A stretch of 54,553 nucleotides of DNA from Acidobacteriota bacterium (lineage in GTDB: Bacteria; Acidobacteriota; Blastocatellia; Pyrinomonadales; Pyrinomonadaceae). The position numbers and the translations under genes are program-made. The stretch's first letter is position 1. Every line of letters begins with the position of its first letter. The notes below the pieces were generated by a model that was given only the letters and a program-made list of their open reading frames with translations, did no database searches and was not told the origin of the DNA. The stretch is from contig JAOAPY010000035.1 in the NCBI GenBank assembly GCA_025463135.1, positions 1 to 54,553 of the forward strand. The letters run 5' to 3'. Below, piece after piece: positions 1 to 54,553 of the stretch.

Positions 1-115
1 AGATCGCTGGGGACAACCAGATCCTCTCGGCGTTATAGCTGCTCCATCACTTACCCACCCGCTACCGCGAGGTGGTACTGACTTCATGACACGGTAGTCG
101 GAGTTTCCACACACT
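1..115. repeat. Palindromic MITE-like repeat, family A, truncated by the window start
   Basis: The right arm ACCCACCCGCTACCGC followed by GGTGGTACTGACTTCAT ends at about 87. The same arm sequences recur at 12137-12268 and at the window end (54420-54553), where the complete two-armed element is visible. The first base of the window lies inside the spacer between the arms. The bases after the arm, to about 115, also match the inverted copy at the window end, so the similarity is longer than the element itself. No coding sequence is seen here. Confidence 0.85.
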
Positions 116-441
116 CTCTACCGCTCCGGGTTCTGTATTCACCCACTGCCAGAGCAAAGCAAAACCTTGCTTAGAGTAAGGTTCTGTAATATTCTCCGCG
201 CGTCCAAACTCAGGACAAAACCTTAACCGTTTGTAGTACTCACACGTACTGGTCGCAACTCGCAGAGGAGCACCTCATGGCCCGAATCAAACCACGCTTT
301 GATTGCGGTAACAACAACGGTCAAGCAAATACCGGATCGTTCTTACTGTGAATTCAAATTATGAGATCGGCTAGTCAGGGGCCCAACGAGGAAAGTGTGT
401 GTGTGTCTCTTTTAAATCCTGATTCTTAAGCTCAATACACT
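116..441. other. Intergenic stretch upstream of the first gene
   Basis: There is no convincing gene. The stretch holds a short GT run near 396-406 and a 24-codon reading frame at 277-351 (+), preceded by AGAGGAG about 7 bases upstream of its ATG. That frame has no hydrophobic segment and no recognisable motif, so it is left uncalled. Bases 116-170 still show weak similarity to the flank of the family A copy at the window end. Confidence 0.5.
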
Positions 442-1086
442 ATGACGAGGACAAAAGAGGTATTGATATTAGTTCTTTCTATCCTGTCATTCGTGATGTC
501 CATCATTACGCTTTACAAGACTCAGTTCAGTAGTGCGTGCATGCGAATTTTCGCAGGTGAGCATCTAAACATCGGTCATTTCAAGGAGGGAAATTTTCAA
601 ATCACGCTGGCGGTCGTTCTGGTGAACACCGGCGTAAAGACAGGTGTCATAAGCAGGGTTGCTCTGTTGATTCAAGACTCAGCCAGCAGGAGTGGATACT
701 TATTGGAGCCCTATTTTTATCAGAAAATAGATGAGGCCGGCCACTTTCTGCACGACTCTCAACCAGCGCCGATCGCGATCTCTGGCAAGCAGAATCTCTC
801 CAAACAGATATTGTTTCGCTCCTCGCAAGAAGGCGGTACCGAATTTCGACTCTTGCAACCAGGGACCTACTCTCTCAATCTACTCGGCTGGACAAAGACT
901 TCCGCCGATCCCGATCTTCTGGATTCGTTCTCTTTTACCGTCTCTCCGGAAAATTCCAAGCAACTACAGTTTGATTTCAAACAATCAACCGGAAAGACGA
1001 CTCGGATTTCACAAGCACGCTGGTTTCCCTGGCAAGCGCGATCGCTGACGCAAGAGCAAGTCAAAGCACTTCTAAAGCAGGATTAG
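442..1086 (+). CDS. Hypothetical membrane-anchored protein
   Basis: This 214-residue protein is not recognised. Residues 7-26 form one hydrophobic helix (VLILVLSILSFVMSIITLY), after which the chain is soluble and rich in beta-type sequence, so it is probably a single-pass protein with an extracytoplasmic or cytoplasmic beta domain. No catalytic motif is visible. The ATG at 442 has no good Shine-Dalgarno, but the hydrophobic N-terminus makes it the natural start. The gene lies 69 bp before another orphan gene on the same strand and may be cotranscribed with it. The overlapping frames at 731-1048 and 867-1064 are shadows. Confidence 0.6.
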   Translation: MTRTKEVLILVLSILSFVMSIITLYKTQFSSACMRIFAGEHLNIGHFKEGNFQITLAVVLVNTGVKTGVISRVALLIQDSASRSGYLLEPYFYQKIDEAGHFLHDSQPAPIAISGKQNLSKQILFRSSQEGGTEFRLLQPGTYSLNLLGWTKTSADPDLLDSFSFTVSPENSKQLQFDFKQSTGKTTRISQARWFPWQARSLTQEQVKALLKQD

Positions 1087-1155
1087 CGGTTGCCGCACAC
1101 GCATGGCAAGATCCACTAACGACCAACCACGCTCTTCATTTCAGAAGGAGATTTT

Positions 1156-2016
1156 ATGAACCGACGGCACCTGTTACAGACTCTAATTGCTGGTGGTGGG
1201 GCGACACTGTTGGCGCCGAGGCGAAAGGCTGCGGCTTTGCCTCAGGGAACCATCGACATGTTGAGTGGCGCGTATTCCGACCTACCTTTTCGGCCTAACA
1301 GCCCGGGATATATTTCGAAAGGATGGCGTGAACGATTTGTTTGGGCATTGGGTACGCTCAGAACTCCGCGCAAGGTACTGTTCCAGGCGGCTGTCCAGTC
1401 GCCCGCTTACTTTTTTATCTTCAAATACGACAATGCCTTTAACACCACGACAGTCCCCAGGGGGACAGTTCCTCCTTCCATCTGGAATACGGGAACCAGG
1501 CGAAGATGGGAGAAGGTCAATTACGTTTCACAGTACTTGGATCTGCCGGCGGGGACTTATGTGTTCATGGGGCAGGATGAAACGTTGGGAACAGAAACCA
1601 ACGAATGCTCGATGTCAATTCGTGACATGGTCCTACCGGGACAGCAGTTATCCTACACCTTTGTAGATTCCCAGCCTTTGTTAGATGTCGCAACCGAAAA
1701 TACCGAGAAGGCCATCGGGCCATTCCAGGTCATAAACGCGCAAAACGAAGTCTACTATCTGCGGGGTTGCGTTAATGAAAGCAGTGCCGGTCAAGTAGTC
1801 GAAGTCTTATTCGAGCCACAGTATCTCTTGTGGAAGCAAAAGAGACCCTACACGGTGCTTGCTACTCTCGCACATCACTTTCACAGCCAATACATCTTCG
1901 GCGCTACCAACACTAAGTGGTACTTGATACTCAAGAACGCCGGCCGGAATCCCGTTGTTAATACTAACTCGCCAGTCTCGTTGTCATATGTCTGGGAGCG
2001 TTGGCGCCGGGCCTGA
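1156..2016 (+). CDS. Hypothetical exported protein with Tat-like signal
   Basis: This 286-residue protein is not recognised. Its N-terminus has NRRHLLQTL, then a Gly/Ala/Leu-rich stretch to about residue 20 and a basic patch, which resembles a twin-arginine signal peptide. The mature part is rich in Tyr, Trp and beta-type sequence and lacks an evident enzyme motif. A strong ribosome-binding site (AGAAGGAGATTTT before the ATG) fixes the start. A tandem palindrome array and a hairpin follow the stop codon. A secreted beta-rich protein is the most that can be said, and the partner at 442-1086 may share its operon. Confidence 0.65.
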   Translation: MNRRHLLQTLIAGGGATLLAPRRKAAALPQGTIDMLSGAYSDLPFRPNSPGYISKGWRERFVWALGTLRTPRKVLFQAAVQSPAYFFIFKYDNAFNTTTVPRGTVPPSIWNTGTRRRWEKVNYVSQYLDLPAGTYVFMGQDETLGTETNECSMSIRDMVLPGQQLSYTFVDSQPLLDVATENTEKAIGPFQVINAQNEVYYLRGCVNESSAGQVVEVLFEPQYLLWKQKRPYTVLATLAHHFHSQYIFGATNTKWYLILKNAGRNPVVNTNSPVSLSYVWERWRRA

Positions 2017-2037
2017 TCGCCCAGGTTTGTCCTAAGG

Positions 2038-2333
2038 GTCCGACGAGCTTCAGCTTGTCGTCTAGCTTCGGAAAATACTTCCAACAAGGAAAACGACAAA
2101 CTGAAGTTTGTCCGACGAGCTTCAGCTTGTCGTCTAGCTTCGGCAAATGCTTCCAACAAGGAAACGACAAACTGAAGTTTGTCCGACGAGCTTCAGCTTG
2201 TCGTCTAGCTTCGGAAAATGCTTCCTAACAAGGAAAACGACAAACTGAAGTTTGTCCGACGAGCTTCAGCTTGTCGTCTAGCTTCGGAAAATGCTTCCCA
2301 ACAAGGAAAACGACAAACTGAAGTTTGTCGGAC
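2038..2333. repeat. Tandem array of four ~72-bp palindromic units (family B derived)
   Basis: Four head-to-tail units begin at 2038, 2110, 2181 and 2254 (periods 72, 71, 73 and 73), with a closing half palindrome to 2333. Each unit has a head palindrome CGACGAGCTTCAGCTTGTCG, a linker containing TAGCTTCGGAAAATGCTTCC, and a second palindrome CGACAAACTGAAGTTTGTCG. The units differ by a few substitutions and single-base indels. The second palindrome is the same one found as doublets at 23723, 28316 and 43497. Frames open through the array on both strands are repeat artefacts. Confidence 0.9.
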
Positions 2334-2342
2334 ATGGTTAAG

Positions 2343-2377
2343 GAAGAAGGCGGGCACCATCGGTACCCGCCTTCTTC
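2343..2377. terminator. Hairpin between convergent genes, probable bidirectional terminator
   Basis: GAAGAAGGCGGGCACC and GGTACCCGCCTTCTTC pair over 16 positions with one mismatch and a 3-base loop. The hairpin sits between the 3' ends of the plus-strand gene ending at 2016 and the minus-strand gene ending at 2467. There is no long T-tract, so the terminator role rests on stem strength and position. Confidence 0.55.
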
Positions 2378-2466
2378 GTCACCGCTCCTGGTTCTCCCCC
2401 CTCAAGAGCGGCAACTTCATTAAGCTTCAGCAAGCGCCGGCTGAAGCAGTCACAACTGGTCGAGCA

Positions 2467-4185
2467 TCAATGGCTGCATTCAGTGTCGTTGCGCGTCCGC
2501 GTTGAACTGAAGCGGTCCTGAAGTTCGCCCGAGGTCAGAAAGGCGCAAACCATGCCGCGATAGTTATTCGACTCACCGCTGTTCACAACGTTCAGCCAGA
2601 AGTCATAACCACTCGCATCCGGATCGCGCCGGAGATAGCCAAAGTATTCCATCAGCACGAAGGCCCGGTTGTATTCGCGCTGTTTGAATTCCGGCATTTC
2701 GATCACGTCTCGCAAAACCTGCGAGCGGGTCTTGCCGCTGAACATTTCACTCACCAGCCGTTCGCGCTCAACCTGGTAAGGGAATAGTCCCGCCCGATCC
2801 ATCACGCGGTTGACGAAATCATGGGCCGATAGCGATTGGGGATATTCCATCTCGAATTCCGGCCGCTGGACCCAGTCGTCTGAGAACAGCGTTTTGTTGG
2901 CGGCCAGGTCACTGCCGACTACCAGGCGCCCGCGGTCGGGCATGAACTCGGCATATTTCGGTTTGCGGCCAAAGGTCACCTGATATAAGCGGTACACGTA
3001 GTTCCCCGTCTCTTGAAACTCCTGTTCGATAAAGAAGGCTGCCGAGACGCCAATCCGGCGGTCGCGAATGCAGTCCTCATTGCCGGAGCATTCGTTGATG
3101 CGACCGCTCCAATAATCAAGACCACTGCGATCGGCAGAGCGATTCAGGAAGTCGGCATAGTGTTGTTGCACAAAGAACTCTGCCTGGTCGACAGGATTGC
3201 TGGTCGGCGCGGTTACGTCGTTGTCGACAATAGTGATGATGGCGCTGCTGGGAGCGCTCAATGACGCACTGCCGCCGGGATCGGTGAGAAAGAGCGTGAA
3301 CGTTTCACTGGGCTCAACCGAAGCGTCATCAGTAATCAACAGATTGATGTTCTTGCTGATCTCACCTGCCGCAAAGTTCACGCGGCCGGCCGCAAAAGTG
3401 AAATCCGACTGGGCTGACGCCGTGCCACTGCGAGTAAAGTAGTCGACCTTCGAGTCTTGCGCGCGATCGCACGTGCGGTTAACCGTGGCGACCAGACGGC
3501 CGGCGCCTTCATTGACCGAGTAGGTCGCCGAGCTAAGGCTAATTTTGCAGTGCTCATCATTTGGGGTCGGCGACGGTGTTGGTGTGGGACTGGGTGTTGG
3601 TGACGGCGAGGGCGTAGGCCCGGGCGTACCATCGTTGTCCAGAATGGTGATCAGCGCGGAAGTCGGATTGACCAACATCGCGCTACCGCCCGGATCGTTC
3701 AGGAAAAGACTAAAGCTCTCGTTCCCCTCGGCCGCTGTGTCATCTTTAATAACGACTGTGATCGTCTTGCTGGTTTCGCCATCGGCGAAATCGATTCGCC
3801 CTGACGCGGAAGTGAAATCAGAACCGGCAGAAGCCGAGCGGCTCTGAGTAAAGAAGTCAACCTTTGATTCGCGCACGCGATCGCAGACGCGATTCACGCC
3901 AATCACCAACTGCCCGGCGCTCTCGCCTACCGTAAATGTCGGCGCGCTCAAACTGATCTTGCAGTGCTCGTCACCCGGTGAAGGCGATGGAGTTGGACTA
4001 GCCGTCGGTGAGGGCGACGGCGTGCCCTGTGGGAAAAGCGCCCCGGCGATGAACGTTTTAGCCGCGGCAGTCGAGCCACCCAGCAGAGAAATGCCGGACG
4101 CTCCAGCCAAGGCCATGAAAAAAAGTACTGCGCCTAACGTTATGGCGAAATGTCTTCCCTTGCCGGCGATTGTTTTCGAATTCAT
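2467..4185 (-). CDS. Secreted Calx-beta domain protein with DUF4214-like C-terminus
   Basis: The 572-residue product begins with a basic segment and a hydrophobic signal-like helix (about residues 10-32). A Pro/Ser/Thr linker follows, then two similar Calx-beta domains (about 70-185 and 210-325), each opening with DEHCKISLS and closing with an ITI-DND signature. The Calx-beta domains are separated by a second PSPTP linker. Residues about 335-560 resemble the DUF4214 family, with short repeats of the type YxxxLxRxxDxxGxxYW. Calx-beta folds usually bind calcium and mediate adhesion outside the cell. AGGAAG lies 8 bases before the ATG. The exact role is unknown. Confidence 0.8.
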   Translation of the reverse strand: MNSKTIAGKGRHFAITLGAVLFFMALAGASGISLLGGSTAAAKTFIAGALFPQGTPSPSPTASPTPSPSPGDEHCKISLSAPTFTVGESAGQLVIGVNRVCDRVRESKVDFFTQSRSASAGSDFTSASGRIDFADGETSKTITVVIKDDTAAEGNESFSLFLNDPGGSAMLVNPTSALITILDNDGTPGPTPSPSPTPSPTPTPSPTPNDEHCKISLSSATYSVNEGAGRLVATVNRTCDRAQDSKVDYFTRSGTASAQSDFTFAAGRVNFAAGEISKNINLLITDDASVEPSETFTLFLTDPGGSASLSAPSSAIITIVDNDVTAPTSNPVDQAEFFVQQHYADFLNRSADRSGLDYWSGRINECSGNEDCIRDRRIGVSAAFFIEQEFQETGNYVYRLYQVTFGRKPKYAEFMPDRGRLVVGSDLAANKTLFSDDWVQRPEFEMEYPQSLSAHDFVNRVMDRAGLFPYQVERERLVSEMFSGKTRSQVLRDVIEMPEFKQREYNRAFVLMEYFGYLRRDPDASGYDFWLNVVNSGESNNYRGMVCAFLTSGELQDRFSSTRTRNDTECSH

Positions 4186-4316
4186 AAGCTCACTTCCTCG
4201 TTAATGGTGTTTTGATTCTCTGTGCAGCCGCGCCGACCAGTTAGTAACCGCGCGCAGAACTGCCTTCCGTCACAACAGTGCGGGTGCGCATCCGAAAAAT
4301 ACGTGGGGGTCTTTTT

Positions 4317-4476
4317 TCATCTCATTCTCACCCGGTTTCAACCGCGTGATCTAAGGTGTCCTTTTGATCTTGAACCGTTTCTAACGGTTTCTGATCGGCG
4401 GCGACGGGTAAACCGTTGAAACGGTTTCGGAAAACCAGACCGGTGTTATCCGTTGAAACCGGGTGAGACTGAGAGG
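4317..4476. repeat. Nested palindromic element, family D copy 1
   Basis: The outer arms CTCATTCTCACCCGGTTTCA and TGAAACCGGGTGAGACTGAG enclose inner arms of the type AACCGTTTCTAACGGTTT and AAACCGTTGAAACGGTTT. A second, better preserved copy lies at 45307-45470. The element fills the gap between the Calx-beta gene, which reads away on the minus strand, and the sigma factor gene. Any promoter for either gene must lie in or beside it. Confidence 0.8.
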
Positions 4477-4581
4477 GAACCCCCTGGTCACTGATTGAGT
4501 GGCCTGAATCGTTCCCCTCGCTAGACAAGAACGTTTGGCAATCTCTATGCTCTTCGAGAAAAAACTGAGCCACTATCGTTA

Positions 4582-5142
4582 ATGAAACAAACTGACCAGC
4601 AGTTAATATTGGCCTGCCGCCGTGGTGATCAATCGGCGTGGGAACTACTCGTCAATCGCTATCAGCGTTTGATTTATACTATTCCGAGACGAGCGGGCCT
4701 CGATGAAGACCAGGCGGCGGATGTGTTCCAGGAAGTCTTTACCACGCTCTTTCAAAAGCTCAACGAGATCGAACAGCCCGAGCGTTTACAGGCGTGGCTG
4801 GTAACTACCGCGCGACGCAAAACCTGGCGCGTAATCGTCAATACGCGGGATTCGCGCCGCCGGACCGCAGACGATGAGGATGATAAGGATGAACTCGCTG
4901 CTCTTCCGGATAACGCGCCTCTCGCTGATGAGGTCATGTTGCGACTCGAAGAGCAGCACGGTGTCCGGTGCGCAATCGCGCAGCTAAATGAACGCTGCCA
5001 AAAACTGATTTCTTTCTTGTTCTACAGCGATGAAACACCTGCCTATGCGGAGATTGCCAGATCGCTCGGGACATCCGAGGGCAGCATCGGGCCCACGCGC
5101 GCTCGTTGCCTCGAGAAATTGCTTCGTTTGTTGGATAAATGA
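4582..5142 (+). CDS. ECF-type RNA polymerase sigma factor
   Basis: This 186-residue protein has the two-domain layout of sigma70 group 4. Region 2 spans about residues 12-75 (WELLVNRYQRLIYTI, then DQAADVFQEVFTTLFQKL). An acidic linker with DDEDDKDE follows, then region 4 at about 125-185 (LNERCQKLISFLFY, YAEIARSLGTSEGSIGPTRARCLEKL) with its helix-turn-helix. Such factors direct RNA polymerase to a small regulon, often under an anti-sigma factor encoded next door. Here a zf-HC2 gene begins 99 bp downstream, followed by a TPR-CHAT gene, and the three read as one operon. The promoter recognised cannot be deduced. No clear Shine-Dalgarno precedes the ATG. Confidence 0.9.
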   Translation: MKQTDQQLILACRRGDQSAWELLVNRYQRLIYTIPRRAGLDEDQAADVFQEVFTTLFQKLNEIEQPERLQAWLVTTARRKTWRVIVNTRDSRRRTADDEDDKDELAALPDNAPLADEVMLRLEEQHGVRCAIAQLNERCQKLISFLFYSDETPAYAEIARSLGTSEGSIGPTRARCLEKLLRLLDK

Positions 5143-5241
5143 ACTGGGATTGTATTTTCCGCCCACGGGTCTGCACTGTTTAGTCGACCGGCAAGTAAAG
5201 AACCCGGCCCAACTGTTGCATCCGGTTGCAGTTAAGAAACT

Positions 5242-5841
5242 ATGACGACCTCGAACCAACACATCCCCTTCGCAACGCTGGCCGATCTCGCCGAGGATAA
5301 GATTCCCGCCGAGCGAAACACGCTGATGCAGCATGTCACTAGCTGCTCAAGTTGCTCCGCGGAACTGGGCCGGTTAACGCGATTGATCAACCTGATGCGT
5401 GAAGACACCGCTGAAGATGCGCCGCGAGACGTCTTTGCATATGCGATAAATATTTTCCAGCAACGGGCGAGCACGAATGAACCGTCCTTGGTTCGTCGTC
5501 TGGTGGCCGCGCTCAGCTTCGACAGCGCTAATGCCGCGCCGGCCTTTGGCATGCGCTCCGGCACGGCGGCAGTACGACAACTCTTGTTTGCTGCTGACAA
5601 AACCGATCTCGACATTCGCATCGAGACCATGGCCGACGGGCTGATAGTTTCCGGCCAGGTATTGGGGGACACCTGCGTGGGCGGTGAAGTCACACTCGCA
5701 GGCCCCGCAGCCACGGTCTCGGCGCCGCTTAACGATCTTTGTGAGTTCAAACTTTCTTCGGTACCAGCGGGCGCCTACACACTGCGCGTGCAATTGGGTG
5801 AAGTCGAGTTGGAAATTCCGCACCTGGAGCTGGGGGGTTAA
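5242..5841 (+). CDS. zf-HC2 domain protein, putative soluble anti-sigma factor
   Basis: The 199-residue product carries HVTSCSSC near residues 30-37, the H-x3-C-x2-C zinc motif of ZAS anti-sigma factors, preceded by an AxxLAEDKxPxxxR helix. The rest lacks a transmembrane helix, unlike many membrane-bound anti-sigma factors. Residues about 125-195 look like a small beta-sandwich (SGQVLGDTCVGGEVTLAG, then SVPAGAYTLRVQL) as in carboxypeptidase-regulatory-like folds. It lies between an ECF sigma gene and a TPR-CHAT gene, with only 11 bp to the latter, so it probably holds the sigma factor inactive. That role is inferred from motif and context. Confidence 0.75.
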   Translation: MTTSNQHIPFATLADLAEDKIPAERNTLMQHVTSCSSCSAELGRLTRLINLMREDTAEDAPRDVFAYAINIFQQRASTNEPSLVRRLVAALSFDSANAAPAFGMRSGTAAVRQLLFAADKTDLDIRIETMADGLIVSGQVLGDTCVGGEVTLAGPAATVSAPLNDLCEFKLSSVPAGAYTLRVQLGEVELEIPHLELGG

Positions 5842-5852
5842 ACTCGCGCAAG

Positions 5853-8684
5853 ATGCAGCGTGCAGATCTGGCGGCGCGTCTGGTGGATTCAAGCGATGCC
5901 GAACGAGAAGCATTGCTCGAGGAATACCGTGCGCTGGCCGACATCGGCCTCGCGTATGCGTTGAAAGATCTCTGCTACGAGGCATTCACTGTCGAGCCCG
6001 CCGGTTCCGTCCAGGCCGCCGCAGTCCTTAAACAACTGTCTCAGCAAACCGACGAAGAGGAGATCAGCGCCCTGGCGGATTGGGTTGGCGGTATTGCTGA
6101 CCTGGTCGAAGGACAAATGGAAAACGCGATCTTCCATTTGGATTCCGCCGCCGCCCGCCTGGTTTTGCTGGGCAAGGACCACACCGCCGCCACTACACAG
6201 GTGAGCAAACTAATCGCGCTGGCAATGCTCGGACGCTATGACGAAGCGATCGAGTGTGGCCGGCGCGCGCTCGCAGTCTTTCTCCTGCACAATGATCTGC
6301 TGTCGGCGGGACGGATCGAGAACAATATCGGCAACTTATGCTTTCGTCGCGAACGATATAACGAAGCCGAAGAATTTCAAAGCACCGCCCGCGAACGCTT
6401 CCTTGCACTCAACGTCGATCAGAAACAACTTGCCATCATCAATAACTGCCTGGCGAATACGCACGCCGTCCTGCACCGCTTCAAATCCGCTGAGAACCTT
6501 TACGAACAGGCATTGCAACAGGCAGAGAGCGCGTCACTGCCGGTAACGCTGGCGGAAATTGAAGGCAACATCGGCAATTTTGCGCTGCTGCAGGGTCGTT
6601 ATGATCGCGCCCCTGATTACCTCGAGCGCTCGCGGCGTCGCTATGCATCTTTGGAAATGCCGCACCAGTCGACGATTGCTGAGCAGGAAATTGCCGACGC
6701 TTACCTGGAACTCAATTTGGTGTTGGAAGCCGCGGAGATTTACGAGCGGATCATCCCAACCTTTGCGGACCTGGGAATGCGAGCCGAGCAGGCCCGCGCG
6801 CTGGCCTGCAACGGACGCGCCTTGTTGTTGCTCGGCCGCTTGCCGGAAGCAAGTGCCCTGTTGATCGAGGCGCGCCGGCTGTATGAGGGCGAAGGCAATG
6901 AAGTCGGCGCGGCGATGGCGGCGCTGTCGCAGGCGCAATTGGACTACCGTTTGGGAAACTATGCTCAGGCCGCGCAAACTGCCGGCGAGGCTGAACCGCG
7001 CCTGGTTCGCTCAGGCAGTTGGCGACGCTTGCTGCTGGCCCGCTGGCTGCGCGGTGAAGCTGAGCGCGCCCAGGGCCACATTGAGCAAGCCAAAGCCGTT
7101 CTCGACGAAACACTGCTTGAAGCGGAGCAGAGTGAGCAGCCGCAGGTAGCGGAGCGTTGTTACACTTCACTGGGTTTGCTTGCCTCGAGTATCGGCGACG
7201 CAGCACAGGCCGAGCAGGCCTTCAAGAATGCGGTAGCGCTTACCGAAGAACTGCGGGCCCCGCTTCCGGGTGAGGAATTTCGCGCCGCGTATTTCTCGGA
7301 CAAACTGATTCCTTACAACGAACTGGTGCGACTTTGTCTATCCAGCGAAGCGCGGACTGCTGAAGCCTTAGGCTATGTCGAACGGGCCCGGGCTCGAGCG
7401 CTGGTTGAGACGATTGGCGGCGGACTGGGACTGCAAGCCGAGCCGCGCGATGACTTCGAAGCTGAACTGTTCAGCCGGCTCGAGACACTGCGCCAGGAGT
7501 TGAACTATTTTTACAATCAGATAAATCGACCCGCTTCAGGTACCCAACCAGGCAAACAGGAGGTTGCAGCCGCGCAGAAAGAACTGCGTGAACGTGAGCG
7601 AAAGACTTCCGAGATCATGCGGCAGCTGCAACATCGCGGTGAAAAGACATTCGACCCGGTCGCAACGTTCGATGTTGCCGCGCTCCAGGCCGATCTTGGA
7701 TCGCACACCGCCCTGGTGGAATACACCACACTCGATGATGAACTGCTGGCCTTTCTCATCACGGATAGCACCGTCGAGGTAATCCGCGACCTGGCGAGCG
7801 AGACTGAGGTCACACGGGAACTGGGGCAATTTCGCTTTCAGATTGACGCCTTGCGTTATGGAGCAAAGAGGATGCGCCGGCATCTGACGGATCTAACCAA
7901 ACGTTCACAGAGACATCTGGAAGGACTTTACGATGATCTGGTGCGACCTATTGAAGATCGACTGGGCCGGCGCCGCCTGGTAATCGTCCCGCATCGCGCC
8001 TTGCACTATCTTCCCTTTCAAGCCCTGTATGATGGCCGCACTTATCTGATCGAGCGTCGTGAAGTCTCGTATGCACCCAGCGCGGTCGTATTACAACAGT
8101 GTCTGCGGCGGCAAAAGCAAGTCTTGCGAAAGGCGTTACTCCTCGGAGTTGCCGACGAGCGGATACCGCGTGTCCACGAAGAGATCAAGGCGCTGGCCCC
8201 GCTGTTTCCGGAAGCGGTGGCGCTGTTGGACCATGAGGCTACCCTCACGGCGCTGCGCCGAGAAGCTCCTGCCGCCGATGTGATCCACCTTGCCTGTCAT
8301 GGTCAGTTCCGCCCCGACAATCCGCTGTTTTCATCTCTGCAACTTGGCGATGGATGGTTAACGGTTCGCGATGCCTATAACTTGAATTTGCACTGCGGGC
8401 TGGTGACCCTCAGTGCCTGCGAAACCGGAGTCAGCACCATAGCGCCGGGTGATGAATTGCTGGGCCTGGCGCGCGGATTCTTTGCGGCGGGGGCGCCTTC
8501 GCTGTTACTGAGCTTGTGGACCGTGGATGACGACGCGACCGAACAATTGATGAGCGAGTTTTATACTAGTCTGCGAGAGTCCGGCTCGCCGGCGAGTGCC
8601 CTGCGCCATGCACAACTGCGATTGATGGAATCTAAGCCTCATCCTTTTTTTTGGTCGCCCTTTGTCCTGCTCGGACGCTGGTAG
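5853..8684 (+). CDS. TPR-CHAT domain protein (caspase-like protease)
   Basis: This 943-residue protein has a long tetratricopeptide superhelix (about residues 75-480), a charged coiled segment (about 525-600) and a C-terminal CHAT domain (about 640-943). The CHAT core shows VIHLACHGQF, with His812 and His816, and LSACETG with Cys856. The His-Cys dyad expected of separase/caspase-like peptidases is therefore intact. It ends with the usual HPFFWSPFVLLGRW. The start lies 11 bp after the zf-HC2 gene, suggesting coupled translation. CHAT proteins act as regulated proteases in stress or immune-like responses. TPRs would sense a partner. The substrate is unknown and could include the adjacent anti-sigma factor. 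Confidence 0.92.
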   Translation: MQRADLAARLVDSSDAEREALLEEYRALADIGLAYALKDLCYEAFTVEPAGSVQAAAVLKQLSQQTDEEEISALADWVGGIADLVEGQMENAIFHLDSAAARLVLLGKDHTAATTQVSKLIALAMLGRYDEAIECGRRALAVFLLHNDLLSAGRIENNIGNLCFRRERYNEAEEFQSTARERFLALNVDQKQLAIINNCLANTHAVLHRFKSAENLYEQALQQAESASLPVTLAEIEGNIGNFALLQGRYDRAPDYLERSRRRYASLEMPHQSTIAEQEIADAYLELNLVLEAAEIYERIIPTFADLGMRAEQARALACNGRALLLLGRLPEASALLIEARRLYEGEGNEVGAAMAALSQAQLDYRLGNYAQAAQTAGEAEPRLVRSGSWRRLLLARWLRGEAERAQGHIEQAKAVLDETLLEAEQSEQPQVAERCYTSLGLLASSIGDAAQAEQAFKNAVALTEELRAPLPGEEFRAAYFSDKLIPYNELVRLCLSSEARTAEALGYVERARARALVETIGGGLGLQAEPRDDFEAELFSRLETLRQELNYFYNQINRPASGTQPGKQEVAAAQKELRERERKTSEIMRQLQHRGEKTFDPVATFDVAALQADLGSHTALVEYTTLDDELLAFLITDSTVEVIRDLASETEVTRELGQFRFQIDALRYGAKRMRRHLTDLTKRSQRHLEGLYDDLVRPIEDRLGRRRLVIVPHRALHYLPFQALYDGRTYLIERREVSYAPSAVVLQQCLRRQKQVLRKALLLGVADERIPRVHEEIKALAPLFPEAVALLDHEATLTALRREAPAADVIHLACHGQFRPDNPLFSSLQLGDGWLTVRDAYNLNLHCGLVTLSACETGVSTIAPGDELLGLARGFFAAGAPSLLLSLWTVDDDATEQLMSEFYTSLRESGSPASALRHAQLRLMESKPHPFFWSPFVLLGRW

Positions 8685-8773
8685 ACGTAGCTCAGACTTG
8701 AGTCTGTGCCCCATCCACGCCACTCAATGTAATCTGCCGAAGGCAAACACAGATTGGCCGGACATCTTATCAA

Positions 8774-9712
8774 TTAACCGGCGACAGCTCCGCTCTGGCC
8801 TCCGGCCGCTTCCTCGAGACCTTTGACCCAATCACTGAGTTTAGGCGCCTGCCGATAGGACGGAACCAGCGGTCCTATCCGCTCGAGTATCGCCGCCATG
8901 GCGCGCTCGGTGGTGAAGCCCTTCTGCTCAAGTTCGGCATCCAATACTTTCTTAACGTCGCCACTCAGCTCTTCGATGTGCTTGATCCACTCGTCGCCGT
9001 AACGCTTCTTGTAGGTTTCAACGTGCGCAGCCCAAGTCTGATCAGCATCGACTTGTTCAGACTTGACGGCCCCGGCCAGATAATCGAACTCGCCCATCGC
9101 GCGCGATTGCAGGACGCACTCGATCGTTGCATTAACCAGGCGCTCCGCCGTAGCTGAGAAGGTTGCGAAGGAATACGTCGTGCGTGTGCCGTCTATTCGC
9201 TCGTAAGTCAGGACGCTGTGGTGACTTCCCTTGCGCAGGAACCCTCCAGGATCCACCTGGTGTTCGAGTTCGACAGCCTCAACACCGGGCAGGTATAGCG
9301 CGCCCAGCTTTACTAATTTAGCGATGGTCTCATTCAGCGGCCTGGTCGCGAGTTCATGCGCTGCAAAAAGCGCGCTGTGATCGCCGGCACTGAGTGGTTG
9401 TATCTGCGAGTCGATGGCCATTTTGGGCAACGTTCCCACCAGCAGGGTGGTAGTGGCGCTTATTGTTTCCGCCAGATAGTCCCCGAACCCCTGTGCCTGA
9501 TCCGGAATGAATATCAGGCCAAAGGTAAACGGAAAGATTTTCCCGAGGGAAATAAAGTCTGACTTCGGGAGCTTGGGATTGCTTCCGCGGTAAGCAAAGA
9601 CATTATCACCTTCAGGGTTTCCCGTTTTGTCCCGGGCGAGTGCGCCGGAGCGAAGGACATCCGCAAAACTTGGGTCGGGAATTTGCCGATTGCGCGGAAT
9701 GACGTATTTCAT
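8774..9712 (-). CDS. Hypothetical protein
   Basis: This 312-residue protein is not recognised. It appears soluble, with no signal peptide. It alternates helical segments and has a central IERIDGT-like region (YERIDGTRTTYSFATFSATAER) and a helical C-terminus rich in Glu and Lys. No catalytic signature could be identified. The start is well supported by AAAGGAG 11 bases before the ATG. It reads convergently with the CHAT gene, and the 89-bp gap holds a weak CAGACTTGAGTCTG palindrome. Nothing in the neighbourhood suggests a function. Confidence 0.6.
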   Translation of the reverse strand: MKYVIPRNRQIPDPSFADVLRSGALARDKTGNPEGDNVFAYRGSNPKLPKSDFISLGKIFPFTFGLIFIPDQAQGFGDYLAETISATTTLLVGTLPKMAIDSQIQPLSAGDHSALFAAHELATRPLNETIAKLVKLGALYLPGVEAVELEHQVDPGGFLRKGSHHSVLTYERIDGTRTTYSFATFSATAERLVNATIECVLQSRAMGEFDYLAGAVKSEQVDADQTWAAHVETYKKRYGDEWIKHIEELSGDVKKVLDAELEQKGFTTERAMAAILERIGPLVPSYRQAPKLSDWVKGLEEAAGGQSGAVAG

Positions 9713-9830
9713 TTGCTTTCAACTCCTTTGCTTTTGAGATGCGACTCGCGACCCAGGGTAATTGTATGCGGCAGTGTAACGCGGATCAGCAACCATTCAT
9801 AAGCAAAAGATCTTCAGGTCGGCAAACAAG

Positions 9831-10235
9831 TCATCCACCCGACTCGACGTCCGGTAGGTAGTTCCCAAAGGTCCACATGTGACCTTCGAGGTCGCGCGCG
9901 TGATACTCGCGCGAGCCAAAGTCGGTATCCAGCGGGGGCGCCGTTATCTCCGCTCCTGCCAGATGCGCTCTCTCGAAATGCTCGTCTACATCCGGAACAT
10001 AAACACATAGCGCCTGCGTCGAAGCTCCCAGTGTTTGCGGGCTCGCCAGTCCGGGTTCATCCTGTCGGCATGATCCGAGCATGATGAGATTTGTCCCCAG
10101 GCTGAGTTGCGCATGCCGCACGAACAGTCCGGTTTCCGGAACACAGAAGATTTCTTTAAAACCAAACGCCGCACAGAGCCAGCTAATCGCAGCCCTGGCG
10201 TCGTTGTATCTCAAGATTGGGAATATCGTCTGCAT
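9831..10235 (-). CDS. VOC (glyoxalase/bleomycin resistance) family protein
   Basis: The 134-residue product from MQTIFPILRYND has the single-domain vicinal-oxygen-chelate layout: a first beta-alpha-beta module with RYNDARAAISWLCAAFGF, a second with YVPDVDEHFERAHLAGAEI, and the closing ARDLEGHMWTFGNY. Many relatives bind a metal and act on small molecules, and the substrate here cannot be told. The open frame extends 29 codons further upstream, but those codons lie in a TTTGTAACGCAA-type repeat, so the internal ATG at 10235 is preferred. Confidence 0.85.
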   Translation of the reverse strand: MQTIFPILRYNDARAAISWLCAAFGFKEIFCVPETGLFVRHAQLSLGTNLIMLGSCRQDEPGLASPQTLGASTQALCVYVPDVDEHFERAHLAGAEITAPPLDTDFGSREYHARDLEGHMWTFGNYLPDVESGG

Positions 10236-10242
10236 CTTTTTC

Positions 10243-10370
10243 TTTGTAACGCAAGCAGTAAGACCAGCCCAGCGGGACTGCCCCGCTGGGGACCCCGGGC
10301 TTGCGTGCGCGTTGAGTGCCATTCAATCGTCGCCAACTAACAGTTTTGCGTTACAAACCAGTTCACGCGT
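10243..10370. repeat. Inverted-repeat element, family F copy
   Basis: TTTGTAACGCAA at the left faces TTGCGTTACAAA at the right, about 115 bp apart. Inside is a hairpin CCAGCGGGACTGCCCCGCTGG. Related motifs (GTAACGCAAACTGTTAGTTTGCG type) occur at 18849-18884 and 49578-49655. The element directly abuts the VOC gene start. Confidence 0.7.
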
Positions 10371-10453
10371 TCGACATATTCAGCGGGCAACCCAAGCGTC
10401 GACAGGAGGACTCGGGCTGCACGCCAGGGAGTAAGCCACGCCTGATTCGTGGG

Positions 10454-10858
10454 CTATCCGCAGCAGCCTTCGTGTCCAATAATTAACAGCAGGACAAGTA
10501 TAGTGATGCCGACGCCGATACCGATGCCGATGGCAATCTTTGCTCCGGTCGAAAGATTGTTACCCTTGATCTGTTTGACCTGCGGGTAAGCCACGGTTGC
10601 CGCCTCACCGCGTTTGGCGTCCACCACCACAAAGTTATCTGCTCCCACTTCACTGATGTAGCCCTTCAACTTTGTTTTGTCGCGCAGAGTCACCTCAACA
10701 CGCGCCGCTTCACCGACACCAAGCCGGTGAATGCCTTCTTTCACTTTCTCGGCAAAGCGGGCCTGCTTCTCTTCTTTTGAGGCAGCGGAGGCAATCTTTA
10801 CTCCAATCACGTTTAGCAGCAAAACGGCAAGCACGAGGGATAGAAGTTTCTTGAACAT
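10454..10858 (-). CDS. Small exported protein with C-terminal membrane helix
   Basis: The 134-residue product starts at MFKKLLSLVLAVLLLN, a signal peptide ending near ASAAS. The mature part has AARVEVTLRDKTKLKGYISEV, a beta segment like an SH3/LSm-type regulatory strand seen in many Acidobacteria proteins, and a C-terminal hydrophobic Gly/Ile helix ending in a His/Cys/Gly tail. GAGGAGAAACAG precedes the ATG, so this start is preferred over the frame's more upstream one. Cellular role unknown. Confidence 0.7.
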   Translation of the reverse strand: MFKKLLSLVLAVLLLNVIGVKIASAASKEEKQARFAEKVKEGIHRLGVGEAARVEVTLRDKTKLKGYISEVGADNFVVVDAKRGEAATVAYPQVKQIKGNNLSTGAKIAIGIGIGVGITILVLLLIIGHEGCCG

Positions 10859-11102
10859 CTGTTTCTCCTCACTGAAATTGGTATAGCGAAGATAACTCTC
10901 GCAATTCACGAGCCTGAGCGTAAGCGGTCCAGCGATGTGGTCTTGACCCTGACAGCCCTGCTCATGTCCGATGCCTGTGCGACAAAGGGAACAAAATTAT
11001 TGCACTCCTGTTCGCAGTAGAAGCAAGCAAAGCTTTTTTCCACCGACGGTGCAGGCGCTTAGAGCACCGTCTTCAGGCAGCGGAAGTTCGATCTCATAGT
11101 CT

Positions 11103-11621
11103 TCAGGCCGTGCGAACTGAGTAAACAAGCTGCAGAATTCCGTTGGGTAAAGAATAGTTGCTCAACAGGTGCAGTGAATGTGCCTGGCCATCGGGAATCA
11201 ATCGTATGCCCCCGCCCAGCAGGACCGGAATCACCGACACCTCAACGCGATCGACCAACCCCTCATCGAGGAGGTAACGGAAAAGACCGGCGCCGCCGAA
11301 CAACCAGATATCTTTTTCCGCGTTGGCTTTTTGCAGACGTATTCGCGCGGGGATATCTTCCCGCACAACTTCGACACCGGGGATTTCCGATGGGGGCAAG
11401 GTTTTTGATACGACTAATATAGGGCGGTCTTTGGTGGGGTTCTTATCACTCATACTCTGGACAAGTTCATAGGTCTTTCGGCCCATGACAAAGCTGTCAA
11501 ATTCAGAGAACAAGGCCGCGAAGTCCACGCCTGGATCTTCCGGTATCCAATCGTACTCACCGTTTGGACCAGCTATGAATCCATCAAGGCTCATCGCCAC
11601 GTTGTAGCGAAGTAGTTTCAT
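11103..11621 (-). CDS. Dihydrofolate reductase-like (RibD C-terminal) family protein
   Basis: The 172-residue protein opens with YNVAMSLDGFIAGPNGEYDW and has FVMGRKTYE, LVVSKTLPP and DIWLFGGAGLFRYLLDEGLVD, the signature order of the RibD_C/DHFR-like family. Members are NADPH-dependent reductases, and many single-domain versions have no proven substrate. The length is usual for the family. AGGTAAGA lies just before the ATG. It is monocistronic between small membrane-protein genes. Confidence 0.88.
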   Translation of the reverse strand: MKLLRYNVAMSLDGFIAGPNGEYDWIPEDPGVDFAALFSEFDSFVMGRKTYELVQSMSDKNPTKDRPILVVSKTLPPSEIPGVEVVREDIPARIRLQKANAEKDIWLFGGAGLFRYLLDEGLVDRVEVSVIPVLLGGGIRLIPDGQAHSLHLLSNYSLPNGILQLVYSVRTA

Positions 11622-11700
11622 TCTTACCTGCCTGAGCGCAATTCAATGTTGATCGGGCTCGGAATTAACTATGGGTTAGCAGACGACACAGGCTTACGTC

Positions 11701-11883
11701 TCACGACCGTGCCGAACGCCTTAGCAGGAGACCCGCCCATAGACACAGTGCAGCTGTGAGGACAGTAAGGAGAATGAAAAGCGGCTCTCTGGCCAGGTGC
11801 GCCCCTTCCATGACGAATCGTATGAGATGCGCCACGGTGATCAACCCGAATACTGCGCCGGTAGTCATAACATATGCCCTCAT
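11701..11883 (-). CDS. Small membrane protein
   Basis: This 60-residue protein has two hydrophobic helices (about residues 5-24 and 34-53) and a basic RRSARS tail, consistent with a two-pass inner-membrane protein. CAGGAG lies about 10 bases upstream of the ATG, which supports translation. The family is not recognised and no motif is visible. Confidence 0.55.
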   Translation of the reverse strand: MRAYVMTTGAVFGLITVAHLIRFVMEGAHLAREPLFILLTVLTAALCLWAGLLLRRSARS

Positions 11884-12136
11884 TTCATCAACTCCTGTTT
11901 GCCGGATTAGTTATCTAACTTCCCTGGGGACCGCACGCATCCTGCGTGCTGCTTTAATCTCGCAGTCCCATGACTGTGACATAGACTTTCAACGGGAACT
12001 CCCTAACTGAAAGTGCGTGGCAACCGTTGCTGCATTTTCCTGGAGCGTGCGACTTCCGTCAACCATGAGCGTTGGCAGATGTTGGCAGGTAGTGCTCCAT
12101 TAAGGTGTTGCCAAAAAAAGGGACGGTTCGAAGGCA
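11884..12136. other. Non-coding, repeat-rich interval (part 1)
   Basis: No gene is supported. GGACCGCACGCATCCTGCGTGC at about 11928-11949 is a half copy related to the inverted repeat at 50932-51037. The rest shows no clear structure. Confidence 0.5.
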
Positions 12137-12268
12137 ATGAGGTCAGTACCACCTGCGGTAGCGGGTGGGTGTGCTCCCGAACAAGATCGCTGGGCAAACC
12201 AGATCCTCCCGGCGTTATTGCTGCTCCAACGACAACCCACCCGCTACCGCAGGTGGTACTGACCTCAT
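12137..12268. repeat. Complete family A MITE-like element (132 bp)
   Basis: Left arm ATGAGGTCAGTACCACC then GCGGTAGCGGGTGGGT, and right arm ACCCACCCGCTACCGC then GGTGGTACTGACCTCAT, are near-perfect inverted repeats of about 33 bp around a spacer of about 66 bp containing AAGATCGCTGGG. The same element lies at both window ends. There is no ORF of its own and no transposase nearby, so it is non-autonomous if mobile. Target duplication is not evident. Confidence 0.88.
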
Positions 12269-12650
12269 TCCTCGCAGTAACTCGCCGGGCAGTCCTTTCT
12301 TTCTCAGCAACACGCTAACAGAGCACTACTCGTTGGCAGATCCATGGCGGCGGCTTCTGCTTCGACCCATTTTGCACATTGAATGTCTCGCTCAATCAAG
12401 ATCAAAACGACTGGCGAGGATGCGACTGATCGAGCTTTTGCCGGAACAAGGTGAGCCGCCCAACCAAAAAACATTTCTCTCTGATGGGACCATGATCAAT
12501 GACAAGAGTCTTTGCGTGCTTTGCGTCTTTGCGGGAGGCTCTTCAAGGGGAGAGAGAATTTCCCGCAAAGGCGGAAAGCACGCAAATGAGTTTGATTCAA
12601 TACTTCACTCACTTGCATCAAGTCTCGCGCTACAGGGATTCTGACCACAA
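12269..12650. repeat. Repeat-filled interval with family C element
   Basis: At about 12511-12590, TTTGCGTGCTTTGCGTCTTT faces GCGGAAAGCACGCAAA across a short AAGGGGAGAGAG centre. This is family C, also at 14362-14440 and 35682-35758. The open frame 12165-12644 (+) crosses both repeats, has no coding character and is not called. Bases 12269-12500 show nothing else. Confidence 0.65.
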
Positions 12651-14294
12651 CTACTTATTCATCAGGTACAGCTTCGCCTTTTGCAGTTCGGGTCTCGAGC
12701 CATCCGATTGATTGCCGAGCGCGACCACTTTCCCGTAATAAGCTCGCGCTTTCCTGTGATCGCCTGAAAGCTCGGCGGCCTGTGCCGCCCCGCAGAGACT
12801 ATTAAAACGGTTCGGCAAATTCTCGAACACGGTCTCGTATTCCTTCAAAGCCGGCGCTGCCTGGTTCATTGCCAGCAGTAAGTCTCCCAGCATCTCACGC
12901 GCCGGAAGAATCGCGCCGGGTGTGACCGGATGCTTTTCCGTTGTGTCTTCCAAATCAGCGGCGGCTCGCATAAGTCGAATTGCCTCGTCATCCTTTCGTT
13001 CGGCGTGCGCGAGCCAGGCCGCGGCACTTAGGCGTTGAATCTCAACCTGCGTGGCCCAGTCATAGCCAATTTTGATCTCGCTAAGGGTCCTCTGAATTCC
13101 AGCAAGCTTCTCGATCTCCGGACGGGCAGCGACCGGCTTGCCCGATCGTGCCGCGCCCATCGCGCGGGCGAAATGAATATTGGCTTCGGCAAATGGAAAG
13201 CGTTCCCAGGGAAAAGCATTCGGACGCAGCGTGAGCGCCGCCGCCTCGTCCCAGCGATGTCTCTCCAGCGCATACCGGGCCGGAATCGCCGACCAGGCGA
13301 ACGCCGCCTGGAAGACTTCCTGATCAATCTGGCTGAGAGCCTGAACTGCATCGAGAATTGCTTTGGCCTTCTGATCCTCCGCCACTTGCAAATAGGCATA
13401 GACCAGATAGTCCAGCGCGTGAAGCTGATCCTGCGAAGCCCATCCGGGGTTGGTCCCGGCCACCTTTTTCTGCGCGAGGTCAGCCGAGGCAATGTTCGAT
13501 TGAATTGATTCCCGCCACAGACCCAGTCGCGTAAAGATATGCGAAGGCATATGCACGGCGTGGGAAGATGAAGGGGCAATCTTCGCGTAGCTGCGGGCTG
13601 CAGGCAGTGCGAGGTACGCCAGGTTGGGAACGTCGTAACTGTGAATTAGATAGTGAACAATGCCGGGATGGTTTGGTTCTTTCGGCAATACTCGGTTCAA
13701 GATCTCGGCAGCTCTCTTCTTATTCGCAACATAGTCCGTTTCTTTGATGACAAGCGCCCGTTCGTTAAGGGCGAGAGCATAAAAGATCGCGGCCTCGTTA
13801 TCTTTTGGGTAGCGGAGATAGATCTGTTTCATGGCCTGCTCATAAGCGCGGGCGCGAGTCGGGTGATCGAGTTGCTGCGCATCTTTGTAAAAAGTTCCAA
13901 GCGCGTCGATGTAGTCCCGTTCGCGCTGCGTCCTGGCATTGATCGAACGGGCCCGCTCAATCGCCGCGGCGCCCTTCTGCAGGTCCGCTGTGTTTGGCGG
14001 TGTCCACAACGGATGATAATTGCTCATCGCAATGCCCCAGTAGCACATTGCACAGGTGGGATCAGTAACGCTGACAGCGGCGAAGGCCTTTTCCGCCTCC
14101 GAGTACTGAAACGAATGCAGCAAGGCCAAAGCATGATTGAATTGTTTCCGCGCGGCCGCATTACACGAGACAGGAAAATTGACTTGTCCAAGTTTTTCCG
14201 CAGGGTCGTGGCGGTGCATCTCTTGTGACATTGTCACAAGCGCAATACTCATCATGACCACGAGAGCGCCAGGAAATAATTTGCTTGTCATCAT
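12651..14294 (-). CDS. Exported TPR-repeat protein
   Basis: The 547-residue product from MMTSKLFPG has a signal-like hydrophobic segment (to about residue 22) and then helix-turn-helix repeats typical of tetratricopeptides: FNHALALLHSFQYSEAEKAF, DPTCAMCYWGIAMSNYHPLW, and later YAKIAPSSSHAVHMPSHIF. The CAMCYWGIA and HMPSHIFTRLG segments recur in a large family of uncharacterised TPR proteins. AGAGGGG lies before the double ATG at 14294. The frame's 82 extra upstream codons are encoded by a family C repeat and are not believed. Probably a periplasmic scaffold; function unknown. Confidence 0.78.
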   Translation of the reverse strand: MMTSKLFPGALVVMMSIALVTMSQEMHRHDPAEKLGQVNFPVSCNAAARKQFNHALALLHSFQYSEAEKAFAAVSVTDPTCAMCYWGIAMSNYHPLWTPPNTADLQKGAAAIERARSINARTQRERDYIDALGTFYKDAQQLDHPTRARAYEQAMKQIYLRYPKDNEAAIFYALALNERALVIKETDYVANKKRAAEILNRVLPKEPNHPGIVHYLIHSYDVPNLAYLALPAARSYAKIAPSSSHAVHMPSHIFTRLGLWRESIQSNIASADLAQKKVAGTNPGWASQDQLHALDYLVYAYLQVAEDQKAKAILDAVQALSQIDQEVFQAAFAWSAIPARYALERHRWDEAAALTLRPNAFPWERFPFAEANIHFARAMGAARSGKPVAARPEIEKLAGIQRTLSEIKIGYDWATQVEIQRLSAAAWLAHAERKDDEAIRLMRAAADLEDTTEKHPVTPGAILPAREMLGDLLLAMNQAAPALKEYETVFENLPNRFNSLCGAAQAAELSGDHRKARAYYGKVVALGNQSDGSRPELQKAKLYLMNK

Positions 14295-14361
14295 CTGCCC
14301 CTCTTCTAATAGCAAGTAGGCTTCGGCTTTCTCGGGCGTTTCACATTGAATAATAAAGCTT

Positions 14362-14440
14362 TGAGGTCTTTGCGAGCTCTGCGACTTTGCGGGCAATGCG
14401 AAATCCGTTCCCGCAAAGCCGCAAAGCACGCAAAGGAGAA
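14362..14440. repeat. Family C inverted repeat, copy 2
   Basis: GGTCTTTGCGAGCTCTGCGA and CCGCAAAGCACGCAAAGG face each other around a short centre. The element separates the TPR gene start from the zinc-ribbon/PAN gene end and creates a false N-terminal extension of the former. Confidence 0.75.
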
Positions 14441-14512
14441 ATAGACAAGGACCAAACAGGTAACACTTTAATCGAAGTAGAAATTGAGTCCTAAATTCAT
14501 GAGCGCTTCTGT

Positions 14513-15187
14513 CTACTGTTTCACTGCCGAGATACAGCACGGATGAGACACCATCCCGCTAACGACTGACGCCTGATAGCACATGGCCGGATCACCAGGG
14601 TTGTAGGCCCCGGGCCTGATAAACGTGAACCCCTTGCATCGTTTATCCCTGGTGCAGTCCGCCTGACATTGCTCGGGAGTCGTGCCGGGATAGTAGGTCA
14701 GGTTTTCGCCATTAAGCGAACCGGTTTCGTTCCGCGGCCCCCAGTCCCCCGCTGCTGTCGTTGAAGTTGGTGAAGCACTCGGAATCGCTTTGGTAACGGG
14801 TGCTTTTGGATCTGCCGTTCGGTCTTTCCCGAACCAGATAAAACTGAGGACGCCTCCCGCCCCAAATACGAAAACAAGGAAGATTACAACGCCCACGATC
14901 ACCCACGGCTTGCCCCTTTCTTTCTCGTTAAGCTTTGTCTGCTGCTGCTCCGGGTACCTCGGCGGTGGTTGCAGCGCCTGCATGGTTGGAATCAACGGTG
15001 GACTGACCTCAGTCGTTTTCGGCTGAGGAGGAAAAATCTCTGTCGGAGGCGGCTCAGAGGTTTGTGTAACAGGAAGGAGTCGGGTTTCCCGCGGATCATA
15101 TTGCGCTGAGAGGGTTGAGCCGTCGTCCAGGCAGAATATCAACGTTTGATCCGCATATGTACGGTTGCATGCAGGACAAATTTTCAT
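14513..15187 (-). CDS. Zinc-ribbon, single-pass membrane protein with PAN/apple-like domain
   Basis: From MKICPACNRTYADQ the product is 224 residues. Cys4-x2-Cys7 and Cys19 form a short N-terminal zinc-ribbon-like motif. A Pro-rich linker follows, then one membrane helix (about 96-118, WVIVGVVIFLVFVFGAGGVLSF), and a C-terminal domain with TTPEQCQADCTRDKRCKGFTF and paired cysteines, as in PAN/apple modules that bind protein or carbohydrate. The layout suggests a cytoplasmic zinc ribbon and an outside binding domain. GAGGTG precedes the ATG at 15187. The frame's 74 upstream codons overlap the next gene and are rejected. Confidence 0.75.
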   Translation of the reverse strand: MKICPACNRTYADQTLIFCLDDGSTLSAQYDPRETRLLPVTQTSEPPPTEIFPPQPKTTEVSPPLIPTMQALQPPPRYPEQQQTKLNEKERGKPWVIVGVVIFLVFVFGAGGVLSFIWFGKDRTADPKAPVTKAIPSASPTSTTAAGDWGPRNETGSLNGENLTYYPGTTPEQCQADCTRDKRCKGFTFIRPGAYNPGDPAMCYQASVVSGMVSHPCCISAVKQ

Positions 15188-15246
15188 TTGCACCTCAATA
15201 GTGTTTATTGTTTGTTCTCGCCGGTCAGACTTGCCGCCCACTCTAA

Positions 15247-15774
15247 TCAACGCCTGTCTGCTCGTGATACGGTATTGGAGCGCGCGAACCCATCCTCGCT
15301 TGCGGGGCCCGCGACCAGGCGCATCACGGCGTGTCCGACTATCACGATACCGGCGTAGGTCACGCCATCCGCGATGATAGGAGCAAGGCCCGGTGCGAAC
15401 ACCATCCACTTCGGAAATGTCGCTGCTATAAAGTAATCACGCGGCGGACCGATGATCGTCACGATGCCGGTGAATATCGCCAGACCGCGCCAACCGAACC
15501 GGCGGGCCAACCGCCAGGTCACAAGGTAAATAGGTGTAACTGAGATCGAAACGCCAAGGTAAAAAAGCAGCAGGAAAATTTTCGAAGCAAATGGTATTTG
15601 CCACCAACCCAGGTCCCGGCACAGTGCAATCGCGCCCATCCCCCACAACCCGGCGGCGGCTCCACCCGCCAGCGCGCCCATGACGCGGCGTGCGGTCGCG
15701 CGCGTGAAATAGATCACGATGCCGAACTCGATCAGATACGCGGAGGACCACAAAATGAGCTGCAGCGTCGTCAT
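15247..15774 (-). CDS. Hypothetical polytopic membrane protein
   Basis: The 175-residue protein has about five hydrophobic segments (residues about 4-24, 31-52, 62-84, 94-112, 122-148) and a polar tail. No family signature is recognised. AAGGAG lies 6 bases before the ATG. The downstream zinc-ribbon gene begins 60 bp after its stop, on the same strand, so the two could be cotranscribed. Confidence 0.65.
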   Translation of the reverse strand: MTTLQLILWSSAYLIEFGIVIYFTRATARRVMGALAGGAAAGLWGMGAIALCRDLGWWQIPFASKIFLLLFYLGVSISVTPIYLVTWRLARRFGWRGLAIFTGIVTIIGPPRDYFIAATFPKWMVFAPGLAPIIADGVTYAGIVIVGHAVMRLVAGPASEDGFARSNTVSRADRR

Positions 15775-15853
15775 CTACGCTCCTTCTGCCGATCAATTAA
15801 GTGGTGTCGAACACCGGATGGATACAGGGAAGCCTTTCAGGGAACAGGCACAT

Positions 15854-15915
15854 GCAGAACTGACTTTCAGTCGGGTGTTTGTGGACAATTAAAGACCCGA
15901 CTGAAGTCGGTACTC
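15854..15915. repeat. Family E palindromic doublet
   Basis: GACTTTCAGTCGGGT faces ACCCGACTGAAGTCGGTAC across about 22 bp. It belongs to the CAGACTTCAGTCTG-type doublets also seen at 21607-21693 and 39890-39965. It lies between the membrane-protein gene start and the ppdK stop. Confidence 0.65.
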
Positions 15916-15939
15916 TAAACACCTGCAGCCAAACGATCA

Positions 15940-18699
15940 CTAATCGCTAGCCACGGTGGAGATTGCAGCCGAGCCTTCTTTACCGGCTTCGGCGGCTGCC
16001 TGCTCGGTCGCCTCGAGCGCGGCCGCGGCGGCCTCGGCTTCCAGTGCTGCCTGGGCGGCGGCCAGCCGAGCGACCGGAACACGGAAGGGTGAGCAACTGA
16101 CATAGTCGAGACCGATCTCGTTACAAAAAGCTATCGACGCCGGATCACCGCCGTGCTCGCCGCAGATACCGACCTTCAAACCGGGCTTGGTGCTGCGCCC
16201 GCGCTCCGTGCCGATACGGACCAGTTGGCCCACGCCCTCGCGATCCAACACCTGGAAAGGATCTTCGGGGACGATCTTGTGTTCGATGTAGTAGGAAAGG
16301 AAACGCGCTGAATCGTCGCGGCTCAATCCAAACGTGGTTTGGGTAAGATCGTTGGTGCCGAACGAGAAAAAGTCCGCGTACTTCGCGATGCTGTCCGCCA
16401 TCAGCGCGGCGCGCGGCAACTCGATCATCGTGCCGACTTTATACTCGACGGTCGTGCCGTGTTCTCCCATCACCTGGCGTGCGACTTCGTGAATCAGGTC
16501 GGCTTGCTGGTGCAACTCCTCGCCCAGCGAAACCAACGGCACCATGATTTCCAACTCGACTTTTTTCTTTTCCGCCTGCGCCTGACAAACGGCTTCGAAC
16601 ATCGCGCGGCATTGCATGCGTGTCACTTCCGGGAACAACAATCCCAGTCGGCAACCGCGGAAGCCAAGCATAGGGTTGGCTTCGCGCATGCGCACGACCT
16701 GTTTCAACAGGGTCCGCTTTTCGTCAATGTCGTCGAGCACGCGATCCATATCGGCCAGCGTCGTCGCGCGCTGCAGCGTCATCTTTAACTCAGCCAGCTC
16801 AGTCAACAGATCGTCGACACTGGGTAGAAATTCATGCAGCGGCGGATCGAGCAGTCTGATCGTTACCGGCAGACCCGCCATCTCGCGAAAGATGCCGAGA
16901 AAGTCGCCGCGCTGTAACGGCAAGAGTTTCTCGAGCGCTTTCTCGCGCGCGCCGACGCCATCGGCGAGAATCATTTCGCGCATGGCGGCCAGCCTTTGAT
17001 CGCCAAAGAACATGTGTTCCGTGCGACAAAGGCCGATGCCTTCAGCGCCAAAGCCACGCGCTACCTTGGCATCGCGCGGCGTGTCGGCGTTGGCCCGCAC
17101 GCGCAGGCGGCGGAACTTATCGGCCCACGTCATCAGCTCATAAAAATCCTGGCCCAGGCTGGGACGCACGGTCGGTACCTGGCCCAGGAACACGCGGCCG
17201 GTCGAGCCATCGACTGTGATCCACTCACCCTTCGTGACTACGGTGCCGGCCACACTGAACTGTTGTTGGCTGTAATCGATTTCCAGCGCACTGGCGCCGC
17301 ACACGCAGGTTTTGCCCATGCCGCGGGCGACGACGGCGGCGTGACTGGTCATGCCCCCGCGCGCCGTAACGATTGCCTGCGCCGCCACCATGCCGTGGTA
17401 ATCATCGGGACTGGTCTCCTGTCGCACCAGGACCACTTGCGCTCCTTCGCGCGCCAGTTCTTCTGCTTCATCGGGACTGAATACGACCTGGCCCTGCGCG
17501 GCGCCGGGACTGGCCGGCAACCCGGTGGCGAGCACGGTGGCGTCAGCTTTGGGATCGACTGTCGGATGCAGTAACTGATCGAGTTGATCTGGTGTGACGC
17601 GCTGTACCGCAGTCGCGCGATCGATCAATTTCTCGTAGACCATCTCCGTGGCTATGCGCACGGCCGCGGCGCCGGTGCGTTTGGCGTTGCGGGTCTGTAG
17701 CATCCAGAGCTTGCCGCGCTCAATCGTAAATTCACAGTCCTGCGTGTCGTGGTAGTGTTTTTCCAACAGGTCGGCGATCGCCGCAAACTCTTTGTAAACC
17801 GCCGGCAACTCTTTTTTGAGTTCGCTGATGGGATTCGGCGTGCGAATGCCCGCCACCACATCTTCACCCTGCGCGTTGAGCAGGTACTCGCCGTAAAGTT
17901 GTTTTTGTCCCGTCGAAGGATTCCGAGTGAAGGCGACGCCGGTGCCGCTGCCCTCGCCCATGTTGCCGAAGACCATCGCCTGAATATTCACGGCGGTGCC
18001 CAGGCTGTCGGGAATACGATTGACGCGCCGGTAATCCACCGCGCGGCGTCCCATCCACGAATTGAAAACCGCGGCAATCGCCACCCGTAATTGTTCGTAG
18101 ACATCTTCGGGAATCGCCTGCTGATCGGCGACGATGATCTGTTTCTGGGCCGTGATGATGTGGCGCAGATCTTCCGAGTTGAGATCGGTATCGCGGCCTC
18201 CGGAGGTTTGCGACTTGAAACGATCCAGCACGCGCTCGAACTTTTCGTGCGCGACGCCCATCACAATCTCGCCAAACAAGGAAGCGAAACGTCGATAGGC
18301 ATCAAGCGAGAAACGCAGGTCGCCTGTCTGCGTGGCCAGACCCTGGACGGTTTCTTCGTTGAGTCCCAGGTTGAGCACGGTGTCCATCATGCCGGGCATG
18401 GAAAAGGCCGCCCCTGAGCGCACCGAAACCAGCAGAGGATTTTGAGCGTCGCCAAAACCCTTGCCGACTTTGCTCTCGATTTCTTTTAAGCCTTCCTTGA
18501 CCTGTTCCCACATGCCTTCGGGAAAGTTCTTGTCGTTGTCGTAGAAAGCGTTGCAAGCCTCGGTGGTTACGATCAGCCCGGGCGGCACGGGCAGCCCAGC
18601 GCGTGTCATCTCGCAAAGGCCAGCGCCTTTGCCACCCAGCAGAGACTTGTTATCGCCGCTGCCTTCTTCGAACATATAAACCCATTTATGAGCAGTCAC
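15940..18699 (-). CDS. ppdK: Pyruvate, phosphate dikinase
   Basis: This 919-residue enzyme interconverts pyruvate, ATP and phosphate with phosphoenolpyruvate, AMP and pyrophosphate. The N-terminal ATP-grasp part includes GGKGAGLCEM. The swivelling domain has GGMTSHAAVVARGMGK with the phosphohistidine at His453. The C-terminal PEP-binding TIM barrel has GFRGCRLG, FGTNDLTQTTFG and GICGEHGGDP with catalytic Cys846. The start is a GTG with GAGG about 9 bases upstream. The last ~40 residues are an unusual Ala/Glu-rich helix beyond the barrel, making it somewhat longer than the usual 870-890. It stands alone in its strand run. Confidence 0.97.
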   Translation of the reverse strand: MTAHKWVYMFEEGSGDNKSLLGGKGAGLCEMTRAGLPVPPGLIVTTEACNAFYDNDKNFPEGMWEQVKEGLKEIESKVGKGFGDAQNPLLVSVRSGAAFSMPGMMDTVLNLGLNEETVQGLATQTGDLRFSLDAYRRFASLFGEIVMGVAHEKFERVLDRFKSQTSGGRDTDLNSEDLRHIITAQKQIIVADQQAIPEDVYEQLRVAIAAVFNSWMGRRAVDYRRVNRIPDSLGTAVNIQAMVFGNMGEGSGTGVAFTRNPSTGQKQLYGEYLLNAQGEDVVAGIRTPNPISELKKELPAVYKEFAAIADLLEKHYHDTQDCEFTIERGKLWMLQTRNAKRTGAAAVRIATEMVYEKLIDRATAVQRVTPDQLDQLLHPTVDPKADATVLATGLPASPGAAQGQVVFSPDEAEELAREGAQVVLVRQETSPDDYHGMVAAQAIVTARGGMTSHAAVVARGMGKTCVCGASALEIDYSQQQFSVAGTVVTKGEWITVDGSTGRVFLGQVPTVRPSLGQDFYELMTWADKFRRLRVRANADTPRDAKVARGFGAEGIGLCRTEHMFFGDQRLAAMREMILADGVGAREKALEKLLPLQRGDFLGIFREMAGLPVTIRLLDPPLHEFLPSVDDLLTELAELKMTLQRATTLADMDRVLDDIDEKRTLLKQVVRMREANPMLGFRGCRLGLLFPEVTRMQCRAMFEAVCQAQAEKKKVELEIMVPLVSLGEELHQQADLIHEVARQVMGEHGTTVEYKVGTMIELPRAALMADSIAKYADFFSFGTNDLTQTTFGLSRDDSARFLSYYIEHKIVPEDPFQVLDREGVGQLVRIGTERGRSTKPGLKVGICGEHGGDPASIAFCNEIGLDYVSCSPFRVPVARLAAAQAALEAEAAAAALEATEQAAAEAGKEGSAAISTVASD

Positions 18700-18848
18700 G
18701 TCGTTTACCTCAGGTAAAGTCCTGGCCGGATTCTGGTTTTAGTTTGGATGACAAGCCCGCTTGACCTTGCTGTCGGGCGCAATAGAGCAATGCGTAGCGC
18801 CTACAAATTACATCACTTTTGCGGGATTGGAAAAGGCTGGGGGCCGGA

Positions 18849-18884
18849 TGTAACGCAACCTGTTAGTTTGCGTGTGGCCTTGAA
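18849..18884. repeat. Family F half element
   Basis: TGTAACGCAACCTGTTAGTTTGCG resembles the arms at 49578-49655 and 10243-10370. No facing partner is visible within 150 bp. It lies in the 235-bp gap upstream of ppdK. Confidence 0.5.
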
Positions 18885-18934
18885 CGGCTCAGCGATGGGG
18901 ATCAAACCCGGGGTCCCGGCGGGGCAGTTGCAAC

Positions 18935-19171
18935 TTATGCGGCTTGCAACAGAGACTTCTCGACTGCTTGAGGCAAGTCCACCAAGACAAAGTATGCGGC
19001 GGGATAGAGGTAGTCCTCGCCACTCTCGTCAACAACGCGAATGTCGTTATCTTCGGCGGCCTCTTCATCAGGCATGACGCGATAAATCTTATGAAGCTCG
19101 AGCGCAACCGGATAATCCGTGTTATTGACGCAGACGGCGAATTTGTGTGCAGGGATCTTTTTTTGTTTCAT
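18935..19171 (-). CDS. Small conserved hypothetical protein
   Basis: From the ATG at 19171 the product is 78 residues with FAVCVNNTDYPVALELHKIY, MPDEEAAEDNDIRVVDESGE and DYLYPAAYFVLVDLPQ. This resembles a widespread family of small soluble proteins (KIYRVLPDxxA...RVVDESGEDYLYP) of unknown function. A TTG one codon earlier is less likely as the start. No metal or catalytic motif is visible beyond one conserved Cys. It is flanked by ppdK and a flavin oxidase gene, without obvious functional link. Confidence 0.75.
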   Translation of the reverse strand: MKQKKIPAHKFAVCVNNTDYPVALELHKIYRVMPDEEAAEDNDIRVVDESGEDYLYPAAYFVLVDLPQAVEKSLLQAA

Positions 19172-19283
19172 CAATCTTAATCGAAATATTGTTTACGCTT
19201 GATTTCTTTGCCTGTAATTTCGCTGATGATCTCGAAGGTCATTGAAAAGCCTGGGATTTGGTTAATGGTGATTGGCGGCAAGA

Positions 19284-20801
19284 TCAACCCGCGTCGTTCA
19301 CTTCGCGGGCGGCGCGGTTGCCGGACTCCAGCGCGCCCTGCATCCATCCGGGCCAGGCCGAGGCATGCTCACCGGCGAAATGCACGCGCCCTTCCGCCCT
19401 GGCGATGTGCGGCAATAACGCGGTCATTTGTCCCGGCTTGAACCAGGCGTAGGCGCCACGCGACCACACGTCTTCGTCCCAACACTTGGAAGCGCCGCCT
19501 TCAAAGTTCTCGGCCATCTTTGGCTGGACCACGTTCATGTAACGCAACACAAAGGGCACACGCTCACGCTCAGGCAGCGCGGTAATGCGGCGCGCGGACG
19601 GGCCCGTTGTGTAGGACTCGAGAATGCCGCGCGGTCCGGGCAGGTTAGGAGTCCTTGGATACATGCTCATGATGGGCAAGTCCGTTGCCGCCGATCCGCT
19701 CCATCCCTGATCGAGCCAGAATCTTTTTTTCGTCTGCACATAAACGCGCGCGACCGAAGTGTAGAGAAGCTCGCGGATCGCCTGCTGCTTGGTCGGCGAA
19801 AAGGCCGGCATCACCTGGATGTTTTTGAGCACGGAAAATGGAACAGCACAGATCAGTCGATCGGCCTTTAAGGTCTGGGGAGTGCCCGCGCGCAAATAAA
19901 CCACCTTCACTCCGTCGGAATTTTGAGTAATGCTGATCACGGCCGCGCCGTAATGAATTTTATCAACCAGCAGCCTCGCGAAAGCCAGGGGCAACTGATC
20001 GCTGCCGCCTTTGATGGTCCATAACTGTTTGGTTTGTTCCCGGTGCGCCGCCTCGCGCAACAGATCCAGCGCCGACACGGCTTCGGCGCCATTACCGAGA
20101 CCGGAAGCCAAACCGAGATTCATGATGGCCACCGCGTCGGGCGAAGCTCCGCGCCGGCGCAGAAATTCCGCAAAGCTGATTTGATCGTACTTTCTAAGTG
20201 ACGGTGGCGGCCAATCCGGAACCCGATCGTTTTCGAATTCCCTGAGCACCGGCACCACGTACTTTTCCCACAATCCTCTGCGATCAAGCGCCCGCTCATC
20301 AGCTGTGAGATTGAAAGGCCAGGTAACCTTTGCACCGGGCCTTAATTCGAGCTGCTGCCCACGCAAATGCAACAGCGTGCTCAGATCGGAATGCGGGACC
20401 GGATCAAGCGCCACATCAAGAAGCTTGGCGTACTTCAACGTCCAGTCGTGACTATCGGGAACGTACATGGCGCCTGCCTCGGCGTACATACCGTCAGAGA
20501 ATGGTTCGCGCAAAGTTTGAACTCGGCCGCCGGCGCGCAGACGCGCTTCGAGGACAGTGACGTCGTGACCCGCCTGGATCAACTCATGCGCGGCAGCCAT
20601 CCCCGCCAGGCCCGCGCCGATGATAACGATCCGTTTAGCGGCCGTGCGGCGTTTGATCGGCGAGGTGGCCCGGGCGTCACGCCCGTGAGTTGCGGACAGG
20701 GCACGCGCGCTGGTTAACGACGTAAGCGGCAGAGCAGCAATTCCCGCTCCCGCCCACAGGCTTGACTTCAAAAAATCGCGGCGTTGAATTCGATCGGTCA
20801 T
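19284..20801 (-). CDS. Tat-exported FAD-dependent amine oxidase
   Basis: From MTDRIQRRDFLKS the product is 505 residues. It carries a twin-arginine signal (RRDFLKSSLWAGAGIAALPL), a linker, and a Rossmann FAD motif (IVIIGAGLAGMAAAHELI, about residues 58-76), then GRVQTL and the amine-oxidase C-terminus HFAGEHASAWPGWMQGALESG. It probably oxidises an amine with H2O2 release in the periplasm, substrate unknown. Residues 37-47 read ATHGRDARATS, encoded by a palindromic repeat embedded in frame. The upstream extension of the frame overlaps the VIT1 gene and is rejected. Confidence 0.9.
   Translation of the reverse strand: MTDRIQRRDFLKSSLWAGAGIAALPLTSLTSARALSATHGRDARATSPIKRRTAAKRIVIIGAGLAGMAAAHELIQAGHDVTVLEARLRAGGRVQTLREPFSDGMYAEAGAMYVPDSHDWTLKYAKLLDVALDPVPHSDLSTLLHLRGQQLELRPGAKVTWPFNLTADERALDRRGLWEKYVVPVLREFENDRVPDWPPPSLRKYDQISFAEFLRRRGASPDAVAIMNLGLASGLGNGAEAVSALDLLREAAHREQTKQLWTIKGGSDQLPLAFARLLVDKIHYGAAVISITQNSDGVKVVYLRAGTPQTLKADRLICAVPFSVLKNIQVMPAFSPTKQQAIRELLYTSVARVYVQTKKRFWLDQGWSGSAATDLPIMSMYPRTPNLPGPRGILESYTTGPSARRITALPERERVPFVLRYMNVVQPKMAENFEGGASKCWDEDVWSRGAYAWFKPGQMTALLPHIARAEGRVHFAGEHASAWPGWMQGALESGNRAAREVNDAG
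20664..20687. repeat. GRDARAT palindrome inside the amine oxidase gene
   Basis: CGGGCGTCACGCCCG (20671-20685) is a perfect odd palindrome in frame with the flavoprotein and lies between its Tat signal and FAD-binding fold. The encoded peptide HGRDARAT is familiar as a translated repeat in other bacterial genomes. Confidence 0.75.
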
Positions 20802-20877
20802 CAGAGTTTTGAGGCTGAAAAGGAATCGGCCGAGCTTTTCGGTTCCGGCAGCGCGCATCCTATCGCCGCTACAGGTG

Positions 20878-21588
20878 TTATCCAGAAATCGCACGGGCAA
20901 TCAGGAATGCGGCGCCGGCGGCGGCGCTGCCGATCAGGGCCGTTTGCAGTGCGCTCCGCAAAGGCTTCATACCGGTGAAGCGGCCTTTGACGAAACCAAA
21001 GATCAACAGCGCCATGAGCGTAACGCCGATTGAATAGAGCAGCGCGGTGGTCGGCTTGCCGATCAAAATATAAGGAGTCAAAGGAATGAAACCGCCCGCG
21101 ATGTAGGCGCCCGCTATTGTTACCGCGCTGATGAGCGCGCGTTTCGGATCGGGCTTTTCCAGGCCCAGTTCAAAACGCATCATGAAATCGATCCAGTGCT
21201 GCGGCCGTTTGCGCAGCGCCTGGACAATTGGCCAGGTTTCTTCGCGTGTCAGGCCATACCCCTCAAAGACTTCGGCCACCTCGCGCATTTCCTCTTCGGG
21301 GATCTCGGCCACTTCTTTTTTCTCGCGTTCGCGTTCGCTTAGATAATGTTCGGCGTCGCTTTTCGCGGCCAGATAGCCCCCGAGGCCCATCGCGATTGAG
21401 CCTGCCGCGATCTCAGCCAGACCGGCAGTAACGATAATGCTGGTGGGATTGGCTGTGCCCGTCAGACCTCCGGTCAGTCCCGCGGCCAGGGCAAACGGCA
21501 CCGTCAATCCATCGGACATGCCGATAACTATGTCGCGGACAACCTCGCCGGCGGTGAAGTGGCGTTCGATGTGTGGTGTTTGCGGCAT
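20878..21588 (-). CDS. VIT1/CCC1 family transporter
   Basis: This 236-residue membrane protein has the family opening (IVIGMSDGLTVPFALAAGLTG), a second helix with AGLAEIAAGSIAMGLGGYLAAKSD, a hydrophilic cytosolic segment of Glu-rich helices (about 78-140) that in relatives binds metal, and three further helices with PYILIG and LMALLIFGF. The family exports or sequesters iron(II) and manganese. Length is usual. The stop lies 77 bp from the amine oxidase start. The Shine-Dalgarno is weak. Confidence 0.9.
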   Translation of the reverse strand: MPQTPHIERHFTAGEVVRDIVIGMSDGLTVPFALAAGLTGGLTGTANPTSIIVTAGLAEIAAGSIAMGLGGYLAAKSDAEHYLSEREREKKEVAEIPEEEMREVAEVFEGYGLTREETWPIVQALRKRPQHWIDFMMRFELGLEKPDPKRALISAVTIAGAYIAGGFIPLTPYILIGKPTTALLYSIGVTLMALLIFGFVKGRFTGMKPLRSALQTALIGSAAAGAAFLIARAISG

Positions 21589-21606
21589 GGGGAGATCCGG
21601 TCAGCG

Positions 21607-21693
21607 AAGAGTAGCACAGACTTCAGTCTGTGTGCTTGTCATTACGTTGAAGCTTGTGCCAGTTCAATCAGACACGGACTGAAGTCTGCGCGG
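21607..21693. repeat. Family E palindromic doublet
   Basis: CACAGACTTCAGTCTGTG and GACACGGACTGAAGTCTGCG stand in opposite orientation about 45 bp apart, between the divergent VIT1 and GDT1 genes. A promoter for either gene must overlap it. Confidence 0.75.
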
Positions 21694-21781
21694 CTGCTGC
21701 TTTTACTTTCGCTCAAAAGATTTTATTGCGATTATGTTGGCGAGTAAGAGTGATGAATTTCATTGGTCTGAAGGAGTGCAA

Positions 21782-22054
21782 ATGGACTGGCGCGTCTTGA
21801 TAACAACCTTCGGTGTGATTTTTCTGGCAGAGATGGGAGACAAGACCCAGCTGGCTGCGATGACCATGGCGGCGCAAACCAAAAAACCCGTGGCTGTCTT
21901 CATCGGCGCGGCGCTTGCACTGGTCTGCGTTTCGGCAATTGGAGTAGTGGTCGGCGGCCTGCTCAGCGAGTATGTGCCGTTGATCTGGATCAAGCGCGTT
22001 TCGGCCGTCGCCTTTATCGTGATTGGCGTGCTGATTCTGATGGATAAGTTTTGA
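21782..22054 (+). CDS. TMEM165/GDT1 family protein, half-size
   Basis: From the ATG at 21782 the product is 90 residues, with three hydrophobic helices and the signature EMGDKTQLAAM (Glu17, Gly19, Asp20, Lys21, Thr22). Family members transport Mn(II) or Ca(II). Eukaryotic proteins carry two such halves, whereas bacteria often use one and dimerise. AAGGAGTG before the ATG fixes the start, and the 16-codon upstream extension is rejected. It faces the VIT1 gene divergently, so both may serve metal homeostasis. Confidence 0.9.
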   Translation: MDWRVLITTFGVIFLAEMGDKTQLAAMTMAAQTKKPVAVFIGAALALVCVSAIGVVVGGLLSEYVPLIWIKRVSAVAFIVIGVLILMDKF

Positions 22055-22079
22055 ATCCAGAGTTGAGGACTAAAGGCTT

Positions 22080-22496
22080 ATGATCAAATCAACCGCGATC
22101 ATACTTGTATGTTTCTTGCTGTTCAGTGGCTGTTCGGCAGGAAGATCTGACGGCGTGGCTCATACGGAATCCTTCACAGCCGGCAATGACGCCGAACTTA
22201 AAGAGGGCGCTCAAAGAATCAGCAACTTCAAACAAGAGCTGATAGGCCGAGGCTTGCGTGTGATATCGTCAGGAACATACTCATCTGCAAAGGGTTCGCG
22301 ACAACAATTTGTCCTTACAGGAGATTATGGCCACCTCCACAACCTCGAAGTGACTCTTTGGACCAGCGACCGGCTGGATGCGGATAAGCCTCACTTAGGG
22401 GCCGGGGCACAAACTCGAATAAGGAATGAAACAGAAGAACAGGAGTTTCGTTTATTGGAGAAGCGACTGCGATTAGTCGCTTCCGGTCAGGAATGA
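22080..22496 (+). CDS. Putative lipoprotein
   Basis: This 138-residue protein begins with a short signal ending in LLFSGCSAG, a lipobox-like motif with Cys18 as the likely lipidated residue. The mature domain is soluble and rich in Glu/Arg and beta segments, with no known motif. It lies 25 bp after the GDT1 gene on the same strand, so it is probably cotranscribed. AAAGG lies close before the ATG. Function unknown. Confidence 0.65.
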   Translation: MIKSTAIILVCFLLFSGCSAGRSDGVAHTESFTAGNDAELKEGAQRISNFKQELIGRGLRVISSGTYSSAKGSRQQFVLTGDYGHLHNLEVTLWTSDRLDADKPHLGAGAQTRIRNETEEQEFRLLEKRLRLVASGQE

Positions 22497-22509
22497 GTGA
22501 CTAGTGGCC

Positions 22510-23634
22510 TTACTCAAGCAAAAGCGTCAATCCTTTATTAAATAATTTCACGCGCAAGCCCGCCCAACCTGATCGCCCAACTTCGATCTGTTCCTCAATC
22601 CTTTCAGAATTGCGCAGGTCGGGAAGCATTACCTGCTCACGGAAACTCGCAATCACGTTTGGCTCGGTGATCACCGCCACGATCTCTTCATAGACGCGAT
22701 AGCTCAAAAAATCAAAATTCGATGACCCAACGACCAGGAACTGATCGTCAACCAACATCGCCTTTAAATGGCTCATGCCCTTCTTATAAAGCCTGAGCTT
22801 GATACCACACCTGGCTGATTCCCACTTCGCATAGTCCGTGAAGTAGCGCCAATTATTTGTCTGTGGCGTAAGCATCGTCACGGCAACGCCGCGGCGGCCG
22901 GCGTCCCGCAAATGATCGTAAAACGGAAAGCTAATATAAGGGCTGGCAATGAAAATGGAGGTCCGCGCGGCGCCGATCAAATCGAGCACCTTTCGGAATA
23001 CAGTGCGGTTCGATCGACCATCGAGCGCATGAAAATCGGCGCCGTCACAGCGCTTACTGTTCGCCTGGCTCTGGCCGTCCCAACAACGCACAAAGTCCTG
23101 ACGGAAAAATTCCGCTGCGTCCGCATCTTCAATTCGCAGCATCATGTCATGCCAGGATGCGTTGTGCTCACTGAAATTAATTCCACCGATGTAGGCGATG
23201 CGATCGTCAAGAACAATCAACTTCTTATGATTGCGACCCAATAAGCGGCGCGGTGAAAGTCCAAAAGGATTGCAGTGTTTGATCTGCACTCCGCTCGAGC
23301 ACAGCTCGGTATGAAGTTCGATGGTCGCGCTTACTTCGGCTGCTATCTGCTGGTCGAACCAGTGCGCCGGCGCCAGCAGGCACTTATCACTGAGGACTAC
23401 CCGGGAAAAAGAGTCGGCCAGAATCCGTTTGTCAGGCGCGCGCGATCCAATCATCGCGTCGGCAAGCAGCCGGCCGATGCGATCGCCTTCGAAGGAAAAC
23501 GTCTGCACCAGGACCTGTTGTTGGGCCTCGCCGATATCGCGCGCGAGGCTGGTCCAGAAAGCGTCAAAGTCTACAAGTATCCGAGCTTTCATCGCGGAGT
23601 CTTTTCCTTGTTCGAATACAGCGGTCCCGGACAT
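22510..23634 (-). CDS. Phospholipase D-like (cardiolipin synthase-like) protein
   Basis: The 374-residue protein has two HKD motifs: His136-x-Lys138-x4-Asp143 followed by YIGGINFSEHNASWHDM, and His289-x-Lys291-x4-Asp296 followed by VVGSSNFDFLSYRVYEE. This is the active site of PLD superfamily enzymes. Most bacterial relatives make cardiolipin or phosphatidyl transfers, but this one lacks the usual N-terminal membrane helices, so it may be soluble or peripheral. A start at Met15 (MKARILVDF) is equally possible. The stop codon lies near the end of the convergent lipoprotein gene. Confidence 0.85.
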   Translation of the reverse strand: MSGTAVFEQGKDSAMKARILVDFDAFWTSLARDIGEAQQQVLVQTFSFEGDRIGRLLADAMIGSRAPDKRILADSFSRVVLSDKCLLAPAHWFDQQIAAEVSATIELHTELCSSGVQIKHCNPFGLSPRRLLGRNHKKLIVLDDRIAYIGGINFSEHNASWHDMMLRIEDADAAEFFRQDFVRCWDGQSQANSKRCDGADFHALDGRSNRTVFRKVLDLIGAARTSIFIASPYISFPFYDHLRDAGRRGVAVTMLTPQTNNWRYFTDYAKWESARCGIKLRLYKKGMSHLKAMLVDDQFLVVGSSNFDFLSYRVYEEIVAVITEPNVIASFREQVMLPDLRNSERIEEQIEVGRSGWAGLRVKLFNKGLTLLLE

Positions 23635-23722
23635 CTGGCTCAGGATTAAAGAAAGGGGTGTGATTGTAACTCAGGGTGCTAGAATCAATGTAATTATTAA
23701 ACGCGCTTTTGATCCCTTGAAG

Positions 23723-23819
23723 GTCCGACAAACTTCAGTTTGTCGCGAGTTTGGGGAAATTCAATTTTTACTGACACAAGAGTCTGGGGAGGACATCGAC
23801 AAACTGAAGTTTGTCGGAC
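23723..23819. repeat. Family B REPIN-like doublet
   Basis: CGACAAACTTCAGTTTGTCG (23726-23745) and CGACAAACTGAAGTTTGTCG (23797-23816) form two palindromes in opposite orientation, each extended outward by TCC/GGA. The doublet can fold into one long hairpin. It ends 6 bases before the ATG of the next gene. Confidence 0.9.
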
Positions 23820-23825
23820 AATTAT

Positions 23826-24173
23826 ATGGACCACGAATCAGTTCGCGCTTACTGTCTGTCGCTGCCGCACGTCACTGAAGACGTGCAATGGGGGGCAGAC
23901 CTGTTATTTCGCATTGGTAACAAAATGTTTACGGTGCTTTCGCTCGAAGCCGGTCACGGCCATTGCATGTCTTTCAAATGCACTCCGGAAAAGTTCGCCG
24001 AATTGACGGAACGCGACGGTATTGTGCCGGCGCCTTACGTCGCGCGCTATCACTGGGTCGCACTGGAACATTTCGATGCCCTAAAAGAATCGGAGCTAAA
24101 GCCTTTGCTCGAGAATTCCTACGAGATGGTTTTGGCAAAGCTGCCGAAGAAAGTTAAGGCGCAGTTATCGTGA
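23826..24173 (+). CDS. MmcQ/YjbR family protein
   Basis: From MDHESVRAYCLSLPHVTED the product is 115 residues. The pattern SLPHVTEDVQWGADLLFRIGNKMFTVL and the C-terminal YEMVLAKLPKKVKAQL match the MmcQ/YjbR double-wing fold, a small soluble family of uncertain function, proposed to bind DNA. The frame also opens at a TTG 15 bases earlier, but that lies inside the repeat. The normal Shine-Dalgarno position is occupied by the repeat end GTTTGTCGGAC, so translation may be weak or repeat-dependent. Confidence 0.85.
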   Translation: MDHESVRAYCLSLPHVTEDVQWGADLLFRIGNKMFTVLSLEAGHGHCMSFKCTPEKFAELTERDGIVPAPYVARYHWVALEHFDALKESELKPLLENSYEMVLAKLPKKVKAQLS

Positions 24174-24275
24174 CTCGGCCGGCCGAAGACTCGTATCCCC
24201 GCTTACCAGTGAAAGCGGCTGTGCCGCCCTACAGCGCGGTCAGGCTATGCCTGGCGGAGCTTTACCGCACTGGGT

Positions 24276-26057
24276 TTATTTAACCCATTCATCCGCGATC
24301 TCGGTTTCCACTTTTACCGGCACCGAGCGAACATACTCCTCGCCGGCGCTACACATCGCGCGTTCTACTCTCTTGGCTATCTCCTGCGCCTGGTCCTCGT
24401 CGACTTCCACAACTACTTCGTCGTGAATGATGTTGACGATCTTGGCCGAGGTACCGCGCAGATCGTCTTCCAATAAACGCAGGGCGCGTTTCAGGATATC
24501 GGCACTGGTGCCCTGAATGGGCGTGTTCTTGCCGTTGCGCTGTGTCATCGAAATCTGCTGGCGATCCAGTTCGTCAAAACGAAAGCGCACCAGACGGCCT
24601 GACGCCGTGCGCGATTGTTTTTCGCGGACTGCCCGGTTCGCAGCTTCGCGCAGGTAAGTATCCAGCCCGCGATAAGTGGAAAAGTATTTGCGGAGAACAT
24701 TCTCGGCCTCGGGCACCCCCACGCCGGTCATGATGGAAAAGCGCTGCGCACCGATGCCATAGACAACTCCAAAGTTCAGGCGCTTGGCAAAATCACGCTG
24801 CTCTTTACTGACCTGCTCGACGGCGACATTGAAAACCTGCGCGGCTGTCACCCGATGCAGATCAGCGCCCGAATTGAATGCATCGATAAAACCCTGGTCA
24901 CCGGAAAACTGTGCCAGGATGCGCAGCTCAATTTGCGAATAGTCGGCGATGACTAACTTTCGTCCCTGCGGATGCCCGCTGAAACAGCGACGGTACTCGA
25001 CCGCATGCGGCACCTGCTGAATATTAGGGTTGGTGCAGGCGAAGCGGCCGGTGGGCGCGCCGATCTGACGAAAGTCCGCGTGCAAGCGCCCGGTCGCCGG
25101 ATTGATCAAGTCAATCATGTTCTGGCCATAGCTGGTCAGGGCCTTCTGCACGGTGCGATATTCCAGCAGCGTCGCGATTACCGGATACTGGGCGGCCAGC
25201 GGTTGCAACTTCCAGTTGCGCGTTGAGTCGGGGACGGGCACGCCCATGCGATTCAACGCTTCAGTCAATTGCTGATGCGAATCGAGATTGATGTTCGCAC
25301 GGGCCGGACCAAACAGGGAGCCCTGCGCCGCATCGACCCCAAGGATTTCCTGTAGCTCGTTCGCCAACTCGGCACGTTTGATCTCAACGGCCGAGAGCTG
25401 TTTCAGCCAACGCTCCTTTTGCATGAAAAAGCCGTTCAATTCGATGTTGGCCACCGGCATGACGCACTCGAACTCGAGTTGCGCGCATTGGACCAGCGCG
25501 TTGGTCTTCAGTGCTTCGATCAATCGTTCGCGCAGCGGCAGCAGGATCGCGGCATCACGCGCAGCGTATTCCAACTGCGCTGCGGATAAGTCGAATTCCC
25601 AGTTGCTTAGCCGCTCGGTTTTATCAACCGACTCGTTCAGGTAACGCCCGGCGACAGCATCCAGACTGTGACGTTCTTCGATATCGCCGGCACTGACCAA
25701 CTGGCTGGCCAACAGCGTGTCAAACAGGCCGCCGAGGTCAACACCGAGTTTGTGCTTGATGAACTTGGCGTCGAACTTTGCGTTGTGGGCGATCTTTATC
25801 GGACGAGCGGCGGCAAGCAGACGGCGCAGGGGAGCGAGCGCTTCGTTATTGGCGAAGTCGCCATGACCAAAAGCATCGAGGTCGATGATGCGTACGCCGT
25901 CCGGTGTAGCCAGCTGAATCAGACGCAGGCGCGAATTGTAAGGATCAAGATCAGTGGTTTCCGTGTCGAGTCCAATGACAGAGTGTTTCTCTAGATGTTC
26001 GACTGCTTCGCGAAGCTGAGTTTCTGTTTTGACTACCTGGTAATTTGTTGTGGCCAT
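24276..26057 (-). CDS. Family A DNA polymerase with 3'-5' exonuclease, no 5' nuclease
   Basis: The 593-residue protein begins directly with a DnaQ-like 3'-5' exonuclease: DTE at 31-33, HNAKFD at 91-96, YAARD at 164-168, all catalytic acids present. The polymerase follows with motif A DYSQIELR at 372-379, motif B RDFAKRLNFGVVYG at 421-434 and motif C HDE at 545-547. The N-terminal FEN-like 5' nuclease of ordinary PolA (about 300 residues) is absent. Such short polymerases occur in several phyla, where they may replace or supplement PolA. It would act in gap filling or repair. Confidence 0.92.
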   Translation of the reverse strand: MATTNYQVVKTETQLREAVEHLEKHSVIGLDTETTDLDPYNSRLRLIQLATPDGVRIIDLDAFGHGDFANNEALAPLRRLLAAARPIKIAHNAKFDAKFIKHKLGVDLGGLFDTLLASQLVSAGDIEERHSLDAVAGRYLNESVDKTERLSNWEFDLSAAQLEYAARDAAILLPLRERLIEALKTNALVQCAQLEFECVMPVANIELNGFFMQKERWLKQLSAVEIKRAELANELQEILGVDAAQGSLFGPARANINLDSHQQLTEALNRMGVPVPDSTRNWKLQPLAAQYPVIATLLEYRTVQKALTSYGQNMIDLINPATGRLHADFRQIGAPTGRFACTNPNIQQVPHAVEYRRCFSGHPQGRKLVIADYSQIELRILAQFSGDQGFIDAFNSGADLHRVTAAQVFNVAVEQVSKEQRDFAKRLNFGVVYGIGAQRFSIMTGVGVPEAENVLRKYFSTYRGLDTYLREAANRAVREKQSRTASGRLVRFRFDELDRQQISMTQRNGKNTPIQGTSADILKRALRLLEDDLRGTSAKIVNIIHDEVVVEVDEDQAQEIAKRVERAMCSAGEEYVRSVPVKVETEIADEWVK

Positions 26058-26118
26058 TAATTATTTCTTGGATATAGTTACGCAACGATCAACGTCATCT
26101 CCAAACTGCGCCGGCTCG

Positions 26119-26673
26119 CTAACCAAGCAGTTCTTCATTCTTCAATCCCAGCAAGCGCCTCAACATCAGGATTTGTCCTTTGTGTTGAGCTTCATGATCG
26201 ATCAGATGATGCAGGATCCAGCGCAGGCTTTGTTCCCTGACCGTGCCTCGTCGCTCACGAGCGTAGACGCGATCCAGATCAGCTTCAGCAAATGACGCCA
26301 GCAAATCCCGGGTCTGTTTGCGAATCCGATCCGCTTCGGCCAGACAGAAATGCGCGGAATAGCCGCTTGTCGCGACGCGCTCCGGTTCCGTTAAAACATC
26401 CCAGTAGGCCGCTCTCCTGTCTTCGTCCGTTAGCTTATGGCCGGCGACTATGCATTGCATCCACCACCACTCGGCCTCGCCAATGTGCAGCACCAAAGCT
26501 CCAATTGAATGCGTCTCGGGAACTGCAAGGCGACCGATGTCTTCGTTCGAGATGCCGCTGACGGAGGCGTGCAATTGCTCGCGCACTTCGTCCATGCCCG
26601 CGAGATAAAAACCTATTTCGCGCGCGACGCCCGCGACTGGAACCAGAACACGACGATCAGCTTTTTGAGTCAT
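26119..26673 (-). CDS. DinB family protein
   Basis: The 184-residue product has the four-helix DinB/YfiT layout with the metal-ligand histidines in GALVLHIGEAEWWWM and HHLIDHEAQHKGQILMLRR. The family often carries a nickel or zinc ion and is linked to thiol-dependent reactions or stress, with no single function. AGGT lies near the ATG. It is 61 bp from the polymerase start on the same strand and could be in its operon. Confidence 0.85.
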   Translation of the reverse strand: MTQKADRRVLVPVAGVAREIGFYLAGMDEVREQLHASVSGISNEDIGRLAVPETHSIGALVLHIGEAEWWWMQCIVAGHKLTDEDRRAAYWDVLTEPERVATSGYSAHFCLAEADRIRKQTRDLLASFAEADLDRVYARERRGTVREQSLRWILHHLIDHEAQHKGQILMLRRLLGLKNEELLG

Positions 26674-26741
26674 TATTACCTGTTCTTTGAGCGTGCCGAC
26701 CTATGTGTCCGCACAGGTGCGCCCCCTACAAAACCGAGCAA

Positions 26742-28046
26742 TCAACCGACGATATCGCGCTCCGCTACTGGTGTCCGCACCAGGATCAGCATCAACACCG
26801 CCGCAGTCCCGCCCAACACTGCACTCAGCAGGAAGGCGGTTGTTGGTCCTTTCCAATCCCACACCGCTCCCATCAAAATCGAGGCGGGCAATACCGTGAT
26901 GCTGAAAGCAAGATTATACAACCCGAATGCCGTGCCGCGTTGTTCGGGCCGCACCAGATCGGCAACCAGCGCCTTTTCTGCGCCTTCAGCCAAACCAAAG
27001 TAAATGCCATAAATCAGAAACAGGACCCAAACCGAAATCTGATTGCTGACAAATGCAAAGCCCGCATAAACCGCCGCGTAGAGGATCCATCCGGAAACTA
27101 TCAAGCGCCGTCGTCCCAGCCGATCGGAAAGGTCGCCGCCCCAAAGCGAACTCAACACCTTGCTGGCGTGGTGCGCCGCCCACAGCAGCGGTATCGCCAT
27201 GACCGAGACGCCGGCCGTCCGGGCCCGCAAAAGGAGAAAGGCGTCGGAAGAATTTGAGAGCGTAAACAACGCTACCACGATCAGAAAGCGTTTGAAGTTG
27301 CCGTCAAAACCACGCCATGAAAGCGTCGGACGATAAGCGGTCGAGCCCGCGCGATTGATGCTGGCGGATTCCTTGAGAAAGAAGATGGCCACCAGCACGG
27401 CTGCCAGCGCAGGCACCGAAGCCCATAAAAAAATTCTGGTGAAATCATGAGCTGTCGGAGCGTTTCGATTGGCGGCAATCAACAGCACCAGGACATATCC
27501 GATAAGGGGGCCAATTACTGCTCCACTGTGGTCCATCGCCCGATGAAAACCAAAAGCCAGGCCCCGCTGTTCCACGGCCACCGCGTCGGCAATCATCGCG
27601 TCCCTGGGCGCCGTGCGCACGCCTTTACCAATGCGATCGGTCAAACGAATTCCCAGCACCTGATACCAATTATTCGCAAACGCCAAAAACGGTCGTGCGA
27701 AATTCGCGAGGGAATATCCAAATACCACCAGCGCTTTGCGCTTGCCCAGGCGGTCGCTGATATAACCTGCAAACAACTTCAACAGACTGGAGACTGATTC
27801 GGCTGCCCCTTCGATCACGCCGATGGCTGAAGCTGAGGCTCCCAGAACTGAGGAAAGGAAAATGGGAAGAAGCGGGTAGATTATTTCGCTGGATGCGTCG
27901 TTCAGCAGACTTACAAAGCCAATGGCAAAGACACTGCGCGGAAGCTTGCGATAGCGACGCCAGAGGCCGGTGATTCCCTTTTCTGCAATTACCTGCTGGG
28001 AGATTGATGAGTGCGGTGCGGTCTCGCCTATGTTGTCCCCCATCAT
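26742..28046 (-). CDS. MFS transporter
   Basis: The 434-residue protein has twelve predicted hydrophobic segments. The loop 2-3 motif YISDRLGKRKALV is the major-facilitator motif A, repeated in the second half as DLSDRLGRRRLIV. LLNDASSEIIYPLLPIFL and DRIGKGVRTAPRDAMIAD point to a subgroup often annotated as sugar or drug exporters, substrate unknown. The Shine-Dalgarno is weak and Met2 could also start. Both flanking genes read the same way. Confidence 0.88.
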   Translation of the reverse strand: MMGDNIGETAPHSSISQQVIAEKGITGLWRRYRKLPRSVFAIGFVSLLNDASSEIIYPLLPIFLSSVLGASASAIGVIEGAAESVSSLLKLFAGYISDRLGKRKALVVFGYSLANFARPFLAFANNWYQVLGIRLTDRIGKGVRTAPRDAMIADAVAVEQRGLAFGFHRAMDHSGAVIGPLIGYVLVLLIAANRNAPTAHDFTRIFLWASVPALAAVLVAIFFLKESASINRAGSTAYRPTLSWRGFDGNFKRFLIVVALFTLSNSSDAFLLLRARTAGVSVMAIPLLWAAHHASKVLSSLWGGDLSDRLGRRRLIVSGWILYAAVYAGFAFVSNQISVWVLFLIYGIYFGLAEGAEKALVADLVRPEQRGTAFGLYNLAFSITVLPASILMGAVWDWKGPTTAFLLSAVLGGTAAVLMLILVRTPVAERDIVG

Positions 28047-28082
28047 ACTTGTCGCATTCTGCCTTTACCGCGGCGATGCCAA

Positions 28083-28307
28083 TCAACGCGGAGGTGCCGT
28101 TCGGGCTGGGCCGTTCCGCCGTTGAGTCTTCGACTGCGAGTCAAACCACCCATTCCACCAGCCGTAGCCCGCGCCGACGAGCAGCGCTAGAATGACGATC
28201 CCGACCAATGTCATTTTGATGGCCAGCCGCAGCACTCGCTTGGCGATGAAAATAAAAATCACTATCGCCAAGATACCGCCAATGATGTAGATGACGTTGG
28301 TTTCCAT
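28083..28307 (-). CDS. Small membrane protein
   Basis: This 74-residue protein has two hydrophobic stretches (about 5-22 and 30-48) and a polar, Arg-rich tail, with no motif. It ends 36 bp before the MFS gene start. The family B repeat begins 9 bp upstream of its ATG, leaving no clear Shine-Dalgarno. Its reality rests on the hydrophobic pattern. Confidence 0.45.
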   Translation of the reverse strand: METNVIYIIGGILAIVIFIFIAKRVLRLAIKMTLVGIVILALLVGAGYGWWNGWFDSQSKTQRRNGPARTAPPR

Positions 28308-28315
28308 CAGGAAGT

Positions 28316-28401
28316 GTCCGACAAACTTCAGTTTGTCGTTTGTGGTAACACAGACTGAAGTCTCTGCTACTCGATCGACAAACTAAAAAAGTTTGTCGGA
28401 C
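28316..28401. repeat. Family B REPIN-like doublet supplying the queF stop codon
   Basis: CGACAAACTTCAGTTTGTCG (28319-28338) and the variant CGACAAACTAAAAAAGTTTG (from 28376) face each other. A CAGACTGAAGTCT family E core lies between them. On the minus strand the second palindrome encodes the last residues (SDKLF) and the stop of queF. Confidence 0.88.
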
Positions 28402-28811
28402 TTTTGATGACTCGCGCGCACAACCGTCTTGATGTTGCCACGAATATTAAAGTCACCTTCAATCGACAGGCGCAACGGATCGCAAGCGCGCACAAAGTCT
28501 TCAACGATCACATTGATTACGTGCTCATGAAATATCTTTACTTCGCGAAACGAGTTGATATAGAGCTTCAAACTTTTCAATTCCACACAACGCTGGTTCG
28601 GCACGTAACTGATCTTGAGAGTGGCGAAGTCGGGAAAATCGGAAAAGGGACAAATCGCCGTGAATTCCGGGATTTCGAAGCTTATCTCGATCTCGCGTCC
28701 CGGAAATTCGTAAGCAAAAGTGTCGAGCGGCGCCAAATTCATTTCTCCGCGCGGAGTCGAGCGGATGTTCAGCCCTTGTTGATTGACGCCTGGTAACTCA
28801 GCAGTTGGCAT
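28383..28811 (-). CDS. queF: NADPH-dependent 7-cyano-7-deazaguanine reductase
   Basis: The 142-residue enzyme reduces preQ0 to preQ1 for queuosine synthesis. It has the unimodular QueF layout: [12 protein letters not shown] with catalytic Cys54 and Asp61, [15 protein letters not shown] (NADPH-binding ELKSxK), and FHEHVIN with His95-Glu96. GAGAGG lies about 9 bases before the ATG. The last five residues are encoded by a repeat, so the natural C-terminus may have been replaced. No other queuosine genes are in the window. Confidence 0.95.
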
Positions 28812-29223
28812 TCTAAATACCTCTCTTAACGAACGACGATGTTACCCGACCTGACTCGCAGCAACCAAACAGAGTTGGGCGCTCTCCCGGCGAGTTCGTG
28901 GTTCTTACCAGCATGCGCGGCTGCCGAAGCCTGAATCTGAGGTAGGCAAATCGGACTTGTGCGCCGGCCTCGCGCTCGGCGTTTAGACGATCAGATAACT
29001 TGAATAACATCACCAGCGGGGCTGACAAGTCCGCTATCCAAACGGGTCGCAATTCTTTCATAGCTGCAGTGGTTGGCGAATATCAGCTAACGCTCAAAAA
29101 GCCGTTGACTATTCCCAGAATCTGACATAAAAGAAGGCGCCCACAAAGTTTGCTCAATAACCAGGTTTCCTGACTCCTGACGTCAGGCCAATTCAGCTTC
29201 AGTCTTTCGAAAGGATCACAGAC

Positions 29224-32055
29224 ATGCTCACACGAACCGGGTTTTGGTGGTCGCTGGTTGCTGCTTGCGTAATGTCCGTATGCCTGGCGCCGACTCTCAA
29301 TGCACAAAGTTCCAGCCCGGATTGTTCTGAAAGAAAGCAGGCGGATTTACCGTTGCCCAGCACTTACCTGCCACGGCGTTTGCCGGAATTCCAGAAAGTC
29401 CTGACAGATTTTCTCGAACACGGCGATTACCTGAAACTGAACTGGTGTGAAGACAAAAGACTGCGCGACACCGGTCCTTTCATCAACAAAGTTCCCTACG
29501 GCGTTCACCCGACCGTGAAAATCTATTACTCGCCCGGGATTATGAAGTGGCTGCTCGAAGGCCGGAACACAACGATTCCCGACGGCGCGATGATCATCAA
29601 AGAACAGTACACGGCGCCTGCCGCCCAGTATCAGCTAAAGCCGCCACCACCCGTTACGGACTGGACCGTGATGATCAAGGATGCGAAGGGTTCGAAAGAT
29701 GGTTGGTATTGGGCCGAGATTTGGGACGGACAAACCATCGACAACAACAATCCTCCCTATTCCATTCCCAATGCAGGTTTCGGACTGTACTGCGCGCGGT
29801 GCCATACCTCCGCGGAAAAGGATTTCACCTTTGCGTCGCTGAGCAACATCAAAGGATTTCCGGGGCAGCCCTTGTCTTATTTCGTCGATTTGTCGTGGGT
29901 ACCACAGCCACAGCCTTCGCCGGCAGCGGCACAACTGGCCAAGGCTAAGGTGACCATGAGCCATCATGATGAGATGGCGCTGCTGGGGCCTCCAAAGGAG
30001 CCTTTAATGCCCCTCACACCTTCGAGCCTCAATCCCTCGTTTGTAAAATTTTATAACTCGATTTCCCCGGTGTCGCTCCCGGAAGTAAAAAAATTACCGC
30101 CTGAGACCTACGATCACGTCGTTGCCGATCACAAGGTCCCACAACAGTTTCTGACTTCAGATTCCTGTATGGGCTGTCACAGCGCCATCTACTACGGCAA
30201 CGCGATGGTCTACACCGGCAAGGCGCAGCCTGATGGCACGACGCCACTCATGAATGTTTCACCTTCCGGCGAGTGGCGCTGGTCACCCATGGGGCTGGCC
30301 GGCCGCGACCCGATTTTCTATGCTCAACTGGACAGCGAGCTTGCCTATCTGAAGACGATCAAGGACCGGGACAAAGGCGAGAAGCTGGCCCGCGAAGTGG
30401 TTAATACCTGTTTCCGCTGTCACGGCGTGATGGGAAAGCGCCAGTTGGATTTGGACCATGGCGCAGCGGCAGACTTTGATCGCGAGATCGTTTACGTCAC
30501 GGATATGAACGATCCGAATTTCAAATATGGCGCCCTGGCGCGCGATGGTGTTAGTTGTGCGGCTTGCCATCACACGGTGGATGACAAAACAGCAAACGGA
30601 CTGTCGCCGTTGAAGTATTTCCTCGAGAACTCGATCACGGGCCAGTTTCAAACGGGTAAGGCGGACGAACTCTCCGGGCCCTTCGAAGACAAGGTTATCG
30701 TCACCGATCCGATGAACAATGCTCTCGGGATTAAGCCAAAGTATGATCCCTTCATCAAGACGTCGCGCATGTGCGGCAGCTGCCACACGATCAACCTTCC
30801 GGTAGTGGACCAGAAGCCGATGGGCCATAATCTGGAGCAGTTGACCTACCTGGAATGGCTCAATAGCGGTTTTCAGAACGAGTTTGGCAACAATCCACGG
30901 GCGCAAACGTGCCAGGATTGCCACATGCCAAACAAGTACAGTAACGCGGCTGGTACATTGAACGTGCCGCTGATTCAACAACCCATTGCTACGGTCCAGG
31001 ATGATCAGTATCCGGCGGTCGAGCACCGCGCCGACGTTGACAAAGTCCAGGTACGTTTTAGAGACACCGGCTTTGCCCGGCACCAGTTCCAGGGCCTCAA
31101 TGTTCCTCTGCTGGAGATGTTTTCCCAGTTCATGAAGGATTACAAAACGTCGCCGGAAAAAAACTTTCCTTACAACGAGGTGCTGGGCGTTCGGCAGAAC
31201 GATTACATGCTTACCGTGAATGCGGACTTGCCTAACGCAATTGACGCCTTTGTACAGCAGGCGCAAAATTCCACCGCCTCAATCGTGGTGACTCCTGTTT
31301 CAACTGACAAAGACAAGCTGGTCGCGAATGTATTAGTGACGAACAAAACCGGACATCGTTTCCCCAGCGGCGTAGGTTTTCGCCGGGCCTTCATTGAGTT
31401 CCAGGTAATCGATAGCCGCAGCGGACAGACCGTATGGGCTTCCGGCCGCACCAATGAACTGGGCATCATCGTGGATGAAAATGGCAAGCCGCTGGCATCG
31501 GAGTTTTTCGATCGCTACAAGGACCGGAGCGGGCAGTCACGACAATATTACCAGCAGCACTACTATGATCAGGCCGGGCACACGATCACGAGGCAGGACC
31601 AGGTGCAGATCTTCGAGGAATTGATTCAGGATGCTGACGGAAATTTCACGACGAGTTTCATTCGCCGTGACACGCCCATAAAGGACAACCGCTTGCTGCC
31701 GCTGGGTTGGTCGGCGAAAGGCCCGGATCCATCACTGTCCGGCGTCTTTCTGGAAGCTACCTACCCGCACGGAGTGGGAAAGGATAGCCACTACAACGAC
31801 GGCAGCGGCAGCAGCGTCGTTACTTACGAAGTACCGTTGAATGGTCTTGATCCCAAATACCTGACACTACGAGCGACGATCTATCATCAGACTATTCCGC
31901 CTTACTACCTTAAGATGCGTTTCGATCAGGCGCCTGATTATCCGGCAACGAGACGGCTTTACTACCTGACATCAAATCTGCAAACTTCGGGCACACCGAT
32001 CGAGAATTGGAAGCTGAAGATCGTTTCCAGCAGCGTGGCTGTTACCGGCAGGTAA
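29224..32055 (+). CDS. Secreted six-haem c-type cytochrome
   Basis: The 943-residue protein has a signal peptide ending near LNAQSSS and six CxxCH haem sites: CARCH at 190, CMGCH at 315, CFRCH at 396, CAACH at 445, CGSCH at 517 and CQDCH at 563. The C-terminal third has no haem site. It contains VTNKTGHRFPSGVGFRRAFIEF, a beta-rich segment seen next to multihaem domains in related proteins. Probably a periplasmic or outer-surface electron carrier or oxidoreductase, partner unknown. No cytochrome maturation gene lies nearby. AAAGGATC lies upstream of the ATG. Confidence 0.88.
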   Translation: MLTRTGFWWSLVAACVMSVCLAPTLNAQSSSPDCSERKQADLPLPSTYLPRRLPEFQKVLTDFLEHGDYLKLNWCEDKRLRDTGPFINKVPYGVHPTVKIYYSPGIMKWLLEGRNTTIPDGAMIIKEQYTAPAAQYQLKPPPPVTDWTVMIKDAKGSKDGWYWAEIWDGQTIDNNNPPYSIPNAGFGLYCARCHTSAEKDFTFASLSNIKGFPGQPLSYFVDLSWVPQPQPSPAAAQLAKAKVTMSHHDEMALLGPPKEPLMPLTPSSLNPSFVKFYNSISPVSLPEVKKLPPETYDHVVADHKVPQQFLTSDSCMGCHSAIYYGNAMVYTGKAQPDGTTPLMNVSPSGEWRWSPMGLAGRDPIFYAQLDSELAYLKTIKDRDKGEKLAREVVNTCFRCHGVMGKRQLDLDHGAAADFDREIVYVTDMNDPNFKYGALARDGVSCAACHHTVDDKTANGLSPLKYFLENSITGQFQTGKADELSGPFEDKVIVTDPMNNALGIKPKYDPFIKTSRMCGSCHTINLPVVDQKPMGHNLEQLTYLEWLNSGFQNEFGNNPRAQTCQDCHMPNKYSNAAGTLNVPLIQQPIATVQDDQYPAVEHRADVDKVQVRFRDTGFARHQFQGLNVPLLEMFSQFMKDYKTSPEKNFPYNEVLGVRQNDYMLTVNADLPNAIDAFVQQAQNSTASIVVTPVSTDKDKLVANVLVTNKTGHRFPSGVGFRRAFIEFQVIDSRSGQTVWASGRTNELGIIVDENGKPLASEFFDRYKDRSGQSRQYYQQHYYDQAGHTITRQDQVQIFEELIQDADGNFTTSFIRRDTPIKDNRLLPLGWSAKGPDPSLSGVFLEATYPHGVGKDSHYNDGSGSSVVTYEVPLNGLDPKYLTLRATIYHQTIPPYYLKMRFDQAPDYPATRRLYYLTSNLQTSGTPIENWKLKIVSSSVAVTGR

Positions 32056-32199
32056 CTTTGGGTGAGGTCTTATTTCCATCCAGTTTAGTCAGCGCACTTG
32101 TGCGCCGCTACGCCCGCCACGTCTGAATTCGAGGAGAACGTTTGCCGGGTTTAGCGGACAAGTCCGCGCTCTAAACTGAACGATGGATAGGATCGCGGT

Positions 32200-32952
32200 T
32201 CATATCCGCTCCCGGCCAAGTGTGAAGATCTTGACGAGCACCAGGCCCGAGACGAAACCGCCAATGTGCGCGGCATAGGCCACGCCGCCCTGTTGCGATC
32301 CGCCGCCCAACAAACCCAAACCGCTGATCAATTGAAAGGCGAACCAAATACCAATAGCTACGTAGGCCGGAACATCGGTGAGAAAGCGGAACAGGATGAC
32401 CGTCACGCGCCGCGTCGGATAAAGCAGCAGGTAACCAGCCAGGACTCCGGAGATGGCCCCCGAAGCACCCAAACTCGGTATCAGCAAACTGCTCTGCTGC
32501 GTCGCCAGAGCCACACTCGTGAAAACGTGCGCCAGCGATGCGAGAATCCCACAAACCAGATAGAAGATCAGATACCGCACATGGCCCATGCGGTGCTCGA
32601 CGTTGTCACCAAAGATCCAGAGGAACAACATGTTGCCAAAGATGTGTGCCCAGCCGCCATGCATAAACATCGACGTGATCAAAGTTAGGTAAACAGAGAC
32701 CGGGGTTGGCTGCAGACCTGGGACCATGACTCGCTGGCCAGTGACCGGCTCTACCGCGGGGCGGTCCGGCGTCGTGACATCCCTGCCGGTGGCAATTTCA
32801 TAAGGAACGGTAGAATAGGCATACGTAAACCGATCGTTTGATCCAAACTGCTGCAGGAAAACAAACACCAGAATATTAATGGCAATGAGGACGTAGTTGA
32901 CTACCGGAGTAGTGGTGCGATCTGAGTTGTCGTCATAAAGCGGAAAGACCAT
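32200..32952 (-). CDS. Rhomboid family intramembrane serine protease
   Basis: The 250-residue polytopic protein has FMHGGWAHIFGNMLFLWIFGDNVEHRMG, the GASGAISG motif with catalytic Ser164, and AAHIGGFVSG with His229. This is the complete Ser-His dyad and oxyanion layout of bacterial rhomboids, which cleave membrane proteins within the bilayer. Length and six-helix pattern are usual. GGGGAG precedes the ATG. It is divergent from the cytochrome gene only in orientation of stops (convergent 3' ends, 144 bp apart). Confidence 0.95.
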   Translation of the reverse strand: MVFPLYDDNSDRTTTPVVNYVLIAINILVFVFLQQFGSNDRFTYAYSTVPYEIATGRDVTTPDRPAVEPVTGQRVMVPGLQPTPVSVYLTLITSMFMHGGWAHIFGNMLFLWIFGDNVEHRMGHVRYLIFYLVCGILASLAHVFTSVALATQQSSLLIPSLGASGAISGVLAGYLLLYPTRRVTVILFRFLTDVPAYVAIGIWFAFQLISGLGLLGGGSQQGGVAYAAHIGGFVSGLVLVKIFTLGRERI

Positions 32953-33004
32953 TGTCGTTTACTCCCCGGATGGTAGCGTGTGGTACTCAGCGTGTTGATT
33001 ACGT

Positions 33005-34363
33005 CTAAAGCTCGTCTGCCGCGGCTTCGGCAAATGCAAGTTCGCCCGCTTCCAACTCCCGCCGTACTTCCTCGCGCGTTCCGAAAGCGCGGGCCTTTTC
33101 TTCGTCGAACTCACCTTCCCAGCGCGCTACGACTACGGTCGCGAGACAGTTGCCGATAACGTTGACCGAAGTGCGTCCCATGTCCATCAATTCATCAACA
33201 CCAAAAATCACTGCTACACCGATGGGTCCCAGACCGCCAGGCAGAAAGCTATTAAGTGTCGCCAGCAGGATCACGAGTGAGGCACGCGGCACACCGGCTA
33301 CACCCTTGGACGTGATCATTAACGTGATCATCATGAACAGTTGTTGACTAAAACCCATGTGGCCAATCGTCGGCTCCGCGGCCTGGGCCACAAACACCGA
33401 AGCCATCGCCAGATAAAGCGTGGTGCCGTCGAGATTAAAGCTGTAGCCGGTCGGCATAACAAAGCCCACAATGCGCGCCGGCACGCCAAACCTTTCCATG
33501 TTTTCCATCGCCTTGGGCAGCGCCGATTCGCTGCTGGTCGTGGCAAAGGCAATGGTGAACGGCTCACGCACCGCTTTCAGGAACGGTAAGATCGGCACGC
33601 GCGCAATCAACATGACCGCACCGAACACAAAAATCACCAGGACAAAGAGGGCCAGATACAGCGAGCCAATCAGCAAGCCCAGATTCTTGAGTACCGTTAA
33701 TCCGTTAGTCGCCAGGGTGTGGGCCATGGCCGCGCCCACCCCGATGGGCGCGAACTTCATTACGTAACCGGTGAACTTGAACATCACCTGCGAAAGCGCA
33801 TCACAGCCACGCAGGATTGGTTTGGCGCGATCGCCCAGCGCCAGCACCGCCATCGCAAACAAAACTGTGAACGCGACAATCTGCAACACGTCGCCGCGCA
33901 CCATCGAATCGATCACACTGGAAGGAAAGATGTGCACCAGCAGATCGCGAAAGCCCTGCGGTTGAGTCTTTGCCAGCTGGCTGATGTCTCCACCGCCGGT
34001 GAGCGCTACGCCAACGCCTGGCTTTGTCAGGTTCACGATGCCCAGACCGATAAACAACGCCAGCGTGGTAACAATCTCAAAATAGAGCAGAGCCTTGGCG
34101 CCCATGCGCCCGACTTTTTTCAAGTCCCCGCCGCCGGCGATGCCCACGACCAGGGTGCCGAAGATGAGCGGAGCGATGATGGATTTGATCAGATTGAGAA
34201 AAATGTCGCGGAGAAAATAGACTTTGTTGCCCCAGTCCGGGCTGAGGTATCCGAGCAGTCCGCCCAGCACCAGACCAATCACGATCTGCGTGGTCAACGA
34301 AGGTTTGTACCAGGGGCGGCGGGGGCGAGTCTCGAGTGTCAAGTTTTTAGTTTCAAGTTTCAT
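33005..34363 (-). CDS. Dicarboxylate/amino acid:cation symporter (SDF family)
   Basis: From MKLETKNLTLETRP the product is 452 residues. It has SIIAPLIFGTLVVGIAG, TTSSESALPKAMENMERFGV and PTGYSFNLDGTTLYLAMASVFVAQA, the re-entrant loop and NLDGT signatures of GltP/DctA-type carriers. These import glutamate, aspartate or C4-dicarboxylates with protons or sodium. The first ~10 residues (LETKNLTLETR) are encoded by a repeat-like sequence, so the true start may be a few codons further in. No Shine-Dalgarno is clear. Confidence 0.93.
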   Translation of the reverse strand: MKLETKNLTLETRPRRPWYKPSLTTQIVIGLVLGGLLGYLSPDWGNKVYFLRDIFLNLIKSIIAPLIFGTLVVGIAGGGDLKKVGRMGAKALLYFEIVTTLALFIGLGIVNLTKPGVGVALTGGGDISQLAKTQPQGFRDLLVHIFPSSVIDSMVRGDVLQIVAFTVLFAMAVLALGDRAKPILRGCDALSQVMFKFTGYVMKFAPIGVGAAMAHTLATNGLTVLKNLGLLIGSLYLALFVLVIFVFGAVMLIARVPILPFLKAVREPFTIAFATTSSESALPKAMENMERFGVPARIVGFVMPTGYSFNLDGTTLYLAMASVFVAQAAEPTIGHMGFSQQLFMMITLMITSKGVAGVPRASLVILLATLNSFLPGGLGPIGVAVIFGVDELMDMGRTSVNVIGNCLATVVVARWEGEFDEEKARAFGTREEVRRELEAGELAFAEAAADEL

Positions 34364-34405
34364 ATGCGACGACACCAAATGTATCCCGCGCAGTGGATTT
34401 GGCAA

Positions 34406-34635
34406 TCGAGGACTGTCTTCAATATGAGCTTGGGGAGCGCTGATTCATTGATCAGTCCGCGCTCGGTCGGCTCGTTAGAGCCGAAATGTTTATAGGACCG
34501 CAGTGTTTTGAATATCACCAATCCGGGGGCGAAATGTTTCTTCCCGGCGCTCCCACGGAGCGCAGGAAATAAACGAAGCGTGCTGAGCTATGAACATTTA
34601 GCTCCTACGGAGCGTCAGCATGAGTTGAAACGATT
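34406..34635. repeat. Palindromic sequences between symporter and NAD kinase genes
   Basis: GCGCTCCCACGGAGCGC (about 34548-34564) and AGCTCCTACGGAGCG (about 34600-34614) are short palindromes. CGAAATGTTT occurs twice nearby. A degenerate repeat element is likely. No gene is seen. Confidence 0.5.
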
Positions 34636-35520
34636 TCACCTGCCCCAACGCAACTTGTCGCGCAATACTTCAAAATAGTTTCTATTCATCGGCTGCACCA
34701 GCTTGAAACTGGTGTTGCTCTTGCGGATTACAACTCGATCTTCCGGCTTCAACGGGAAACCAACCTGGCCATCCAGAGTCAATGCCACGTCCTCGTTCTG
34801 AGTGATCAAGCGCAGTTCGATCAGCGATTCGTCCGGCACCACAATCGGACGATTGGAAAGTGTGAAAGGACAGATGGGCGTAACCACTACGGCATTCATC
34901 GTCGGATAGATCACCGGTCCGCCGGCTGAGAGATTGTAAGCAGTCGAACCAGTTGGGGTAGAAACAATCAAGCCGTCGGCGCGGAACGAGTTGACGAACT
35001 GCTGATTAAAATAAGCTTCGATCTCGATGATGCGGGCCAGCGCCGATTTGTTGATGACCACGTCATTGAGCACGCGGCTATGCGTCACACTTTCGTCGCC
35101 ACGAAGCAACTCGACCGCGAGCATGACGCGTTTTTCCACCGTGTAATTGCCCGCGAGGATTGCCTCCAGCCCCGTGTAGAGTTCCTCGATGCGAAACTCT
35201 GCGAGATAACCCAGCCCGCCGTAGTTCACACCCAGCACTGGCACTTCCGTGTCACCGAGCATCCGCGCCGTGGCGATCATCGTGCCGTCGCCTCCCAACA
35301 CCAGGAGCAAGTCGACACTGGCCGCCAGCTTTTCGGTTTCCACGACTTCAACGTGACAACCCGTCTGATGCGCAATGCGTTCGCGCTCGATCTCTGGCCC
35401 GCCAACCAGGGCGATGCCACGTTGATGAAGCCAGTCGATCACGCTGCAAAGCGTTTTTAACGCCTCGGGATGATGTGGCTTAACCACAATGCCTACCCGC
35501 TTGATGGATGATGGTGCCAT
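34636..35520 (-). CDS. nadK: NAD kinase
   Basis: From MAPSSIKRVGIVV the product is 294 residues. It phosphorylates NAD to NADP. LVLGGDGTMIATAR (GGDGT at 76-80), NDVVINKSALARI, RADGLIVSTPTGSTAYNLSAGG and VVTPICPF are the family signatures in order. The frame extends 75 codons upstream across a family C repeat (peptide HAKSQRRKG), which is rejected. It follows tlyA on the same strand as in many bacteria. Confidence 0.95.
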   Translation of the reverse strand: MAPSSIKRVGIVVKPHHPEALKTLCSVIDWLHQRGIALVGGPEIERERIAHQTGCHVEVVETEKLAASVDLLLVLGGDGTMIATARMLGDTEVPVLGVNYGGLGYLAEFRIEELYTGLEAILAGNYTVEKRVMLAVELLRGDESVTHSRVLNDVVINKSALARIIEIEAYFNQQFVNSFRADGLIVSTPTGSTAYNLSAGGPVIYPTMNAVVVTPICPFTLSNRPIVVPDESLIELRLITQNEDVALTLDGQVGFPLKPEDRVVIRKSNTSFKLVQPMNRNYFEVLRDKLRWGR

Positions 35521-35681
35521 TAGTACAGGAGCGGTCCCAGAGGATTCAGATTCAGCCTCAGAAATTGAATCGCTATTGTTTGCAGAACGTGCCGGATGAT
35601 AGCCGCGGCTGGATTTAGGTGTCAACGAAGTTGAAGAAGATTGGCTTATCGCCAGATGGATGTTCCATCCGAGGGAACCCT

Positions 35682-35758
35682 TGCGTCTTTGCGACTTTGC
35701 GTGAAAGTATTTTTTGGGCAACGGGAATCTCCCGCTGAGGCGCAAAGACGCACGGTAA
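35682..35758. repeat. Family C inverted repeat, copy 3
   Basis: TTGCGTCTTTGCGACTTTGCG faces GCGCAAAGACGCA around a TTTTTTGGGCAACGGG centre. It lies in the tlyA-nadK gap and stops 7 bases before the tlyA stop codon. Confidence 0.75.
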
Positions 35759-35765
35759 ACATCGC

Positions 35766-36515
35766 TTACTCGATCGCGGTCTGGTATAGCGCCAGGAATT
35801 CGATGTTGCCGTCGGCGCCTTGAATTGGGGACTGAATGAGGCCCTGAACTTTCAATCCCAAAGCCTGGGCGGCGCGATTCACTTCGGCGATCACGCGCTG
35901 ATGTTTCTCGGGTTCGCGGACAATCCCGCCTTTGCCGACTTCGCCGCGACCAACTTCAAACTGCGGCTTGATCAGAACAATGAGAGAGGCGCCCGCGTTC
36001 AGCAGTGCAACGATGGCCGGCATCACCTTGGTCGCCGAGATGAACGCGACATCCATCACTGCCAGATCGAATCTTTCGGCGAAGTCCTGCGGTTGCAAAT
36101 GGCGGGCGTTGACGCCTTCCCGAACTTCAATCCGTTCGTCGTTGCGCAGACGCCAATCGAGTTGATTGCGGCCGACGTCAACCGTCACCACGCGACGGGC
36201 GCCATGCTGCAACAGGCAATCAGTAAAACCACCAGTCGACGCACCAACATCCAGACATAACAATGCCTCCACGTCGACCGCAAACTCGCGCAGGGCCGCT
36301 TCCAGTTTGACGCCACCGCGACCCACATAGCGCGCGGCGGGATCGTCGGCGCCCTTGATACGAATCGACGCGCCGGGCTCAGCGAGATCTGAAGGTTTTT
36401 CTGCGCGCTGCTCGTTGATGAGCACGGCGCCGGCCATGATCAGTGCTTGCGCTTTAGTACGGGACTGGGCCAGCCCACGTTCAACGAGAAGCTTGTCTAT
36501 CCTCTCACGCTTCAT
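35766..36515 (-). CDS. tlyA: TlyA family rRNA 2'-O-methyltransferase
   Basis: The 249-residue product has an N-terminal S4 RNA-binding domain (RIDKLLVERGLAQSRTKAQALI), YVGRGGVKLEAAL, and an FtsJ-like methyltransferase with LDVGASTGGFTDCLL (SAM site) and LIVLIKPQFEVGR. Relatives methylate 16S and 23S rRNA, and some are annotated haemolysins. The ATG at 36515 is preferred to a TTG two codons earlier. It lies between dxs and nadK, a conserved neighbourhood. Confidence 0.94.
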   Translation of the reverse strand: MKRERIDKLLVERGLAQSRTKAQALIMAGAVLINEQRAEKPSDLAEPGASIRIKGADDPAARYVGRGGVKLEAALREFAVDVEALLCLDVGASTGGFTDCLLQHGARRVVTVDVGRNQLDWRLRNDERIEVREGVNARHLQPQDFAERFDLAVMDVAFISATKVMPAIVALLNAGASLIVLIKPQFEVGRGEVGKGGIVREPEKHQRVIAEVNRAAQALGLKVQGLIQSPIQGADGNIEFLALYQTAIE

Positions 36516-36686
36516 CCGCAAGTCACTTTATCGCAGGAGCGGTGTTACCTGTTAGCCTGGGCAGGCGGGTTGGAGTGAGTGGATAACGCCGCAGATTAAC
36601 GCGGACGAGCCAGATCTAAAGTGAACCTTCTTAATCCGTCCTATCCGTGTTCATTTGTGGCAAACTCCGCTTCTTGGCAGGTGACA

Positions 36687-36962
36687 TTACGCCTGCCGGC
36701 GGGATCCCTGGACCAGCGAGCGCGGTGTGTCGTTGAGATGAAGCGAAACAGCGCACTCGTCGCAAAGCCAAACCAGGATATGCGGTGCGTCTGCCCAAAA
36801 GAAGGAGCTGACCTTCTTGGAGATCTGCAGGGCCTCGTCTACCTGCAAGCGTCTGATTGCCTGTACGTAAAATGCCCCGTTATAGAACTCGCCCTCTGCG
36901 CCCTGCTCCCGATGGACGCACTCGCGCTCCCGAAAAACCTGCTTACTCATCGAGTTCACCAT
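36687..36962 (-). CDS. Small hypothetical protein with CDEC motif
   Basis: This 91-residue frame has VWLCDECAVSLHL, a CxxC pair near the end, and otherwise soluble helical sequence. It lies between dxs and tlyA on their strand, with AAAGGA just upstream of the ATG. Met5 or the second codon GTG could also be the start. The cysteine pair and regular composition favour a real gene, but no family is recognised. Confidence 0.45.
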   Translation of the reverse strand: MVNSMSKQVFRERECVHREQGAEGEFYNGAFYVQAIRRLQVDEALQISKKVSSFFWADAPHILVWLCDECAVSLHLNDTPRSLVQGSRRQA

Positions 36963-37271
36963 TCCTTTACGGCACGATAATACTTAAAGAATGTCGGGGT
37001 TTTATTTCTACTGTGAGAGACAGGCAAGCGTGCTCGCAGTTGCTCTAATTTTCCAGCTCAACTGTTCGCACAGATGATGCCATCGGGAAGAAAAAGAGTC
37101 AACACTTACATACTTAATTGAAATTTGTTCAACAGAGAGGCTTGTGCGAAGTGTGAATTTAAGCAGTGTATCTGATGTATCACAAGCCGTTAGCTTGTGT
37201 GTGAGAATTTATTGGCGTTCCCTTCTCAGGCGAAACCACGAGCCCACTTGTTCGCCCGCGGTGACTGGAGC
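36963..37271. other. Non-coding gap upstream of the small CDEC gene
   Basis: ATCACAAGCCGTTAGCTTGTG (about 37180-37200) is a short palindrome. No ORF of quality and no clear promoter was found. TTGACT near 37098-37103 (minus) lacks a good -10. Confidence 0.4.
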
Positions 37272-39185
37272 TTAAACCTTCTGACGCTGGGCCCGTCGAT
37301 CCTGCAATACCTCTATGCTTTCTTTCACGCGAGTAAAAATGCCGTCGGCATCCAAGCCGTACTTGGCCAGCAGCAGTTTTCCATCTCCGTGAGTCACCAA
37401 TCGATCGGGCAGGCCCATGCGCACGAGGCGCAACTTGTCCTGCAGACCATTTTCTTCGAGAAGTTCCAGGACCGCGGACCCAAACCCACCGGCAACATAA
37501 GCTTCTTCGACTGTAACGATCAGGCGCTTGGTCCGAGCGAGGGCCAGGATCAACTCGGCATCAAGCGGCTTTACAAAGCGCGCGTTAACAACCGTAGCTT
37601 CAATCCCTTCCCGGGCCAGATTTTCGGCAGCCTCCAGCGATGGATGGACCATTGAGCCATAGGCCACGATAGCGATCTCGCCGCCATCGCGCAGGATTTC
37701 GCCCTTGCCAATCTCGAGCAACTGCGGTTCGCGTTCAATATCAGCACCAATACCGTTGCCGCGCGGGTAACGCATCGCCGCCGGCCCGACGTGCTCGATC
37801 ATCGTCAGCATCATGTCGCGCATCTCGCCTTCGTCTTTGGGCGCCATCGCGATGAGATTGGGAATGGCGCGCAGATAAGCGATGTCCAGCAGGCCGTGAT
37901 GCGTAGGGCCATCGCCGCCCGCGATGCCACCGCGATCCAGACAGAACTTGACATTCAAATTCTGAATGCAGACGTCGTGGACCACCTGATCGAATGCGCG
38001 TTGCAGAAAGGTCGAATAGATCGCGCACACCGGAATCAATCCTTCGCATGACATGCCGGCCGCGAAGGTCACGCAATGCTGTTCAGCTATGCCTACGTCA
38101 AAAGCCCGTTTGGGAAACTTCTCGAGCGCGTCGCAGATACCGGTACCGTCGGGCATCGCTGCCGTCAGGGCCACCACTCGCTCGTTCTTTTCCATCAGCT
38201 TGCAGAGAGTTTTGCCGAACACGGACGTATAGGTTGGCGCCTTGGCGGGCGACTTGATTGGTTTGCCGGTCGCCAGATCGAAGGGCCCGGTCGCATGCCA
38301 GCGATAGTAATCGCTCTCAGCCGTTGGATAGCCCTTGCCCTTGGTAGTGAGTGCATGGACGATGACTGGTCCATCCTTGACCTGCTGGGCTTCGCGCAAG
38401 GCCGCCACCAGGGCCCGCGGATTGTGACCATCAATGTAACCGATGTATTTGAACCCCAGTTCGCTGACCAGCGCGCCCGGCAGCACCGCCGCCGCAATCG
38501 CGTCTTTCATTGTCTTGGCGGCGTGGTGCAGGCGGCCGCCGACCGTGGGGATTGCCAGCAGGGTCTCCTCGACTTCTTCTTTGAACCGATGATAGCCCTG
38601 CGATTCACGTATGCGATTGAGGTATCCGGTTAGCGCTCCTACAGCCGGCGCGATGGACATCTCGTTATCGTTGAGCACGACAATCAAGCGCGTTTTTAAG
38701 TGGCCTGCCTGGTTGATCGCCTCCATAGCCATGCCGCCGGCCAGCGAGGCATCACCAATCAGGGCAACTACGTGGTGATTTTCGCCTTTGCGATCGCGCG
38801 CGATGGCCATGCCCAGTGCCGCCGAGATCGAAGTCGAGGCGTGGCCCGCTCCGAAGGTGTCGTATTCCGACTCATCGCGCCGCAGGAATCCGCTTACGCC
38901 GCCATATTGCTTGATGGTCGGCAACTGATCCCGGCGACCGGTCAAAATCTTGTGCGCATAAGCCTGGTGGCCAACATCCCAAACCAGCCGGTCCCGCGGC
39001 GTATCGAAGGCATAATGCAGCGCCGTGGCCAGCTCCACGGCGCCGAGTGATGCGCCCGTGTGGCCGCCAATCCGCGACATAGTTTCCAGGATATATTGAC
39101 GAATCTCATCCGCGACGGTTTGTAATTCTTCGGGTTGCAGGCGGCGCAGATCGGCGGGCGAATTAATATTTTGCAGAAGCTTCAT
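37272..39185 (-). CDS. dxs: 1-deoxy-D-xylulose-5-phosphate synthase
   Basis: The 637-residue thiamine-diphosphate enzyme condenses pyruvate and glyceraldehyde-3-phosphate, the first step of the MEP isoprenoid pathway. It shows GGHTGASLG with His42, DVGHQAYAHKILTGRR, the ThDP-Mg motif GDASLAGG (144-151) with LNDNEMSI, and the transketolase pyrimidine domain CLDRGGIAGGDGPTHHGL. The C-terminal domain has VTVEEAYVAGGFGSAVLE. Length is standard. The Shine-Dalgarno is weak. It leads the dxs-tlyA-nadK strand run. Confidence 0.97.
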   Translation of the reverse strand: MKLLQNINSPADLRRLQPEELQTVADEIRQYILETMSRIGGHTGASLGAVELATALHYAFDTPRDRLVWDVGHQAYAHKILTGRRDQLPTIKQYGGVSGFLRRDESEYDTFGAGHASTSISAALGMAIARDRKGENHHVVALIGDASLAGGMAMEAINQAGHLKTRLIVVLNDNEMSIAPAVGALTGYLNRIRESQGYHRFKEEVEETLLAIPTVGGRLHHAAKTMKDAIAAAVLPGALVSELGFKYIGYIDGHNPRALVAALREAQQVKDGPVIVHALTTKGKGYPTAESDYYRWHATGPFDLATGKPIKSPAKAPTYTSVFGKTLCKLMEKNERVVALTAAMPDGTGICDALEKFPKRAFDVGIAEQHCVTFAAGMSCEGLIPVCAIYSTFLQRAFDQVVHDVCIQNLNVKFCLDRGGIAGGDGPTHHGLLDIAYLRAIPNLIAMAPKDEGEMRDMMLTMIEHVGPAAMRYPRGNGIGADIEREPQLLEIGKGEILRDGGEIAIVAYGSMVHPSLEAAENLAREGIEATVVNARFVKPLDAELILALARTKRLIVTVEEAYVAGGFGSAVLELLEENGLQDKLRLVRMGLPDRLVTHGDGKLLLAKYGLDADGIFTRVKESIEVLQDRRAQRQKV

Positions 39186-39392
39186 GGAGACGTTATTTTT
39201 GTAATTGAAGTTGTTTGCGCGCGTATTGTAGCGCGACGCTTGTGTATTTACTACTTCTCAATTTGACGGCTTGCGAACGTTCGGCTGGCAGTCGGGCCAG
39301 CCTTACTCTGCATTACAAAGTACTCTGTACACTAAAACAGAGTGGGCCGTCAATAGTTAATTCGGTGAGAAGGTCTCAGGTCCACGAATCTT

Positions 39393-39878
39393 ATGAAACT
39401 GGAAATTACAAAATTGCAGCCAGCCCACTGGGATAAAGTGTGCGAAATCTACCTGGCTGGCCTCGGGACAGGACTGGCCAGTTTTGAGACCGAGGCTCCG
39501 TCCTGGGAGCAATGGGATGCTGCGCATTCATCCAGCGTACGGCTAGTCGCACTCTCCGAAGGTTTGGTGACTGGTTGGGCGGCGCTAAGTCCAACCTCAG
39601 CCCGGGCGGTCTATGCCGGTGTCGCGGAGGTAAGCGTATATGTCGCGCAGGCCCGGCGTGGACAGGGCGTGGGGCGGGCCCTTTTGGAACAACTTATCGC
39701 GCAGTCGGAACAGAACGGAATCTGGACCTTACAGGCGAGCATCTTTCCTGAGAATGAAACCAGTATTGCATTACACAAAGGCTGTGGTTTTAGAGAAGTC
39801 GGACGACGCGAAAGAATTGGAAAACTAAACGGCAACTGGCGCGATACGATCCTGCTGGAACGCCGCAGCGCGTTGTGA
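39393..39878 (+). CDS. GNAT family N-acetyltransferase
   Basis: The 161-residue product has VYVAQARRGQGVGRALLEQLI, the acetyl-CoA pyrophosphate loop (RRGQGVG), and SIFPENETSIALHKGCGFREVGRRERIGKLNGNWRDTILLER, typical of the phosphinothricin acetyltransferase-like subgroup. It probably acetylates a small amine or antibiotic-like compound. AGGTCC lies some distance before the ATG. A lipoprotein-like frame at 39215-39436 overlaps and is rejected. Confidence 0.88.
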   Translation: MKLEITKLQPAHWDKVCEIYLAGLGTGLASFETEAPSWEQWDAAHSSSVRLVALSEGLVTGWAALSPTSARAVYAGVAEVSVYVAQARRGQGVGRALLEQLIAQSEQNGIWTLQASIFPENETSIALHKGCGFREVGRRERIGKLNGNWRDTILLERRSAL

Positions 39879-39879
39879 G

Positions 39880-39965
39880 TACGACAGGCCGCCAACCTGT
39901 CGGTAGTAGCACAGAGTTCAGTCGACTCTGCGCGAGGAGCACGGACTGAACTCCGGGCTACAAGC
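39880..39965. repeat. Family E palindromic doublet
   Basis: GTAGCACAGAGTTCAGTCGA and GCACGGACTGAACTCCGGGC lie in opposite orientation, preceded by the palindrome CGACAGGCCGCCAACCTGTCG. It lies between the convergent GNAT and phosphoesterase genes. Confidence 0.65.
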
Positions 39966-39973
39966 TGCGGCTT

Positions 39974-40819
39974 CTACCCTCTGCGCAAGCGCAACACCGC
40001 AATCTCGGGCCGCACGCCAAAACGCACCGGCAATCCAATTACGCCTGTGCCTCTTGAAACATACAGCTGTGTTTGCCCTTTTCGAAAGAGGCCACTGGCA
40101 TATTTCAGATCCATCGTGGCGAACCGCGCCGGCGCGCCGATGAACGGCAATTTGATCTGCCCTCCATGCGTATGCCCGCTGAGAATTAACGATGCGGCTT
40201 GCGCTTCATCAAAATCGAGCACAGTAGGTTGGTGAGAAAGCAGCACCAACGGGACCTTGCGATCGAGTCCATAAAAAGCTCGCACCCAATCGGTGCCATT
40301 CCATGACCAATCGTCTATCCCCGCCAGTTGAATTGCGTCCGGTCCGCGCCTGATCCTGGTGTTCGCATTGTTAAGCACAGGGATGTGATTTCTCACCAGC
40401 GCCCGCGTCGTCAATTCGGGATCGGTGTAGTGGTCGTGATTGCCGAGCACGGCCCAGACACCCTCCGACGCCGTCAATCCACCAAGCACCTCCGCGCACG
40501 GATCAATGAAGCGCCGGTACGTCGTCGTGTAATCACCAGTCAAGACCATCAGATCGGGTTTGGTTCGGTTGGCCAGATCGACAACGCGTTGAACCTCCGT
40601 CAAACCCACGATGCGGCTGTGATGAACATCAGTCAGTTGCGTGATCCGAAACCCTTCGAATCGCTCCGGCAGATCGCCTATGAAAATGTCCGTTTCAGTA
40701 ACTTCGTAGTTATGCGGCGCAATCAAGGTGGCATAAGTTGCCGTGGCCGACACCGCAATCAAAGGCGCAGCCGCCAGGCCGCCAAGGAACTGTCTGCGGT
40801 TGAGATGGACCTTTGACAT
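39974..40819 (-). CDS. Tat-exported metallophosphoesterase
   Basis: The 281-residue protein has a twin-arginine signal (NRRQFLGGLAAAPLIAVSA), then the calcineurin-like metal motifs TDVHHSR, LTGDYTTTYRRF, GNHDHY and SGHTHGGQIKLP. This resembles the YkuE/LpxG-like subgroup of periplasmic phosphoesterases. Substrate unknown. The ATG has no clear Shine-Dalgarno. Its start faces the tRNA-Ser gene 144 bp away. Confidence 0.88.
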   Translation of the reverse strand: MSKVHLNRRQFLGGLAAAPLIAVSATATYATLIAPHNYEVTETDIFIGDLPERFEGFRITQLTDVHHSRIVGLTEVQRVVDLANRTKPDLMVLTGDYTTTYRRFIDPCAEVLGGLTASEGVWAVLGNHDHYTDPELTTRALVRNHIPVLNNANTRIRRGPDAIQLAGIDDWSWNGTDWVRAFYGLDRKVPLVLLSHQPTVLDFDEAQAASLILSGHTHGGQIKLPFIGAPARFATMDLKYASGLFRKGQTQLYVSRGTGVIGLPVRFGVRPEIAVLRLRRG

Positions 40820-40963
40820 GGGATAGCGATTGTATCACTCGACAGAAGGGTGTTGGGACGCCGGCACTACGCCCTAAACCCCACACCCTGCTCCCTTCTC
40901 ACCACTGGTCGTCTTGACAATCCACCATCCCAGTTTAGAATTGACGTTCGCCTGGGCGGTTGC

Positions 40964-41056
40964 GGAGATGTGGCCGAGTGGCTGAAGGCGGCGGTTTGCT
41001 AAACCGTTAAGGGTCTTAAAAGCCCTTCACAGGTTCGAATCCTGTCATCTCCGCCA
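40964..41056 (+). tRNA. tRNA-Ser (anticodon GCT)
   Basis: GGAGATG pairs perfectly with CATCTCC to form the acceptor stem. TGGCCGAGTGG gives the D arm, GGTTTGCTAAACC the anticodon stem-loop with GCT, a long variable arm follows (GGGTCTTAAAAGCCC), and AGGTTCGAATCCT is the T arm. A discriminator G and an encoded CCA close the gene. The long variable arm and GCT anticodon identify serine (AGC/AGT codons). Confidence 0.97.
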
Positions 41057-41065
41057 GATCATCAA

Positions 41066-41206
41066 GAGGTCAGCGGTCACTAGAACAAGAGGTCAGCGGT
41101 CAGAAATCAGAAGTCAGTTAAGGCGTTCCGGGTTTCTACTGACCTTTGATTCCTGATCGCTGACCTCTTAATTCTTATTCTGCTGACTTCTGGCCGCTGA
41201 CCTCTT
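41066..41206. repeat. GAGGTCAGCGGTCA array between tRNA-Ser and gltX
   Basis: AAGAGGTCAGCGGTCA occurs twice in direct orientation (about 41066 and 41087), and the complement TGACCTCTTAAT with CGCTGACC twice on the other side (about 41157 and 41195). The whole forms an inverted structure around GGTTTCTACTGACC. It ends within 10 bases of the gltX start, leaving no Shine-Dalgarno. Confidence 0.75.
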
Positions 41207-41213
41207 AATCCTT

Positions 41214-42782
41214 ATGACTGTTCGCGTACGCTTTGCTCCATCGCCAACCGGCTACCTGCATATCGGGGCGGCGCGCTCGGCACTCTTCAACTGGCTCTTT
41301 GCGCGCCAGATGGGCGGCAAGTTTTTGCTCCGAATTGAAGACACCGACCTGCAACGCTCAACTGACGAATCCACGCGCTCGATTCTGGAAGGCCTCGAGT
41401 GGCTGGAGCTAAACCACGACGAAGAGCTGGTCTTTCAATCAGCCAACGCACCGAAACATCGCGCAGCGGCTGAGCGCCTGGTCGCGGAAGGAAAAGCTTA
41501 TCGCGACTTCACGCCCAAAGAGCAGCGCGACGATAAGAACGTTAAGCAGGGCATCGCCGATCGCGCGCGTTCGCAGGCAGCTGAAGGGTTGGACCAGCGC
41601 AGCAATCCTTATCGCGATCTGCCTCGTGAAGAAGCAGAGCGCCGGGCCGCTGCCGGTGAACCATTCGCCGTGCGTCTGAAGGTTGCCGGCGAAGGCCGGA
41701 CACGTTTCGAAGATATCGTTTACGGCACGCAGGAACGAAGCTACGCTGAGATCGAAGACCTGGTGCTGCTGCGGTCGGACGGCCATCCTCTCTATAATCT
41801 TTCGGTCGTGATTGACGACATCGAGATGGGTATCACGCATGTGATTCGCGGGCAGGACCATCTGACGAATACACACAAGCAGATTTTGATCTACGAAGCG
41901 CTGGGCGCCCGCATACCACAGTTCGCGCACCTGCCGTTGATACTGGCGCCAAACAAAAGCAAGCTGTCTAAGCGCAAGCACGGCGAAGTTGTCAGTCTGA
42001 CCACGTATCGTGATCGAGGATTCATTCCTGATGCGTTCGTCAATTTTCTGGTCCTGTTGGGATGGTCACCGGACACCACTCAGTACGCCGCAGGGTTAGT
42101 TGGCAACGATCAAGAGGTGCAGCCGAATCTCGATCCTAACAACGAAATTTATTCTCGCGAAGAATTGAAACATCTCTTTTCTCTCGATCGCATTCACAAA
42201 TCGAATGCCGTGTTCAACTTTACCGAGAACGATCCGCGTCACTGGACCGACGACAAGGCGCTGTGGATGAATGCCGAATACATCCGCACCATGCCGCTGG
42301 TGGAACTGTTGCCGATGGTCAAGGCCGAGTTGCGTGCCAACAAACTATGGCGCGAAGAATACGAGGAGGACGATCGCGACTGGTTTGAAAAAGCAGTCGA
42401 ACTGATTCGTCATCGCTTTTTTACTCTGAAAGATTTCTCGGCTCAGGGCCGCGCCTATTTTTCCGATGATTTTGATTTTGACGACACAGCAGTAGCCAGG
42501 AACCTGAAAAAAGAGCCGCGTCTGAAAGAGTGGCTGCCGGCATTGGCGACGCGGCTTGAAACGGTCGAGCCTTTTGACGCAGCGGCCGTGGAAGCGGCCT
42601 TGCGTGAGTACGCCGACGAATTGGGTGTCAAGGCTGGCCTTTTCATCAACGCCTCGCGCACAATGTTAACTGGCCAGGCGGTGGGTCCTTCGATGTTTGA
42701 GGTCTTCGAGATCATGGGCAAAGATCGATCTGTCGAGCGCTTGCGCAGTGGCGTACCCTGGTTCGATTCGGCAAGCGTTTAA
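41214..42782 (+). CDS. gltX: Glutamyl-tRNA synthetase
   Basis: The 522-residue class I synthetase charges tRNA-Glu. RVRFAPSPTGYLHIGAARSALFNWLFAR carries the HIGH-type motif (HIGA at 17-20), VIRGQDHLTNTHKQI follows, and KLSKRKHG at about 250-257 is the KMSKS-type loop. The C-terminal anticodon-binding part has RFFTLKDFS and VGPSMFEVFEIMGK. Length is typical. The upstream repeat ends at the start codon, so translation may rely on a leaderless-like or repeat-derived context. Confidence 0.96.
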   Translation: MTVRVRFAPSPTGYLHIGAARSALFNWLFARQMGGKFLLRIEDTDLQRSTDESTRSILEGLEWLELNHDEELVFQSANAPKHRAAAERLVAEGKAYRDFTPKEQRDDKNVKQGIADRARSQAAEGLDQRSNPYRDLPREEAERRAAAGEPFAVRLKVAGEGRTRFEDIVYGTQERSYAEIEDLVLLRSDGHPLYNLSVVIDDIEMGITHVIRGQDHLTNTHKQILIYEALGARIPQFAHLPLILAPNKSKLSKRKHGEVVSLTTYRDRGFIPDAFVNFLVLLGWSPDTTQYAAGLVGNDQEVQPNLDPNNEIYSREELKHLFSLDRIHKSNAVFNFTENDPRHWTDDKALWMNAEYIRTMPLVELLPMVKAELRANKLWREEYEEDDRDWFEKAVELIRHRFFTLKDFSAQGRAYFSDDFDFDDTAVARNLKKEPRLKEWLPALATRLETVEPFDAAAVEAALREYADELGVKAGLFINASRTMLTGQAVGPSMFEVFEIMGKDRSVERLRSGVPWFDSASV

Positions 42783-42844
42783 GCAACAGGTGTTCAGAGC
42801 GCCTGTAGCGGCGAAACATCCTGAAAATTTATTTGGACAACATT

Positions 42845-43495
42845 ATGAAAAGACTCGCTATCAGCATCACATTACTTCTGACGTTTGCCGTGCTCGCCCT
42901 CGCCCAGAACACAAATTCATCACCCGCGCCGACAAAAGTCCGCCCGCGCACTACCACAGCCAAAGCAACGGCTTCCCCGACTCCTAAACCCACCACGACA
43001 GCAAAGCCGGCGACAACCGCGGCGAGTGACAAGCCAAAGCCGGCGCCTACTGCTGGTGACTCAGTGCAGGCAGCATTCAACAAAATCCTCGACGGCATCA
43101 GGCGCTCCAACGTGAATCTGGTGACGAGCGGATACTTGAACTCGCCTGCCCTGGTGCTTTTCAACTATAACGGGTCGGTGACTAAGGGCTGGGACCAGAT
43201 GCGCAAGAATCGCGAGAGCTCTTATCCGGATATCAAAGACGTTAAGCTCGACGTGCGCGATGTCCATGTGCAAATGCTCGGGCGGGATGGCGCGGTAATC
43301 ACTTGTCTATGGACCCAAACGCAGACCTATAAGGGCGCACCCGACACAGCTACCGGTCGCATGACGCTGGTGTTCAAGCGCGCCGGTACTGAATGGAAAG
43401 CGGTCCATCTACACACCTCGCCGGATCGGCCGGACCCCTCTCGCGTACCTGCATCGGAGCAAACCGCGACGCCCGCCGCCACGCCGGCACCATAA
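42845..43495 (+). CDS. Secreted SnoaL/DUF4440-like protein
   Basis: From MKRLAISITLLLTF the product is 216 residues: a signal peptide ending near LALAQ, a Thr/Pro/Ala-rich linker (about 25-75), and an NTF2-like domain with FNKILDGIRRSNVNLVTSGYL, VTKGWDQMRKN, GRDGAVITCLWTQTQ and GRMTLVFKRAGTEWKAVHLHTSP. Such folds are small binding or catalytic barrels; many are uncharacterised. It is a paralogue of the protein at 52596-53060. A TTG start four codons earlier is less likely. Confidence 0.82.
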   Translation: MKRLAISITLLLTFAVLALAQNTNSSPAPTKVRPRTTTAKATASPTPKPTTTAKPATTAASDKPKPAPTAGDSVQAAFNKILDGIRRSNVNLVTSGYLNSPALVLFNYNGSVTKGWDQMRKNRESSYPDIKDVKLDVRDVHVQMLGRDGAVITCLWTQTQTYKGAPDTATGRMTLVFKRAGTEWKAVHLHTSPDRPDPSRVPASEQTATPAATPAP

Positions 43496-43496
43496 A

Positions 43497-43581
43497 GTCC
43501 GACGAACTTCAGTTTGTCGTCCGTAAAAGAGAAACTCAGTTCCGACGCAAGTTATCGACAAACTTATTAAGTTTGTCGGAC
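43497..43581. repeat. Family B REPIN-like doublet between convergent genes
   Basis: CGACGAACTTCAGTTTGTCG (43500-43519) and the variant CGACAAACTTATTAAGTTTG (from 43556) face each other. The minus-strand glycosyltransferase gene ends inside the second arm: its last codons read NVRQT then TAA. Confidence 0.88.
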
Positions 43582-45207
43582 ATTCCGAATCCGCGCGATC
43601 GCGATCCCACCAAGGACGGCCAGGAACGGAAACAGCTCAACTACATATCGCGGTTCGGGGTTTTCCATGGTCGAGAAAAACGCCAGGCGAATAAACATCA
43701 TCAGCGCCGCCAGCAGCAGCCAACGGCGAATCGCGAAATCGCGCGCGCGCCACAGTACCCAGCCACCGGCAATTCCCAGCAAACTATAAATCCCAACCAA
43801 CACAGCAAAGAGCGGCAACCAGATGTGCTGATGTATCGAGTAATCCAAATCGTCGAGCGGAAACAACTCGCCCGAAAACGGATAGTAATCCGCATGAGGG
43901 TTGGCCCAGAGTGACCAGGCCCGCTTCAGGGGCAGCCACAAATAGTAACGAACCGGCGCCCGCGCAATTCGCTCGCGCGCGATCTGCCCAAACGCGGCAT
44001 CAATCGCCGGAGTCATCTCGGGTGTTACCGGTTCAGCAGCCTCTTCCGGTTGTTCCTCGTCTCCCGTTTTTTCATCGGCTGCGTTTTCATCAACCAGCGG
44101 CGGGGAAGGACTCGGTTGTTGTTTACCGGGCGAAGGATTCTTACCGGCAGACTCAGCCGCGGGCGTAGGACTCGGAGAAGGTTCTTCCGTCGTCGCCGGC
44201 TCGTCGGTTGAAGGAGGATCGTTGTACTGATCCAGCAATGCGGCCACGCGCGCTTTTTCCTCGGCCGAATCAAAGGCGTATTCCGGCAGGTCGTCCGGAT
44301 CGATGGGCTTATCATCCAGGGTCCAAAGGACGGTCTCTACATAACGTCCGTCATCTACCCAGGATCTGACCCAGGCGTAATAACCGCGCGGTACAAACTC
44401 GCCGGGCATTTCACCGTGGGCCGGCGAAAGGGGCTGGAAGAGATGAAAGGTGCGCCAGTTGCGCACGGTCCACGGCACCAGCAACAACACAAAGGTTATT
44501 GAGAGTACTGAGCCTGCTGCGAATACCCTCGCCAACTTGAACCGCCAACCCGTTGCCTGGCCATCGCTGTTCCTGCGAAACCATTCCGTAATCACCAATG
44601 TGAGTCCGACCGCGGCGATAAATAACCCGCTGTCCGGTCGAAAAAAAACACTCAGACTTCCAATCAGACCCACCGCAGCCCAGCGCCATAACGCCTGTTT
44701 GAAAGAGGAAGATCGAATCGCCAGAGTCGCCAGCAAACAAAGCGTGATCGCCAACAATGAAGCCCACGTCTCCGTCAGTATTGTGCCGACGTAAATTGTC
44801 GTGAAGGGACACGCTGCGGCCAGGGCCAGGGCGGCCAGGCTCGCTCTTCGTTTCCGTCCCCGATCCGGTTCCCAAAGGAATGCGAGCAGGGCCACCAACC
44901 CACAGGTCAATGTGTCCAGCAGCGCCTGCACAATGCGGACGGCAGTGTTGTTGTAGTGACCAAAAACCGAATAGATCGCGGCGAGAAACAAAGGATAACC
45001 CGGCAGACGAATCAGCGAAGGCGCAAACGGCGGCTCTGTGTCATGGGAATAGACATGGTGTTCCAGGAGATTGCGCGCCATCTGCGCATAGACCCGGCCA
45101 TCACCGGGAGTGTCGTTGGCGAGAAAGCGCGCCACGCAGAAACGAAATGAGAACGCCGTTACTAACAGCAGTAAGTACGCGATCCACTTCCTCTGGCGGT
45201 CAGGCAT
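43567..45207 (-). CDS. GT39/ArnT-like membrane glycosyltransferase
   Basis: The 546-residue protein has many hydrophobic segments with the first-loop motif PGDGRVYAQMARNLLEHH, RLPGYPLFLAAIYS and PFTTIYVGTILTETW, resembling polyprenyl-phosphate-sugar transferases of the GT39/ArnT/PMT superfamily. A long Pro/Ser/Glu/Thr segment (about residues 330-395) lies between helices and probably forms a periplasmic loop. It may transfer a sugar to protein or lipid. It lies downstream of the exopolysaccharide synthase on the same strand. The C-terminus is encoded by a repeat. Confidence 0.82.
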   Translation of the reverse strand: MPDRQRKWIAYLLLLVTAFSFRFCVARFLANDTPGDGRVYAQMARNLLEHHVYSHDTEPPFAPSLIRLPGYPLFLAAIYSVFGHYNNTAVRIVQALLDTLTCGLVALLAFLWEPDRGRKRRASLAALALAAACPFTTIYVGTILTETWASLLAITLCLLATLAIRSSSFKQALWRWAAVGLIGSLSVFFRPDSGLFIAAVGLTLVITEWFRRNSDGQATGWRFKLARVFAAGSVLSITFVLLLVPWTVRNWRTFHLFQPLSPAHGEMPGEFVPRGYYAWVRSWVDDGRYVETVLWTLDDKPIDPDDLPEYAFDSAEEKARVAALLDQYNDPPSTDEPATTEEPSPSPTPAAESAGKNPSPGKQQPSPSPPLVDENAADEKTGDEEQPEEAAEPVTPEMTPAIDAAFGQIARERIARAPVRYYLWLPLKRAWSLWANPHADYYPFSGELFPLDDLDYSIHQHIWLPLFAVLVGIYSLLGIAGGWVLWRARDFAIRRWLLLAALMMFIRLAFFSTMENPEPRYVVELFPFLAVLGGIAIARIRNVRQT

Positions 45208-45306
45208 CGAATTTGTTCTTGGTACTTCGTACTTAGTCTTCGGACTTAGTTCTTTGTACTCGATTGTCGGTTCTTGATTCAGATCACACGGAACGGTCGC
45301 GAGATC
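45208..45306. other. Repeat-like spacer upstream of the GT39-like gene
   Basis: TTGTTCTTGGTACTTCGTAC-type sequence (about 45213-45240) has a facing relative ACAAGAACAAGTACGAAGCA near 45560. The pair brackets the family D element at 45307-45470. No gene is present. Confidence 0.5.
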
Positions 45307-45470
45307 TTCATCTCATTCTCACCCGGTTTCAACCGGGTGATGAGGACAAAAGAAATTCTGCTTAACCGTTTCAACGGTTTACTCTCGCCAGGAACTTACA
45401 AACCGTTGAATCGGTTGGAAATCAAGGGGAACCTGTTCACCCGGTTGAAACCGGGTGAGAATGAGATGAA
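45307..45470. repeat. Nested palindromic element with perfect 34-bp inverted arms, family D copy 2
   Basis: The outer arms 45307-45340 and 45437-45470 are exact reverse complements over 34 bases, each containing CACCCGGTTTCAACCGGGTG or its complement, itself a near palindrome. The 96-bp interior holds a weaker pair (AACCGTTTCAACGGTTT and AAACCGTTGAATCGGTT). A diverged copy is at 4317-4476. No ORF inside. Confidence 0.92.
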
Positions 45471-45589
45471 ACCTGAGAATGATATGAAGCCAGGCGACCA
45501 ACTCCAGTGCCGGGTATTTGGAACTAACTGCCGGTAACCATGAATCAAGTGCCAAAAACAAGAACAAGTACGAAGCACCAGGTTCGAGG

Positions 45590-48500
45590 TTACGGTTGCG
45601 CTTCAACGGTCGCTTTTCTTTCCAGCTTGCCCCAACCAACCAGAGCGCCGCGCATCGCCGTGGCAACCGACTTGATCATGACGTAATACATAACCTGGCG
45701 ATAGCAGAATCGCTGCAGAAAAATCCACCAAAGCAGACGCCAGCGCTCTCGTCTTTCCAGAATGAAAGCGAAACAGGCCGCCAGCCAGTCTATCGCCAGG
45801 AACAGCGCGTAATAAAAAAGCACCTGGTTCAAATTCGTCATCGAGTAGCCCGAGGGCTGCTGCAACCAGTCGAGGCCGGCAGAACACAGCGTGTAGACCA
45901 GCATCAAATCCATCACCGGCGAAATCAGCGGAAAGATGATTTGAAAAATCCAGACATTGGGCATCGCGACAAAACCAAGCGCGCCATAACGCGGTCGCAG
46001 CAAAGCATCGCCATGTTTCCACATGCACTGGAGCGTGCCGTAGGCCCAGCGAAAGCGCTGCTTTGCCAGCGTCCGCAAAGTAGCCGGAGCTTCGGTCCAC
46101 GCGATAGCGCTTTCTTCGTAGCCGATCTTGTAACCCAACCGCCGAATGCGCAGCGTTAGATCCTGATCTTCGGCCAGCGTATCCGAGGTAAAGCCGCCAG
46201 CCTCATCCAGCAGATCGCGCCGCCATGCTCCCACCGCTCCCGGCACAACCGTGATGCAATTCAAGCTGGCAAAGGCACGCCGGTCCATGTTCTGCGAAGT
46301 GATGTATTCGAGCGCTTGCCAGCGGGTGACGATATTGATGCGGTTGCCAACCTTGGCATTCCCCGCCACAGCTCCCATTCTCGGATCATAAAAGCGATGC
46401 GCCAACGCCGCGATCGCATGTGGCGCGAACACAGTGTCCGCGTCGAGGGCAATTATTATTTCACCCGTTGCGTAACGTAAGCCGAAGTTCAGGGCATTCG
46501 CTTTGCCGGCATTCGGTTCGGTAAAAAGCCTTACGCGAGGTTCGTGCTTGAACTTTTCGTTGACGACCTCGCTGGTGCGATCGAGGGAACCATCGTCCAC
46601 TACAATGATTTCAAAGTTGTCATAGTCCGAGCTCAACAAACTATCCAGAGTCGCTTCAATTACCATCTCTTCGTTGTAAGCAGGAACAATCACCGATACC
46701 GAGGGTTTGTATTTCTCTCCAGCGTGAGTCCGCCGCCGGTAGCGGGAACGCAACCACTGGGCAAAGGCCAGGGCGCCGACGAACAACAGGCGTCCCAGAC
46801 CCAGCAGGATGCCGAGCAGGAAAGCCCACTGTAACAACCAGCCGCCGGTCGAAAGGACGAAGAAAGCCAGCGAGTCGGCGCGCGTATAAACGCTTTGGCT
46901 TGACGACACGGGCGGCATGGCCTGATCCCGCGAGATTCCAGCGAGTTCGGAGGTCAAGACAAACTTGAAGCCCCGCGCGCGTAATTCATGAATGATTCCC
47001 GGTAAAGCCTGGATGGTCGCTTCTCGATCTCCACCCGAATCATGCAGCAGGACCACCTGGCCGCGAGTTTCGGGGTTCGTATCCAGGGCGCGTTTCAAAG
47101 TCCGCTGCACAATCTCATCGGAGGTAATAGGTAGCTTCCAATCATCCGGATCGATACGCAAACCGACAATGATGTAGCCGAGTTCCTGAGCGCGATAAGC
47201 GGGCTCGACTTCCTCGGGCTTATCGGCTTCCGCATCACCAAAATAAGGCGGGCGCAGCAGCACCGTGGAACGTCCGGTCAGTGACTCGATCAAACGCTGC
47301 GTCGCGTTGAGCTCGAGATCGGTAAGCCGCCAGGGAATTTCGCCAAGGTTCGGGTGCGTAAACGTATGGTTACCCACCTCGTGACCTTCGTTAACCGTGC
47401 GACGCACCAGATCGGGATAGGCCTGCCCATTCTTACCGATAATGAAGAAAGTCGCGGGGACTTGTTCCTGCTTCAGGATGTCCAGGATGCGTGGTGTCCA
47501 TTTGGGATCGGGGCCATCGTCAAAAGTCAGCGCAATCAATCCCGGATGATCTCCCGACCGCTGGATTACATACGAGGAGGGAAGGTTGGAACTGTCGTAA
47601 GTCTCAGTAGTGACAAATCCATTCGCCTGGTCGACCTTGATGTCTCGCCAGCCATCGTGCGGGCGAGAGACAACTTTCAGCAGTTCTCCCTGGCCTTCAA
47701 AATCGACTTGATAACCATAGACGATCCGCCGCAGGGCCTCGGGAGAATAGTCATGCGTTGCGGAGCCAAAGAAGGACCAGATCGAAGGGTCTTCCGAACC
47801 CAGACGCCAGAGGGCAAAACCCGCGGGGTTATAACCGCTGGCTGCTCTCATCTGGTTGTAGGCTGTTACAGCATCGAGGAACCAAACGTGGTGATGTGTA
47901 TTATCGTCTTCGTCATACTCGTAAGTTGGATTCAGCGTTACCTGGTCGAACAGGATGTGCTCGACCTGCGATTCGTGCGCGTTAATCAGCGCTTCCTGAC
48001 AGGTAACCTCCTTGACTGTGTCCTCGCCTTCGGTCCAATCGTATCCATAATTTCCGATGGCGATGATCGTTTTAGCCGGATCGATTTCCTTCATCCGGGC
48101 AACGAGGTTTCTCTCATACCAGGGCTGGCCCGCGACTGAACCCCAGCCATGATCGCTGCCGGCCGCTTTTCCAGCCCAATGCTCGTCATACGCCATCAGC
48201 ATCAGATAGTCATTGGCAGCCGCGAATTCCTTGTACTTCCATTCTGAAGAGTCGAAGGGAACGGCCTGCATGACAGTCCATCCCCTAACCTCAAACACTG
48301 CATGAAGCTCCTGCATGAAACGCAGAAGGTTATCGAGACTTGCGGCCATCGGTTCCGGTATTTCTTCGAAGTCGATACAAACGCCGGCGAACTTGTTTTG
48401 TTCGACAAAGGTCGTCAACGCCGCGACTAAACGCTGCCGCGCCGGTTCATCCGCGATCTGGCGGCCCAGCAGTTCTTTATCCCATTTGTCGTCAACCAGG

Positions 48501-49087
48501 TTTTGCACCATCGGCAGGATGCGAATCTGTGGCCGCGTTTCGCGAATTAGATTAAGCGCGGGAGCGTGAAGCTCCACGCCGATGGGACTGCCGTCCCTGG
48601 CCGGGTCCTGCAAATGGACCCATTGGGGTACCACCCAATCCAGATGGTCCAGATTCCGCTCGAGTGAAGAGAGGCTGGACTCGTCCCAGCTAATATAAAA
48701 ACCTATGGCCAAGGGCCTGGACTTGGGAATTGCGGGCGGAGGTATGGTCGGCGGCGGTGCGATTGGCATTTCCTGCGCGCGTCTGGCCGGCACTACTCGC
48801 TTTGTTTTATCGAGAGCATGCTGCAGTTCTTCCTGCGCTTTCTTTGCTTTTTGTTCGCGTGGATTTGCGGGTAGCGTTGGAGGCTTGGGCTTGAGATCCT
48901 GAGGGCGCGGGAAGGACGCACCGGCCCGCAGATCAAAAACCGGCAAGAGTGGTTTGACCACGACACTGGCGATGAATACCGCCGTCACCCCAGTGACGAT
49001 GACCGCGGCCGCCAGCCAGGTACGGCGCACGCGCCGCCAGCGGCGTCCGGCAGGATCGTAAAAAACTGGCTTTTCACCTATCGGCAA
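45590..49087 (-). CDS. Tri-modular GH18 / polysaccharide deacetylase / GT2 synthase
   Basis: The 1165-residue protein starts at TTG with GGAG five bases upstream. One membrane helix (about 24-50) leads to an extracytoplasmic GH18-like domain (about 125-465, GVCIDFEE with acids at 239-242), then a NodB deacetylase (about 515-715, TFDDGPD at 521-527, HTFTH at 574-578). Helices at about 738-780 re-enter the membrane to a cytoplasmic GT2 domain (VIVPAYNEE, DDG at 831-833, DAD at 882-884, EDQD at 973-976, QRFRW at 1010-1014) and further helices. This covers polymerisation, deacetylation and hydrolysis of an N-acetylhexosamine polymer, like PgaB and PgaC combined. Confidence 0.93.
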   Translation of the reverse strand: MPIGEKPVFYDPAGRRWRRVRRTWLAAAVIVTGVTAVFIASVVVKPLLPVFDLRAGASFPRPQDLKPKPPTLPANPREQKAKKAQEELQHALDKTKRVVPARRAQEMPIAPPPTIPPPAIPKSRPLAIGFYISWDESSLSSLERNLDHLDWVVPQWVHLQDPARDGSPIGVELHAPALNLIRETRPQIRILPMVQNLVDDKWDKELLGRQIADEPARQRLVAALTTFVEQNKFAGVCIDFEEIPEPMAASLDNLLRFMQELHAVFEVRGWTVMQAVPFDSSEWKYKEFAAANDYLMLMAYDEHWAGKAAGSDHGWGSVAGQPWYERNLVARMKEIDPAKTIIAIGNYGYDWTEGEDTVKEVTCQEALINAHESQVEHILFDQVTLNPTYEYDEDDNTHHHVWFLDAVTAYNQMRAASGYNPAGFALWRLGSEDPSIWSFFGSATHDYSPEALRRIVYGYQVDFEGQGELLKVVSRPHDGWRDIKVDQANGFVTTETYDSSNLPSSYVIQRSGDHPGLIALTFDDGPDPKWTPRILDILKQEQVPATFFIIGKNGQAYPDLVRRTVNEGHEVGNHTFTHPNLGEIPWRLTDLELNATQRLIESLTGRSTVLLRPPYFGDAEADKPEEVEPAYRAQELGYIIVGLRIDPDDWKLPITSDEIVQRTLKRALDTNPETRGQVVLLHDSGGDREATIQALPGIIHELRARGFKFVLTSELAGISRDQAMPPVSSSQSVYTRADSLAFFVLSTGGWLLQWAFLLGILLGLGRLLFVGALAFAQWLRSRYRRRTHAGEKYKPSVSVIVPAYNEEMVIEATLDSLLSSDYDNFEIIVVDDGSLDRTSEVVNEKFKHEPRVRLFTEPNAGKANALNFGLRYATGEIIIALDADTVFAPHAIAALAHRFYDPRMGAVAGNAKVGNRINIVTRWQALEYITSQNMDRRAFASLNCITVVPGAVGAWRRDLLDEAGGFTSDTLAEDQDLTLRIRRLGYKIGYEESAIAWTEAPATLRTLAKQRFRWAYGTLQCMWKHGDALLRPRYGALGFVAMPNVWIFQIIFPLISPVMDLMLVYTLCSAGLDWLQQPSGYSMTNLNQVLFYYALFLAIDWLAACFAFILERRERWRLLWWIFLQRFCYRQVMYYVMIKSVATAMRGALVGWGKLERKATVEAQP

Positions 49088-49280
49088 TGCTTCTCCAAAA
49101 CTGAAATCAAGTGTCTTCGACGCGCAGAGCCTTGTTCAAGACCCCGCGTTTGATGCCGCGTATTGATGGGGCGGTGCTTTCCCTTTCGGGCTTCCAACAG
49201 TTCGCGTTGGATCTTTCATTATGGCCCTTTGTCGGTCAAGTAGCGAGGAACGAAAAATATTGATGCTGGTATCCGGCACG
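49088..49280. other. 5' region of the exopolysaccharide synthase gene
   Basis: There is no gene. The stretch lies between a predicted minus-strand terminator and the TTG start of the synthase. No confident promoter was found, so transcription may depend on read-through past the terminator or on a non-standard promoter. Confidence 0.45.
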
Positions 49281-49317
49281 AGAGAAAAGCCGCCCGCGAT
49301 GGTATCGCGCGCGGCTC
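49281..49317 (-). terminator. Intrinsic terminator, minus strand
   Basis: GCCGCGCGCGAT and ATCGCGGGCGGC pair over 12 positions with one mismatch and an ACC loop, followed on the minus strand by TTTTCTC. The T-tract exists only in this orientation. It closes a unit of about 210 nt that starts at the promoter near 49502-49530. Confidence 0.75.
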
Positions 49318-49495
49318 TCCGGTGAAACTGTTGGGATTGGCCTGTGTACTGACTGTGTGCGTCGCCGCACTAAACAGCAAGACTACCGAACCGTCATCCT
49401 AACAAGTTGCGAATAACTGGTTCAGAGGTCAGGCCTCAGCCACCTCACTGTGATTAGAACTCATATATTATTTGATCACCTCCTTTTCAGTGTTG
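49283..49495 (-). ncRNA. Predicted ~210-nt transcript with 11-codon ORF, leader or small RNA
   Basis: A sigma70-type promoter and an intrinsic terminator bracket this interval on the minus strand. Near its 5' end is AAAAGGAGGTGATC (49474-49487), complementary to the 3' tail of 16S rRNA, then an ATG at 49464 opening an 11-codon frame (MSSNHSEVAEA, stop at 49429-49431). GGAGG is 14 bases from the ATG, a little far, but the extended pairing ends 9 bases away. No known RNA family is recognised. It could be an sRNA, a small-protein gene, or a leader of the synthase gene 195 bp downstream. Confidence 0.55.
49429..49464 (-). CDS. Possible 11-residue leader peptide
   Basis: The frame encodes MSSNHSEVAEA. 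It is supported only by the perfect Shine-Dalgarno and the surrounding promoter and terminator. There are no runs of one regulatory amino acid as in classic attenuators. It could be an incidental frame in a non-coding RNA. Confidence 0.35.
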   Translation of the reverse strand: MSSNHSEVAEA

Positions 49496-49501
49496 CAGCG
49501 G

Positions 49502-49530
49502 ATAATAAAATACATGTGGGCAGCCGTCAA
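49502..49530 (-). promoter_or_regulatory. Near-consensus sigma70 promoter, minus strand
   Basis: TTGACG (49525-49530) and TATTAT (49502-49507) are separated by exactly 17 bp on the minus strand. A transcription start near 49490-49495 is expected, just upstream of the strong Shine-Dalgarno. It is the clearest promoter in the window. Confidence 0.7.
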
Positions 49531-49577
49531 TTGTTTTTTATTAGTGGCTCGGACCTCCCGCTCGCGGGTCGCGCGCG

Positions 49578-49655
49578 CGCAGTAATGCAGACTGTTAGTT
49601 TGCGTCCACGTTGAATGCCAAACGACGATCGCAAACTAACAGTTTGCGTTACAAA
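49578..49655. repeat. Family F inverted repeat overlapping the hutI stop
   Basis: GTAATGCAGACTGTTAGTTT faces AAACTAACAGTTTGCGTTAC across about 30 bp. The hutI stop codon TAA lies in the TTTGTAACGC edge of the right arm. Related sequences are at 10243-10370 and 18849-18884. Confidence 0.8.
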
Positions 49656-50908
49656 GCAAACGCCGGACGGCCACCGACGTAGACCTTCCACGCGTGCTCC
49701 CTGCCGAAAAAGTAAGCGAGGTGGCGATAGTCCTGCACATCGTGGATCACAAAGTCGGCCAACTTCCCTGTTTCGAGTGATCCAATCTGCTCGCCACGGC
49801 CGAGGCTGTAAGCGGCATTGATTGTAACCGCGCTGATCGCTTCCTCAGGCAGCACTTTCATTTGCGTCGAAGCCAGCGACAAAACCAGCGGCATCGAGGT
49901 GGTCGGAGAAGAGCCCGGATTAAAGTCAGTCGCCAAGACTATTGCCAAGCCGGCGTCAATCATAGCGCGCGCCGCCGGATACCGCGCCGAGCCGAGCGCG
50001 TAAACCGAGGCGGGCAGCAGTACCGGTTGGACGTTTGCTGCTTTCAGCGCCCCGATTCCTTCCGCATCAGTATGTTCGAGATGATCGGCAGTGGCAGTGC
50101 CTAGTTCCGCGGCCAGTTTGGCGCCCCCCGACAGCGAAAACTGATCGGCATGAAGACGCAGCCTCATTCCCTTGGTGCGCGCGGCTGACAGGATCTGCCG
50201 CGACTCAGCTACGCTGAAGACATTCTGTTCGCAGAACACATCGCAGCATTCCGCCAGCTTCTGCTCAGAGATCAGTGGGATCATCTCTTCAATAAGAAGT
50301 TCGATATACGCTTCACGGCGGGAACGATATTCTTCAGGGACCTCATGGGCACCGAGAAAGGTGGGAACATACCGCAGGTGTGTTTCAGCGTCTTCACCAA
50401 GACGCTTGATAGCCCTCAGGATCTTCAGCTCGTCTTCAACGCTAAGTCCATAGCCGGATTTTGCTTCGATGGTCGTTGTACCGCCGCGCAGAAACCAACG
50501 GGCATAGCGCTTCGCGATCTCAACCAGATCATCCTGCGTTGCGGCTCGAGTCGCACGCACCGTGGATTGAATTCCTCCTCCGCGAGCAGCTATTTGCTGG
50601 TAGGTGGTTCCGGCGACTCGCTCTGCGAATTCATCGGCACGCGTGCCGGCAAAAACCGGATGCGTATGGGCGTCGACAAAGCCTGGCATGACCAGCCGTC
50701 CACCTGCGTCCATGACTTCGCAGACGGCGTTGATGAGTGGCTCGATCTCTGCGCGGGCGCCGACCTTCTCAATGCGATCACCGCGCACCAGCATGGCGCC
50801 GTCACTGATTATTGACAGCTCACGCAGTTCCGGGCCCACGCGCGCTCGTGCCGGCCCCGCCAGTGTGACGAGCTGTGAACAATTTATTATGGCAAGCAAC
50901 TCAGGCAC
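49649..50908 (-). CDS. hutI: Imidazolonepropionase
   Basis: From GTG at 50908 (AAAGG five bases upstream) the product is 419 residues. It hydrolyses imidazolonepropionate in histidine degradation. It has [21 protein letters not shown] (metal HxH), [44 protein letters not shown] and [14 protein letters not shown] in the family order. The frame opens 46 codons further upstream, but those are encoded by the 22-bp inverted repeat (peptide [15 protein letters not shown]) and rejected. No other hut genes are in the window; the neighbouring permease may import the amino acid. Confidence 0.94.
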
Positions 50909-50931
50909 TGCCTTTCCCAGGATAAGAACCA

Positions 50932-51037
50932 GGGACCGCACGCTTCCAGCGTGTTTAGGTTGTCCCTTCCGGGAACCGATCGTCTGACGGACAGAAGCCT
51001 CGAGCGCGGCCTCGGCACGCTGGAAGCGTGCGGTCCC
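50932..51037. repeat. Element with perfect 22-bp inverted repeats, between hutI and permease
   Basis: Bases 50932-50953 (GGGACCGCACGCTTCCAGCG...) and 51016-51037 are exact reverse complements of 22 bases, 62 bp apart. Each arm contains a smaller palindrome, CACGCTTCCAGCGTG. A partial copy lies near 11928. It fills the gap between the permease stop and the hutI start. Confidence 0.88.
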
Positions 51038-51042
51038 AGGCT

Positions 51043-52503
51043 TCACTTTGCCGGCACACCTCGTCTACCCAGCCAAAAGATCAGCGCGCCGACACAGTTT
51101 GCGATAATCACGGGTGCGATAATCTTTAAGGCAAACAGGGATCGGCTTTCCACCTTAATAATAGGTACGATTGTAAAACCGATGTACAGGAGCGAAACAA
51201 GAAAGCCGGAAGCGCAGGCAATCTTGAGCCATAGCGGAGCACGCACGCCGAAAGCCTTCATCCCAAACAGAGGTATCGCAAACAGCACCAGATAGGTCGA
51301 CGCGTAAAATACGCCACCCGCATTGTCGAGTAATTGAAACGCTTCCTGCGCATTGACCCCGATCAAACTTGCCAATCCCAGAACGAGTGTGACGGCGCCG
51401 ACAAAGAGGATCGAGTTGACCGGTGTCTTGCGCCGCGGATGCAAACGCGTAAACCACACCGGCAGCAGGCGGTCCCAGCCCGCAACCATCGGCAGACGAG
51501 TATTGCCCGCAAAGTAAATACTCATCAGGGCAATCTGCCGCACCACCACACCGAGAATTGCGAGTGAAACAATTTTCCCAACCCAGCCAAACGAACCAAA
51601 GCCAAGCGAAAGCACCTGGGGGATCGGTCCAATCAGATCAACTTTGTCCGGCGAAACAAACGCCAGCACGGAACTCGTCCCGAGAATGAACATCACGGCA
51701 ATTATGGGCGCCGCGATAATCACTGAGCGGCCAATATTGCGGGCCGGCGCTTTGGTTTCTCCTGCAAGAATGGCGATGTATTCAAAGCCCGTCAGCGCCC
51801 CCAGCGCGAGTTTGCTGTAGACGTTCAGGTTTAGCAGCGAAAGTTCCGGCACCCTCACGTTGAACGGGTGGTAAGCGCCGACGGTTCCGCGCACCAGCCC
51901 GAACAGCGGCAAGCCAATCAGCGCCGCAAAAGTAATCATCAGCATCACGCCACCAGCGTTATGCACCCACTTTCCCAGGCCGAGTCCGCGCACGGCGGCG
52001 GCCATCATCGCGATCACCAGCACGCAACTAACTACGGTGATGAGCCATTTCTCTTCTTTCATCCACGGTACATTCAGCGCGTAACAGGCGTTAGTGGTGA
52101 CTACGAGTCCGATGCCCGCCAGAATTGAAATCGCAAAGACCCAAAGGTTCCACGCCACCATGAAGGCCACAAAATCATTGAACCCCAGCTTGGCCCATTG
52201 ATAGAGGCCGCCCTCGAGCGGCATCAGCTTATTAAGAAAAATCACCGCGGCAGCCAGCGGCAGATAGAAAGTAACGATGGCCAGCAGCCAGAAGACATTC
52301 TGGGAATCACCCAGTTTCGCGGCCCATCCGACCCAGATAGTGCCGACCACAAATACGATCTGCGTGAGTACCAGATCGAATAGTCCCAGCTCTTTTTTGA
52401 AGACAGAGCTACGCGCCTCGACTTCGTGTTCAAGGGTCGCGAGCGCGTGGTTAGGTGTTTTGCTTTCTTGGTCCGCCAAACTAACACCCTCAAACAACGT
52501 CAA
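51043..52503 (-). CDS. APC family amino-acid permease
   Basis: The 486-residue protein has about twelve hydrophobic segments, with [48 protein letters not shown] (the family's PxEGGxYxW) and [28 protein letters not shown] (helix 6 ExxxPxR). These are amino acid-polyamine-organocation carriers. The start is a TTG. A TTG eight codons later, with GAGGG seven bases upstream, is an alternative. It precedes hutI on the same strand and may feed it histidine, an inference from position only. Confidence 0.9.
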
Positions 52504-52595
52504 AGTATTCGGATCAGCAGAGGCTTCATCGCTATTAGTTTGACTGGACTACAGGCGCATAGCTGGGCGCTCAGTTGTATCTTCGCGCTCTGAAA

Positions 52596-53060
52596 CTACG
52601 CTGACGATGTGTGGTCGTGAACGATCTTCCAACCTTGCCTGGTCTTGCGAAATATCAAAGTGAATTTGCCATGTGGTTCATCACTCGCGCGTTTCAGGCG
52701 CCAGCTGCCGATCACCACGGCTCCATTCCTGCCCGACGGCGTTATCTCCAAATCAGAAAACGTCAGCGTGCCCATCTTCTCTTTCGAGTTGTAGTTTTTC
52801 TGATAGCGCTCGAGCACGGTCTGCCAGCCATGAGTCACACTGTCTCCGGACACAAAAACCGTTTTCGGCGAGCGATCATAGCCGTCCATATAGCCGGCGA
52901 TGTCGCCGCGATTCCAGGCATCGCGTTGCGCGTCAAGCACGGCCCGCACGGCGGCGCTGATCTTTTCGTCATGCGTTGCAGAACTCTGCGCTTTGATGGG
53001 GATCGTCAACACGGCGATTACCAAAAACCCTATTGCCGTCGAGGTTGTAATTCGGCGCAT
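52596..53060 (-). CDS. Secreted SnoaL/DUF4440-like protein, second copy
   Basis: From MRRITTSTAIGFLVIAV the product is 154 residues: a signal peptide ending near IKAQ, then an NTF2-like domain with VLDAQRDAWNRGDIAGYMDGY, VTHGWQTVLERYQ, GRNGAVVIGSWRLKR and GKFTLIFRKTRQGWKIVHDHTSS. It aligns with the protein at 42845-43495 over the whole domain, so the two are paralogues. AGGAATC precedes the ATG. The frame's 62 upstream codons are rejected. Function unknown. Confidence 0.82.
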   Translation of the reverse strand: MRRITTSTAIGFLVIAVLTIPIKAQSSATHDEKISAAVRAVLDAQRDAWNRGDIAGYMDGYDRSPKTVFVSGDSVTHGWQTVLERYQKNYNSKEKMGTLTFSDLEITPSGRNGAVVIGSWRLKRASDEPHGKFTLIFRKTRQGWKIVHDHTSSA

Positions 53061-53394
53061 GGTCCAGATTCCTTTGATGGTTGGCCAGTATTGTTTGCGC
53101 GCCAGACTATAAATGCACCGGACACTTTCCGACAAGCTTTTGCCGGTAGTTTCACGCCGAAGGCGTACGTCAATTCCAGCCCGGGGTTGTTCCAACCGCG
53201 GGTGTAGTTGAAGTAATTGAATGTAATCATCGAAGGTGTTGGCCAACTGTGCGGGAGGAAGTTAGCGAACTCTTTCAGAGTTCATGTGGTGATTGGGATT
53301 CTGATCGAGGGTTGAAAAAAACCCTGGGCTGAAATTGGCGAACGCCTTCGGTGTTTCCTGAACGGCCTGCTCATTTGATCGGACTGTTCGCTTC

Positions 53395-54090
53395 TCATTG
53401 ATTCTGCCTGCTCAGCCACTCCCGCACATCTTCACGCATCGACGGCACATACTCATGGGCGGCGTCATGACTGCGCACCTCGACATCACGCGCGCGCAAT
53501 TTCAAGCGCTCAAGATAGTCCGCGACACGAGCCGGCGGATAGAACTCGTCGCGAGATCCTGAAAGATAAAGCACCGCTGCCTCGGTTGGCCGATAAAGCT
53601 CGCTCGTTTCCCAATCACCCGGCAGGCCTCCGCAAATACCAATGACTCCACGCAATTTATCCGCGTGCGTAAAGGCAAAACGAAAATTGAGCGCACAGGT
53701 TTGCGAGAAGCCCAGCAGAAAAATGCGTTGCTCGCCGGCAACGCCCTCGTTGACGAGAGTGTCAATCAAATCGAGCAGGGCCTGATGATGCACAGCAACA
53801 GACTCTTCGGATTTGAAGTTCGTCAGCCAGCCAAACGCAAACCCCAATGGCCCACCTGTCTCCTTCGGCTCTTTGATGTGCTGGTGAAATCCCTGCAGCG
53901 ACGCAATGGCAAAATTATCCGGCGCCATCAGGCGCGCCTCGCGCATCATCTGCCGCTTGTTGGCGCCATAGCCATGCAGCGCGATCAGCAGAGGCGCCGG
54001 ACAGACTGCCGGCAAGTGCAAATCGTAATAGAGATTTATCTCGACTCTTAGCGAGCGTTCTGCTGTCGGCTTCTCGCCATTAATGTTCAT
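53395..54090 (-). CDS. Alpha/beta hydrolase (phospholipase/carboxylesterase-like)
   Basis: The 231-residue protein has LLIALHGYGANKRQM (oxyanion region), LLGFSQTCALNF with nucleophile Ser129, SGSRDEFYPPARV with Asp181, and HDAAHEYVP with His212, a full catalytic triad. The pattern matches the carboxylesterase/thioesterase Abhydrolase_2 group. The usual GFSQG is GFSQT here. It is cytosolic, with no signal. GGAAAAGAC lies before the ATG. Substrate unknown. Confidence 0.9.
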   Translation of the reverse strand: MNINGEKPTAERSLRVEINLYYDLHLPAVCPAPLLIALHGYGANKRQMMREARLMAPDNFAIASLQGFHQHIKEPKETGGPLGFAFGWLTNFKSEESVAVHHQALLDLIDTLVNEGVAGEQRIFLLGFSQTCALNFRFAFTHADKLRGVIGICGGLPGDWETSELYRPTEAAVLYLSGSRDEFYPPARVADYLERLKLRARDVEVRSHDAAHEYVPSMREDVREWLSRQNQ

Positions 54091-54168
54091 GTCTTTTCCA
54101 CTTCAGGCTTCCGTTTATCTTCGTGGGCCGCACAATGCGCGTAGCATAAAGGATGATATCAAAAATCT
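54091..54168. other. Short spacer upstream of the esterase gene
   Basis: The esterase promoter should lie here, but no strong -35/-10 pair stands out. No gene is present between 54091 and the window end. Confidence 0.4.
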
Positions 54169-54330
54169 AGTGAGCAACTCACAAGTAAGGAAGGGGAACC
54201 TGCCCCCGCTCGTTCCGGTAGAAATCATCAAGAGTTTGTAGCTTCCAACGCTGCATTACTATTCTTAACTTGATCGCTGGGCAAGATGCAGCGGGGACAG
54301 GGTCCCCTTCCTTAATGTCAGGTGCTCACT
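54169..54330. repeat. MITE-like element with ~42-bp inverted ends
   Basis: AAGGAAGGGGAACCTGCCCC at 54187 and GGGGACAGGGTCCCCTTCCTT at 54293 are near-exact complements (about 22 of 24 over the full arms), extended outward by AGTGAGCA and TGCTCACT. The 80-bp interior has no ORF. Distinct from family A although adjacent to it. Confidence 0.82.
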
Positions 54331-54404
54331 ACTCTCTTCACTGTTAATCCACTCGTGTTATGTGCCTGTTACAGAACCGGGAGCCGAAGCGACTGTGTGG
54401 AAAC

Positions 54405-54553
54405 TCCGACTACCGTGTCATGAAGTCAGTACCACCTCGCGGTAGCGGGTGGGTAAGTGATGGAGCAGCTATAACGCCGAGAGGATCTGGTTGCGCCCAG
54501 CGATCTTGTTGGGAGCAGACCCACCCGCTACCGCGTGGTGGTACTGACCTCAT
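54405..54553. repeat. Family A element at the window end
   Basis: ATGAAGTCAGTACCACC at 54420 and GGTGGTACTGACCTCAT at 54537 form a complete element that ends on the last base of the window. Its sequence, reversed, matches the window start including the flank GACACGGTAGTCGGAG. It is the third copy in the window. Confidence 0.88.

Follow-up and report, generated by a model that had tools for sequence, protein, structure and literature searches.

Leader-peptide attenuators of the thrL and whiB7 types combine a strong Shine-Dalgarno sequence (SD), a tiny open reading frame (ORF), a structured RNA, and an intrinsic terminator. Among described RNA families, Rfam holds RF01867 (CC2171), a caulobacter sRNA, and RF02471 (Ms_IGR-5), "Actinobacteria sRNA," whose description line names Actinobacteria only. 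Published reports describe MS_IGR-5 homologs as ribosome protected in Ribo-seq of M. abscessus and M. smegmatis (PMC4974804) and transcripts matching the RF02471 family in Streptomyces lividans and S. avermitilis (PMC8079986 and PMC8780764). We found no report in the literature on the function of this RNA. Here, we analyzed a window of 54,553 nucleotides (the whole stretch of DNA under study) from a member of the Acidobacteriota. Positions 49530-49281 of its minus strand combine a promoter, 13 bp that match the 3' tail of 16S rRNA, an 11-codon ORF, and a terminator-like hairpin. The best explanation of this element, which we judge somewhat probable as a whole, sees in it an independent RNA gene, about 210 nt long, that is distantly related to Ms_IGR-5 and acts as a ribosome-responsive switch.

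Anatomy of the element

The earlier note on this DNA, made from the letters and a list of ORFs, had described a complete set of expression signals here, and all the features that it named were found where it had placed them, within 49530-49281 of the minus strand. In the direction of transcription, the order is promoter, short leader, AAAAGGAGGTGATC, 11-codon ORF, about 100 nt of structured RNA, and terminator hairpin. The putative sigma-70-type promoter (49502..49530, minus strand, as for all coordinates of the element) consists of TTGACG at 49530-49525, a 17-nt spacer, and TATTAT at 49507-49502 and is recognized by its pattern and its conserved position. AAAAGGAGGTGATC lies at 49474..49487. 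The single 16S match in the genome ends in GGATCACCTCCTTTCT, the standard 16S tail, and therefore AAAGGAGGTGATC forms 13 continuous pairs with this tail, as the note had proposed for the SD. The ORF (49429..49464, with ATG at 49464-49462 and TGA at 49431-49429) encodes MSSNHSEVAEA, with a frame and stop that are kept in homologs. It contains the SD-like motif GAGGTGG (49440..49446), which begins 15 nt before the stop codon and is the best internal anti-SD binder.

The predicted helix P0a pairs CACTG (49488..49492), just 3' of the expected transcription start, with CAGTG (49446..49450). In the closing helix P1, the 5' strand is GGTGGCTG (49437..49444) and the 3' strand is CAGTTTCACC (49321..49330), which holds UCACC as in the 16S tail. 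P2 pairs GGCCTG (49430..49435), which overlaps the stop codon, with CAGGCC (49339..49344). P0a and P1 are based on RNAalifold, pair counts, and the MFE structure, the 5' strand of P1 also on single folds, and P2 is based on RNAalifold, pair counts, and two pairs that change on both sides. The joining strand AATCCCAA (49331..49338) is conserved by eye in alignment A1, with a possible pseudoknot to TTGTTAGGAT in the P3 loop. The pseudoknot of TTGTTNGGAT with AATCCNAAC was visible by eye in part of the class rows and absent in others, and it was treated as a lead only and not counted.

The predicted intrinsic terminator (49281..49320), based on letters and fold, has a core stem of 12 positions with one mismatch (49315-49304/49300-49289), with TTTTCTCT next to it. 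The 12-bp hairpin and T-tract of the original description are thus present, and the fold extends further, the stem running through the T run to 49320-49284 with 16 pairs, one mismatch, and -28.7 kcal/mol (z -5.15). The hairpin was absent from the list of a simple terminator scan, probably because of the mismatch in its stem.

Distribution of the element

The element is a single-copy feature of its own genome (one match). When the query included the flank, the other 72 matches in this genome all stayed upstream of the promoter, reaching query position 99 at most, and fell mainly on a palindrome; an interspersed repeat was therefore rejected as the identity of the element. The palindromic repeat itself (GCAAACTGTTAGTTTGCG...CGCAAACTAACAGTCTGC; 49582-49652), located between hutI and the element, looks REP-like and interspersed, with its matches often on both strands of one place.

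In a search of 60 genomes (own included), 29 matched and 27 carry the element; L036 and L037, which match terminator-like DNA only, were dropped. Alignment A1 comprises 26 sequences of the element's class, and L031, which has the element but was missed by the pattern, stands outside both A1 and the 105 homologs described below. The full-length model R1 matched 44 of 147 class genomes, 42 of them once. The two genomes with two matches were G155 (C218), where these lie about 1 kb apart on one contig and the second is weak (35.9 bits), and G202. Model R2, covering the 5' part, matched 92 of 247 genomes of the phylum Acidobacteriota (55 at an E value of ≤1e-6) and 105 of 198 genomes in the phylum of a Mycobacterium locus (72 at ≤1e-6); these counts, like those for R1, were obtained under strict filters, and weak matches may be due to chance or to 16S ends in antisense orientation. 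No convincing match was obtained in several genera and families of the element's own class, even with laxer filters, so that the element either can be lost or has diverged beyond the models. Within the window, R2 had a second, weak match (21265-21332, minus strand; 12.4 bits, E value of 0.012) that lies within a called ORF and is probably due to chance.

We also scanned a species-genome collection with a pattern (SD, a gap of 20 to 50, and GTGAGGTGG), which returned at least 120 stretches, and examined the 80 among the matches listed. In 78 of these 80, GAG opens a frame with a stop beginning 15 nt on; L052 and L058 have no GAG-frame stop at 15 nt and were rejected as chance. Among the matches listed, the record titles include many Actinobacteria as well as Acidobacteria, Zixibacteria, Nitrospirae, Rokubacteriota, Deltaproteobacteria, Myxococcales, Lujinxingiaceae, Leptospirales, and Spirochaetia. 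Judged by these titles, an SD/ORF/stop anatomy is common to Acidobacteria, groups of Actinobacteria, Zixibacteria, Nitrospirae, Rokubacteria, Deltaproteobacteria/Myxococcales, and Spirochaetes.

Translation and stop geometry

Conservation of the 11-residue frame had been proposed as a check, and the frame and stop are kept in 104 to 105 of 105 homologs (the 26 class rows, 78 scan loci among the matches listed, and L039). A start codon after the SD, open and in frame with a fixed GAG, was found in 104 of the 105, compared with 14 and 0 for the other frames, and a slightly wider window gave an in-frame start in all 105. The distance from SD to GAG occurs in all three phases (23, 44, and 38 homologs), and the frame is still kept by shifting the start codon, which strongly indicates that translation is under selection. 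Counted from the first base of GAG, the stop begins at 15 nt in 104 homologs and at 18 nt in one, while the stop codon itself varies (TAG in 69, TGA in 26, and TAA in 10). Outside the class rows (L039 and L047 to L126), the stops are mostly TAG (65/79), and within them they are mostly TGA (16/26). ORF lengths range from 11 to 20 codons, and L029 carries two additional in-frame codons. In one genus of Acidobacteriota (L212 to L215; L039:1497-1586), the ORF has 19 codons with two [S/N/R]EV segments, e.g., MSYHSTSEVNYRTREVVAT.

The best internal anti-SD site lies 15 nt before the stop in 104 of the 105 homologs (mean, -10.1 kcal/mol). In 78 of the 105 rows, the scan pattern forces the GAGGTG motif but leaves its spacing to the stop free, and the class rows were detected independently of this pattern. 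Complementarity to 16S rRNA, with G-U pairs allowed, extends over 13 to 15 nt in the 26 class sequences and over 13 to 18 nt in the 79 other homologs, although the pattern already forces 12 nt in 78 of the latter (among the matches listed). In L231, L233, and L235 to L240, a group of Acidobacteriota, GGAGGTGRTCC is replaced by GGAGGATGATCC or GGAGGATGGTCC, so that the long complement is interrupted by one base, and the ORF and a GTGAGGTGACTGAGG-like end are retained; L234 carries a further additional base.

GAG GTG is kept at the nucleotide level in the class loci, with GTA in L031 as the single exception, and also in the readable loci found by the models; the printed strand of L227 is without the motif. 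The codons around it and the N-terminal part vary freely between groups when compared by eye. The nucleotide-level conservation of GAG GTG therefore suggests a role in RNA or ribosome geometry rather more than in a peptide.

RNA structure

RNAalifold on the 26 class sequences gave P0a (CACTG/CAGTG), P1 (GGTGGCTG/CAGTTCACC), and P2 (GGCC/GGCC), and the MFE structure of the element's own RNA contains P0a, P1, P2, and the terminator (z -4.59). In the class alignment, 98.6% of 442 cells are paired and 18 cells are double changed, compared with 3.8 after shuffling (none of 500 shuffles was as high), and pairing drops to 15 to 47% when the partners are slid. Two pairs of P2 change on both sides, in 7 and 8 of the 26 sequences, as do two pairs of P0a, in 2 and 1 sequences. 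A covariation check on homologous regions, which the earlier note had recommended, thus gave a positive result by pair counts for the helices next to P1. P1 is nearly invariant, with six of its eight pairs never varying and none changing on both sides, and therefore within the class it rests on topology rather than covariation.

We additionally folded 103 single homologs (L111 and L022 are too short to fold). GAGGTG is mostly paired more than 40 nt downstream in 78 of these folds, with partners such as GUCACC, GCCACC, and ACCACC, and this far-downstream pairing is absent in the other 25. The mean probability that GGAGG is unpaired is only 0.32. The cross-phylum alignment A2 used 48 of 104 candidates, with L111 left out because of a contig edge. 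Its statistics are mixed and to that extent speak against the proposed structure: paired cells, double-changed cells, and the covariation score in A2 were all above 500 of 500 shuffles, whereas pairs changed on both sides (2 versus 3.1) and further pair types (11 versus 14.0) were not above the shuffles. For the inner helix P0b, pairing in the register of A2 reaches only 58.9% of cells.

Alternative explanations

Taken singly, the signals of the element are unexceptional, which would fit consensus signals that came together by chance in an intergenic region. By itself, the promoter pattern is no rarer than expected by chance, with 2 found against 2.9 expected in 46000-52500 and 10 against 10.4 in 30001-50000, where two sites outscore the element's promoter (11 of 12). 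AGGAGGTGATC with at most one mismatch occurs once in the window, with 0.55 expected, and 45 of 100 shuffles had at least one match. However, a promoter-like pair at the same distance is present in 26 of 26 aligned class sequences (own included) compared with 19 of 520 mononucleotide shuffles, and a model of 48 homologs, own sequence among them, matched the element with 62.6 bits (E value of 2.7e-20) in an unfiltered search of the window. Chance is excluded because the promoter position is conserved, the helices covary, the reading frame is kept, and the model match is this strong, so that the probability of this reading is negligible. For promoter and SD, the lack of conservation in close relatives that the earlier note had named as fatal to its proposal was not seen: promoter and SD complement are kept in 26 of 26. 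A different question is whether the element belongs to the gene 195 bp downstream on the same strand, located as the note had described and encoding GH18, polysaccharide deacetylase, and GT2 domains, for which an attenuator or riboswitch-like leader had been suggested. Synthase homologs do follow the element in six loci, own included, but these are only 6 of 28 class-type loci, and in the other 22 the three closest called ORFs include none (some loci being short). A leader of the synthase is therefore not supported, and we rejected that role on gene context as highly improbable. Of the 26 class-type loci for which an ORF was called downstream, 11 have the first such ORF on the opposite strand. 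Among these opposite-strand ORFs, a Pfam domain over the cutoff was found in 4 of 10 scanned (SnoaL_3 twice, Response_reg, and HTH_Crp_2) and not in the other 6; the eleventh, a 92-amino-acid ORF in L014, overlaps the element and is probably spurious. The domain scan softened this argument, and the synthase count carries the case. Neighboring ORFs are mechanical calls that are noisy in GC-rich genomes, and strand counts outside the class were accordingly left out. No antiterminator overlapping the terminator stem appears in the MFE or centroid structure of the element's own RNA. On the upstream side, hutI homologs lie near the element in 20 loci of its own family type (own included), a neighborhood that is synteny. 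In mycobacteria, the neighbor is different, by its sequence a putative aminodeoxychorismate-lyase-like gene.

Two further explanations accept a conserved gene and differ in its product. The peptide ending in EVAEA or EVAAR could itself be the product, with the RNA structure merely tuning its translation. The conserved start, frame, and stop favor this reading, as do the ORF lengths and the two extra codons of L029, which stay in frame. However, GAG GTG is kept as nucleotides while the surrounding codons and the N-terminal part change freely by eye, and the conserved codons are those within the helices and the SD-like motif, and we consider a small-peptide gene unlikely. The roles of sRNA and small protein suggested in the earlier note are thus each partly right, in that the element appears to be a stand-alone RNA gene and to be selected for translation, with the conserved GAG GTG favoring RNA or ribosome geometry over the peptide. 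The element could also act as a decoy: free 30S subunits would be captured by the long 16S complement, and the tiny ORF would exist only because a start codon happens to lie nearby. A complement of 13 to 15 nt in 26 of 26 class sequences and the standard 16S tail of the own genome are in line with such a role. A decoy, however, has no need for a reading frame, a fixed stop geometry, or P1 and P2, and the Acidobacteriota group in which GGAGGATGATCC or GGAGGATGGTCC breaks the long complement keeps the rest of the element; this explanation is quite unlikely.

Proposed mechanism

A ribosome-responsive switch is the best-supported mechanism, and we lean toward a translated RNA, distantly related to Ms_IGR-5, whose closing helix opens when a ribosome is at the stop codon. 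Transcription would begin about 10 nt ahead of the ribosome-binding site, which is very strong and lies in the side of hairpin P0a. The 11-codon ORF would then be translated, with its last codons, GAG GTG GCT GAG GCC TGA, doubling as the 5' strands of P1 and P2. When the stop codon is in the A site, the last sense codon, in the P site, is 8 nt after GAGG, a distance that resembles initiation spacing. A ribosome is large enough that one at the stop should cover these strands, GAGGTG in P1 among them, and both P1 and P2 are therefore expected to open; the opening of P1 would free the 3' strand AATCCCAACAGTTTCACC. The internal GAGGTG would then be at an initiation-like distance from the P site and could hold the 16S tail; from this geometry, we infer that the ribosome may park at the stop.

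If expressed in its own organism, the RNA would accordingly exist in two forms, a closed form when free and an open form when a ribosome is parked at the stop. The balance between them would be set by initiation and by the speed of termination and ribosome recycling. The open form may act in trans through the freed strand or, alternatively, may tie up ribosomes. A small RNA gene with its own promoter, a near-perfect match to the 16S tail, and a stop locked to a second ribosome-binding motif, found in several phyla, is not easily accounted for as a leader, an sRNA, or a small protein of the usual kind. Should the element prove to be a switch, it would act as an RNA-based gauge of initiation and termination by ribosomes.

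Comparison with known RNA families

A search against Rfam, as suggested in the earlier note, gave no family for the element; at gathering cutoffs, the only match in the window was a tRNA at 40964-41053, and other known RNA families were rejected on this basis. RF02471 matched the element below threshold only, with 15.3 bits (E values of 0.15 to 0.26) against a cutoff of 45 bits. CC2171 gave 10.6 bits against a cutoff of 75, which was reached in none of the 21 genomes searched.

The element shares the strong SD, tiny ORF, structured RNA, and intrinsic terminator of the thrL- and whiB7-type attenuators but, unlike these, has no conserved downstream gene and no helix competing with the terminator in its own fold. 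CC2171 resembles it in parts, with a AAAGGAGGTGATCCAG-like start, an ORF of 17 to 18 codons in 9 of 10 loci read, and a terminator-like hairpin by eye. In contrast, the CC2171 loci read are without the GTGAGGTG motif. Their best internal anti-SD site gives a mixed picture, at 14 to 15 nt before the stop in 4 of 10 and elsewhere in 6. In 5 of 6 genomes belonging to this family, the best R2 match coincided with the CC2171 locus, although weakly (17.5 to 21.6 bits), and these matches may rest on the shared SD; CC2171 is at most candidate kin.

The likeness to RF02471 is closer. The alignment of the element covers positions 1 to 184 of the 184-position model, with the same order of ACAC, GGAAGGAGGTGRTC, GTGAGGTGGCTG, AATYCC, CAGTCACCCGG, and hairpin, and in the actinobacterial loci the frame likewise runs to a stop 15 nt from GAG. 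Intermediates were also found. Another Acidobacteriota lineage (G077) reached 43.8 bits; of the 20 genomes in this search, 8 matched at an E value of ≤1 and none exceeded the cutoff, and the weaker matches, where read, do not resemble the element. A Zixibacteria bin (G085) was over the cutoff with 55.9 bits. Among 15 genomes with scan loci, nine matched RF02471, four of them over the cutoff, and nothing was found in the other six, comprising the genome of the chance locus L058, Rokubacteria, Bryobacterales, Lujinxingiaceae, Myxococcales, and one of the Terriglobia. For the last five, the case for membership would be the SD/ORF/stop anatomy that they share. R2, in whose construction both sets were used, recovered members in Acidobacteriota and in the phylum of the Mycobacterium locus. 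Signals of RF02471 and CC2171 in control genomes (Caulobacter, Thermus, Synechococcus, Deinobacterium, and Thermotoga) were excluded from the evidence because the antisense strand at a 16S 3' end also reads AAAGGAGGTGATCCAG. No RF02471 match was listed for the E. coli control, but with distant members this model lacks the power to establish absence.

By alignment and motif order, the element is a distant, sub-threshold relative of Ms_IGR-5. In the present analysis, we worked out the ORF, the internal SD that is locked to the stop, and the broader range of Ms_IGR-5 relatives. A bolder and rather doubtful proposal, which we offer tentatively, is an ancient, unrecognized bacterial RNA superfamily that includes Ms_IGR-5 and perhaps the alphaproteobacterial CC2171 and that senses ribosome status. 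Its near-maximal SD would load a ribosome, a second SD would hold it at the stop of the micro-ORF, and occupancy of the stop would switch a helix whose other strand imitates the 16S tail. On comparative sequence grounds, the element is conserved, structured, selected for translation, and a distant relative of an orphan Rfam family. Even on a modest reading, the orphan "Actinobacteria sRNA" would become a translated RNA of wider range with its conserved parts named.
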